Of a DNA stretch of 64,000 bases, positions 1 through 64,000 are shown one piece after another (within the stretch, counting starts at the first letter, position 1; the number at the start of each line of letters is the position of its first letter). The stretch is from Stictocephala bisonia (taxonomy: Eukaryota; Arthropoda; Insecta; Hemiptera; Membracidae). The DNA lies in assembly GCA_035578905.1 (NCBI GenBank), contig JAQJVL010000127.1, positions 124,001 through 188,000 of the forward strand, written 5' to 3'. The notes under the pieces were generated by a model that saw only the letters and a program-made list of their open reading frames with translations, was not told where the DNA came from and made no database searches. The position numbers were made by a program, and so were the translations under genes.

Positions 1-1924
1 ACAAGTTAAAACTAATAATTAAATAATTAAACTAAAAGCAAAAAAATACACTCCGCTATACCATTATTCATAAGATATGCTTTATACTTTATGGAAAGTT
101 TCATTACAAATATGTTTATAAGTGTATTACTTTTCACTTATGTATATGTATATAGTCTCTGTGTATACATAATAGCTATTATTACATACTTAATATCCAC
201 ATGCGTTTAGTATAAATAGATCCTTTTTCTAAGAGAAAAGTATGATAAGATCTAGGGCTGAAAGAAATGTCGCTTTCACTGGATAAGCTTAAAAGCTTAA
301 ATGTAACTTATACAGAGTGGATTAGAGCCAAAATCCACTCTTCGTGAGAGAGTGGACAGTTGCCAAAAGTTGTCGTTTCATAGAGGGAAAGAAGCCAACA
401 TATCTATGTGAAGATAGAAACTACTCCCGATAACGTATGACGTAGAATTTACGAATGTCTCGTTGTGTTAAACAATATGTAAATAGTGCTGGTATTATGT
501 TGAAGATGTTTGTATATATAAGAAAATTTTTTTTTATTACTGCAGTAAATTACTTTAATGAAGCTATCGTTTATATTCTTTAATATAATTTGCATATATG
601 TATGTAGTGATAAACAACCATTACACATTTTTGTCTTATTACGTGCAACTGTGATCTAATTTACTTGTTTCAAATCAATTTTTTTCTAAAAAACGAAAAT
701 CAAGTTATTTTGTTAAACTTAATTTGTGTGGTTAATAGATATATAATATGTATCTATAAAAAACTAGATCTTTACCCATGTCTTGCCACGGAATTAAAAT
801 GTCAACAGTTATGTTTTAGTTTACTTTGATTTTTGAATAAGTATCTCTTTCAAAAGTTTTCATTTTACTCGTTTTTATCTAAGAGCTGATGGTGTCAAAC
901 AAACAAAGAAATTAATTACACAATATCATAATTACAAAAGACACTGTGGTGGAGCCCTTGGTGTTATTGGAAAGTGAATAAACCTTGCTAGACACCTTTC
1001 CAGAAGTGAACTCTGCAACTTCACAAAGTGTCATGGCGATCCAATGAGTGGTTTAGTAATGCATAAAGGACAAACACAGATATACTCGTTTTTATACTAT
1101 ATAGATAATTATGGGGATATCGTATTGATTTTGTGAGAGAGAAATTAGTACGGTATATTTGTCTACTATCGTTATATTATATTTATCATAAATTATTGTA
1201 AGTTTTCTATTAAAACCATCTTTCAATATTTTTTGCATTATGTTGTAGTTAAAAAAAAATTAAATCTAGTTATAATCATTTAATATAAAAAAATTAATAT
1301 ACTTAACCACGTTTAATAATTGACTGTAAATTAGCATATTTGGATGAAACTCATAATAAATTAAATTATCAACACTAGGTTCACCTTGGTCTTACATAAT
1401 ACTGTTTGAATTATATAGGTTGAAAAATAGTGTATTGCAAACGAATATCCATCCAACAGCATATGCAATAAATATTATAGTAAAAAATATTTGTATGGGT
1501 ATCTTTAAAGTCTATCAAATAAATGTATATTGTATTCTAGAAGGGTTTTAAAAATCCTCTGTAAATTATTTTTTTACTATTAACTAATATAATATTTTTT
1601 TATTCCAAATATTTAACAATTTTTTAAATTTAGTATGTTACCTATTTCTTCAGTTTAGAGTTCAATAAAGGGCTTTAAACAACATTTTTAATCAAGCCAT
1701 GTGGTTCGTAAATAGCTACAATTTGAAAATACTTAAAATACTAAATTTAAATACCTATTTTATAACAAACGATATATAAGAAAACAATTGTTTTGTTAGT
1801 AAACAAGAAAATAACACAAAAATTAGTGATGTAGTCCCTATGCAAAATCTATATCGTACCATGATATGCCTACGTCACATGGGCCAAATTCATACGGTAC
1901 TGGTTGTGTAAAGGTGAACTTAGC
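1..1924. other. No gene seen
   Basis: AT-rich, with two less AT-rich patches (240-450 and 940-1080). Neither has a frame of interest. Confidence 0.7.
315..340. repeat. Perfect 9-bp hairpin
   Basis: GAGTGGATT and AATCCACTC with an 8-base loop, followed by a further GAGAGTGGAC. In a slightly GC-richer patch (240-450). Confidence 0.75.
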
Positions 1925-2065
1925 GAAGTAATTACTGTCAAAGCATTTCGACCCTGTTTGGTTCGACATTAACATTAATGAACGCCCAGTTTTGGGTGTC
2001 TGTTAAGCTAATTAGACGCACCTCCTGCAAATACCCGGATGTTTGCTTTCTAATTTAATTCCAGC
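1925..2065 (+). repeat. Repeat R3, copy 1
   Basis: AATGAACGCCCAGTTTTGG, GTTAAGCTAATTAGACGCAC and CAAATACCCGGATGTTTGC, shared with 6275-6405. Unclassified. Confidence 0.65.
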
Positions 2066-3484
2066 TGAAGGCCTGTATGCTCAATATTATGTCTTGCCTA
2101 ACTTTAAAAACGTATATGACATTTATGTTCCTTAACAGTTTAAATTTCTGGTTTCTTTGTTTTAAATAAAATAGGGGACAAAAATGTCAATGTTGATGAC
2201 TATACTGTTTACTGTAAATGCAATATAATATTTTAATAATCATTTTGAATACATGATAAGTTTATTTTTCATTCTATAGCTTAGTCAATTTAAAGTAAAA
2301 TTTCTTAATAATCGTATTTTTTTACTATTTAATTTGAATTTACTTCAGTTCCGAGTTTGTACCATTAAAACAGCTAAACAATTTTTAACCACCTTTATTT
2401 CTTTTCCATTACGCTGCCATGTAATAACATTTTCTGAGGAATTCTCTGTCTTAGATTAAAAAAGTCAAACTATGTTTTTACACTCATTAGAACCATTTTA
2501 TATACATTTTCGCCCATACTGAATTTTTAATTTTGTACATATTTTATATTTTGTTTTATATTCGGAATTTGTTGCCCATAACTACACAATAAAAACATAC
2601 TCGATATAAATATTAAATGTAATACAAATTAACGTCCAAAAAGATAATTTAAATTGACTTAAGCTACAGTTTAAAAATAAAAAAAGGTTTCAACAGATGT
2701 TCTTATTAAATATTGTTAATATATTGGAAACAAACAAAAACTTATAAATAAATTCGAGATGTAAAGACAAGCCAATTGAAGTTAACTTATCTTTTCAACG
2801 CATTGCTGATATTTTGTATGCATAGACTTAAATATATCACTGAAGTGAATATAACAAAACTATATCACGCTACGTGTTTCACTTGTTATGGTCTTCTACC
2901 ATACTCGTAGAAGAAAGGAATTTAAAGAATAAAGCAACCTCGAGGTCTGGATACATCTCCTATATATTCCCCAGGCAGTGTGTTAGCAGATATGAAATGT
3001 ATGTATATTGTCTACCTGTCTCCCACGTTGAGTATTCTTTATTCATATATTATGTCCCAGAGCAGTCTCAAGGGCATTTTTATCATCAACATACAGCCCT
3101 TTCTTAGAAGTAATAACATAATTTCCTGAAACGGTCTCACTCTTGCATTCAACTGCTTATTGTTTATGATTCCCAGATATATCATTACCAACTAGTATTA
3201 TGTGTACACAAATATAATTTAATAATAATTTTAAGGTAATATGTATATGGTAATTATTATAAAAGTAAAACTTAATTATTAGTAAAATTTGTATTAAAAA
3301 GTATAATTTTCCTAATATGCAATTAAACATACTGTTTTATGTTTGTACGGTCACTAGGATTCTAAATAATATTGTTATTTTGGTTTAGGCAATAACTCTC
3401 AAACTTCGATTTTACTTGAGGTAAATTGTTACTAATATTAATGTCTTTAGGGTTGGATTTTTTTTGTTTTTTTTTTCTTATTAT
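2066..3484. other. No gene seen
   Basis: AT-rich. The 77-codon frame at 2874-3107 has no motif and no splice or promoter context. Confidence 0.7.
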
Positions 3485-3650
3485 TACTAACACAGCGATC
3501 CCCAAGATATAAGCGTATTAGAATCTCGAATGTGTGTGATTAATGTAGATGAGCGAATGTAGTAATTGTTACAAACTAAGGCCGACTATTTATTTTAATG
3601 TGACATTAATGAATGTCTAATGAAAAATGGACAGCCGATGGATTGCAAAA
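3485..3650 (-). mobile_element. SINE family B body fragment
   Basis: The reverse complement reads GGCTGTCCATTTTTCATTAG, AGTCGGCCTTAGTTTGTAAC, CTACATTCGCTCATCTACA and TATATCTTGGGGATCG. These parallel 34725-34880. The tRNA-like head is absent. Confidence 0.8.
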
Positions 3651-4349
3651 AGTATTATACCTATTAGATGATACAAGGATATGCTAATTAATGTAATATA
3701 CAACAACCTAATTCATAGGTAACGTAGGAACTAAAATGATGCTATGTTAAATTGTATTCAGCCGAAATTAATAGTGATAAAATATGAATTTTATAATAGT
3801 AAAATATATAACTTATGTATGTAACTATAGAAATATCTAACGGGCCAACAATATTAAGGAACACTACATAGAGTAAAAACTAATGACTTCTTTTATACAT
3901 TTAAAATTTCCCAGCAATATTAATTACTTAATGATACTGTGGCAAGGAAATAATTTAGTGTGGCTATATTTACTTTTGTTTTTCTCAAACAATTCATAAT
4001 TTCGTAGAAAAATATTTATTAAAGACGAAAAATGTGCATTCCATGTTAGTTAATTTTTGCAATTTTCATTATTTTTCCGTACTGTACTTCGCTTGAAAAC
4101 CTTATACAGAATTATTGAAATGTTACAGGTAAATGACCTGGAAAAACAATTGAATGTACCATTTCAGGATTTCAAGCCCTTATTTCACCCAGAATACCAA
4201 CTTTTGGGCGGCACCTTTCGTAGCTATTGTAAAGAAAATAAATTTATATATTATCTTTATTTTTACACGTAAAATGATGTAGTAAAGCTAGCCTGATTAT
4301 CTCTGTGTTAAATATTTATAGAACGATTTGTATGTACAAACGATTTAAA

Positions 4350-4560
4350 ATAGTTTTTTAACTAGCATAATACATGTTGGTACATATACAGTACAAGAAT
4401 CTTTTGTGAATCCCTCTAGTCTGAGGAAGTTGAGCGTGGTTCGCCGAAATCAATCATCATAACATTTGTGCATTCTGTACTTGTATTGTAATGTATTTGT
4501 GCATTTTGTCTTATGTTGTAATAAATTTGTGTTGTGTGACGTTCACTTGTACTGTAAATG
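4350..4560 (+). mobile_element. Solo Penelope terminal fragment with foldback end
   Basis: Positions 4397-4558 match the last roughly 125 bases of the Penelope 3' end, with two copies of the TTTGTGCATT subrepeat. Immediately before it, 4350-4396 is the reverse complement of the same element's terminal 47 bases (GTACATATACAGTACAAG ...). The fragment therefore starts and ends with opposite copies of the terminus, a miniature of the inverted pLTR layout. It has more substitutions than the 30-33 kb copy. Confidence 0.82.
4417..4459 (+). ncRNA. Degenerate hammerhead motif in a solo Penelope end
   Basis: CTGAGGA, extra A and GAAA are kept. Helix II has one mismatch (GTTGA/TCGCC), helix III is ATC-A-AT, and helix I is weakened (TAGT with ATCA). 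It is probably inactive. Confidence 0.6.
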
Positions 4561-4989
4561 AATTAAGGCATGATTAATGTTCAGTATTGTATTGGAAATC
4601 AAAGCAATGTTATTTATTACAAGCCTGATAAATCATAATGTTAAAATATACTGATATTTCATTAAAAATGATTATTCAGTAGATGTGGTTTATGAGCAAT
4701 ACAAATTGTATGGACATATATTTGTTTGAGAATATCACAAAATAATTTTAGGCAACTTTGAAAGTTTATCTACTAAAGAATAACATAAAGTACTATGTGA
4801 ACTATATCACTTAAAAATTAATTTTTAATTTTTAATTTGTCAAGTTTACATATTTTCCAACATTATATTACCACGTATACACATTTATATAAATCGATTA
4901 CTAATTAGTCTAGATATAAAGTAGATTCTATAATATAATGATAATTGTTCTTACTAAAAGTTTATAGTTAATATTTACACAACTCTATT

Positions 4990-5170
4990 CCAAAACATTT
5001 ACCGTATTTTCATTTACCGAGAACCACAACATTTCAGAATACACAGGCAGGTGAGGTACTTTAAATGGGGTGAACTCTACGTCACGTACGCAACAAGGTC
5101 ATTGTTATTCATACACACTCTTGTAACGGATATTAACAACTGTTTGCGTCCTCAAAATAGTGGACAAGAC
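4990..5170 (-). repeat. Repeat R2, copy 1
   Basis: Read on +: ATTTACCGAGAACCACAAC, GTCATTGTTATTCATACACA, CTTGTAACGGATATTAACAA. This matches the reverse complement of 14395-14600. Confidence 0.75.
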
Positions 5171-8079
5171 TAGTTCTACGAAATTTATTTGTTCAAACAT
5201 TTATTTTAGGAATAATTTACGCAAATTAAAAAATCTAATTAAATAGTTATAACATGATTTATAATGTATCCTATAATTTCAACAATTCTAAATCTATGTA
5301 ATAATTTAATCAAAAGTGGAATTAATAAAATTACTCGGTATTATTTTATTTATCTAAAATCTACTTTAAAATCCTAAATATTAAAAATATGAGACATTAA
5401 GTCATTGACTATTAATTTGATATTTTTATCAGTAGTTGTTTGTTTTATTCAAAATAATAGGTTTGTTTGGGGGCCTATAATCTATAACATTAAAAGTAAA
5501 GTAATATTAAGTCGAAATATTTAATTATATTTCATTTTGAATAAATATTTGATTATTACATCAAACAGTGAAATATTTCTACAGTTAAAGTCTGGAAAAA
5601 CATATTCGTAACTATCTTTTGTAAGACAGTATCTGTAATTATAAAATTGTATAATGTTTCAATAAATACGACAGTTTTATAACTAAATGATATTTATTTA
5701 TTTTATAACATAACAAATAGATATTATATATTGTAGGATTTTACGATTTCCTTATTAGGCTGCAGTAAAGCACGTGTTATAGGAATTTTGTGGTATTCAT
5801 CCTAATTTTACAGTCTATACTAATTACGTTTGTGGCAAATTGAAATAAAATACGTTGTAGTACTACGATATAAAACTGTCTGTTTTGCAAACAATGCAAT
5901 TAAACCGATTATAATTATGATTTTCGAACTATGGTTTTTAATGTTTTGAATATAAATTCAAACATAATGAATTAATAAAAACTATAAAATTTTCCTGTAG
6001 CTAGTATTCACATTATAAAAATATATTCAAATAATGCTCCTAATTTGGCCTTTTGATCTGTTATTAATATACACTTAGTTTGTGATTAGGCCATATATAA
6101 AACTCATTTGTTTGTTCAATTTATTTTTCATCAAACGATAAAAACTGTTAGGTCCTCACCCAATGATTATAAACCAACCTTACTGTAAATTTAAACATTG
6201 CGAAAAAATATTTATGCCAAACAATTATTTTCGTAGTAGAGTGAGTAAATGAGATGTTGGTTTATCGATGTGGTTATAACCAGAACTGTTTGACATGGTT
6301 CAGTCCGCGTTAGCGGTAATGAACGCCCGGTTTGGTAGTTTGTCAAGGTAACTAAACACCCGTCCACAAATACCCCTATGTTCCAAATTACCAGCTAGTT
6401 TATCTGCATGCAAACAGCTAGGTGATTAGATAAACAATGTATCTAAATGTGCATCCTTTTGTAATATTACTTACAAAACAAATTGTTTATATATGTTCTT
6501 TGTTTTTACGATTAATTAAATTGTTTCCTTTGTATTATGTACAGTGTAATTAATGATAATATGTACATGTAATTAAGCATATATTGGATTTACATAGATT
6601 AATTTAATCCAATACACTTATATAAATTACTCTTCACTCACTAAAAGAAAACAAAAACAAAAAATTAATTACTTTTAAACTTTAAAATTTGGCTAGCGTG
6701 TACTTAATAACAACTCCATCATGTGTATTTGATAGCCAAGGGGCTCATTTTAGGCATATGTAACAAGCTTTGTTCAGATTTTTCTTTTAACTTTTAAATG
6801 TTTTAAAATGAATAAAATATTATTTTTACGATTTATAATTTAACATTTAGAATTGATTAATTAATTTTCAAAAATAAAATACTTAGTTTAGTTTATACAT
6901 TTTTATTTTCGAAAAAGTTTTATTCATATTTTCAACGATAACTAATACCATTTATCATAATAAGACATTATGGTTATATATAAAAATATTTTCATATTAT
7001 CTGAGACAAAAGGAATTTATTCTACTTTTATGTAAAATAAAGTGTTAAAATATAGATAAAAATAACCTCAAGTTCGTCACTGACAGATAATTATGGTAAC
7101 AATGTGATATTTTACAGGACTCCTACTCTCCATTACAACTCTTCTATAGCTGCAATATCCTAGTTAATTCCTGAAACATCTAAAGCAGCTCTGAGGAGAA
7201 ACATGCATCGTTTAGTATGAGGATGCTAATGTAGAGAACTATTTTAATCACAATATCAATTGACGTTATTAGTTGCTTCAACTGTACGTTAAATAACTGG
7301 CTAAGAAATGTATCACGGATTCTTCACTGCAACACTTTTTTTTTAAAGATATGATAACTGAGTTGTTTCAGTAATATTTCAATAGAACAATCAATTTCAT
7401 ATCATGTCAAGTGTCTTCGCGTTTTTTTCAGGAATGTGCACAAAAAGAAAGGCAGTACGTTGTGCAGTGATGTACCATGTTGATATTTACATTTCTCACT
7501 AAACAATACCCTGCAGTGTTGAGTTTGCATGGAACTAGACCACTGCACAGTATACAACCACATTACTGTTGTTCCTTGTGTAAATAGAACATACATTTAC
7601 ACGGGAATAGAACATTAATATTCAACGCCTTCTTGTACAAAATATTACCAACTGTTCTTATCCCACGAACAACGTTTACAGGAAGTGCACTACACTTACA
7701 CTAGAATTGTTAGTAGTAAGACTTACTTTTTGTATAAGATGTTGCTATGAATATATAAGTATTGTAAATAGTAACATACAATAAACGAAGCAGCTACTGT
7801 TTACAAATAAATAGATTTAAAAATAATTCATGCTATTAGTAATTAAAATAATTAAATAAATAACACGGTGACACTTGGAAAGGAGAGTTTATAGGTATGA
7901 CCTTTTATTATCACGATATATAAGAAAAGTCGTGAAATTTAAAGACTATAATTGAAATAAAAACTATTGAAATTAAACATATGGACATCAAGGGAAACGC
8001 TTATAATAACTAAGTTACTTTTTTCATTTTTAAATAATATTACGGGTTAATATGTTAGTAAAAATATTAAACAGAATTG
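5171..8079. other. No gene seen apart from Repeat R3 at 6275-6405
   Basis: AT-rich. A short minus-strand frame at 7402-7596 has no recognisable feature. Confidence 0.7.
6275..6405 (+). repeat. Repeat R3, copy 2
   Basis: AATGAACGCCCGGTTTGGTA, AAGGTAACTAAACACCCGTC and CAAATACCCCTATGTTCC. A weaker relative may lie at 25050-25110. Confidence 0.65.
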
Positions 8080-8360
8080 TTTATAGAACCAAATTCCTAT
8101 GTCTGTGTTTTGTAAATACTGAAGTAAAACACTATTTCATTACTGTACAAGTATTCAATGAGCTTAGGAGAAAAGTTTATGTTGTGGTAATTGATTTATT
8201 ACAGCTATTAAATAAATTATTTCATATTGGAACATCAAAGAGCGCCGTGGGCAACTTTATGTGTGCTCATCACTTAGGGCCTTTATGTATCTTGGAGCTC
8301 AAGGGAAATTAATATTGACTTCCAACAGCTCCAATAATGAACAACCCAACAAAGTGAACA
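8080..8360 (-). repeat. Repeat R1, copy 1
   Basis: On the minus strand: CACTTTGTTGGGTTGTTCAT, TTAATTTCCCTTGAGC, ACATAAAGGCCCTAAGTGA, AAAGTTGCCCACGG and CTCTTTGATGTTCC. The short + strand open frame across it is chance. Not recognised as a named family; no tRNA-like head seen. Confidence 0.75.
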
Positions 8361-9239
8361 TTTTAGAAAGATGTTTTATAGTTACACTTTGTATTTGTCT
8401 CGCAGATTATTCCATTTAAAAATCTATTTCATAGTTATATTTTCAATTTATATTTCTGTCCTACTAAATATGTGTAATGTTTGTGTTCTTACTGTATCCT
8501 TAAACATTTTTAAATTGTCCCTTACTTTTTTTAACAATAGTATTAATACAATTTTACAAATTATCTAAAAATAATGTTGTTTTATTTCTCTGCTATGATC
8601 ATGTTATTATAATTTATATTACCATATTATTTAGGTAAAATAGCAATTATTTGCATAATCTAAATTTGTATCATAATCGTTATGTATATTTTGTTACTTA
8701 ATGTAACAAAAAATAAAAGATAACAAGATACGTTGTTTTTTCTAACATATTTTAAAGGAAAATGACAATTACCTACTTATACGTTTTTAGGCAAACATGA
8801 CAATTTAAAGATTTACATCCTAGTAATAGAATTTTTTAAGAATTAATTTGTTTTTCCTTTAATTTAAGATATAGAAGGTCAGTTCTAGTGGCGCAATGCT
8901 TGAGCACCTGAACACTAAATCCTATAATATTTAATATATTTTAATTGTTACATAGTTAGTAAATCTTTTCGGACCTATATTGTAACTGTCCACACTAAAC
9001 TTACATCTCAGGTACAATATGACACCAATTAAAGTGTTCGTGGGTTTATATAATCGAATAATAAATAAACCAGTAGATATTAATTAATGATAACCATAAC
9101 AATGTATGAACAATTTAAAACAGGTGGTGGACTTATGGTACAATGAATGGTACAACTTATAGATAATCTGTTAAACTAAAAATGTAAGGAAATTCTGGTA
9201 AAATGCTTTCTGAAAATATTTATCAAAAAAAAAATTGTG

Positions 9240-9552
9240 AAACAAGGAACATCAAATGCTATTAAATACAATATCATTCTATGTATTACTGTAAATACAG
9301 AAATAATATTTATTTTGGAAAATTCAATCTCCTGAAGAGAAAAGTTAACTGTAGGCTAAAGGTGGCAGTGATGTAATTGATTTAAAAATCTTTTAAGTAA
9401 ATAATGTATTTCTCAGTGGAACATCAAAGAACCAGCCGTGGGCGACATTTTGTGTTTTCATAACTTATGGCTTTTACGTATCTTAGTGCTCAAGGGAAAT
9501 TAATTACTTCAGACGACTCCAATAATAAACAACACAATAAAGTGACATTCTA
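9240..9552 (-). repeat. Repeat R1, copy 2
   Basis: Shares CACTTTATTGTGTTGTT, TAATTTCCCTTGAGC, GCCCACGGCTGG and TTCTTTGATGTTCC with 8080-8360. Confidence 0.75.
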
Positions 9553-10277
9553 AATTGGTCTTTTTTAGTCCTCTTTGTGTTTGTTTCGTAGATTATCACA
9601 TTTGGAAAATTAATTTGCTCCTTCAAATCTTACTATCACTATATTTACGATTTTTGATTAGCAGATTTTATATAGATTGTTTATAAATCCTATACTTTTT
9701 ACGCACTGAAATTTTAAAATAAATTTAATTCATCTCTTTTAGAACCTATTCACTGTAAAAAAAACATTTAAATATGCATTGCTAGTTTCTTTTTGTAATT
9801 ACTTTAATCAGTATATTTATCAAAGTTATATAGGCCTACAATTACTATAATTATTTAATATAGCTATATAAACATTTTAACAAATTAAATACCACTGGAT
9901 TCTGTTACCAGTCTATTTAAACACACAAAGTTAAAGTTTTAAAAAAAATTATAAGGATAAAAAGATATAAAAAATCAATACATATGATAGTGCAAAATAT
10001 GTACTACATTAGTGTTTTACTTTAATCTTAGCTTTAGAATTTTGATTTATAAATAAGTAGGTGTTGTATGTCAAAATTATGCTTTTGACTACGTCAATGC
10101 AATCAACGTTAATTGTTCGTAATTTAATGTAATTATGAAATATAGTTTTAAACGTTTATCATAAGTACTACTAATAAAACATGTGTACTGAATTACATAA
10201 AATTATACCTGATTATTTAAAGTATATAAATTATAATTACAAAAGCTATTAACAGTAATACGATTAAAAATACGCCA

Positions 10278-10300
10278 CCCTTCGATTATATAACGAAGGG
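10278..10300. repeat. Perfect 7-bp hairpin
   Basis: CCCTTCG and CGAAGGG around a 9-base AT loop. Confidence 0.7.
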
Positions 10301-10341
10301 AAATCTTTAGTTGTAACCAGCTATTAAATATGTTTGAAATT

Positions 10342-10452
10342 GTTATACTTTTACTATACTTTTATTATTATTATTATATTATTATTTTATTATACTTTTA
10401 GTATTATTACTATTATACTTTTAATTAATATTATTATATTATTATACTTTAA
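10342..10452. repeat. TTA/TATACTTTTA low-complexity tandem repeat
   Basis: Repeated TATACTTTTA and ATT units, AT only apart from the C and G in those units. Confidence 0.8.
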
Positions 10453-11283
10453 ATATAAATTAAGGATAATTTAGAAACATAATACATTCTTTAACGTCTG
10501 CGAGTTTAACGTATTGATATTGAAACAAATGTTTTACAGAAAATATCACTTAATAAATATAAACAGTTATTAAAAATTGCTATCTATTTTTTTCATCGCT
10601 GAATTATTGTTTTATTAAAAATATAAGCTCTCTGTGTATCGTAAAATAGAAGGAGCCAGTTTTATATGTAACAAATATCTTCAATTAACATATATCCAGT
10701 GACAAACACATTGTTTGATGCCAATCACCAACATATGGGTATTTTTAATTGTTTGCTTTATTTATATTTGGTTAAGAGTCAACTCTGGAATCCACGTACA
10801 ATATTTACATCGCTAGTTCAAATATTTTACACTAACTTCACAACAATATAAATTAACTATTATTAGTATGATTTTACTTAAAAGATTTTAAGATATTATT
10901 ACAATTATCAACTACATAATTCCATTTTTACCAGAGGTCAGTGTTACAATTAAGTTGTTATAAATAATATATTTAGCTACTAGGTGATATTAATGTCCAT
11001 GCTTTTAATATTAAAATAAATTAGAACAGATCTATTTGCATGATGTCACACGTTTTAAAATTTAAGATTGACTAAAAGTGTTTTTGTAACTTTATAATTT
11101 AAGTAGTATTAGCATATTTGGTAATCAAAAAGAACAGGGGTTTTTACGATAGTTTTACTAACTTTTGTTATGGTATATAAATAGTTAGTAAACAAGAATA
11201 TAATCTTTTTTTAGATAGAGGTTTTGAAAATTACGAACATGAGGCAAAACTTAAATTTATTTGTTTTTGTATATATAGCATTT

Positions 11284-11707
11284 AGGAAACTCATATTTTG
11301 AGGAGTTTATCCTGATCACGAATATGCATTGGTTTTGCAATAGAATTGTTACGAAGAACGCTAGCGCAGGAATTTTTCAGTTCCAGTTAGTAAATGCTTA
11401 GATAGTATAGGCATATGTTGGAAATAATTATTTTACTTTATATTTGGTTAGATGTGTTATTTTGGTTAATTATGCTAGGTTTGGTCAAGTTTTTTAAGGT
11501 TATGCTATCTCAAAACCTAATCTAACCTACTTAACCCTAACACTTCCAAACCCTAACATATTCTAACCAAACCTAACACAACCTGGGTCTATCCTATCGA
11601 AACATAACCTGTCTGAACCAGGACATTTCTGGTGTTAGTGCGTTTAGTAATTGTTTGGTTGTCATGTTCCTGATTAGGACAAATGTCTGCACAATTTGAG
11701 CACCGAC
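11284..11707. mobile_element. Foldback/MITE-like element with TTAGG-like telomeric motifs
   Basis: Imperfect terminal inverted repeats: left CTCATATTTTGAGGAG ... TTTATCCTGATCACGAATAT, right (reverse complement) CTCAAATTGTGCAGAC ... TTTGTCCTAATCAGGAACAT. The centre is a run of diverged GGTTAG/TTAGGTT units on the left half (11450-11490) and AACCTAA/CCCTAAC units on the right half (11515-11610), so the telomere-like motifs are themselves inverted about the middle. No coding capacity. It is not a chromosome end, because unique sequence continues on both sides. Confidence 0.7.
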
Positions 11708-13133
11708 AACTATAAATACATGAACAAACCTGTTTTTAAGTTTTCATTATTTTTATAATTTTTCTGAATATTCACTGAAACAAAGCGATCACATTATTAT
11801 CTTAGTTATTTATCTACTATAAAATAAATTCACCTCAAAATTCAGCAAGGCCCATAATATTTATAACTAATGAATAGTATATATGTAAATTGTGTTCAAA
11901 TGGAACGGATATACTAAGTAACAGGATATACAGTTTTAACGATGAATATCCAGTAATGCAAGGTAATTATCTAATGTTATAAGAGCTTTTTGTATTGTTG
12001 ACAATTGGTTTTAAATAAATGGAATTTTACTAACTTACTACTGATAGATGATTGAAACATATAACATAAAACCAAATTAAAATATTATTTTAAATATTAC
12101 TTTTTACTACTGTATGCAGTATATAATTTATTAGAATAAGGCGGTCTTTCTGAATTTATTAGAATTTATTATTATCTTTCTGAAAATAAATAGGCATTTA
12201 ATTTAACAACTTTAAAATATTGCTAGGTATTTTGTAAAATCTAGACATTTATGTATAGTATACTTTATAAATAAAATATTATGTGTTAATTTCTTAACAC
12301 GAATCCTCTGTAAGTATTTAATTCTTACCAATTTAGTTACAAAGGCCCTTTTTCTAAGCTAGGTGTCATTTCGCACAAGAAAAAATTGGATACAGTATTA
12401 ATAAAAGTAACAAATTTGCAGAATATTATAAGAAGTTTAAGGGTAGAAAATTTAATGTACGAAAACATGTAATATCATACAATACTTTTTAGTGTAGAAA
12501 AGCTATTGATGTTGGGCTGTTTAATATTTATGAAAAGTTATATACATTTTGATTTTTAAATATTAAAATTAAAAATAAGGTGTGACGATTAAAACATAAT
12601 AGTATATAGAGATTTCAAAAATTCAAATAAATTAATAAATATTTAACAGATTATATTTATTAGTAATTAAACCATGATATTAGTATAAAAAAATTAAAAT
12701 AGGCACTAATTGATAGGTTTAATAAAATGTTTATTATTTTTTAATGGCTAGATATTTCCAACTCTTCTGGTGTTTAATGGATTCTAAACTTTGTTAAGTT
12801 TAACACTGATACAAATCATGAATATACTTGTTCAACTAGCATCTTTAACAGTGAGAAGACAGTCACATATTGTAGAATGGTATTTAACAAAGAACTAAGC
12901 AGAGTGGTTCCAAGAACTAAACGGAGTAACTACTCTGCTTAGATCTTTGTATTTAACTACACAGCCTCTAAATGGACATGTTAATGTTTTTAAATTGAAC
13001 GTATAGTATAATACTGATCAAAACATGTTATATATTTTTATAAAATGAATACTAGCCAGTCAAAATTATTAAGATTCAATGTCAAATGTTACAAACAAAC
13101 TTAAAATTATAAAATATTGTTGATCCCACATTC
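11708..13133. other. No gene seen apart from the hairpin at 12887-12950
   Basis: AT-rich. Downstream of the LINE end at 13134 on its own strand, I see no poly-A signal clear enough to call. Confidence 0.65.
12887..12950 (+). ncRNA. Pre-miRNA-like hairpin
   Basis: Arms 12887-12909 and 12928-12950 pair at 21 of 23 positions (ACAAAGAACTAAGCAGAG against ACAAAGATCTAAGCAGAG on the other strand), with an 18-base loop. The size fits a microRNA precursor, but a small foldback element is also possible. No recognised seed. Confidence 0.35.
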
Positions 13134-13508
13134 CTAACTAGCACACACTGACAGGAATTTATCTGAGTATGGGCACTTTTCAATCATAAAAGATTTAAGT
13201 ATAAGAATGAATAATTTTGAGCTGTCAATGGATTTTAATTGTTGAGGTAGGGAATTGAACAATCGTAAAGCAGAATAATGGAGACCCTTCTCTCTAAGTG
13301 TAAGCCTGTGAGTGGGATACGTCATATCGTTTCTCTTCCGAGTGATGTACAAGTGACCAGCTTTGGTCTCTATGAATAAGTGACCATTCGTTTTAAAGAA
13401 AGACAATAATTCAAGTATATAAGTGCCCGGTAGTGTCATAATACTTAGTTCTTGGAAAAGAGGCTTGAAGTAGTGTTTAAAATTTACTCTACTCATAATT
13501 CTGAACAT
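13134..13508 (-). pseudogene. LINE ORF2 C-terminal domain, a second and different LINE
   Basis: An open frame of 124 codons on the minus strand: FKPLFQELSIMTLPGTYILE, then a spacer, then ITRKRNDMTYPTHRLTLREK, LHYSALRLFNSLPQQLKSID, and a basic end LKSFMIEKCPYS. This pattern (LFxELxILTLPxxYI ... YNTRxRNDxxxPxHRL ... GxxLFNxLPxxLK) is the C-terminal domain of CR1/Jockey-type LINEs. The upstream RT is absent: homology starts abruptly at 13508, as expected from 5' truncation. It has fewer in-frame breaks than the copy at 19617-20560 and belongs to a clearly different subfamily. Confidence 0.85.
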
Positions 13509-14394
13509 TTAAGGAAAATTTTAATGATTACATGAGTGTTGTGCGAGTGTGGATGACTTACGTAGTATTGATCATTAAAAAATAATATTTTATTACGCTA
13601 AATTACAGGGAAAATAAGGTTCAAAACATATTACGAGGAATCTGAACCAAGTAATGATGGTGTTGCCTTAAAAGGCTTATAGTTTCCTTCCCTAAAAATC
13701 CTCCGAATCCTGACTACCACCACAGAGAAGGATAAAGAGGTCGCATTCAATAATTATCTTATTCCCCTAAATACTTAAGTATAAAATTAGTAATAATTAC
13801 ATCAAATTTATAAAAATACACGTTATAATCAGAATATAACCGCCACCAAGGCATAGACTGCGGACATGAGAAAGAAATTTCTGTTATTATTCTCTGTGTT
13901 ACCATCCAACACAAACACCTCAGACTTCTCTATAAGTCTACTTAATGATTAAATGGTAATGACAATTACTAAGCGGATACCGTTTCGATATTTAGAGGCC
14001 TGACCATAAATTCTATCACTTATAATATCCATAAGATTTTGTTCCCAATTAGTTGGGTTACAGCACTACGCCACTAGTTTAATATACGTTTAGTACTATT
14101 AGTTATATATTTACTAATTTGCAGGTTTTTTTCTAATTAAAACAGCTACTAAATGTACAATATATTTATATTTTGCTGCACGTCTTGAAAACACCCATAT
14201 ACGATTAGAAATGAGCAAGGTATTGCTATGTAATTTATAGTCTTATGTTGCCTGTAACTTATATTATTAAAAAATATATGACGTTTTCAAGAAACTAATG
14301 TATATTACTATACGCCTTTGTTCTAGTTATAACAAAACAAGTATTCCTTTAAAAAATACACCTTGTACATTTCAAATAAGTCTTGATGTACACA
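13509..14394. other. Unclassified, no gene seen
   Basis: Less AT-rich patches at 13630-13740 and 13840-13930 do not match LINE coding sequence, which confirms the 5' truncation of the LINE at 13508. Confidence 0.65.
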
Positions 14395-14600
14395 CATTGT
14401 TCAGTTTGAGTTGTGTACATTGTAAGAGGTATAACAGCTGTTTTCACAACGTGAACAGTTGTTAATATCCGTTACAAGAGTGCGTATGAATAACAATGGC
14501 CTCGTTCCGGTGTAAATGTAGCGTTCCCCTCACATAAATGTGACTGTGCATTCTGCAGTGTTGCGGTTCTCGGTAAATGGAACGATAAATAACTTTGTAT
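14395..14600 (+). repeat. Repeat R2, copy 2
   Basis: GTTGTTAATATCCGTTACAA, GTGCGTATGAATAACAATGG, CCGGTGTAAATGTAGCGTTC, TGCAGTGTTGCGGTTCTCGG. Non-coding, unclassified, more GC-rich than the surroundings. Confidence 0.75.
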
Positions 14601-15820
14601 TAATTTTGTGGGGGAAATACTAGCATGAAGTAATAGTTAGAGATGTTGTTACTGATTTGTATTGTTAGTTACTTGTCTATTTTTTTTTTCATTTTAAATG
14701 TACCTAACGTATATCTAATATCGTTATTTATAATGTATGTGAGTATAGTTACATTACTCCCAATAATACGTATTTCGTTATTAAATAGATTATTTCACAT
14801 AGTTCTAAAATCCCGATCAGTGTTTGATTGCTATGTTCCAATATACAAGATAATTATTGGGAACGGGAGTTTTCTTCATAAGCCCTTTGTAACAAGCTAA
14901 TCTCTTTTGTCAAGCTTTGGGATGTCTAGCTCAGGGCAGTTCCCGAGAGGGTCTTAAGCTTATTTATTTTGTTACTGTGGAAACCTTGGTTAGTTTCTTA
15001 GCTTTATCCTTTGGGATTTCATTATTAATATTTTTTTTATTTGTAATACATAATTGACTATTAAGTTTTTTTTCTGAGAGATGGAATTTATAAGATGTAG
15101 TTGTAGTTATTGAATTGCATTTAAAAACAATTAAGTATCTTATAATGCAAAATTTTAAAATAATTATGTAATAACTGTGAACTTTTTTTTTAATAAGCAT
15201 TTTTTATCTGTAAGTAACTAACATTTCAACAAAATCGAATAGTGCTTAGTTACTTAAATATTCATATTTATGCTTCAAGAATACTCGGCTTTTATGTGGT
15301 CTTCTTATTTATACAGTAATTTACACAATCTACTAGTTTTTTAGCTAAGGTGGAGACATGATCTTGTTTAGCAGGTCTTCTTCTGTATGAAAAGGGGTTT
15401 TGTGCTTACGAAGAATAAAATGCAGCTATCATTTTTTGTCAAAATATCTTACAATCAAATTTTAAGATATTTTCAATTCTGATATTCTGATTTAGTACTG
15501 TGACTATCATATGAAATTTAACATTCGCAACCATGTAAGAACAATTTTCTATTAATTTGCGTTGAACTTTTTCTTTTGTTGACTAATACATTTACTGTAG
15601 TTAATTTTAAAATTTTCAAAACAGACAATTAAGATTATTCAGTAAAACATTTCTCAAATATAGATGCTTGTAGCTTTAAAATACACAACATTAAATGAAG
15701 GTTCTATTTTAATTTCATTTATTAAAAATGGTATCAAATACTTTTAAGTATAAATTCCTACATTACACAACTTAATAGCTGAGTACTATACACGACCACT
15801 ATAAAACTGCTGTTGACGTA
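14601..15820. other. No gene seen
   Basis: AT-rich. The frames at 14643-14900 (+) and 14964-15200 (-) are hydrophobic or lysine-rich by composition only. Confidence 0.65.
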
Positions 15821-15935
15821 ATTGTTTGGTGGTTAAGGCTTTAGACTGCAGAAGCAAGTTCTAAGTCTCGAACACCCGACCAAGCTAACAGTACTTCACT
15901 CGTTAAATAAATAACACTTAAAAGCCTGCTGACAG
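15821..15935 (+). mobile_element. Decayed SINE of family A
   Basis: Aligns to 33664-33790: GGTGGTTAAGGCTTTAGACTG against the A-box side, a damaged B-box AGTCTCGAACACC, and GTACTTCACTCGTTAAATAA in the body. Many substitutions and no clear poly-A, so an old insertion. Confidence 0.75.
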
Positions 15936-16381
15936 ATTTAAAGTTAGTTTACTTATATTTAAGTGATACCACAGTATACTTCCTCTTCTCGATATAATCA
16001 TAAAATACCAATTTTGATCATTTAAAGTCCCTTTCAATATGAACTGGTTAATGAAGATATATATATATTGAAAAATGATTATAGCACCTACTTAATAACT
16101 AAAAAACGTTTACATTAACTACAATGGAATTTATTTATATCACACTCCCACAATGGATTTTACAGTTATGATGGTTTTGAGAGCAGTGTAAATGAAACCA
16201 ATAAAATATTAACAATGATATCTTAGAAAGAAAAAAGGCTTGTTTGAAATGTAGAGCTCCAAAAAAGGGAGTCTAACATTTTACCTTAATTCTCTGGAAA
16301 TGTATAGAACAGTAAATATCAGTATATAAAGTGTGTAAAGTACATACATTCATATCTGCGAGAATGTTATCACACTGTCAG

Positions 16382-16454
16382 TAGAACATTAACGAGATGT
16401 ATGCAGACAGCGAGGCAGATTTATTCTTCAATTTCCTTCTCTTCTGTGGAAATG
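16382..16454 (+). other. Candidate small exon, copy 1
   Basis: 73 bases between CACTGTCAG (acceptor-like) and AATG|GTAAAA (donor-like). The sequence is almost identical to 33404-33475 and 50168-50240, while the flanks are not. One frame reads from ATG: MYADSEADLFFNFLLFCGNG. The difference to the other copies inside this frame is TAT against TAC, both tyrosine. A second frame is also open. Alternatively it is a fragment of an unknown repeat. No host gene can be named. Confidence 0.35.
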
Positions 16455-17367
16455 GTAAAAATAGCCAATTTTATGTATGAGGATCCTTAAAAAAATAAAG
16501 GTACGACATTCCTTAACAGGTAAGAAACCTTTCATGTTCAAATGCAATCATAATTTGTAAGAGTAAAAGAAAGAAGAAATGCCATGAAAAACTATTCGTT
16601 TAATGTCGTTTGATATTATTGTCGTACAAATACTTTTTAATATGGAATGAAACATTAGGAATATTATTTTTTTTATTCCATTAGGCAAAACAGTAATAAA
16701 ACTACGACATGAGCAAGTACATTTTTTAAACCTTTACTTGGCCATTAATTCAAACATCTAATGCAATTGTTTCAACTTATTACATGTAGTAAAATTTCAA
16801 ATTATAATTGTCACGCTTAACTAAATTTTATGTTTCGTAAGAATTTAATTTTCATTTAATTGAGTGCCAAATGGAATTGTATATTATAATTTTTAAACTA
16901 AATAATTGTTTTAATTAAAGACATTTTCCTTTAGTAATAATTCTTAAAACAAAATAATAAAATTATAAATAAAATATATTCTAGAAAACTAGTCCCTAAA
17001 TCTTACTAGGTGATTCCTAAATAAGCATCAAAGATATAGTTTTACAATAATAATACGTGTGACTGTTTTAGAATACAGTAGGTACCTATAAGAAGTCAAA
17101 TTGATCTACAAACTTTGAAGAGTCATTTTATTCAGAATAGTTAGGTTTATAAATTTGTATAATTATCAATTAATATTTCTAACTTATACCTAATGTAGTT
17201 TTAGTAAAGATAAATGTAAGATATGTAATTCATTTTGAATAACTAAAACTAAAAATAAAAAAATCAGTGAGGGTTTAGTGTGCAGCCCCAACCACAACGG
17301 TGTGGCGAAGGCTCTATGTATATTCACGGGCGTTACATTTAGCTATATCGATGAACTGTCCTATCTG

Positions 17368-17478
17368 CCTAAGTCTGACTGACTGACTGATGATTGGGGA
17401 TGCCAATAAAAAACCACGGTTCCTCGTGGACAACCTCTTTTTATTGGCTAGTGCCTTGAGTCAGCGACAGTCTAGGCG
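17368..17478. repeat. Nested palindrome of about 110 bp
   Basis: Inner hairpin CCACG-GTTCCT-CGTGG (17414-17429) inside GCCAATAAAAA (17402-17412) and TTTTTATTGGC (17438-17448), inside weaker outer arms GCCTAAGTCTGACTGACTG (17368) and GAGTCAGCGACAGTCTAGGC (17459-17478). Lies in a locally GC-rich patch (17280-17510). Unclassified. Confidence 0.7.
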
Positions 17479-18429
17479 GAGCCTCACTCTCAACGCTTGC
17501 CAAACATCATCTCCAATATTTCTATAAGATCAATACTATTAAGTCAAACTAGAACCATACGGATGATTGAGGAACTATTAATTTATTCACTGATAGTTGG
17601 CTTTTTAGGGCTGTTTATCAATTTTACCAACCATCCCCTCACCTATATTATGTTTGCATAGTTCCTTACCATGTCAATCGTCGAAGATAGATTAGGTTAA
17701 ATAGTAAATAAATACCTTCAAATATACAATATAAAATTTTATAAAAAAACTTTGCTAAGTAATAGTATACAAAATTTAACTTTCAGTAATATTAAATTGT
17801 ATGACCTGGACGCATTTTATTATAACAACATTTCCAGTAAGTGTAAAAATGTTCTATCTCGATTGACCTTTTATCATACTAAGTAATTGGGTTCATTACG
17901 CGAGGCAGTCGATCGTTGTTATCGTTGCATAGTAAATAACCCCATAGTAAACTTTCAGTTTCAAGTTACCCTGTTTAGTTAAGAGCTTAACGTGCAACAT
18001 TATATTTACCCACATACACTGCCGCAAACATAGAGTGGTATTGATCTAACCACCATCAAATACATGTACGGCAGTATATGGTTAGTGCTTGTAAAATACA
18101 AAAGTGAGTGACGTCTATGAACAATTTTTAACTACCTAATTAACTTATAAGTAATAGCTAGTCAATTAATTAGCAAAATAGTTTAAAGTAAAATTGCAAT
18201 TTATATAATTATTGTTAAAATATTATAATTTTGTTCCAATTTAATTTATATTAAATGAAAAACAAAAAATGATAATTATTATTATTCACACTATTATACA
18301 TTACAGTTAATAATAAATAATACAAGTGTTAATACGAAAACTGACAAAAATCTAGTTCTTTTACAATATTTTACCTTAATATAGGTAAATAAAAGTTAAT
18401 ACAAGTTCCACGTTGTTGTACTTATTAAC

Positions 18430-18610
18430 AATTAGAACTCTCCACAACTCACGGTCATATTTTTTTACTTATTTTATCTGAGCAGAACGCTACATTTACA
18501 CCTGTGCGAAGCTATTGGTATTCATACGCACTCTCGTACCGGATATTACACAGCTGTTTACGTCTAACAAACAACATTTACATCTCGTGTAGTAAAACTT
18601 GTTTAACAGA
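18430..18610 (-). repeat. Repeat R2, copy 3
   Basis: AACGCTACATTTACACC, TTGGTATTCATACGCACTCT, CCGGATATTACACAGCTGTT match R2 in reverse. Confidence 0.7.
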
Positions 18611-19616
18611 CTAGTTTTATATCTAAATGGTATAATTGGATCGGGCAATTCTGATGTGAATAGCTTATTTGTAAAATTATTATATTGATTGATATTTTGT
18701 ATAATCCTACGTTAATATTTATAGTTTATTTTCAGTAATTATAGTTAATACACTGGAATATAACATTTATTTAGGTCCGTATCTTATATAAAATTAAAAA
18801 AAATAAATAAAACTGTTTCCGCAAATTTAATTACGTAAATTTATTTACTTTTCCCATTTGAATTGCCTAATTTATTTTCTTTTTTTAATAGGATCATTTT
18901 ATAGTTATTGTTTAATTTTACTATATAAAAATTGGATTGAAAATGGTATAAGATTTTAAATTAAAATTTATCCAACAAATACTTTTACTTAGTGATGAGA
19001 TGCCTATTTTTATATTTAGTAAAAAAATCTAGCTAATTTTAACTTAAATTTTCAAACACGTTTTAGTAGAGTATTGTTTATAAATGTCAATGATCAGGAG
19101 ACGTTGCAAATTCCTCTTGTATTGTTACTTTGGAGGGGATCAACATCTCCACCCAATTAACAACCGAGAATATTTCTTCGTCGGCAAGATGGACATTCCA
19201 AGTACGCCACTAATGGACATGAGTCTCCATTGTCAAAGTATGCTTTAAAATTACTATTACGAATTAAAATGTAAACCTATACACATATTTTTATATTATT
19301 TGGAAATATTAAATAGTTTATATTAATTTGTTACTAATATAATACTCATATAACCCATATATAAATTATAGCATGGTACCAATTCATGTGAACATTGCAT
19401 AGGTTCAGTTTGGAATTATTGTTTCATTTCATTTATTAGCGCAGGAGACAATTAACATTATAGTGCATAATTCATTAGCTATTATGTATAAAAATGTGGG
19501 CATTCATTCACATCAAACACACTTTAAAACTTACAATTGATCATCCACTAACTCTCGCAATCATCCGTCACCAGTTTTCACCTACTTCCAGCTCTGGGGT
19601 CAGTTCTTAAATTGGT
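18611..19616. other. No gene seen
   Basis: AT-rich with one less AT-rich patch at 19070-19240. The last part probably includes the 3' untranslated tail of the LINE on the minus strand. Confidence 0.6.
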
Positions 19617-20560
19617 CTACCAGTTCTCTTCCAGAAACTCGCCCACGCTGTAAAACGTATTATACGCTATAAAACGCTTAAGGCGAGTTTTAAACACCTT
19701 AGGTGGTCTGGGATTCTTAATTGACAGTAGCAATATGTTGATTAGGCGAGCACCTGTTTGTGAGAGCAAGTGTTCGTAAACTACCATTATGTGTCTCCCA
19801 GTCCGGTAATTTTCTCTGCCTCTTGTCTTGTACCCGTGTACTTAACGGCATCTGGTTAAGGCACAGTTAAAAAAAAAACAAAAAACAAAAAAAAAAAAAA
19901 ACGGCAGTTTGTAAAATATAAAGACTAAGTAGAGTCAACAGATGCACATTTTTAAAAGTAGCCTTGATCGACTCTCATGGTCAATTTTGCGATAGTTCGG
20001 ATCACCTTTTTTGTAATTTAAATACTCTTAAAATGAATGTTTGCACTGAAACCACACAACACCACTTCATAGGAAAGATGTGGATAAACCGGACCATAAT
20101 ACTCCGTAATCAGTACCTGACTTGGGCAATATTTGGCCAAAGATCTTAAAACGAATATCCCCGAGGATAATTTGGTGCAAATATAGTCAATGTGACGGTA
20201 CCATGTCAAATCTCGATCGAGGTATATTCCAAAGAACTTTGAGGAATCGCCTTCCTCTAGAATGGAGTCTGCCACCATGGCGGTGAGTCCCCCCTCAGAC
20301 TTTGTAGAGCGTAATGAAACATTTAGAACATTCGATTTTGATATGTTTGTTTGAAGCTTGAGTCTGTTAAACTGTTGAACGAAGTTCTTTTTTAACGAAA
20401 GTTTTTGCCTCCAAATTTAGTTTTGAGCTTTCTTTAAAATATAAAGTTGTGTCATTAGCGTACTGCACCGGTTTTCCGTGCAGAAGTTATGAACCTATGT
20501 TATTAATATAAACCAGGAAGAGAATAGGACAGAGAATTGAACAGAAGGTAAGTGATGAGA
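19617..20560 (-). pseudogene. LINE reverse transcriptase C-terminus (Jockey/CR1-like)
   Basis: Minus-strand remnants in order: SVLGPILFLVYINNIG (near 20545-20500), then VQYANDTTLYFKES, where the catalytic YADD appears as YAND at 20451-20462. Next comes the long open stretch 20018-20278 with SSKFFGIYLDRDLTWYRHID and LRSLAKYCPS. Then FKLQKRVIRTIAK (about 19985) and NYRTGRHIMVVYEHL (about 19800). The end is KTRLKRF ... FYSVGEFLEENW and a stop at 19617. This is the standard C-terminal part of Jockey/CR1-type LINE ORF2. It is 5'-truncated, with stops and frameshifts. An A-rich run at 19868-19902 sits inside it and is probably a slippage expansion. The D to N change at the catalytic aspartate means even this part would be inactive. 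Confidence 0.88.
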
Positions 20561-20845
20561 AGAAAATTTGTTTATCAAAGTTTACTATATAATAAATGTA
20601 TATCTAAACTTTGTTTTAAGGATTCTGGTAAATTAAATGTTTAGTATGTTAGTATTAAATGTTAGCATTATACAGTGCAGAAAATATACGTTCGATAATT
20701 TAATGATATAAATAAGGTATTGAATAAAATCTATAACCATACTGATAAACAAATATGAGGATTTATATACGAAAATTATTTTAAAATTGGATAATTTAAG
20801 ATACAAATACATATCGTAGCCTGGTAATATTCATCTGAGAATTTC

Positions 20846-21060
20846 ACTTTATTGGATAATTCATTATTGGAGTGGTTGAAAGTAATTAACTTCTCTTTAC
20901 GTGTAATACACATAAAGGCCCTAAGTGACAAGCACAAATAAAGTTGCCCATGGCAACTTCTTTGATGTTCTACTGAGAAATATATTAGTTACATTACACA
21001 TAAAATAAATTAACTACTTCAAAGTCACCTTCAGGGTTACTTTTTTTATTGGGTGATTTA
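20846..21060 (+). repeat. Repeat R1, copy 3
   Basis: CACATAAAGGCCCTAAGTGA, AAAGTTGCCCATGGCAAC and TTCTTTGATGTTCTACTGAG match the other R1 copies. Confidence 0.75.
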
Positions 21061-22780
21061 TTAAAAGGCAAATATACCTTTTGTAATTCAATCATAGGCA
21101 TGTGAAATGGCTTTAATAAAATTTTATGGTTACGTTTTTGATAAAAATACTTTTAAGTTCATAAATTTATTAGGTACTTAGGTAAATCTCAAAACTAAAA
21201 CTATTCTTAAAACAATTAGAGACATATTACTCGATTTGATACAGTATTTTGGAAGGTAATTATAGCTTTACATTTAGTTTGTTTGGATTAAATATATGCT
21301 ATTCTCATTTAAACATTAAACTATAATAATTAAAATAAAACGTTTGATTTATTTAAAATATATATTGACATACTTTGCATTCTTGTAATATTTAAGATTG
21401 GATATATTCCATGCAAGTCTACGTATAATTTTTTTACTCTACTAACATTTATATGAATAGTAATGAATATATTCCACGTATAAAAACATAAAATACAAAT
21501 ACAATCGTCTGTTTCTAATATAAGTAAGCCGAATTTACCAGTATAAACGGTTTACTATAACTAAACAAAGTATTACACAGTATTTCAAAAAAAAATTATC
21601 CAAAAACAAGTCCAGCCAGGTTCTTCAGAAACATAAAGCTCTCCGTGGCGTCTGCAATAATGTAAATCTAATTGGATAAAGCAATAAAATACTTTATAAA
21701 CATTAAATTGATGTAATACAAAATGTATTAATTTAAAATGATAAATATTAAATCGATATATAAATAAATTCAAGTTTGCAAGTAAGTATATATATAAAAC
21801 CAAGTTCATGACAAATTTAATAAATATGATCGGGCTTTGGGTAGAACAATATGTATATAAATTAAGCTAAACATTCATTTAAAAAGGACACATCCTCTTG
21901 AGATAATAGGCAGGCTATCAATTTATTTAAAAAGTAATTTATGTTCTGCCAAGATTTGCCAAGGTTGAAATATTAGGGCCATTATACTCGAAAGATTGTT
22001 TGAAAAATATTTTGTTGACCTTTAGTAATCTGAAATATCTTTGGTAAGTTTTTTTGTTCGATAAAATATATCACTAGTACCAGTGTTACAACATCTAATG
22101 AAAAACATTTTGAGCACTTTATAAACGTATATATGTTGAATTGACATTATTTTCAGTTGAGAAAATAAAGTAAAAGAAACGCTTTTTTGTCACGATTCAT
22201 AATTGGTGTAATAAAACTATTTTGAGCTGTTATCAATTTCCCTGTGTACAGTTTGTAGGCTCCTTCCTAGCAGTGAATACCATACTGGAATCTAGAATCA
22301 ATCAAAGCGTAATGTAATGTTGATAACAAACTGCGTCACGGACACTCTTAAGGAAATAGAAGAGTAGGCTATAATTGTAGAGTTTAGCTTTTTATGTAGC
22401 AAATAATTGTGTTTATCCCATACAAGATTTTCATATTATAAGTAAATATATTTATAAAAAAATTTATTTCGTCAGAAATGTTGATTTATTAACTAATTTT
22501 TTAGCAAAATTTGTAGTATAAAATAACATTATTAGTACAAATGCATTGGTAATTCTTATAAGTAATCATTTGTCCATATTATTATACACTTTTAAAATTA
22601 TCCCACTAATTCAAGGAGAAGATATATGGTGATCCTTGTTATGTAGAACAAAACATTTTTTATTACTATTATAGGCTATGAGTGGGTAAATCGATCAAAT
22701 GTCCATTCTACTTTTACTGATCAAAACAAAATATGATAACCTCCACATTTTACTAATGTTTGCTACACTAATTTTTATTA
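21061..22780. other. No gene seen
   Basis: AT-rich. A minus-strand frame at 21585-21809 has no motif. Confidence 0.65.
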
Positions 22781-22845
22781 TCTAAACATTTGTCTGTTTT
22801 CAGGTAAGCTCCACCAGCAGTAGCTTAGTGATAAATGAGTAAGTA
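22781..22845 (+). promoter_or_regulatory. Recursive-splice-like site and 35-nt candidate exon
   Basis: A branch-like TCTAAAC (22781-22787), a pyrimidine-rich TTTGTCTGTTTTCAG ending at 22803, and immediately GTAAGC: an acceptor directly joined to a donor, the form of a ratchet (recursive) splice site in long insect introns. A second strong donor, A|GTAAGTAT, follows at 22838/22839, which would define a 35-nt exon 22804-22838. Inferred from sequence alone. Confidence 0.45.
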
Positions 22846-23269
22846 TAACTCCAATTTGATCATTTTACTTTTATTTATTTATTCCTTGTTAGAATCGAGG
22901 TAGTTTTTTAACAGAACATATTCCCTCCCACCCCTATTTTTTAATAATTAAAATAAATACCAATCATATGACACGTAGAAAAGTAAATAAATATAAAATT
23001 ATGACAATGTTTAAAGAAAATAAAAAAAAAAAAAAATAGTTCTTAACGTTATTTTAACTCTTTATTCAATTTTGTAACATGACTTATGATGTAACTACTG
23101 AAAGATGTGTATATTGAAATATATATTGTAGAATGTATTTGTTATATTTATATTTTTGGTTTACTAAACTATGTTAAGTTAATTAAAAAAACAACAATAG
23201 TAGATTTATGTAGCTATTAAGAATGTTGTAAATATTAATACACCCCTAGATATATGACGGCAAAGTAAA

Positions 23270-23400
23270 GGCACATAGTAATTCCCTGTCAGCGTGTGTT
23301 TGTGAAATAATTGACAAGGAGAAGGGGAATTGGCTGGTTCTCCCTGAAGGCATGTCTTGATTGTGGTTTTGTACCAGGTCACATCACTTGTTCGTTTAGA
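23270..23400 (+). repeat. Repeat F (GGAATTGGCTGGTTCTCCC family), copy 1
   Basis: A conserved core of about 90-100 bases: AATAATTGACAAGGAGA, GGGAATTGGCTGGTTCTCCC, TGAAGGC(A/G)TGTCTTGATTG, TGGTT(T/C)TGTACCAGG, CACATCACT. Found at three places plus two block counterparts, always in + orientation. Similarity drops sharply outside the core. I do not recognise the family. Confidence 0.8.
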
Positions 23401-24690
23401 TTACTTAGGTGAACCGCATAGATAATTATGTAGTATGGAACGATAAGAAAACATTTAAATTCATCCTAATCGTATGAAAAAATTCGTTAAGTAAAAATCA
23501 CAATACTAAAAATGTTTCTTCTCTTCGTAAACATAACAAATAAAATACTTTAAAATTAAATAAATGTTATAGATTGCAAATATGTTTTCCTTACATATTT
23601 TTACTAAAATAAATTTCTGAAGTTGGGTACCGAAACAACTATGCAATTAAATATATTTTATTTCAAATAAAAATAAAAAACAATAATGGTTTATTTCCAC
23701 TAACTTCTTTTTACATAAACTCAAAACGTATTCATAAATTAAACATTAATTAATAATAATATTTTAATTATATGAAGTTCTCCAAGGAAGTTTTTATATT
23801 TTAATCTGTATTATTTAATGAAGAAAGTAAAATGACTAAGTAACTACGAGGTAACTAACTATTGCAATATTTAAGTTTACGAACACTGTTCTTTGTATTA
23901 TACGTTTCCAAATATATTTTACAATGATTACGTTGATAATGGTTATAACATACTCAAAAAAACCTGTATACCTATTCTATAATAATATCAATATTTATAA
24001 TACATAATTAATAATAATAAATGAGTTGATTTATGCTGAATCACTTTTAGATTTATGTAGACTTAATTTGTTTTACTGCCCTTAGTAGAAAGAAAATAAT
24101 ATTGTTAGTACCAAAAAATGTGTTTAACATTCTCTGTAAGAGACAAAATTAAATATATTTCCATAAAGGAACATTTACAATCTCCGCAAGTTGACAACAC
24201 TGATATTGGACGTAGTAGATGTGGATTTACGGGTTGGCAAATGTACGTTCAACATTAAACATTATTATGTTACAGCTGTAATAAGGTTAAACAAAAAAAT
24301 TAATATTTTTCATAAATAATATCGCAGAAGTAAACAAACGTTAATGTTAGTGCGCATTAATAGTTATAAAAGCTTACGGAAAAATTTAATTGGACTTGGA
24401 TATTATAAGGTACCTACTATGATATTTTATTTATTATAATAGTTTAATAAAATTTTGTAAATCATTATAAACAAATAGAAACAGTTTTGTACCGATGATT
24501 TATATGGAACTTTAATTCTTTCAAACATATTATCATCAATACGGTTTTAAACAACGTATCCTATCTGTTATTTGTTGCCTTATTTACTAAAATTTTTCGT
24601 AGTTTAATGTGTAATTTTTTTACTACTACACTGTAATTTAACGATAGCTAGACCATTACTCGCATTAACCGTTTAATTTACTTAAAACTG
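23401..24690. other. No gene seen
   Basis: AT-rich, nothing recognised. Confidence 0.65.
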
Positions 24691-24798
24691 TTAAGGCGTC
24701 AGCACTAGTGGCGAAGTGCTGTACTCCAGCTACTTAGGAACAAATTGTTGTGAGGATGGTAGGTAATAGGTTCTGTGCTACGTCCTCTTAATACAAAC

Positions 24799-24893
24799 AT
24801 GGCGTCTGGTCAATGGTTCCCATCAACATGGACACTTCAAGAGAATATGGGGTGTTCATGTAGAGTGGCTCGTAGTGTCCGGTTAATGTTTAG
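24799..24893 (+). CDS. Candidate first coding exon (weak)
   Basis: ATG at 24799 in a good context (ACAAACATGGCG: A at -3, G at +4). The frame stays open for 31 codons (MASGQWFPSTWTLQENMGCS and on) and reaches AG|GTGAGT at 24893/24894, a perfect donor; it meets an in-frame TGA only after that donor. The segment 24690-24990 is more GC-rich than its surroundings. I do not recognise the peptide, and no following exon could be assigned. It may be chance or part of an old repeat. Confidence 0.25.
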
Positions 24894-26449
24894 GTGAGTA
24901 AACTAAGCATCAGGCTTTTCAACTAGATAAAACTGGGACTCATATTGTGTGGTTCGAGTTACACGTAGTAAAATGTACGTAATAAGCCGTAGATCCATTG
25001 GTTGCATTGCCTGTTAACCTAATTACATATGTCCATTTTCGAGCATAAGTCAAACTCATTTAGTAACCAAACTACATAAGATATCCACAAACACCCCTCT
25101 TTCGTGTAATCTTTCATATTTACAATATAATACGTACTAATTTGTGTCGGCGTCATCAACGTAACTAAGAGAATGTAATACAGGATTTAAATAGGTTTTA
25201 AGAATAACTCAATTACTGCTCAATGAACTTTGTCATACGGAAAGTGGACTTATGGCAATTGTTCTATTTTGCACTATCCAAAAATTTACTTAGTGATTTT
25301 TTTAGACTATAAAACTTTGTTGCATAGGGAAAAAACTAAATTTAATCTAATAAAAAAAGTCTAGTTTGAATACAGTCTTTGCCTGCTGATAGAAAATGGA
25401 AAACCGAAAGTGAAAATCTACCTCTACGACTGATATCTGCTATTCAAGTCATCGACACAAAGATCGATAGTCTATGAAGCATATATTTTACATGGAGGAC
25501 TTCCTTATGGTGTAGATGGCCAATTAAGTCCATGGTTATAGTTAGTAGTCATCTATGTACTTTTAACTGTGAAATTTTTAAGATACTGTACGCTAACATT
25601 ATCACTGCGCTAGTTTACACCATCATATAATAGACATAGTTTTTTAGACTATAAATATTTGGTATCTTTGAGAACAACTAATGTTTATTAAGAAAATATT
25701 TAAATTACTTTAAATATAGAAATGTACAAAGGCACGACTAAATATATTGAAATATTATTGAAATATCTATTGAAAAAAAGGCACGACTAAATCTATTGAA
25801 ATATATTTGCAATGGCATGGCCAAAACCGTCATAGGAAACTAGTAAAAAACAATATAAGTACAAAGAATCACAAATATATAATGGTAAATAATATAATGG
25901 TAAACTATGTCTACTATCATCATGTTGACAGTTTTCCAAAGAAAGCTCTTCTTGAAGACATTAATAAATTTTGATTCCCCCTGTTCTGAGAAGTAAACCA
26001 TGGTGTACCAATATCTGTCACGTCAAATATTAATACCCGATCATAATATAGTTATTATGAAATAAACTTTAAGTATGTAATTTTTCCTTGTTTGTTAATT
26101 TATCACAAACGGAAAACGCCTACATTGAATTTAGAGAAATAAAACATCATATTAATCAAAACCAACTATGTTTATAATTATTGTAACAATTAATATTATA
26201 CCACATATAAAGAGTATAGAAGAAATAATTAGGAATTTTAAAATACAGTTTTCATATAGTAAAATATCACTCATTCATTGTTTTGTTATTTATTGCTATG
26301 ACATTGTGTAGTTATTATTTATGTAAAATAATTGTATAGCATACGTGTTATAAAAATAACAGTATAATAAATAATACAAAACTGGGCTAGTATATGTTTA
26401 AATATTTACTAGTAAAGCTGAGAGCTTAGGATAAAATATCCCACTTGAG
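24894..26449. other. No gene seen
   Basis: AT-rich after about 25120. The short phrase AGGCACGACTAAAT(A/C)TATTG is repeated locally at 25730-25800. Confidence 0.6.
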
Positions 26450-26660
26450 AAGTAAGCTTTGTTTGGCTGTTCAATATTTAAGCTGTCGGAATTAATTATT
26501 TTCCCTTAGGTGTTACGACAGTACAGACAGGCCAAGTGGTAAACACACAAAACTATATCTTTGGTAGGTTCTTTGATGTTTAATACATAAACTAAATGGT
26601 TTATTATTGGTAGTGGACTTCTATTTATTAAATTGTCTTGCATAACATTATAAAGTTTAA
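26450..26660 (+). repeat. Repeat R1, copy 4 (diverged)
   Basis: TTTGGCTGTTCAATATT, TTTTCCCTTAGGTGTTA, CAGGCCAAGTGG and GGTTCTTTGATGTTTA follow the R1 order. Confidence 0.6.
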
Positions 26661-26715
26661 AGCCGTGTAGTTTTAACATTCAAATCAGTTTGGTTGTATA
26701 TACAGTAATTGTATA

Positions 26716-26751
26716 ATTCTTGGTTTAAATGTGTTTATATAAACCAAGAAT
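26716..26751. repeat. Perfect 12-bp hairpin
   Basis: ATTCTTGGTTTA and TAAACCAAGAAT with a 12-base loop. No further context. Confidence 0.8.
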
Positions 26752-27081
26752 CATAATTTTTTTTATAGTTTCTCAATTTTGGTATGATGCTTGTAAGGAA
26801 GTTTTCTAAATAAATCTACGACGTACAACTTTAATTACTGCAAATTATCTGAGACGTTTTTATTTTCAATTGTTTTTTAGTCTAAAAACATTCGTACTAT
26901 ACCTTATGTAGTTGCACCTTTGATTATAATACGTTTTAAAAGTTCGAAAACTGATAATTTTTTTAATTATTGTTTGATTATTAAATAGTATTATAAAATT
27001 AAATGCAATATTGGCTTCCATACTTAAGTATAGATTTGTTTAAGGTTATATATTAGATTTTAAGCTTAAAAGAAATAAACT

Positions 27082-27085
27082 CATA

Positions 27086-27142
<57 letters not shown>

Positions 27143-27154
27143 ACATACATATAT
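27082..27154. repeat. (AT)n microsatellite
   Basis: AT dinucleotides with a few GT/AC interruptions. Confidence 0.95.
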
Positions 27155-30100
27155 TTTAAATATCATTGCAATGACTATTTATTATCAATAGTGCAATGCC
27201 AAAACTATGTTGTTAAGTTCAAATATAACATGTCAATCATATAGCCTTGTATTTATATTTTGGTAATTTATAACTATACATATAATTGTTATTACATACA
27301 AGTCCCTAGTAGTAGTTATTACATATTACCCACTTCACAGACTAATTAGAATTGCACTATTATTTACTAGTGATAAAAGTAACTTTAATACAATAATTTT
27401 CATTTGGAATATAATTTTATAGGTGTTAATTTACAGCTTTTAATGTGCCCATTAATGTAGAGAACATAAATTGTTATTTGAAATTTAAAATTTGTATTTA
27501 AACGTGAATTTTGATTTTTTTATATCCACTGTGACTACGTAGGCGAAGTTTAGACAACCTAGGTAAATTCTGATAATTTTCCATGATTAAATTACTAGAT
27601 AAAAGATGCTCTCTTTATGATAAAGACTACAAACATTTTACTTTAACCATATTACTTATGGACCTACAACAATTTATCTGCGATCAATTGTTTTGGTATT
27701 TTTATAGACCTTTGTGAATTATCCGTACTTTCACTAGCAAATATTGTATATTTGTTTAGAATTTTAATTGGTTTTGTTCCGAATAAATCAATCGTAAAAT
27801 GCTAGTTTTTCTTTGTATATTATTATTTTAATAATTTTACTTGAATATACATGAGTAAGATTCTCGGAACTATGAAACTTTTCAACGAAAATGTTTCCTT
27901 AGGTCAAGACAAACGTGAGTCTACGGTGACTATTTTACTATTTGTCTGTCTGATTGTGTTTTTTACAAATTATTTTATAACTCAACAACTATTTAAGAAA
28001 CTTCAAATTTAGTATACACGTGTAGCTTAATAGTTAAAACAAGGGAATTAAATATAATTGATTTAACTTAACTCATTTCAAAATGGAGGCCTTTTATATT
28101 CTTAAAAATTTAAAGTAGGACATTTTTGACTAACTTAAAAATATATCAGTTATTGGACAAAATAGTGTGAACTATACGATCTTTGAGTGTTGTTTATCAA
28201 ATATAAATTGTTATTAATATCTGGTACAAGTATATGATTAACAATTACCTATTTCCGGTGTAAATGCAGAGTACTCTTCACATAAACATGACAGTGTATC
28301 CTGCAGTGTTGCGGTTCCTGGTAAAAGTATCAATACATATCTACTTGCTAATGCTAACATGCTAATATAAACTGTACATTAATAACTTGCTATACAGCTT
28401 TGTACTGTTCTGTTTATATATTTACCATTCTATTATATCATGTTCGATATATTCTGTATACAGGTTAATTTGTTTGTATTAAAAATCATTCTGACTGATC
28501 TATCATTTTACATAAAATTATTCTACATAATTAAATCTCTTTGAAACATCGCTTTGATATTGTATATTTCCTATCTAGATTTGCTGAAATTGGATTCGCA
28601 ATAAATAAGACCTCAAATAATATGGGTTATATGTAGGAAATTTTCATCATTAAAGAGCAACGCAACCTACGAATGTTAAACGTGTATTTGATTTTGAAAA
28701 TACCTGAAGTATAAAGTAATATAGGTTCCAATATTTACAGCTGGATTTTGTACCAAACGAAGTCTAACATAGTTATTATTTTTGACGACACTTTAGTTTT
28801 CTTGTAAACATTTCTATCGTAGAGACGAAAACAAATATTTGTCGTTTTACTCTTAACATATATTATACGTATATAAAACAATCCACACTAATAATAATCA
28901 TCTAAATTACCCTATTCGTGGTTTTAAATAAATATTTCCATTTATTATTATAGTTATTAATTTATAATTGACTTTATTATACATATTAAATAATTTGATA
29001 AAATGCTTTTAAGATGCCTTTTACATGTTTACCCTTAGAATTATTCTGTTTATCCCAACTTTTAGGACCCAAGTCTACTATTTAAACATTGTAATATACA
29101 TATACATATACATAAAGTAGTCCATAATTACCCTTATTATATGTATAAATATAATATGTATAGATAAATACATAATGTAGATAACTGCAAGGCCCATTTT
29201 TTATGTTAAGACCTTTATGAAATTTAGAGACAAAATTACTACAAAAATGTCTCAGTAATGATAAGAAATTGTTTTTTTTTTTTCTATTTAAAAATCTAAT
29301 ACCTATAGCTCTATAAATCATAATAAAATAGGCACCTAATTTATACACATTATTTATGTTACCTATTTTTATATTTTAATTTTTGTATATGAGTATGTAC
29401 AAGGTTTTCACTACCGATCTTAGTTCTAATCATAGTGATGACTGTTTACCCAAGATTAATTAGAATTATTATATTTAATAATTTAAGCAAAGAACGTTAA
29501 GACCATTAAAATAATGTCAACTATATAATGGTATTAAATCTACTGTTATACTCCTTAATGATCAAGGAAGCTATGATGAATGTATGGCATTTGGATTTTA
29601 ATGTATACACAATACAATTCATTAAAACCGTTTACTAATGAAAAAGTCTGTCTCTAAATAAATACAACACCAAATTAAAATTAACTTTTAATGATTTTGA
29701 AGTAGTCACAACATGTCTGTCTCCTTATCAAAATATGTTTTTACAACAAATGAGTTAGTTGATAAGTTAATATTATTTCAACAAGGATTAGAGAAATCTA
29801 AGGCAAATAATGTTTAAATTTATAATTATTAAAATTGTACTACCATAACACATTTTTTAAGGTCCTTAGTACAAACGTTAGTTATTTTATTTGGTAGTTA
29901 TATTACGCCTTCTAGGATGTTATTGTTAGCATTTACTTTCGATCGAATCTCAGTAGTTTCAGAGGTTATCAAATATATTAAGAACAATCAAAGAAACGTG
30001 GTAGAAAATATTGTTTAAGAGTTACAAATTAGCATGTAACTTCCTAAAAACAATACATATGTATAATATATCAATATATGATAAGATACGTTTTGATTTA

Positions 30101-30260
30101 ACAAATTGTCTTAGTTTAATACCATTTAGCAAAATGCTACAGCAAATATATTATAACACCATACAATTGTCAAGCTAGACGTAGATAGTTAAATTAATTT
30201 TTCTACAACAAGATCATAAGCTTAAAACAAATAGTACAAAAACCACCCATATAAATAACA
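27155..30260. other. No gene seen apart from Repeat R2 at 28220-28340
   Basis: AT-rich. The minus-strand frame at 29082-29348 is tyrosine-rich because of TATA-type repeats and is not a gene. Confidence 0.65.
28220..28340 (+). repeat. Repeat R2, copy 4 (partial)
   Basis: CCGGTGTAAATGCAGAGTAC, TTCACATAAACATGACAGTG, CCTGCAGTGTTGCGGTTCC match 14510-14580. Confidence 0.75.
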
Positions 30261-30337
30261 TTATATTTATATAGATATATATTTATATTAATATATATAT
30301 ATATATATATAGATATATATATATATTATATATATAT
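30261..30337. repeat. (AT)n microsatellite left of the Penelope element
   Basis: Interrupted AT repeat directly abutting the element's left end. Confidence 0.93.
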
Positions 30338-31083
30338 ACAGTACAAGTAAACGTCACACAACACAAATTTATTACAATATAGCACAAAATGCACAAATAT
30401 ACTACAATACAAGCACAAAATGCACAAATATTATGGTGATCCGATTTCGGTGAACCACGCTCACCTTCCTCAGACCAGAGGGATTCACAAAAGAATGGAA
30501 AACGGTGTTCAACAACTCAATTATAGGCCTATGATCACGTGACCTCATTGGCTGAATCGTCAAAATGGCGGCTGCTGTGATATTATTGGTTAATTCCTAT
30601 TGTCTGTTACTTCTCTTCTTTTATTTCGCTGAAAATACATTATTAAAAACTATTTCGGAATCAAAATTAACCTGTTCATTCATTAATTTATCACGATCCT
30701 TACATTTTTCTTTAAAAATAAATAACCCTTCCCAAGCATTCATGTTACGACCCTTCTTACAAAATTTTAGAATATCTACATTTTCATCTATTTTATTCAA
30801 ACTGTGGGTAAAATTCAGAAGGTGTTTAGCTACATTAGATCTTTCAGGTTTATTATTTTTAAAAGCAGAGACATGGTTTTTATATCTTTTGCTAAAATTT
30901 ACAGTCTGACCTATGTAAAACATATTACAATCATTACAGTTAATCCTATATATTCCTGAATTATTAAATTGATCTTCACTTTCAATATTCGAGTGTAAAT
31001 TGTTGGACATAGTATTACAAGTCTTAAAAGCTACTGATAAATTGAATTTCTTAAATCTATTACCAACTCTTTGTGTAAACGGC
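30338..31083 (-). repeat. Left pseudo-LTR (inverted copy of the Penelope 3' end)
   Basis: This is the reverse complement of 32581-33335, similar over nearly its whole length. It contains the GIY-YIG coding end, the 3' untranslated part with a CCGCCATTTTGACGATTC-like segment, a hammerhead motif, and the terminal segment ending in GTGACGTTTACTTGTACTGT. It carries two copies of a subrepeat of about 34 bp (TTTGTGCATTTTGTGCTT...), where the right end has one. The join to the RT body is at 31083/31084. Confidence 0.92.
30434..30477 (-). ncRNA. Type I hammerhead ribozyme motif in the left Penelope pLTR
   Basis: The same motif on the minus strand: TGGT, CTGAGGA, extra A, helix II GGTGA/TCACC, GAA, helix III ATC-G-GAT with a single loop base, C as cleavage base, ACCA. 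All core positions match the right-end copy. The one-base difference sits exactly at the helix III turn, so it does not disturb the core. Confidence 0.78.
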
Positions 31084-31085
31084 AA
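30621..31085 (-). pseudogene. GIY-YIG endonuclease domain of the Penelope element, inverted partial copy
   Basis: An open frame of 154 codons on the minus strand. It encodes the endonuclease end of the element without the RT. The motif GIYRINCNDCNMFYIGQT lies near residues 45-62 and holds the two GIY and YIG halves. FSKRYKNH follows, with the conserved arginine, and NAWEGLFIFKEKC comes later with the glutamate position. CNDC is the cysteine pair typical of Penelope endonucleases. Family knowledge: this domain nicks the target DNA to start reverse transcription. The frame is intact here, whereas the + strand copy is frameshifted at 32860. The apparent ATG is the join with the RT body, so this is not a real start. 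It is a by-product of the inverted pLTR and probably not expressed as an independent protein. Confidence 0.9.
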
Positions 31086-33030
31086 ATCTGAAAATGATGT
31101 ATTGTGTTATGGACCCAAACATAATTTCATAAGAAATCAAAACAAACAAGCCGATATTTTAGCCACAGACATTGAATGTAATGTATCTCAGTTGAAAGAT
31201 TGTAACAGAAACGAAATTAGATATGATGTAAGTAAAATATGTAAAACAATGCAGGTCCAAACTAATAATTTGAAACAGGGTTTTAGGATTATAAAGTTTG
31301 TTTAGGATGTAAAACAGAAATACAGAAGTGAAGATCTAGTCGCAGTTAAAGCGGATAAGAGCAACGCAATTGTAATTCTGAAAAAAGAAGATTATATACT
31401 AAAACTGAAAGATTTTATCAAGGAAAATAAATTTTCAAGGATCTAAAAGGTGATCCTACAAATAAATATCAGGATGAAATTAATAAAGGTTGTAAAATCT
31501 TGTACAAAAGTTATTACTGATAATGTTCGTTTTAGAGCTTTTATGAATAATCCTAAGGCACCCACAATGAATGGTATTCCGTAAATTCACAAACCTAATG
31601 TACCTATTAGGCCCCTGGTAAATTTCAAATCTGCGCCTACTTACAATGTATCAAGAGATATTGTCCAATATTTTGACTTCTGCATTGAACCTTAAAAATA
31701 AATATACCGGTATAGAACAGTATTGATTTTGTTGATAAGGTCAGTCATGTAAAATGTGTGTAATAAAACTAGGTTAGCCTCATTTGACATATGTAATCTA
31801 TACACTAATATTCCAGTTGATGAAGTGATTAACTTAGTTAAGGAAAAACTTTGTAGAACAACAATATGAAAAAATGTATGTAAATCAAATTGTAAAGTTG
31901 CTCAAAACTATCTTGAAACAAAATTACTTCCGTTTCAATAACAAATTTTACTTACAAAATGATGGTTTAGCTATGGGTAGTCCACTATCAGCCATTTATA
32001 TGAAGTTTATTTACAGTATCATGAAGACTCTAATTTTAGATAAATTAAAAAAGGAACATGATATCATATTTTACACCCGTTATGTCGATGATATTCTGGT
32101 TTTGTTTAACGAGAAATCATGTAATGACTTAGATAATATGTTAAATATACTTAATTGTCACCACCAGAAGCTTAGTTTTACCAGTGAATTTGAATCTATG
32201 AATGAAATTAACTTTTTGGATCTAAAAATAACTCGTGATCATAACAAACTTTCATATAGAATTTTCAGGAAACCTACTCAAACCAATTGTACCATAAATA
32301 ACAGTTCTGTCCATCCCCCGTCTCACAAAACAGCTAGCTTCAGAAGTATGTTGTATAGGGCGTATTCAATACCATCAAATGTTGCAGATAGAAAACAGGA
32401 AATAAATTTAATAAAATCAATAGCTATTGCAAATGGATACAAAGCATCAATGATTGATGAAATTGGAAGTAGAATAAAAAAGAAAATAGAAAACAAAATT
32501 CGAGACGATAGACGAACAACACTTAAAAAAGAAAAATCCGATAAAGAACAAAAGAAGTATGTATCCATCCATTACAATGGGCCGTTTACACAAAGAGTTG
32601 GTAATAGATTTAAGAAATTCAATTTATCAGTAGCTTTTAAGACTTGTAATACTATGTCCAACATTTTACACCCGAATATTGAAAGTGAAGATAAATTTAA
32701 TAATTCAGGAATATATAGGATTAACTGTAATGATTGTAATATGTTTTACATAGGTCAGACTGTAAATTTTAGCAAAAGATATAAAAACCATGTCTCTGTT
32801 TTTAAAATTAAGAAACCTGAAAGATCTAATGTAGCTAAACACCTTCTGAATTTTACCCACTAGTTTGAATAAAATAGATGAAAATGTAGATATTCTAAAA
32901 TTTTTTAAGAAGGGTCGTAACATGAATGCTTGGGTAAGAGTTATTTATTTTTAAAGAAAAATGTAAGGATCGTGATAAATTAATGAAAGAACAGGTTAAT
33001 TTTGATTCCGAAATAGTTTTTTAATAATGT
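31084..33030 (+). pseudogene. Penelope reverse transcriptase plus GIY-YIG endonuclease, 5'-truncated and frameshifted
   Basis: This is the main coding body. From 31084 the frame reads YGPKHNFI, then an N-terminal Penelope region (VKADKSNAIVILKKEDY near 31345-31395), then IHKPNVPIRPLV near 31590. RT motif A, LASFDICNLYTNIPVDEV, starts at 31774. The longest clean frame (31874-32863, 329 aa) has LQNDGLAMGSPLSAI (motif B), YTRYVDDILVLF (motif C with catalytic YVDD), NFLDLKIT and FRKPTQTN, then a basic linker and the GIY-YIG motif GIYRINCNDCNMFYIGQT. Breaks: a stop at about 31302, stop or frame changes near 31444 and 31583, a shift near 31850 in a run of A, and an extra base near 32860 that cuts the endonuclease short compared with the inverted copy at 30621-31085. 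The 5' end is replaced by the inverted 3' copy. The catalytic residues are still present, so the loss looks recent or partly due to read errors. Confidence 0.93.
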
Positions 33031-33331
33031 ATTTTCAGCGAATAAAAGAGAGAAGTAACAGACAATAGGAATTAACCAATAATATCACAGCAGCCGCCAT
33101 TTTGACGATTCCAGCCAATGAGGGTCACGTGATCATAGGCCTATAAATTGAGTTGTTGAACACCGTTTTCCATTATTTTGTGAATCCCTCTGGTCTGAGG
33201 AAGGTGAGCGTGGTTCACCGAAATCGATCACCATAAGATTTGTGCATTTTGTGCTTATATTGTATTAAATTTGTGTTGTGTGACGTTTACTTGTACTGTA
33301 TATGTACCAACACGTATTATGCTAATTAAAA

Positions 33332-33335
<4 letters not shown>
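32581..33335 (+). repeat. Right pseudo-LTR of the Penelope element
   Basis: The 3' part of the element, inverted relative to 30338-31083. It covers the GIY-YIG end, the untranslated region with a CACGTGATC E-box-like palindrome near 33127, the hammerhead motif at 33191-33233, and a terminal segment. The last roughly 47 bases before (AT)n recur inverted at 4350-4396, which shows that they belong to the element. Confidence 0.9.
33191..33233 (+). ncRNA. Type I hammerhead ribozyme motif in the right Penelope pLTR
   Basis: Read directly: TGGT (helix I 5' strand), CTGAGGA core (CUGANGA), one extra A at 33202, helix II GGTGA/TCACC with loop GCGTGGT, GAA(A) core at 33220-33223, helix III palindrome ATCGAT at 33223-33228, then C at 33229 (the expected H17 cleavage base) and ACCA, which closes helix I with TGGT. 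An outer helix I, GAATC (33182) with GATTT (33237), is separated by an internal loop. Hammerheads in Penelope pLTRs are established knowledge. Helix III has no loop in this copy, so a dimeric fold is likely. Function is inferred, not shown. Confidence 0.8.

Positions 33336-33375
<40 letters not shown>
33336..33375. repeat. (AT)n microsatellite right of the Penelope element
   Basis: Directly abuts the element's right end. Counterpart at 50101-50149 in the second block. Confidence 0.93.
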
Positions 33376-33377
<2 letters not shown>

Positions 33378-33403
33378 CTCCATTTGCGTTATCTCACTGT
33401 CAG

Positions 33404-33475
33404 AAGAACATTAACGAGATGTACGCAGACAGCGAGGCAGATTTATTCTTCAATTCCTTCTCTTCTGTGGAAATG
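33404..33475 (+). other. Candidate small exon, copy 2
   Basis: Same block, preceded by GCGTTATCTCACTGTCAG and followed by GTAAACTTTG. One T is missing in CAATTCC compared with the other two copies; this would shift the frame and is probably a read error. Confidence 0.35.
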
Positions 33476-33663
33476 GTAAACTTTGCATAGGTTTGTATAC
33501 AATTCACTACAATAGTAATATAACAGTTCTTAATGAGTTTAAAATGCTTATGATTTACGACAATAAAGGTATGTTATAGCAATTATGAACTGTATAATTA
33601 CGAAACATAGTTTTGCTTAGAAATTGATGATATAGCTCAAAAGATAACATGGTAATCGCCAGC

Positions 33664-33823
33664 GGTGGTGGGCTCAGGTGGCTAAGGCATCGGACTGCGG
33701 AGGGCAAGGTCCAAGGTTCGAATCCCCACTGAGACCAACGGTCGGTACTTCACTCGTTGAATAAAGTTGACGCACAGGCCTGTAGGCCCATGTCAATTGG
33801 CGAGTGAATTTATAAAAAAAAAA
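33664..33823 (+). mobile_element. tRNA-derived SINE, family A
   Basis: The head resembles a tRNA: an A-box-like segment GGCTCAGTGGCTAAGG (here broken by extra G bases) and B-box GGTTCGAATCC at 33715. A unique body (GGTCGGTACTTCACTCGTTG ...) follows, ending in a run of A. The tRNA-like part ends in ACTGAG(A)CCA, which pairs with GGCTCAG at the start. Its second-block counterpart at 50422 has the cleaner sequence. Confidence 0.85.
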
Positions 33824-34621
33824 TGGTTACTCTATGTTTACATTTTAAGATATTCTAATTATTTATGATATTTCTAATCGTACTAAATCACAATAAGTAA
33901 TTTTAGAATGTAACAAACGGTTAATTTGAAAAAGTGCTTAATTTGAAAAAGTATTTATTGTAAAAATGTCAATTAATATTTTATTGGTTACTGCACAAAT
34001 TTACTGAAAGACAATGTTGATATAAATAATAGTCAAAACTAACTTCACAATTTACTGTTTCATTTCAAATTCATAACTGTTATTGAAGTATGTTATTAGT
34101 TTTATACCATAACATTTGTGCCCATGACCTAACATAGAAAAATATATCTATAATATTGACTTCATAACAGTTAATCCTAAAAATCTGTCACAAAATTGCA
34201 TATTAGAGGCAGGTTGCAGCAATAAACTCGGAAATGACGTTGGCACTACAGACATATAGGCAGAATATATTATAGACACCTATATGACAATGAGCTTAAT
34301 TGGTATTTTAATTCAGGTCACGTGATCTAAAGATACCCGAATATAACTGAAGGTAGCCGAAGTGATAGAAATCAACGATTGCTGATGTTAACCGAAGGTG
34401 AGTCATACGCAGTCGGGTAGCCGAGGATGTTCGAGGGGTAGCCAAAGACTGTTGTTGGTTCTATAACTGGGCGGTTCAACTTTCAGAAACCGCTCCCCCT
34501 TTTAATACCTAATTTTCACACTTATTGTAGATGAATGATTTTAAGCAAATACATAGAGAGTTAGTTGCAAATGTACACATGAAATACATCTTTTACTGTA
34601 GCTAACGGGTATAAAACTTGT

Positions 34622-34895
34622 AGTTTGGTAGCGTAGGTTTGGTTAAATCCCAGCTTCATGTGCTAAAGGTTCTCAGTTCGATCCCAATCAGAGTCATAAT
34701 ACATTTTGAGAAGGATCAGCTGATAACCGCTGGCTGTTCATTTGTCATTGGGCTATTAATTAATGACACTTTCTAAGGAATAGTCGGCCTTAGTTTGTAA
34801 CAATTTTCTACATTCGCTCATCTACACTCATCATACATTATTTGAAATCCATATTCCGCCCATATCTTGACGATCGGCGTCTTATAAATAAATAC
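34622..34895 (+). mobile_element. tRNA-derived SINE, family B
   Basis: A-box-like TAGCGTAGGTTTGGTTAA (TAGCGTAGTTGGTTAA in the second copy) and B-box AGTTCGATCCC at 34676. A long body follows, with GGCTGTTCATTTGTCATTGG and AGTCGGCCTTAGTTTGTAAC, ending near a short A/T-rich tail. The body recurs inverted at 3485-3650. Confidence 0.78.
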
Positions 34896-35544
34896 TTTTC
34901 ACAAGTTTCAAAACGCAAAAGAACACTTAAAACAATATTTTTGTATTGGATGATATTTACCTAATGCTTAGCTTAGTCATATTTTAAATTGCTGTAATTA
35001 CATTATTAGTGTTTTAATTTAGATAAAACATACGCGTTATTGTTCATTTCTATAATTGGTAATATTTTTACTGTATTGGAAATCAAAATAAAAAGATATA
35101 CACAACTATTTGAAACACACATAAAAGCCTTACAATATAGTTTAGTTATTGAATTTAATATAAGGTTAACATGTAATATTGGTTAATTGCGAAAAACCGA
35201 ATTGTATAAAATTAATACTTTCTAAGATATATTAATTAACTTACAGAAAAAAAATTGTACTAAAATTAGATATCAATATTTTTAACAACAATACAAATAC
35301 TTAAGTTTTACAGTATATATGTTATCCCGTGTATTAATAAGTATGAATACAATATTCAAAATAATTTATTAAATTTTTTATAGAACAAAAATTGATTCAT
35401 ATAATATCAGAAAATATATATCTCCTATTTTGTAGTTTTCTTTTGGATACCTGTACCTTATGTAAATTGTTTTAAGTTTATTAATATATATATAAATTCA
35501 TTTACATTTTTATTAATTATTCATAATTAAATAATCACTAGTAA

Positions 35545-35715
35545 AACACAAAACCTAGCCAGGCTACAAACCACCTCAGTAATTAACTTTCCCAAGAAAG
35601 AGACTAGATAAGTGAGCTGGAAAAATTCGTGGCGCTAAGTGGGGTTCTTTGATGTTCTTCTTGGTATAATAATACTGAAATTTCTACTTATTAAAGTTTT
35701 GTAAGTTTACGTTTT
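35545..35715 (+). repeat. Repeat R1, copy 5 (diverged)
   Basis: TAATTAACTTTCCCAAGA, TAAGTGAGCTGG, GGTTCTTTGATGTTCTTCTT, AAATTTCTACTTATTAAA. Counterpart at 52278-52445 in the second block. Confidence 0.6.
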
Positions 35716-36366
35716 TTATCTATCAATGGCAACTCAATAATCAATCGTTTTATTTGTTTTTTAGATAATATTTAACAAATGCGAGTCCAATTTACGTTAG
35801 GAAATTCGAAGTACATGGCCTCAATTTATTAAAGATGAAGTTTATTATTTAATGTAATATATAGATTTATGATATATATATATAATGGCTACTTAAACCT
35901 ACAATATCACAAAATAGCTAGACATTATATTTTATTTCTGTTTTACTTAAGGGGACCCCGAATGCCATTTAAACGTAATGTTAGCCATAAAGCAGATATC
36001 TCTGTAAGATGTGACCTAGAGCTCTATTTTTTTTTTTTTTTTTTTTATTTGAAAGATTTACCTTTTATCTATGGCCCATACAAAGGGGATTTTTTTTAAT
36101 TTTTAAGAAAAATTATAATTTAAAAAAAATAGTAGTTCTAAGTATAACATTTTTATAACAAAAATATTTTTATTTTGTTTTTATTCAATCTAAATCAAAA
36201 ACCCTGTGTATGGACCTAAAATTTGGGTCTTATGTATGAGCCCTGAAAATTTGGTAAGGATATTTCAAATGGTTACCAAGATAATTTGTGTAAAAAATGA
36301 AAAAACCAACTTTCGTAAAATGCAAAAAAACTAAAGAATTACCAACATAGTAAAGTTTACTTAAAA

Positions 36367-36840
36367 CTAGTGAAGCCCAGCACCATAGGAAGGGTTGTCT
36401 GGGTTTTCCTCTGCCTCATACATATCTTCTAGCTTCCTCTTAGCAAGGGTTCTTTGTTGGCAGATTTTTTTTTTTCCAATTCCAACGCTGCCTTGTCAGA
36501 TTGTCGGATACGATCAGAGTCTTCTCGTTTCATGGATTTTATACAATAGTGGCCAACCTTCAATCCTAAATGTTCTAAGAGTTTGCATTTACTCATGTAA
36601 CCATCATTGAAGGACAAAACTGCCTATATGTTTCCAAATTTCAGGATTTGGCAGGTATACAAATGTCCGTTTGGGAATCCGAGTCCATATCAAATTGTTC
36701 AGTGATTCATTTGGATTCTGTAACTTGCCTGACAAACATTTCTTTAGTAAGTCTGGTGTAATAAACTCGTGGAATATGTGTGTTGATTTCTAACATGATT
36801 GGTTCTGGTAGATGGAAGTGCTTAGTATGGTCATAGTCTT
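36367..36840 (-). pseudogene. C-terminal remnant of a Mutator-like/Kolobok transposase, first copy
   Basis: Minus-strand conceptual reading gives a helical segment around LPEPIMLEIK, then NESLNNLIWTRIPKRTF, then SFNDGYMSKCKLLEHLGLKV. A lysine/glutamate-rich tail follows and ends in YGAGLH and a stop at 36367. The order NESLN-W-RIPK ... FNDG ... basic tail ... YGxG is what I know from arthropod proteins annotated as Mutator-like transposase domain. Frameshifts occur between these parts, and a longer T run near 36465 shifts the tail out of frame compared with the second copy. Only the last roughly 150 residues remain; no catalytic DDE part is visible. Confidence 0.7.
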
Positions 36841-36965
36841 CTATGGTCATAGAAACTCTATACTATATGAGTTGGTGAACAGGAATGTCATTTCCATGGA
36901 AACAAAATCATGTGTAACCTTTATAAATAAACATTTTTTTTCGTTTATTTGCAAATAATTAACCC

Positions 36966-37001
36966 TATATATATATATATTATATATATATATATATATA
37001 G

Positions 37002-37033
<32 letters not shown>
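36966..37033. repeat. (AT)n inside the Kolobok-like element
   Basis: Interrupted AT repeat. Counterpart at 53678-53742. Confidence 0.93.
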
Positions 37034-37034
<1 letters not shown>

Positions 37035-37453
37035 CAGTGGAAAAGAAGAGATCTAAGGTTTAATTTATAATAAAAATCCCAAAAATGTAAAAAACGTTTT
37101 TTGCGTTTAGGGTCCCCTTAAAATAAATGATCAAAATTAGGAAATATATTTAAAGAAGGTAAGATTTTAAATAAAATATTTAGTTATATTGTGGGGTGTA
37201 GTTGAAAAACGTAATTTTCAAATTACAACTTGAATTATTGGTTTATATATTATTTATGAAAAATATAGTAAAATAAACGTTATTGGTTTGCATATAAAAT
37301 AAAATACTGACACATAATAGTAAACTTCACATTCTATAGTATGTAATATTACCAAGTTTTATTAGTTATAAGGTATAATAATTAGTAAACTACGATAGTC
37401 AATGTAAACTATACTGATAAAACAAACACATCGTTAATGAAACTTACAAAGAG

Positions 37454-38394
37454 TCTCCCCTGTAGTGATAAGTGTAATTATACACTTCATAAGTAAAATT
37501 ATACCAGTTCCCTAATGGCGTACCGGTAGTGGAAGTACTAGAAGCTGCTTTTATGTATGCAGAGGTTAACCATTATCTGACATTAGGAGTGCGTACTTCC
37601 TTTAGTAAGCATTGAAATATTCCGCTAACATCTATGTGAAATTAGTGTATAATGACCTGTACGTGTATGGTTGGTAGGTAGGTCAATACCACTTTACGTA
37701 TTGTTAAATTAATTATTGTTGTATAATTCAAAATGTAACAAAAATAGTTTAAGATAACTGTAATTTAAACTTCTTCCACTACTTTAATCTTGTTAAGATT
37801 TTACACCCTGTTACTGAAACAGATTAATATATATTTTTTTTTTAGAGTAAATATACCATTAATTAATTTTTATTTAACAATTTTAATATCCAACTGCATA
37901 TTTATAAAAAGATTATATTTAAGAATAAAAAATTAACAAGGTATTCTGATATAAGGGGCACTTATTTAATTGTTTAAAGTATGCAATAAGATTATCACAT
38001 ATATTAAAAATGCAAATACTAATCTATGATTTTTTAAATAAACTAATATTAGACATTTATTAGTGCATATTTAAAATGGTATCATACAAACATTTGCAAT
38101 ATTTGCTCCACCATAAAATTATCATTACTAGTAAAAAAGAGTAATATTTTTTTTAATAAATGAAAAGTAGTTCAGATTACAACTAGGATATTATCTCAAT
38201 ATAAACCAGAAGGAGAAAGTGTAATTGGTTCACAGACCAGCTTATAAATGCCTTGTTAATCATTTGGATATAAACTGAGATCACTTGCATATAAAAGGAG
38301 TTTCTAGTACTTCCACTACCGGTAGCCGTTAGGGAACTTGTAAAGTGCCTTGAAGTGGATACTTTTCACTTATTACTACAGGAAGCTTATCTAC
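37454..38394. mobile_element. TIR element of about 0.94 kb (non-autonomous DNA transposon)
   Basis: Terminal inverted repeats of about 95 bases: the left one (37454-37550) reads CTGTAGTGATAAGTG ... AGTTCCCTAATGG ... ACCGGTAGTGGAAGTACTAG, and the right one (38297-38394) is its reverse complement with substitutions and small indels. The inside has no coding potential. It contains one inverted unit of the CATACACGTACAGTGG-type minisatellite at 37660-37705. No target duplication was recognised. Related half-ends occur at 39490 and 44290. Confidence 0.75.
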
Positions 38395-38544
38395 TCAAAA
38401 TGTGCTGTATTATAATGAAGTTATTAGTGTCATCAGGAAGATAGTAAAATTATTACCATACAAGGATCTGGTTCCACAATTTGAAGTAATCTACCCCATG
38501 CTATTTAATAGAAATATTAAGGGAGATAGTAATTTCTTGGCTAT

Positions 38545-38645
38545 GTACGTTGGGATAATAATTGACTAAGAGAGAGGGAATTGGCTGGTTCTCCCTGAAG
38601 GCGTGTCTTGATTGTGGTTCTGTACAGGACACATCACTGCCTGCT
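38545..38645 (+). repeat. Repeat F, copy 2
   Basis: Core as at 23270, with TACGTTGGGATAATAATTGA in front, shared with 42572 but not with 23270. Confidence 0.82.
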
Positions 38646-38828
38646 TTAGAAAACCTTTTATAAAATATTTTGAGTAAATGCTGATTAAAAGGATCTTTAT
38701 CTATTTCGTGTAATAATTTAAATATTATGGATCGTTTTCATAAGATGATGATATGAAACATTATTCTTATATTGTTCAAAACTAAATAATTGGTCCATTG
38801 AAGATGCAATAGGAAACTGGTTTTATAA

Positions 38829-38888
38829 ATAATATATATATATATATATATAGATATATATATATATATAGTATATATATATATACAT
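38829..38888. repeat. (AT)n microsatellite
   Basis: AT repeat with GAT and GT interruptions. The counterpart 55511-55563 is nearly uninterrupted. Confidence 0.93.
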
Positions 38889-39329
38889 TACTCGAGGGAC
38901 TAATCAATTGCTATAATATGGGTTTTGACAAGTATTTATTTGTCACTACTAACGGAAAATTCTTTTCGGTACACGAAATTTCCTACTTTAAAGGAATTTT
39001 GATATGGTATGTTGTTATTGGCAAACTACATAGAAACCCCAACGTTAACAATTATTGATATGTACAGATGCTTTTTATTATGTAAATTTTGTTGTTTAGA
39101 TATTTAATATCATCTCACACTACATTGAGTTATGTTTTGATTTACTAAAATTTAAGGAAGAGTACTTTTAACTTAATGTAAGTTTTAGATGTACATTTTA
39201 ATCCAAATGTATTATGCTGTAAATTGAATTTGTATTATCGAGAATGGTAATTGAATTTTTCAAACCCTCACGCTAGAGTTAGAATCACGAAAAATTCTTC
39301 TTTTCGTACATTTGTGATGGTATTACCCC

Positions 39330-39432
39330 CCCACACTATATACTTACAGTAATATTGACCCTCCTACCCATCTGCACATGTATACAGGTATTGACCCACT
39401 TACAACAAAAACATGGTTGACCTATACAGACC
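39330..39432 (+). repeat. Short array of the same minisatellite (about three units)
   Basis: Units ending in AATATTGACC, GTATTGACCC and GTTGACC, with CACATGTATACAGG, parallel the 47755 array. A run of C precedes it. It lies directly before Repeat D copy 1. Confidence 0.65.
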
Positions 39433-39464
39433 TATAAATTAGTCAAAATAATACACTTAATAGA

Positions 39465-40140
39465 GCTTAGTAAGATGAAACCAAGATATCGTACTTAAGG
39501 TAGATAAGCTCCCGGTTACAGTAACAGTAATGTATCCACTTCTAAGGCAATTTACAAGTTCCCTTACATTTACTGGTAATAGAAGCTCCATTCGTGTGCA
39601 TAGGACATTAAGTTCACTAAAGTTAACCACGGTATTTGTATACTAGAATGTGAGAACAAATATGTTTACTCGGTGTGTTTTTGTATTAAAATGATATCTG
39701 ATGGAATTCTGATTCGTTATGTTCTACTAAATCAAATTAATTTAATTTTTATTATTATTAGTCTGATGTTATAACACTTTGTGCTTGATAGCGTATTTTT
39801 ATTCAAACCAATTATCACTTGTAAATCACTAAGACAGTCTCATTGAAAAGACAAATATATTAGCTTTTTGTTATAAATGGTACATGTATGACATGTTTAT
39901 ATTGAAAGGTTGCTTTAAAAATCAATTTACTAAAAGCACCATATGCGAGAAATAAAAAATGAATGGTGGAAGTGATATAGACAAAATACTGTTCCCCACT
40001 GTATAATTCCTTTTAAAACAGCCGTTTTATTGGCAAACTTAGAATTGGGATGGCAGCAGCAGTATTAAGCTCTAGATTAAGCATACGTCATTGGCAGCAG
40101 AATGACTTGTAGTTGGTTTAGTTTAAACTATGGATATGAT
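39465..40140 (+). repeat. Repeat D, copy 1 (TIR-like end plus GAATGGTGGAAGTGA block)
   Basis: Starts with AAGGTAGATAAGCT, continues with a stretch related to the TIR of the 37454 element (AGTTCCCTTACATTTACTGG), then about 300 bases of AT-rich spacer, and ends with GAATGGTGGAAGTGATATAG, TTCCCCACTGTAT and a GGCAGCAG...GTATTAAGC segment. It matches 44265-44965 in the same order. Confidence 0.75.
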
Positions 40141-40765
40141 CTTAGAGATAGATTAAAATTTTAAACGTAAGTAAATAATATTCTGATGATAATATTAACT
40201 CATGGAGGACAACTGATGTACGAGAAGAATAGTTTAAGGATAATCGTAATGACTTAAAAAGTGTATTATGTATCTTGTAATTCCTGCTTTTCGGTGATAG
40301 TTAATAATAATCGTTTTATCATCAGGAAACGTTTAGGATGGCAGGTAACATATAATATGATATAAGGTCTTTGTTATTATAGTGAATCTACTTTGCTCCT
40401 TAATTTAACTTAAGTTACATCGTTTTTTATGCTAGAAAATGAGCACTTTAGTTTATAGCATAGGTTAGCATTTAAATAACTTTCTTTGATCATTTACGTT
40501 TTGTGACCTAAGATGACAATGATAACCAAAATAAAATTTGTTATTCAATTAATTTAGATTTTTGGTAAGTATTAGGGTAAAAGATGTCAAAATCTATGAA
40601 ACGTTTGTGAATCTAAAGGTTAATAATTTACATAAACAAAAATCAACTAACAAGGGAACTTGGAACATTTCTCAGATATTTGTGAATCATGTAATAAAAT
40701 TTAATTTGTAAAGATTTTTTTGCAGTTTCGAGATAAAAAATTATATTTATTGCATCACTGTAAGT

Positions 40766-40767
40766 TG

Positions 40768-40798
<31 letters not shown>

Positions 40799-40807
40799 TG
40801 TGTGTGT

Positions 40808-40857
<50 letters not shown>

Positions 40858-40905
40858 GTGCGCGTGCGTGCGTGCGTGCGTGTGTGCGTGCGTGCGTGTG
40901 GGTGT

Positions 40906-40943
<38 letters not shown>

Positions 40944-40996
40944 TGTGTGTGTGTGTGTGGTGTGTGTGTGTGTGTGTGTGTGGTGTGTGTGTGTGT

Positions 40997-41049
<53 letters not shown>

Positions 41050-41124
41050 AGTGTGTGTGTTGTGTGTGTGTGTGTGAGTGTGTGTGTGGTGTGTGTTGTG
41101 TGGTTGTGTGTGTGTGTGTGTGTG

Positions 41125-41157
<33 letters not shown>

Positions 41158-41273
41158 TGTTTGTGGGTGTGTGTGTGTGTGTGGTGTGTGTGTGTGTGGT
41201 GTGTGTGTGTGTGTGTTGTGTGTGGTGGTGTGTGTGTGTGTTGTGTGTGTGTGTTGTGTGTGTGTGTGTGTGT
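40766..41273 (+). repeat. (GT)n array with an internal GTGC part, interrupted
   Basis: About 510 bases of GT repeats with a GTGC/GCGT cluster at 40852-40897 and many GTGG or TTG interruptions. Open frames here in all frames are artefacts of the repeat. Confidence 0.97.
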
Positions 41274-41794
41274 AAATAATGAATTCCATGAAATTCAAAG
41301 CAATTAAAAACGACAAAATAGTAAATACTTAGGATGGACAGGTATTTTTTAAAATAATTTATGGTTTATTTGATACTATCCTAATGGTTAAGTTTGAAAA
41401 AAGTTTTTACAATTATTTTTGTTTATTCTTCGTTGTATTCATAAATTATTATTTGTAATTATTAGTTTTAACCCGTAATGTTCCATATTAAATACGCAAT
41501 AGTGTTGTGAATCAACAGATTATTTACAAGTTATTGTATTAGTAAAGTATACATTAAATACCATGGGTATAATAAAATAGCATAGTTACACAACTTTTCA
41601 CTATTTTATTTAGTTCAACGACCTTAGAAAATTTTTTAAGAGACTTTAATATTATGAATATATAATTATTTAGAATTATTTTAACTAAAATTATATACTA
41701 AAATGTATTTGTTAATGCAAACACTAAATATAATTTTACCTTATTTTTCAAAGATGAGTGAAGATACAGTGAAATATACTTCCTTGGAAATATG

Positions 41795-41990
41795 CCAGGA
41801 CGTCTAATATTTCTTAGCTAGTGTTGTGAGAAACTACTATTTACTTTGCTGTATTTGTCAATCGGTAACCTCGTATTTACCAACTACTTAAACCTGTACA
41901 TCCTGCATACGTTGTTAAAAAATAACTTGATGTTATCAAATATATCAAAAGACAAGAAGAGTTATTTTATCGTCCTTACGATAAACATAA
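41795..41990 (+). repeat. Repeat E, copy 1
   Basis: Shares TTTACTTTGC(T/C)(G/A)TATTTGT, CCAACTACTTAAAC/CCAATTACTTGACT, TACGTTGTTAA(A/G)(A/T)AATAAC and AAAGACAAGA with 48255-48450. Non-coding. Confidence 0.7.
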
Positions 41991-42571
41991 ACAAATCAAA
42001 CGAGGTATTCGTTTTACTTATTCTTCGGTCCTTTTCATAAAAAATAAAAAAAAAAAAAATAGAAAAAACGGTTAATACAGTTAGTTAAAATTATACTCGA
42101 TATTACAGTATATACAAAATATACATAGCATCATATATAATTAACACACTTTAACTATGTATCTTCTTTGTTAACATTATGCATTTGATGCATTTAATTT
42201 TTAAAACAATGCCCAATATAGATTAAAATATTAAAATGCTGTTAAAAATTATGTCCCATCAATGTTATGACTGTCTACTAGTGACTACAATATTATGATT
42301 GTATACAACTTTGACCAACTGGAAGGCTATATAAAGGTTTTATTCAATAAACATTTTAACACAAAAATATTTCGTGAATAGATTACGAATAAATGAAATG
42401 ACAATGCATATTATTATGTTGTTACATATCATTAAATAAATGTTGTTTATTTTACTTTAAAGTATTATTATTAATTTATGATTATAAATCCAGAAGAATT
42501 AGTAGTCCAATGTATATAGTGCACATCATGTCATGTAATGGAAAATTTAAATGAAAGAGTGTTTTCACGGC

Positions 42572-42665
42572 CCTGTACGTTGGGATAATAATTGACAAGG
42601 AGAGAGGGAATTGGCTGGTTCTCCCTGAAGGCGTGTATTGATTGTGGTTCTGTATTAGACTTATA
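42572..42665 (+). repeat. Repeat F, copy 3
   Basis: Core as at 38545. It diverges after GTGGTTCTGTA. Confidence 0.82.
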
Positions 42666-43544
42666 AACTCACCAAAGACAATGCAAGATAAATTTTGGCA
42701 ACAAAAAAATCTATAGTGATTTAATTTTCATCCTTCTGTATGAAAATTATAAACTAAAAAAGTCAATTATATTCCTCAAATTATTTAGCTTATGGCTTAA
42801 TAATATTCAAGAGGCTGCGGTAATATTACTTAACTAATAAGGTAATGTATCATTGTTTGTGCATTCTTTAATTATAATAGCTGAAAGGGTTTAAACTGTG
42901 TCCTATTAGGTAATGTAAGCAATAGTTTTGATAAAATTGTGAATAGTTGTGAAACCTTTCTTTATTTGAATAAAATACTATGAAAAGCAGTTTACAAAAT
43001 GTAATTAATTATTCCTTTAATCTTATTTATCTAGCCATTATTCAATTATGTACAATTACAATTAGGTATAAGCATTTAATTTTGTGTACAAAAATCTAAT
43101 ATATAGTTGTTTTATGTACTAAAAAATAAATCTTGTAGTGTAATGATAATCACAAATAAAAACAAAAAAAATATTAGTTTTTATAAGTACACATGTTTCT
43201 TTAGGTATTTAACTATACACAATATAAAATTAATTTCATTATTAAAATTAATAAATTAAACTGTATTATGTATACAGATAATTATTTATCTCAACTCATA
43301 TCGTGCACAATTTAATATTTTACTTCATTTATTACTAAATTATAATGATAATATTTGGTTTGTATTCATAAAAAATAAGTTAATTATATTGTTATCATTG
43401 ATCAACATTTTATAATTTGTCTAATTGACCAAGAGGTTAAATTCATAACCTTCTGAATCAGTTCAGAATTGTGGTGAGAAGAAAAATATGAATACGTCCT
43501 GATACCAGTAAATTGTCGTATTCTCTGTGTCAATTAAGTTACTT

Positions 43545-43745
43545 TGTCATTTGGTTATTCACCAATATCGAAGCTTTTGAAGTAATTATCTGCCTAGGGT
43601 GTTAATGACAGCGTAAAGTGACTAAATGATGAGTGGGTAAAATTGTGCCTGTGGTGGGTTCTTTGATCCTCAGTTGGTAAATTATAATGTTACTGAGTTT
43701 CTACCTTAATAAATTTTAGCTAGGTTAACATTATTCTACTTGTCA
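43545..43745 (+). repeat. Repeat R1, copy 6 (diverged)
   Basis: TTTGGTTATTCACCAATATC, GAAGTAATTATCTGCC, GTGTTAATGACAGCGTAAAG, GGTGGGTTCTTTGATCCTC, GTTTCTACCTTAATAAAT. Counterpart at 60080-60260. Confidence 0.6.
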
Positions 43746-44264
43746 TTTTTCAGAGCGGTAATTTGGTTATCAGGGATATATGGATGAGTATTATGATGAA
43801 TGAATGAACGTAGAATAACGATCGGGCAATCTTATTGACTAACCAATGTTGAATATTAATTAGAAATATTAACCGCCCCCCCCCCCCTATTAAAATTTAA
43901 AGATTGACTAAGAAACCTTGAGTATACGTGGAATTCAAACCATGTAGTATTATGTCTGATTTTTCATGCTTAATGAAAAACTTGGTATCGTTCTATCCGT
44001 ACACAACATCAGTATATATTGGACACAGAACACACAACGATATACCTATTTGAGTGGTGGTCCACGTGAAGGGCAAACCATTGTGCGTAAGATGTTTCAG
44101 TATTAGTCGGAAGGACCGAGTATAAAAACATGTCACCTACAATATATACATTCACTATTCCCTTGAGCTACGCTGTGTTACAGGTTGTACTAAAGTGCCG
44201 ACTATCAAAAATATTCCTACGTTAATACACCTTTGGGTAATTGTACAAAATTTATTCAGATATT

Positions 44265-44965
44265 TCGTAAGTTAAAACCAGAATATCATATTTAAGGTAG
44301 ATAAGCTACGCGTTACAATAACAGGAAAGTATGACTTCCAAGGAACCTGTAGAAGTTCCCTTACAATTACTGGTAATGTAAGTTATTAAAAACTCTTTTT
44401 ATTATGCAAGTGAAGTCAGGAACACCAAATATAGAGTTTAACACGGGACATTTGTACGCTAGAAAGCGAACCAATTTAATTTACTTCGTTCTATTTATAT
44501 TCAAATTAGTACTGGTGGTCTCTCAAATCATCTTATTCAACTAAAACTATCCATTATAATGTATTATTAGTTGTGCCGTGGTGATAAAAACATTGTCTTG
44601 GGAATAATCTACAAATATTTTAGTGAAAATTGCTCAAAAAGTAGAACATATGAATCCTGTAAAATCGCATGCTAGGGTTCGGTTTCTCTGTGAGAAAGGA
44701 TTATCTCAATATTAGAATTTGTGAATATGTATAGTACATTTATGACATACATATAATGCAAAGGCCGGTTTTATAAAGCAGCTACTGAAAGCAGAGGGGT
44801 GAGAAAGATACACTGAATGGTGGAAGTGAGTGAGAAAACTATCTCTCCCCTCTGTGTCATATCTGTTTCAATTATTAAACAGATTCATAGTGTCCAATAT
44901 GTAGATAGGCTCTGTGAGCTGCTGCACAGTATTAGATCTAACCCAGTACGTAATTAACAACAGAA
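44265..44965 (+). repeat. Repeat D, copy 2
   Basis: Aligns with 39465-40140: AAGGTAGATAAGCT, AGAAGTTCCCTTACAATTAC, AAGTGAAGTCAG, TATGACATACATATAATG, GAATGGTGGAAGTGAG and CTCTCCCCTCTGTG. The copies are clearly diverged, so this duplication is older than the gap-linked block duplication. Confidence 0.75.
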
Positions 44966-44999
44966 AACTTTGGTTTGTTCAATTATTGTAATCAATCAG

Positions 45000-47754
45000 A
45001 TATAGCGAGTAAATTAACTTTGTCAGTTAATACTCAAATAAATATCTAATATTAAGTACAAATTAAATAATGATTTAAGAAATAACTGTATAGTACAGCA
45101 TCACGTTTACATCATAGGTCTAGTTATATGGGAAGACTACCAAAAAAGATAATTTTTTCGGTTTTAGTTAACTTTGTTGGTTCATGTTTTCTGAAAAATT
45201 TTACATATAACAAATACTCATATGAGCTCCTAATCATTAAATTTTTTTCTTTTATTGTTTTACAATGGCATATTTTGAATAATATTGGTGACTTTGCAGC
45301 TGTTTTTTTGACAATTTATCAAATGATCAGAGTAATTAGAGTAAACTATATCCTTTGTTATGTACATGCCTATCTTATTATTCTCTTTATTATGCTTTGC
45401 CCCCAATAAAGTGTTAAAAATATGCATAATGTTTTTAGTCATAACCTATGTTATGTATATCATAACGTATAAAACAATTTTTTGTCATAAGTAAATTTTC
45501 AGAAAAACGATTTGTCTTTACTAAAGAATCAATAAACCTAAAGATATATTTAATAAAAGGAAAAACAAAGCAAAATGTGCCTCAAACGTAATTATATACT
45601 AGTCTAGTGTTAGACGAACTTTCCAATTTAGTAACTAGTGGGTCGTTGGTATTCTTAGGGAAAGCCCTATGTTCCAACTTGTGCTCTTACGACTGGTGTG
45701 GCATTAGTACAAAAAGGCACATGAGAATGGAAAACCAATACAAACATAAGTAAAAAAAATAGCAATCATGAAATCTTAAAGTTAAAAAAAAAAATAAAAA
45801 ATTTATCTACAAGATTTATTAAGATGAAAATGTTAGTTAGGAATGTTTTTGTAAGGCAGAACAAGGAATGGCAATGATTAGGTTAACAATTTGGTGTCTG
45901 CGCGTAATCAAAGATATAATGTTGTGGGTGAGCACAATTAATTAAAAATGGTTGTATTGGTATCACGTTATCATCACTTGCAGTATGCATAATGTCTCGT
46001 GTCGCTGCCTTCAACAAGTATGCCTCAAAAGAGTACGTGTGAGGCTTTTATTAGCAAACAACTGAAATGAGATACTATATTCGCACTTGACTAGGATTAC
46101 GTGTAAAGAAAGCAAGAAATTACTACCCAAATGTTGTTACACAAGGAGCCGGATGAAAGAAAAGAAAAGAAATAGTCACAGACAAGTAGACAAAGAAAAC
46201 CATCTTAACATGGAAAGGCCTCTTAAATTAGTAGCAGATTTAACTTATATTTTATATATTTTGTTAACTTTTTCCAGTTTTCCCAAAAACCCATGTTTTA
46301 TTTCAAAAAGATCCATTATTCTCATAAATACAAAAGGTAGGGACTTTAAATTGTTTTGGTATACGCTTTTGTATTGACTTTTTGCTTTTGTTTATCTTTA
46401 GTGACAAATGTTAGAAAGAGTTATTGATTATATCAGATTTCAAACTTTTTTTTATTGAAATCTTTTATAAATATTTAAAAATAATATAATTATTTAATTA
46501 TTTTATTGAGTTTTGAAAACTAGATTAGTATAATTAAAATGCATAAATGTACAGTTTTAGAATTATAAGATGAGATATCACTAAAGGTTTGTGAGCTATT
46601 GGGTTCAAACATATGTCACATTAACATGGCCGGGATAGGATGGAGTCTCCTAATAATGATAATATTTTTACATATGGAAATAATATAAAACATTTTAAAA
46701 GAGACAACATAGAAGTCCTCAATTTGACAGTGATCAACTCACTCTACTAACTTAGGCTACGTATATCGTTTGCGTGCTGAAAAACGAGCACTGAAGTGTA
46801 TGTAGGGCTTTGCATTTTAAATTATGATTAGTTTCTTCTACGTTATAACCTCCGATGACACAGAGTATAATTATTTTTACTAATATTTGGTTTATAATAA
46901 TAAAACTAAAAAACTAATAACATATGGGCTCATTTATTAATAACAGTTTATTTTCTGTATTTATTATTAATTAATGCAAAAATATAAAAGCAATTGACAA
47001 CAGGTAGAATAACTTTAAAATATTAAAAAAATTATTCTCTTTATTTAGGGGTTTCTCTTAAAGATTATTACTAGTTCATGTAAAATTAGACAGACGTAAC
47101 TAAAATTAAAAAAAAAAATAAAAAAAGTTGTTCATCACAAGCTCCATACTATTATACAAAAACAATTTTTTTTTATCTCTTTACAAACTTATCAAATTAT
47201 TTGTAATTGGTTGAATCTTATTACGTATATTTTAGGTTTTGTCGTTGAGATTTGTACTTTACACTAATTTGGTATATATGTTGACTTATAATTTTTCAAA
47301 TAGTTAGGTGTTGTTTAATGTGTGTGTTAACTGAAATAATGATTTAGTTTTATAAATTTTTGTTATTATCTGTTGAACCATTATATATTCTTTCGTTAAA
47401 TATAGTTTTCTACATGAATAAGGTAATTTAGAAATTATGGTTAAAGTGTATTAGTATATAGTCGCCAAATTTAAAGAAAAATTGAAATTTCTTCTACGAC
47501 AATTCAATTAGCAATCATAAATTTTGTGCCATTTAAAAGTTCATAAATATGGTTACATATGATTTTTTCATAAACAAGGCTTTTTTTACATTGTTCTGCA
47601 AATAATATTTTTTACGTTCAGATTATAATTTAGATGTCATTTTAACCTTAAAAATTTGTAATTTAACTAAAAACATTGAAATTGTATTCACCATTTGTCT
47701 AAGAATAACATCAAATGATACAAAATTACTCGAACAATTAATAAACAAAGCCGC
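45000..47754. other. No gene seen (first block)
   Basis: AT-rich. Short frames at 45128-45409 and 46087-46377 are not kept in the second-block copy, so they are not supported as genes. Confidence 0.65.
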
Positions 47755-48060
47755 CCGCCCAACCACATTCATGTAGGTGCTTGACCCACCCGGTCCAATC
47801 CCATACAAGCTTACTATTGGTACTGTCACACTCGTCCAACATACACATTCGGTGGTATAGATCCCACACATACACGTGTCGGTTGGTAGTTGACCCACCC
47901 GCTCACCCATACAAGTACAGTTGGCATTGACCCACCAGCCCACCATACACGTACAGGGGTATTGTCCCACCCGGCCACTGATACACGTACAGTGGTACTG
48001 ACCCACCCTCGCCACCTATCCACAGTGGTACTGACCCACTCGCCAAACCATATACGTAAC
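47755..48060 (+). repeat. Degenerate minisatellite, unit about 33-41 bp
   Basis: Eight or nine diverged units of the form CCCACCCG...CC, CATACACGTACAGTGG, TACTGA. It is much more GC-rich than the surroundings. The open frames over it (for example the one with RVGQY-CTC repeats on the minus strand) only reflect the tandem repeat and are not genes. Confidence 0.85.
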
Positions 48061-48254
48061 AATAGATACTACTTGAAGGTTATTTTGAAGTTAGTCAATT
48101 TAACTTAAAAATCGTACACTTCTTTAGCAATATCACATTTAAAACATTTGTAAAGTACATTATAAAAGCAACCATAATACATATTACTTATATTATTTAG
48201 TTTCTTTAGCAGAAGGAGGAGATAAATATATAATATATTCTACATGTGCTACAA

Positions 48255-48450
48255 TATTTCTACTGTTTGTTGTCGTTGCTAGGGTTTACGAGGAACTGTT
48301 GTTTACTTTGCCATATTTGTATATAGTTATCTTCCTAATTTACCCAATTACTTGACTTATCTACAATGTTACGTACGTTGTTAAGTAATAACGCAACTTG
48401 ACGTAAGTAAATATACAAAGACAAGATGGTAAACTTTTTTCTTCTTATAT
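48255..48450 (+). repeat. Repeat E, copy 2
   Basis: A diverged copy of 41795-41990 in the same orientation, lying just after the minisatellite at 47755-48060. Confidence 0.7.
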
Positions 48451-49570
48451 TTATTCTCTTTCTCGGGTTATTCTATTGTAAACATTGAAAATACAGTTCA
48501 GTAACGATCACAAAATTTGTGGACAAAAAGTATGAGAGTAGGCATTAAATATGATAATATAATAAATCTCTTTACTTGATTGTTATTAGCCTTTCATGAA
48601 TATCATCGTTAAAAAAACTGATGAATACATTGATAATTTCATATTTAACCAAAAATTTGAATGATATTAAACAGTATTTTTAATGAAAGGTATAAGCATA
48701 TCGGATCAGACAAATTGTAATGTTTTTAATAAAAATTTATATAACGAAAATAAATCACAAAATATTTTTTATGTTTATTAAATATTAATGAATTCCAAGA
48801 AATGTAGTTATGTATCTACTTTAACAAAATTAATAGTGCTTTACTGTTGTTTTTATAAACAATCAAGGAACTTTTTTGTGTATTACTAATGATTTTTAGC
48901 TAAAAATCATAATTTGCATTATGAGTTTTAACTAATGCCTTGCCAATTTTAGGACAAAAATTCCTATTGATAGTTTAATGAAACATTGATTAAATAAAAT
49001 AATGTATATTACTTCTCATATAGGGTTTAAATTCTTTTCTTGTGTATTTGTATGTCGTAACTGACAATGGTTACTATGAATATTCAAAAATAAACTGCTT
49101 TCATTACCCAAGATTTAGTGTATTAGGCATAAATCTGTTATCTTAGGCACAGTCACGACACAGCTAATTCTAGGAGGATGTTAAATTGTTGTGTAATAGA
49201 TGCTAAAAAACCTAGGCGGAAATTTTTAGTGATTGTAAGTCTGACGTGGTCTTTCTGTGTGCAGACGCAAGTACTCTGTGTCAAATGTGTTATCTTACAT
49301 GCTTAAATGTGATATTAGATGCACCAGACATTTTTGCATTCTCAGCGGTTATAGTTGAACTTCCTTCGGTTGATACTCCTTTAGCTCTAACATAAAATGT
49401 TACTTGTATGGACATTTTCGGAGTGGTAATTTTAATAGGATGACAAATATTTTGTTTACTTTTGGAAAGCTATTTAATCTGAAATAAAATGGTAAAAAAG
49501 TTTGTATGGTAACTCAGTTTTATAATTATGATATTATAGTATTAGGTATTTATGTTTAGATACGGCATAG
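48451..49570. other. No gene seen; end of the first contig
   Basis: AT-rich up to the gap. Its counterpart, if the block duplication continues, lies beyond the window. Confidence 0.65.
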
Positions 49571-49670
49571 NNNNNNNNNNNNNNNNNNNNNNNNNNNNNN
49601 NNNNNNNNNNNNNNNNNNNNNNNNNNNNNNNNNNNNNNNNNNNNNNNNNNNNNNNNNNNNNNNNNNNNNN
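49571..49670. other. Assembly gap, 100 N
   Basis: A run of exactly 100 N, the usual size for a gap of unknown length set by scaffolding software. The sequence after it repeats what begins 16.77 kb upstream. Confidence 0.99.
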
Positions 49671-49678
49671 TAAAAAAA

Positions 49679-50100
49679 AGGGTCGTACATGAATGCTTGG
49701 GAAGAGTTATTTATTTTTAAAGAAAAATGTAAGGATCGTGATAAATTAATGAATGAACAGGTTTAATTTTGATTCCGAAATAGTTTTTTAATAATGTATT
49801 TTCAGCGAATAAAAGAGAGAAGTAACAGACAATAGGAATTAACCAATAATATCACAGCAGCCGCCATTTTGACGATTCCAGCCAATGAGGTCACGTGATC
49901 ATAGGCCTATAAATTGAGTTGTTGAACACCGTTTTCCATTATTTTGTGAATCCCTCTGGTCTGAGGAAGGTGAGCGTGGTTCACCGAAATCGATCACCAT
50001 AATATTTGTGCATTTTGTGCTTATATTGTAATAAATTTGTGTTGTGTGACGTTTACTTGTACTGTATATGTACCAACACGTATTATGCTAATTAAAAAAC
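49679..50100 (+). mobile_element. Penelope 3' end, copy cut by the gap
   Basis: Matches 32906-33335, starting inside the GIY-YIG coding end (GGGTCGTACATGAATGCTTG) right at the gap edge. The rest of the element is missing or lies in the gap. Confidence 0.93.
49957..49999 (+). ncRNA. Hammerhead ribozyme motif, copy after the gap
   Basis: The counterpart of 33191-33233 in the second block. Core, helix II, palindromic helix III ATCGAT, cleavage C and ACCA are unchanged. The outer helix I has TATTT where the first block has GATTT. Confidence 0.75.
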
Positions 50101-50149
50101 TATATATATATATATATAATATATTATATATATATATATTTCTCCATTT
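50101..50149. repeat. (AT)n microsatellite, second-block copy
   Basis: AT repeat with two phase changes, after the Penelope end. Confidence 0.93.
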
Positions 50150-50167
50150 GCGTTATCTCACTGTCAG

Positions 50168-50240
50168 AAGAACATTAACGAGATGTACGCAGACAGCGAG
50201 GCAGATTTATTCTTCAATTTCCTTCTCTTCTGTGGAAATG
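50168..50240 (+). other. Candidate small exon, second-block counterpart
   Basis: The counterpart of 33404-33475 with the full CAATTTCC, so the frame from ATG is the same as at 16382. Confidence 0.35.
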
Positions 50241-50421
50241 GTAAACTTTGCATAGGTTTGTATACAATTCACTACAATAGTAATATAACAGTTCTTAATG
50301 AGTTTAAAATGCTTATGATTTACGACAATAAAGGTATGTTATAGCAATATGAACTGTATAATTACGAAACATATTTTGCTAAAATTATGATATACTCAAA
50401 GATAACATGGTAATCGCCAGC

Positions 50422-50577
50422 GTGGTGGCTCAGTGGCTAAGGCTTCGGACTGCGGAGGGCAAGGTCCAAGGTTCGAATCCCCACTGAGCCAACGGTCGGT
50501 ACTTCACTCGTTGAATAAAGTTGACGCACAGGCCTGTAGGCCCATGTCAATTGGCGAGTGAATTTATAAAAAAAAAA
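50422..50577 (+). mobile_element. tRNA-derived SINE, family A, second-block copy
   Basis: A-box TGGCTCAGTGGCTAAGG and B-box GGTTCGAATCC are intact. The acceptor-like ends GTGGCTCAG and CTGAGCCA are complementary. It ends in eight or more A. Confidence 0.87.
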
Positions 50578-51360
50578 TGGTTACTCTATGTTTACATTTT
50601 TAAGATATTCTAATTATTTATGATATTTCTAATCGTACTAAATCACAATAAGTAATTTTAGAATGTACAAACGGTTAATTTGAAAAAGTGCTTAATTTGA
50701 AAAAGTATTTATTGTAAAATGTCAATTAATATTTTATTGGTTACTGCACAAATTTACTGAAAGACAATGTTGATATAATAATAGTCAAAACTAACTTCAC
50801 AATTTACTGTTTCATTTCAAATTCATAACTGTTTTGAAGTATGTTATTAGTTTTATACCATAACATTTGTGCCCATGACTAACATAGAAAAATATATCTA
50901 TAATATTGACTCATAACAGTTAATCCTAAAAATCTGTCACAAAATTGCATATTAGAGCAGGTGCAGCAATAAACTCGGAAATGACGTGCACTACAGACAT
51001 ATAGGCAGATTTATTATAGACACCTATATGACAATGAGCTTAATTGGTATTTTAATTCAGGTCACGTGATCTAAAGATACCCGAATATAACTGAAGGTAG
51101 CCGAAGTGATAGAAATCAACGATTGCTGATGTTAACCGAAGTGAGTCATACGCATCGGTAGCCGAGGATGTTCGAGGGTAGCCAAAGACTGTTGTTGGTT
51201 CTATAACTGGGCGGTTCAACTTTCAGAAACCCCTCCCCTTTTAATACCTAATTTTCACACTTATTGTAGATGAATGATTTTAAGCAAATACATAGAGAGT
51301 TAGTTGCAAATGTACACATGAAATACATCTTTTACTGTAGCTAACGGGTATAAAACTTGT

Positions 51361-51640
51361 AGTTTGGTAGCGTAGTTGGTTAAATCCCAGCTTCATGTGC
51401 TAAAGGTTCTCAGTTCGATCCCAATCAGAGTCATAATACATTTTGAGAAGGATCAGCTGATAACCGCTGGCTGTTCATTTGTCATTGGGCTATTAATTAA
51501 TGACACTTTCTAAGGAATAGTCGGCCTTAGTTTGTAACAATTTCTACATTCGCTCATCTACACTCATCATACTTATTTGAAATCCATATTCGCCCATATC
51601 TTGACGATCGGCGTCTTATAAATAAATACTTTTCACAAGT
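51361..51640 (+). mobile_element. tRNA-derived SINE, family B, second-block copy
   Basis: The counterpart of 34622-34895, with A-box TAGCGTAGTTGGTTAA and B-box AGTTCGATCCC in a cleaner form. Confidence 0.78.
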
Positions 51641-52277
51641 TTCAAAACGCAAAGAACACTTAAAACAATATATTTGTATTGGATGATATTTACCTAATGC
51701 TTAGCTTAGTCATATTTTAAATTGCTGTAATTACATTATTAGTGTTTTAATTTAGATAAAACATACGCGTTATTGTTCATTTCTATAATGGTAATATTTT
51801 TACTGTATTTGGAAATCAAAATAAAAAATACACAACTATTTGAAACACACATAAAAGCCTGTACAATATATTTAGTTATAGAATTTAATATAAGGTTAAC
51901 ATGTAATATTGGTTAATTGCGAAAACCGAATTGTATAAAATTAATACTTTCTAAGATATATTAATTAACTTACAGAAAAAAAATTGTACTAAAATTAATA
52001 TTCATATTTTTAACAACAAATACAAATACTTAAGTTTTACAGTATATATGTTATCCCGTTATTAATAAGTATGAATACAATATTCAAAATAATTTATTAA
52101 ATTTTTTATAGAACAAAATTGATTCATATAATATCAGAAAATATATTCTACTATTTTGTAGTTTTCTTTTGGATACCTGTACCTTATTTAAATTGTTTTA
52201 AGTTATATATATATATATATAAATCATTTACATTTTTATTAATTATTCATAATTAAATAATCACTAGTAAAACACAA

Positions 52278-52445
52278 AACCTAGCCAGGCTACAACCACC
52301 TCAGTAATTAACTTTCCCAAGAAAGAGACTAGATAATGAGCTGGAAAATTCGTGCCTAAGTGGGTTCTTTGATGTTCTTCTTGGTATAATAATACTGAAA
52401 TTTCTACTTATTAAAGTTTTGTAAGTTTACGTTTTTATCTATCAA
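52278..52445 (+). repeat. Repeat R1, counterpart of copy 5
   Basis: Same as 35545-35715 with indels. Confidence 0.6.
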
Positions 52446-53081
52446 TGGCAACTCAATAATCAATCGTTTTATTTGTTTTTAGATAATATTTAACAAATGC
52501 GAGTCCAATTTACGTTAGGAAATTCGAAGTACATGGCTCAATTTATTAAAGATGAATTTATTATTTAATGTATATATAGATATATGATATATATATATAA
52601 TGGCTACTTAAACCTACAATATCACAAAATAGCTAGACATTATATTTTATTTCTGTTTTACTTAAGGGGACCCCGAATGCCATTTAAACGTAATGTTAGC
52701 CATAAAGCAGATATCTCTGTAAGATGTGACCTAGAGCTCTATTTTTTTTTTTTTTTTTTTTATTTGAAAGATTTACCTTTTATCTAGGCCCATACAAAGG
52801 GGATTTTTTTTAATTTTTAAGAAAAATTATAATTTAAAAAAAATAGTAGTTCTAAGTATAACATTTTTATAACAAAAATATTTTTATTTTTGTTTTTAAT
52901 TCAATTAAATCAAAAACCCTGTGTATGGACCTAAAATTTGGTCTTATGTATGAGCCCTGAAAATTTGGTAAGGATATTTCAAATGGTTACCAAGATATTT
53001 GTTGTAAAAAATGAAAAAACCCAACTTTCGTAAAATGCAAAAAAACTAAAGAATTACCAACATAGTAAAGTTTACTTAAAA

Positions 53082-53550
53082 CTAGTGAAGCCCAGCACCA
53101 TAGGAAGGGTTGTCTGGGTTTTCCTCTGCCTCATACATATCTTCTAGCTTCCTCTTAGCAAGGGTTCTTTGTTGGCAGATTTTTTTTTCCAATTCCAACG
53201 CTGCCTTGTCAGATTGTCGGATACGATCAGAGTCTTCTCGTTTCATGGATTTTATACAATATTGGCCTACCTTCAATCCTAAATGTTCTAAGAGTTTGCA
53301 TTTACTCATGTAACCATCATTGAAGGACAAAACTGCCTATATGTTCCAAATTTCAGGATTTGCAGGTATACAAATGTCCGTTTGGGAATCCGAGTCCATA
53401 TCAAATTGTTCAGTGATTCATTTGGATTCTGTAACTTGCCTGACAAAACATTTCTTTAGTAAGTCTGGGTGTAATAAACTCTGGAATATGTGTTTGATTT
53501 CTAACATGATTGGTTCTGGTAGATGGAAGTGCTTAGTATGGTCATAGTCT
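53082..53550 (-). pseudogene. C-terminal remnant of a Mutator-like/Kolobok transposase, second copy
   Basis: Same protein end as at 36367. Here the last 82 codons (53082-53330) are open: SFNDGYMSKCKLLEHLGLKV, then SMKREDSDRIRQSDKAALEL, a basic KRKLEDMYEAEE tail and final YGAGLH. Upstream, NPNESLNNLIWTRIPKRTFV reads in another frame from about 53440, so at least one frameshift separates the two. The ATG at 53328 is internal to the family and not a real start. There is no sign of expression. Confidence 0.7.
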
Positions 53551-53672
53551 TCTATGGTCATAGAAACTCTATACTATATGAGTTGGTGAACAGGAATGTC
53601 ATTTCCATGGAAACGAAATCATGTGTAACCTTTATAAATAAACATTTTTTTTCGTTTATTTGCAAATAATTA

Positions 53673-53677
<5 letters not shown>

Positions 53678-53742
<65 letters not shown>
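53678..53742. repeat. (AT)n inside the second Kolobok-like copy
   Basis: AT repeat with one phase change. Confidence 0.93.
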
Positions 53743-53743
<1 letters not shown>

Positions 53744-54157
53744 CAGTGGAAAGAAGAGATTCTAAGGTTTAATTTATAATAAAAATCCCAAAAATGTAAA
53801 AAACGTTTTTTGCGTTTAGGGTCCCCTTAAAATAAATGATCAAAATTAGGAAATATATTTAAAGAAGTAAGATTTTAAATAAAATATTTAGTTATATTGT
53901 GGGTGTAGTTGAAAACGTAATTTTCAAATTACAACTTGAATTATTGGTTTATATATTATTTATGAAAAATATAGTAAAATAACGTTATTGTTTGCATATA
54001 AAATAAAATACTGTCACATAATAGTAAACTTCACATTCTATAGTTGTAATATTACCAAGTTTTATTAGTTATAAGGTATAATAATTAGTAAACTACGATA
54101 GTCAATGTAAACTATACTGATAAAACAAACACATCGTTAATGAAACTTACAAAGAGT

Positions 54158-55078
54158 CTCCCTGTAGTGATAAGTGTAAATTATACACTTCTTAAGTAAA
54201 TTATACCAGTTCCCTAATGGCTACCGGTAGTGGAAGTACTAGAAGCTGCTTTATTATGCAAGTTACCATTATCTTCATTAGAGTGCGTACTTCCTTTAGT
54301 ACATTGAAATATTCCGCTAACATCTATGTGAAATTATTGTATAATGACCTGTACGTGTATGGGTTGGTAGGTAGGTCAATACCACTTTACGTATTGTTAA
54401 ATTAATTATTGTTGTATAATTCAAAATGTAACAAAAATAGTTTAAGATAACTGTAATTTAAACTTCTTCCACTACTTTTAATCTGTTAAGATTTTACACC
54501 TGTTACTGAAACAGATAATATATATTTTTTTAGAGTAAATAAACCCATTAATTAATTTTTATTTAACAATTTTAATAACCAACTGCATATTTATAAAAAG
54601 ATTATATTTAAGAATAAAAATTAACAAGGTATTCTGATATAAGGGCACTTATATTAATTGTTAAAGTATGCAATAAGATTATCACATATATTAAAAATGC
54701 AAATACTAATCTATGATTTTTTAAATAAACTAATATTAGACATTTATTAGTGCATATTTAAAATGGTATCATACAAACTTTTGCAATATTTGCTCCACCA
54801 TAAAATTATCATTACTAGTAAAAAGAGTAATATTTTTTTTAATAAATGAAAAGTAGTTCAGATTACACTAGGATATTATCTCAATATAAACCAGAAGGAG
54901 AAAGTGTAATTGTTCACAGACCAGCTTATAAATGCCTTGTTAATCATTTGGATATAAACTGAGATCACTTGCATATAAAAGGAGTTTCTAGTACTTCCAC
55001 TACCGGTAGCCGTTAGGGAACTTGTAAAGTGCCTTGAAGTGGATACTTTTCACTTATTACTACAGGAAGCTTATCTAC
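54158..55078. mobile_element. TIR element of about 0.94 kb, second-block copy
   Basis: The counterpart of 37454-38394 with both TIRs present. The left TIR reads CTAATGGCTACCGGTAGTGG, which matches the right TIR better than the first-block version, where an extra G is inserted. Confidence 0.75.
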
Positions 55079-55225
55079 TCAAAATGTGCTGTATTATAAT
55101 GAATTATTAGTGTCATCAGGAAGATAGTAAAATTATTACCATACAAGGATCTGGTTCCACAATTTGAGTAATCTACCCCATGCTATTTAATAGAAATATT
55201 AAGGGAGATAGTAATTTCTTGGCTA

Positions 55226-55325
55226 TGTACGTTGGGATAATAATTGACTAAGAGAGAGGGAATTGGCTGGTTCTCCCTGAAGGCGTGTCTTGATTGTGGT
55301 TCTGTACCAGGACACATCACTGCCT
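55226..55325 (+). repeat. Repeat F, counterpart of copy 2 in the second block
   Basis: Same as 38545-38645. Confidence 0.82.
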
Positions 55326-55508
55326 GCTTTAGAAAACTTTTATAAAATATTTTGAGTAAATGCTGATTAAAAGGATCTTTATCTATTTCGTGTAATAATT
55401 AAATATTATGGATCGTTTTCATAAGATGATGATATGAAACATTATTCTTATATTGTTCAAAACTAAATAATTGTCCATTGAAGATGCAATAGGAAACTGG
55501 TTTTATAA

Positions 55509-55510
<2 letters not shown>

Positions 55511-55563
<53 letters not shown>
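55511..55563. repeat. (AT)n microsatellite, second-block copy
   Basis: Nearly pure AT repeat. Confidence 0.93.
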
Positions 55564-55566
<3 letters not shown>

Positions 55567-55995
55567 TACTCGAGGGACTAATCAATTGCTATAATATGGG
55601 TTTTGACAAGTATTTATTTGTCACTACTAACGGAAAATTCTTTTCGGTACACGAAATTTCCTACTTTAAAGGAATTTTGATATGGTATGTTGTTATTGGC
55701 AAACTACATAGAAACCCCAACGTTAACAATTATTGATATGTAAGATGCTTTTTATATGTAAATTTGTTGTTTAGATATTTAATATCATCTTCACACTACA
55801 TTGATTATGTTTTGATTTACTAAAATTTAAGGAAGAGTACTTTTAACTTAATGTAAGTTTTAGATGTACATTTTAATCCAAATGTATTATGCTGTAAATT
55901 GAATTTGTATTATCGAGAATGGTAATTGAATTTTTCAACCCTCACGCTAGTTAGAATCACGAAAAATTCTTCTTTTCGTACATTTGTGATGGTAT

Positions 55996-56105
55996 TACCC
56001 CCCACACTATATACTTACAGTAATATTGACCCTCCTACCCATCTGCACATGTATACAGGTATTGACCCACTTACAACAAAAACATGGTTGACCTATACAG
56101 AACTA
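55996..56105 (+). repeat. Minisatellite array, counterpart in the second block
   Basis: Same as 39330-39432. Confidence 0.65.
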
Positions 56106-56139
56106 TAAATTAGTCAAAATAATACACTTAATAGAGCTT

Positions 56140-56775
56140 AGTAAGATGAAACCAAGATATCGTACTTAAGGTAGATAAGCTCCCGGTTACAGTAACAGTA
56201 ATGTATCCACTTCTAAGGCAATTTACAAGTTCCCTTACATTTACTGGTAATAGAAGCTCCATTCGTGTGCATAGGACATTAAGTTCACTAAAGTTAACCA
56301 CGGAATTTGTATACTAGAATGTGAACAAATATGTTTACTCGGTGTTTTTGTATTAAAATGATATCTGATGGAATTCTGATTCGTTATGTTCTACTAAATC
56401 AAATAATTTAATTTTTATTATTATTAGTCTGATGTTATAACACTTTGTGCTTGATAGCGTATTTTTATTCAAAACCAATTATCACTTGTAAATCACTAAG
56501 GACAGTCTCATTGAAAAGACAAATATATTAGCTTTTGTTATAAATGGTACATGTATGACATGTTTATATTGAAAGGTTGCTTTAAAAATCAATTTACTAA
56601 AAGCACCCATGCGAGAAATAAAAATGAATGGTGGAAGTGATATAGAAAACTACTGTTCCCCACTGTATAATTCCATTTAAACAGCGTTATGGCAACTAGA
56701 ATGGGATGGCAGCGCAGTATTAAGCACCTATTAAGCACTACGTCATTGGCAGCAATGACCTTTAGTTGGTTTAGT
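56140..56775 (+). repeat. Repeat D, counterpart of copy 1 in the second block
   Basis: Same sequence as 39465-40140 with indels. Confidence 0.75.
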
Positions 56776-57380
56776 TAAAACTAATGGATAAGGCTTAGAA
56801 AGATAAAATTTAACTATAATTTAATATTCGAATAATATTAACTCAGGGGACAATGATGCAAGAAATAGATAACGGAACGTAAAACTTAAAAATTATGAAT
56901 CTTGTAAAATTCCTTGCTTTTCGGTGATAGTTAATAATAATCGTTTTATCATCAGGAACGTTAGGATGGATGTAACATCATAATATGATAAAAGTCTCGT
57001 TTATTATAGTGAATCTACTTGCTCTAATTAACTAAGTACATCGTTTTTATGCTAGAAAATGAGCACTTTAGTTTATAGCATAGGTTAGCATTTAAATAAC
57101 TTTCTTTGATCATTTACGTTTTGTGACCTAAGATGACAATGATAACCAAATAAAATTTGTTAATTCAATTAATTTAGATTTTGGTAAGTATTAGGGTAAA
57201 AGATGTCAAAATCTATGAAACGTTTGTGAATCTAAGGTTAATAATTTACATAAACAAAAATCAACTAACAAGGGAACTTGGAACATTTCTCAGATATTTG
57301 TGAATCATGTAATAAATTTAATTTGTAAAGATTTTTTTGCAGTTTCGAGATAAAAATTATATTTATTGCATCACTGTAAG

Positions 57381-57876
<496 letters not shown>

Positions 57877-58394
57877 AATGAATTCCATGAAATTCAAAGC
57901 AATTAAAAACGACAAAATAGTAAATACTTAGGATGGACAGGTATTTTTTAAAATAATTTATGGTTTATTTGATACTATCCTAATGTTAAGTTGAAAAAAG
58001 TTTTTACAATTATTTTTGTTTATTCTTCGTTGTATTCATAAATTATTATTTGTAATTATTAGTTTAACCCGTAATGTTCCATATTAAATACGCAAATAGT
58101 GTTGTGAATCACAGATTATTTACAAGTTATTGTATTAGTAAAGTATACATTAAATACCATGGGTATAATAAAATAGCATAGTTACACAACTTTTCACTAT
58201 TTTATTTATGTTCAACGACCTTAGAAAATTTTTAAGACTTTAATATTATGAATATATAATTATTTAGAATTATTTTAACTAAAATTATATACTAAAATGT
58301 ATTTGTTAATGCAAACACTAAATAAAATTTACCTTATTTTTCAAAATGATGAGATACAGTGAAATATACTTCCTTGGAAATATGCCAGGACGTC

Positions 58395-58600
58395 TAATAT
58401 TTCTTGCTAGTGTTGAGAGAAACTACTATTTACTTTGCTGTATTTGTCAATCGGTAACCTCGTATTTACCAACTACTTAAACCTGTACATCCTGCATACG
58501 TTGTTAAAAAATAACTTGATGTTATCAAATATATCAAAAGACAAGAAGAGTTATTTTTATCGTCCTTACGATAAACATAAACAAACAAACGAGGTATTCG
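58395..58600 (+). repeat. Repeat E, counterpart in the second block
   Basis: Same as 41795-41990 with small indels. Confidence 0.7.
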
Positions 58601-59152
58601 TTTACTTATTCTTCGTCCTTTTCATAAAAAATAAAAAAAAAAAAAATAAAAAAACGGTTAATACAGTTAGTAAAATTATAATCGATATTACAGTATATAC
58701 AAAATATACATAGCATCATATATAATTAACACACTTTAACTATGTATCTTCTTTGTTAACATTATGCATTTTGATGCATTTAATTTTTAAAACAATGCCC
58801 AATATAGATTAAAATATTAAAATGCTGTTAAAAATTATGTCCCATCAATGTTATGACTGTCTACTATGACTACAATATTATGATTGTATACAACTTTGAC
58901 CAACTGGAAGGCTATATAAAGGTTTTATTCAATAAACATTTTAACACAAAAATATTTCGTGAATAGATTACGAATAAATGAAATGACAATGCATATTATT
59001 ATGTTGTTACATATCATTAAATAAATGTTGTTATTTTACTTTAAAGTATTATTATTAATTTATGATTATAAATCCAAAGAATTAGTAGTCCAATGTATAT
59101 AGTGCACATCATGTCATGTAATGGAAAATTTAAATGAAAGAGTGTTTTCACG

Positions 59153-59245
59153 GCCCTGTACGTTGGGATAATAATTGACAAGGAGAGAGGGAATTGGCTG
59201 GTTCTCCCTGAAGGCGTGTCTTGATTGTGGTTCTGTATTAGACTT
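59153..59245 (+). repeat. Repeat F, counterpart of copy 3 in the second block
   Basis: Same as 42572-42665. Confidence 0.82.
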
Positions 59246-60079
59246 ATAAACTCACCAAAGACAAAGCAAGATAATTTTGCACAAAAAATCTATAGTGATT
59301 TAATTTTCATCCTTCTATGAAAATTAAAACTAAAAAAAGTATAATTATATTCCAAATTATTTAGCTTATGCTTAATAATATTCAAGAGCTGCTGTAATAT
59401 TAATTTAACTAACATAAGGTAATGTATCATTGTTTGTGCCATTCTTTAAATTATAATAGCTGAAGGGTTTTAACTGTGTCCATATTAGGTAATGTAAGCA
59501 AGTTTTGATAAAATGTGAATATGTTTGTGCAACATTTCTTTATTAGAATAAAATACTATAAAAACATTTTACAAAATGTAATTAATTTATATCCTTTAAT
59601 ATAATTTATCTAGCCAATATTTTCAATTATGTACAATTAAATTATGTACAAGCCAATAATATTGTGTACAAAAATCTAATATATAGTGTTTTATGTACTA
59701 AAATAAATCTTGTAGTGTAATGATAAATCAAAATAAAACAAAAAAAGATTTAGTTTTTATAAGTACACATGTTTCTTAGGCTATTTACAAATACACAATA
59801 TAAAATTAAATCATTATTAAAATTAATAATTAACTGTATTATTATACAGATAATTATTTTATATCAACTCATTCGTGCACAATTTAATATTTTACTTCTT
59901 TATTACTAAATTATAATGATAATATTTGGTTTGTAATCATAAAAAATAAGTTATTATATTGTTATCATTGAACACATTTTAAAAATTGTCTATAGACAAA
60001 GAGTTAAATTCATAATTCGATATTCACTGGTAAAAATAAAAACCCAACCAGTAAATTCATATCTGACAATTAATTAACT

Positions 60080-60260
60080 TTGTTTGGTTATTCAATATCG
60101 AAGCTTTTGGAAGTAATTATCTGCCCTAGGGTGTTAAGACAGCGTAAAGTGACTAAATGATGAGCTGGTAAAATTGTGCCTGTGGTGGGTTCTTTGATCC
60201 TCAGTTGGAAATATAATGTTACTGAAGTTTCTACTTAATAAATTTAGCTAGTTAACATTA
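60080..60260 (+). repeat. Repeat R1, counterpart of copy 6
   Basis: Same as 43545-43745 with indels. Confidence 0.6.
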
Positions 60261-60764
60261 TTTACTTTTCATTATTCATCGGTAATATGTCTATCATGGA
60301 TATATGGGAGAATATGATGAATGAATGAACGTAGAATAACGAGTGCAATCTTATTTACTAACCAATGTTGAATATTAATTAGAAATATTACCGTATTAAA
60401 ATTTAAAGAATGACTAAGAAACCTGCAGATATACGTGGAATTCAAACCATGTAGTATTATTCTGATTTTCAGCTAATTGACAAACTTGGTATTCAGTTCT
60501 CTCCCGTACACAACATCCGTATAATGACACAGACACACCACGATATACCTATTTGGTGGTGTCCACGTAGAAGGCAACCATTGTGCGTAAGCTGTTTCAG
60601 TATTAGGAGGACCGAGTATAAAACATGTCACCTACAATATATACATCACTATTCCTTGAGCTACAGCTGAGTTACAGGTTGTACTAAAAGTGCCGACTAT
60701 CAAAAATATTCCTACGTAATACACCTATTGGTAATTGTACAAAATTTATTCAGAATTCGTAAGT

Positions 60765-61415
60765 TAAAACCAGACATATCATATTTAAGGTAGATAAGCT
60801 ACCGGTTACAATAACAGGAAAGTATGCACTTCCAAGGCACTTTAGAAGTTCCCTTACATTTACTGGTAATGGAAGTATTAAAAACTCTTTTTATATGCAA
60901 GTGAAGTCAGAGAACACCAATATAGAGTTTAACACGACATTTGTACGCTAGAAAGCGAACAATTTAATTTACTTCGTTCTATTTATATTCAAATTAGTAC
61001 TGGTGGTCTCACAAATCATCATATTCAACTAAAACAAACCATTATAATTATTATTAGTAGTGCCGTGGTGATAAAATACATTGTCTTGGATAATCTACAA
61101 ATATTTAAAACTCAAAATGAACATGAACCTAAAAATCACTAGGTTCGGTTTCTCTGAGAAAGGAATACAATATTAGAATTTGTAATATGTATAGTACATT
61201 TATGACATACATATAATGAAAGGCCGTTTTTAAAGCAGCTCACTGAAAGCAGAGGTGTGAGAAAGATACACTGAATGGTGGAAGTGAGATAGAAAACTAC
61301 TCTCTCCCCACTGTATACATATCTGTTTCAATTCCATTTAAACAGATTCATAGTGACCAAAATGAAGATAGGCCTCGAGCTGGCAGCACAGTATTTAGCT
61401 CTACCCAGTACGTAA
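60765..61415 (+). repeat. Repeat D, counterpart of copy 2 in the second block
   Basis: Same sequence as 44265-44965 with many one-base deletions. The ACTACTCTCTCCCCACTGTA part is closer to copy 1 than the first-block version is. Confidence 0.75.
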
Positions 61416-64000
61416 TTAACAACAGAAAACTTTGGTTTGTTCAATTAATGCTAATCAATCAGGCATATAGCGATTAAATTAAATTGTCATTTAATACTCA
61501 AATAACAATCAATATTAAGTACAAGATAAATAATGATATAAGAAATAAATTATAGTACAGCAAACGTATACATCATAGGTCTATTAAATGGGAAGACTAC
61601 CAAAAAAGATAAATTTTTTCGGTATTTAGTTAACTTTAGTAGGTTAATTTCTTCTGAAAAATTTTACATATAACAAATACTCATATGAGCACTAATAATA
61701 AATTTTTTTCTTTTATTGTTTTACAATGGCATATTTTGAAAATTTGTGACTTCTGCAGCTGTTTTTTTGACACATTTATCAAAATGATCAGAGTACATAG
61801 AGTAAATATAACCTTTGTTATGTACATGCCTATCTTATTATTCTCTTTATTATTCTTTGCCCCAATAAAGTTAAAATATGCATATGTCCTTTTAGTCATA
61901 ACCTATGTTATGTTTATCATAACTTATAAAACAATTTTTGTCCATAAGTATAATTTTCAGAACTATTTGTTTTACTAAAGATCAATAAACCTAAAGATAT
62001 ATTTAATAAAAGGAAAAACAAAGACAAAATGTTCCACAAACGTAATTAAATACTAGTCAAGTGTAGACGAACTTTCCAATTTAGTACTAGAGGGTCGTCA
62101 GGTATTCTTAGGGAAAAGCCCATGTTCCAACTGTGCTCTTACGACTGGTGTGCATAGTACAAAAAGGCACATGAGAATGGAAAACCAATACAAACATAAG
62201 TAAAAAAATAGCAATCATGAAATCTATAAAGTTCTATCTACCAAGATTTATTAAATGAAAATGTTAGTTAGGAATGTTTTTGTAAGGCAGAACAAGAATG
62301 GCAATGAATCGGTTAACAATTTGGTGTTGCCGCGTAAACAAAGATATAATGTTGTGGTTAGAGCACAATTAATTAAAAATGGATGTTTGATATCGTTATA
62401 ATCACTTGCAGTGATGGCAAAGTCTGCACACAACAAGTACCAAAAGAGTACGGTGAGGCATTAGCAAACAACTGAAGAGAACAATAATCGCACTTGACTG
62501 ATTACGTGTAAAGAAAGCAAGAAATTACTACCCAAATGTGTACACAAGGAGCCAGGATGGAAAGAAAAGAAAAGAAACTAGTCACAGACAACGTAGACAA
62601 AGAAAACCATCTTAAACATGGAAGCTCTTAAATTAGTAGCAGATTTAACTTAATTTTATATATATTTTTAACTTTTTCCCGTTTTCCCAAAAACCATGTT
62701 TTATTTCATAAAAGATCCATTTTCTCATAAAATACAAAAGGTAGGGACTTTAAATTGTTTTGGTATACTTTTGTATGACTTTTTGCTATGTTATACTTTA
62801 GTGACAATGTTAGAAAGAGTTATTGATATATCATATTTCAAACTTATTTTATTGAAATCTTTTATAAATATTTAAAATAATAATAATTATATAATTATTT
62901 TATTGAGTTTTGAAACTAGATTAGTATAATTAAAATGCATAACTGTACAAGTTTTAGAATTATAAAGATGATATCACTAAAGGTTTGTGAGATATTGGGT
63001 CAAACATATGTCACAATTAACATGCCCGGGATAGGGATGGCAGTCTCCTATTAATGATAATATTTTTACAATATGGAATAATAAAAAACATTTTAAAAGA
63101 GACAACAATAGAAGTCTCATTTGACAGTGATCAACTCACTCTACCTAACTTAGGCTAAGTATATCGTTTGCATGCTGAAAAACGAGCACTGAAGTGTATT
63201 GTATTGCTTTGCATTTAAATATGATTCGTATTCTTCTACGTTATAACCTCCGATGACACAGAGTACATAATTATTTTTACTAATTTGTTTTATAATAATA
63301 AAACTAAAAACTAATAAACATATGGCTCATTTATGAATAACAGTTTATTTTCTGTATTTATTATTAATTAATGCAAAAATATAAAAGCAATTGACAACAG
63401 GAAGTAACTTAAAATATTAAAAAAATTATTCTCATTATTAGGGGTTTTCTTAAAGATATTACTAGTTCATGTAAAATTAGACAGACGTAACTAAATTAAA
63501 AAAAAAAATAAAAAAAGTTGTTCATCACAACGCTCCATACTATTATACAAAAACAAATTTTTTTTATCTCTTTACAACCTTATCAAATATTTGTAATTGG
63601 TTGACATCTTATACGTATATTTTAGGTTTACTTGAATTTTACTACACTAATTGTATATAGTTTACTATAATTTCAATATAGTGTTTTAAATTTAACTAAA
63701 TATGATTAGTTTTATAAATTTATTTCTTGAACAAATATATATTCTTTCTTATAAATATAGTTTTCTAATGAATAAGGTAATTTAGAAATTTGGTTAAGTG
63801 TATTAGTATATAGTCGCCAAATTAAGAAAAATTGAAATTTCTTCTACGACAAATCAATTAGCAATCATAAATTTTGTGCCATTTAAAATGTTCATAAATA
63901 TGTTACATATGATTTTTTCAAACAAGGATTTTTTTACATTTTTCTGCAAATAATATTTTTTACTTTCAGATTATAATTTTAGATTTTCATTTTAACCTTA
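61416..64000. other. No gene seen (second block)
   Basis: Noisy copy of about 45000-47650 with many one-base deletions. Confidence 0.65.

Follow-up and report, generated by a model that had tools for sequence, protein, structure and literature searches.

A putative minimal hammerhead ribozyme with an extra core adenosine in the terminal repeats of a degenerate Penelope-like element of Stictocephala bisonia

The analysed window comprises 64,000 nt of S. bisonia contig JAQJVL010000127.1 (positions 124,001 to 188,000 of the forward strand, assembly GCA_035578905.1) and contains a Penelope-like element whose longest open frame, read from stop to stop, is located at 31838-32863 (+). This frame covers part of a reverse transcriptase (RVT_1) and the start of a GIY-YIG endonuclease, both of which score just under their cut-offs (RVT_1 with 29.0 bits versus 29.6 and an E-value of 1e-06, GIY-YIG with 22.5 versus 22.6). 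In case of the frame in the inverted copy of the element, GIY-YIG scores above the cut-off (29.2 versus 22.6). The combination of reverse transcriptase and GIY-YIG endonuclease that assigns an element to the Penelope-like group is present, with two of the three domain scores just below the curated cut-off. A protein search with the Penelope ORF yielded 304 relatives, and among the best 120 an organism is named for nine, namely eight insects and Bartonella apis. The relative labelled B. apis (P0002) is 50% identical over 72% of the Penelope query, is situated on a contig of 2937 bases, and may represent insect DNA in a bacterial assembly.

The 3' terminal (pLTR) region that holds the putative ribozyme is located at 33036-33305 (+), its 5' limit being set by us, and is followed by a 33-bp tail extension at 33306-33338 (+). 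At the opposite end, an inverted terminal copy consisting of the 3' part of the ORF and the pLTR (30331-31083, -) is complementary to 32581-33306 and lacks the tail. The tail recurs as a reverse complement of 32 bases (4350-4381) next to a further copy of the motif at 4417. There it belongs to an inverted terminal piece (4350-4397, -) which faces two sense pieces (4402-4501 and 4522-4560) in a head-to-head arrangement. Both insertions, i.e., the element at 33191 and the remnant at 4417, thus have head-to-head inverted ends with a tail on one end only. Penelope-like elements are expected to carry pLTRs that are either inverted or in tandem, to which a tail of approximately 30-40 bp may be added; here, the pLTRs are inverted and the tail measures 33 bp. 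An inverted order and a facultative tail, given as 31 bp or as 30-40 bp, appear in sections of PMC3846280 and PMC11167929. The original prediction had emphasized that the inverted pLTRs place two ribozymes on opposite strands of one element; this arrangement is indeed observed, but the inverted pLTRs as such are covered by the description in PMC3846280 and are not remarkable.

Both element ends adjoin TA repeats, in line with a part of PMC11167929 in which AT-rich targets are reported for the element of the anole. Two pLTR units of approximately 35 bp (ATTTGTGCATTTTGTGCTT..) are found in the 5' inverted copy as well as at 4417, but one in the 3' pLTR, as shown by comparison of 30331-30445 (-) and 4449-4560 (+) with 33223-33305 (+). 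Due to this difference in unit number, the 5' and 3' ends of the element deviate from one another. The motif at 33191 is probably a passenger that sits in a broken element.

The best copy of the motif is located at 33191-33233 (+) and comprises all core positions. It starts with TGGT (33191-33194), the first strand of helix I, and continues with the core CTGAGGA (33195-33201) and an extra A (33202), which is situated between A9 and helix II. Helix II consists of 7 bp (GGTGAGC at 33203-33209 and GTTCACC at 33213-33219) and is closed by a GTG triloop. The adjacent GAAA (33220-33223) supplies G12-A13-A14, i.e., the GAA segment, and A15.1, the latter being the first base of the helix III palindrome ATCGAT (33223-33228, A15.1 to U16.1). 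C17, after which cleavage is predicted, occupies 33229, and ACCA (33230-33233) completes helix I, which stops at 4 bp without further extension. The sequence parts, their coordinates and the predicted cleavage site had been given correctly in the original prediction, except for helix II, whose pairs GGTGA/TCACC are present but were counted as 5 bp instead of 7. Likewise, the statement that helix III is too short for a monomer was borne out; the 33191 monomer would close one A-U pair at most. In contrast, the term "full type I hammerhead" is not appropriate for a motif without usable helix III, with a helix I of only 4 bp and without a match to an Rfam family. As far as can be judged from its bases and pairings, the hammerhead motif at 33191 is real, and it is a minimal form lacking a usable helix III.

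Three further copies were confirmed at the predicted positions: a second ribozyme copy at 30434-30477 (-) in the 5' inverted terminal copy of the 33191 element, a copy identical to 33191 at 49957-49999 (+), and a decayed copy at 4417-4459 (+) in a separate small Penelope remnant, which kept the core but is damaged in helices I, II, and III. The core positions, which we take to be C3-U-G-A-N-G-A, G12-A-A, A15.1, U16.1, and H17, are conserved in all four copies. Helix I and helix II are fully paired (4 of 4 and 7 of 7 pairs) in three copies, one of which is a duplicate, and 3 of 4 and 6 of 7 pairs are left at 4417. The extra A occurs in all four copies as predicted, and a sequencing accident is unlikely because these copies represent three loci. 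The short helix III that would permit dimer formation is found in two of the four copies, i.e., at one locus and its duplicate, where 33191 and 49957 share ATCGAT. Accordingly, the palindromic helix III of the original prediction holds for these two copies, but neither for 30434 (ATCGGAT, one base off) nor for 4417 (ATCAAT).

The copy at 49957 is located in a segment (49675-64000, reaching the end of the window) that repeats 32907-47650 over approximately 14.7 kb and starts four bases past a run of 100 N (49571-49670). The alignment of both segments spans 14861 columns, in which 304 mismatches were counted along with 458 gap openings (107 + 351), 361 of which concern 1 bp. Due to this excess of mostly 1-bp gap openings over mismatches, the repeated segment probably represents an allele or a duplication falsely introduced by the assembly, with indels that were left uncorrected. 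Since 49957 lies in the duplicate segment, 33191 and 49957 count as one insertion, and the "four Penelope ends" noted originally are four copies, but only three loci. Furthermore, 30434 is the inverted 5' end of the 33191 element, so that 4417 is the only separate insertion among the four copies. Considering the frequent 1-bp indels between the duplicates, the extra G in ATCGGAT at 30434 may be an error. A long TG/CA microsatellite (40764-41279 and 57322-57906) differs between the duplicates. In both duplicates, a tRNA-like, SINE-looking sequence was noticed by eye adjoining the element (33660-33820 and 50415-50580); no tRNA was reported by ARAGORN at these two stretches.

The separate insertion at 4417 deviates from the best copy by five substitutions in 43 bases, none of which affects the core. 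A base pair is lost through two of them and turned into G-U through two others, and the fifth disrupts the palindrome; among these five, compensatory double changes were not observed. As five changes in the 43 motif bases compare with seven in the other 57 bases of the aligned stretch, the motif does not appear clearly better preserved than its flank. A clear sign of selection is not apparent from these counts, as expected of a dead insertion.

A search against the Rfam hammerhead models, suggested along with the original prediction, gave no match to a hammerhead family at gathering score in the whole window. At E <= 10, four matches are listed for 29000-35000, the region including the copies 30434 and 33191, and two for 33150-33280, with no hammerhead family among them. 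The weak matches to other families (E-values of 0.72 to 9.8) are far under the respective gathering scores and were discarded. Rfam hammerhead models expect a real helix III.

Folding was predicted from nearest-neighbour energies, a calculation without tertiary contacts or Mg. The minimum-energy fold of the monomers is a hairpin, with -15.1 kcal/mol for 33191 and -20.0 kcal/mol for 30434, where TGGTCTGA pairs over the core; slightly longer pieces agree. In the dimers, the hammerhead reaches -25.1 versus -36.9 kcal/mol for the minimum-energy fold consisting of plain hairpins in case of 33191, and -24.1 versus -46.7 kcal/mol for plain hairpins in case of 30434. The prediction thus favors the competing hairpin over the hammerhead. 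The locus could instead encode a simple extended hairpin formed by helix II and a TGGTC..GATCA stem, e.g., a protein-binding or priming structure, with a hammerhead that is no longer active in this lineage. The predicted monomer folds, the negative Rfam search and the palindromes at pLTR ends described for Penelope in part of PMC3846280 speak in favor of this explanation. Nevertheless, we regard it as unlikely, since the exact CTGANGA, GAAA, and H17 core and the ATCGAT palindrome are left unexplained, and since the decayed 4417 copy kept the core bases although its predicted fold has lost the hairpin stem.

It is very improbable that the motif belongs to a non-autonomous retrozyme, i.e., to tandemly arranged short repeats which contain type I hammerheads and generate RNA circles, and not to Penelope itself. 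Animal retrozymes do contain type I hammerheads, some of which have a palindromic tetraloop and just one pair in helix III according to the text of PMC7229834. The motif studied here, however, is joined to an RT/GIY-YIG frame. Instead of short tandem hammerhead repeats without ORF, the window contains single motifs, to which the Penelope ORF is attached in case of 33191 and 30434, and no tandem ribozyme repeat was found within the window.

A descriptor was set up that requires the core together with H17, tolerates a single extra base, sets a minimum of 4 bp for helix I and for helix II, and expects 4-12 bases with a terminal U as helix III segment. It matches three places in the window, all of which are copies of the 33191 hammerhead family. 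It was written after the motif was known and misses the decayed 4417 copy in both its strict and its relaxed version. By chance, 0.0053 strict matches per window, a figure obtained before demanding a palindrome, and 0.073 relaxed matches are expected (1500 first-order Markov resamplings, both strands). A chance resemblance to a hammerhead is hardly credible in view of the strict expectation and of a motif found in the right element, place, and strand, even though the copies all descend from one repeat and count once and the descriptor was designed with prior knowledge of the motif. The simple CTGANGA..GAAA pattern has 10 matches in the window versus 1.95 expected; six of these 10 are unrelated to the hammerhead family and all six fail the descriptor.

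The search was also extended to other contigs. A loose DNA pattern gave two matches in viral contigs, which by eye are situated in GC-rich, coding-like sequence and were rejected, and a tighter pattern gave no match in either viral or genome contigs. No relative of the Penelope protein was detected in viral contigs (24 pattern stretches). With a 30-row alignment, genome contigs (35 stretches) yielded no relative, and a single weak one with 29% identity was detected among viral contigs (93 stretches). In none of the three outside loci (L001, L002, and L003) that originated from the DNA-pattern and protein searches of contigs was a hammerhead recognized by the descriptor.

Taking these observations together, the motif very probably represents a minimal hammerhead of type I as known from Penelope, located in sense orientation within the terminal repeat of a Penelope-like element that is degenerate and of the insect type. 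The missing Rfam match, the folding energies, and the lack of compensatory changes were counted against this assignment, as were results on the anole Penelope, where in part of PMC11167929 ribozyme mutants are reported to be without effect on insertion in vitro and RNA-seq ends were not seen at the site. The assignment is preferred because core, helices I and II, and H17 fit, with three descriptor matches versus 0.0053 by chance, and because the RVT_1/GIY-YIG frame, the inverted ends, and the tail are typical of Penelope. The original placement of the motif among the Penelope pLTR hammerheads is supported. Furthermore, a dimer-capable palindrome is present in two of the four copies, and reviews describe Penelope hammerheads that lack helix III, may cleave themselves as dimers, and share double-hammerhead structures.

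Minimal hammerheads of Penelope-like elements were reportedly described by Cervera and De la Pena in 2014 and by Lunse et al. in 2017. In the review literature, as far as the respective sections go, Penelope hammerheads without helix III are mentioned (PMC6155905, PMC7761336) which may self-cleave as dimers (PMC7761336), or which act as double hammerheads, for which a stem III palindrome and the necessity of tandem copies are indicated (PMC6466107). Their role is still described as unknown (PMC7761336), and earlier findings of self-cleavage at 3-25 mM Mg are mentioned in a passage of PMC11167929. The motif of S. bisonia resembles these minimal hammerheads as reviewed in its pLTR position, type I core, reduced helix III, and dimer-suited palindrome, and differs from them by the extra A and by two copies in inverted instead of tandem order. 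A literature search retrieved no report of an extra A in Penelope hammerheads, which is weak evidence; the two primary papers may show it.

Similar features are found in other systems. According to the relevant part of PMC7229834, HHR_Amex1 of newt and axolotl, which has a one-pair helix III with a palindromic tetraloop and cleaves much better as a dimer, shares the minimal, palindromic, and dimer-suited helix III, but lies in a retrozyme repeat and has loop 1-loop 2 contacts. In the legend to Figure S8 of PMC3088659, a palindromic, dimer-suited stem III is also given for a number of hammerheads, including one of Aedes. PAc of Anolis carolinensis (Poseidon) is, in the portion of PMC11167929 concerned, likewise a Penelope element with a tail and a hammerhead of stems I and II; unlike in the 33191 element, its ORF begins at ribozyme stem II, and its cleavage needed the protein of the element. 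Regarding the extra A, the proposed likeness to the chrysanthemum chlorotic mottle viroid (CChMVd) was corroborated: following the pertinent text of PMC3705267, the CChMVd (+) hammerhead has an unpaired A10 between A9 and G10.1 that moderately slows trans-cleavage. This likeness was judged on A10 alone, and CChMVd, as a viroid, represents an unrelated context. In the original prediction, the palindrome and the idea of a dimer had been considered noteworthy, but palindromic stems III (PMC3088659, PMC7229834, PMC6466107) and Penelope dimers (PMC6466107, PMC7761336) already occur in the sections of these publications. Hence, as far as these sources go, minimal Penelope hammerheads, double-hammerhead action, the palindromic stem III, and inverted pLTRs are already in print, and the extra core A is the one small oddity of the 33191 hammerhead.

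In a working relative of the element, two ribozyme copies, either on two RNAs or on tandem pLTRs of one RNA, would pair via ATCGAT. This pairing would create a helix III of 6 bp, with the strands of helix I being exchanged between the copies in the manner of a double hammerhead, and each paired copy would then be cut after C17, which corresponds to 33229. In this way, multimeric transcripts could be trimmed to unit length, and the element's own protein may assist, as reported for the anole Penelope. Due to the inverted order of its two motifs, a transcript of the 33191 element would carry one ribozyme in sense and the other in antisense orientation, and a tandem dimer in cis would not arise. 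A dimer would therefore have to be formed by two RNAs or by tandem copies elsewhere in the genome. Within one transcript, the inverted motifs could form a long duplex instead.

It is tempting to speculate that an insect Penelope lineage has fixed a viroid-like A10 together with a hammerhead that functions as a dimer only, the lone hairpin being inactive. Such a ribozyme would cut only when two element RNAs meet, perhaps with the help of the element's protein, and would serve as a sensor of copy number or multimers, a scenario that we consider rather unlikely. If active, the motif extends the Penelope hammerheads by a core of the A10 type and provides a test case for the question why these work as dimers or need the protein of the element. 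If inactive, it is one more ordinary example of a Penelope hammerhead.

Apart from the Penelope-like sequences, two stretches of the window were noticed by eye. An imperfect, minisatellite-like run with GACCCACC..CACGTACAG units is located at 47750-48060, and a frame of 132 aa at 20018-20416 (-) resembles a fragment of a non-LTR retrotransposon reverse transcriptase.
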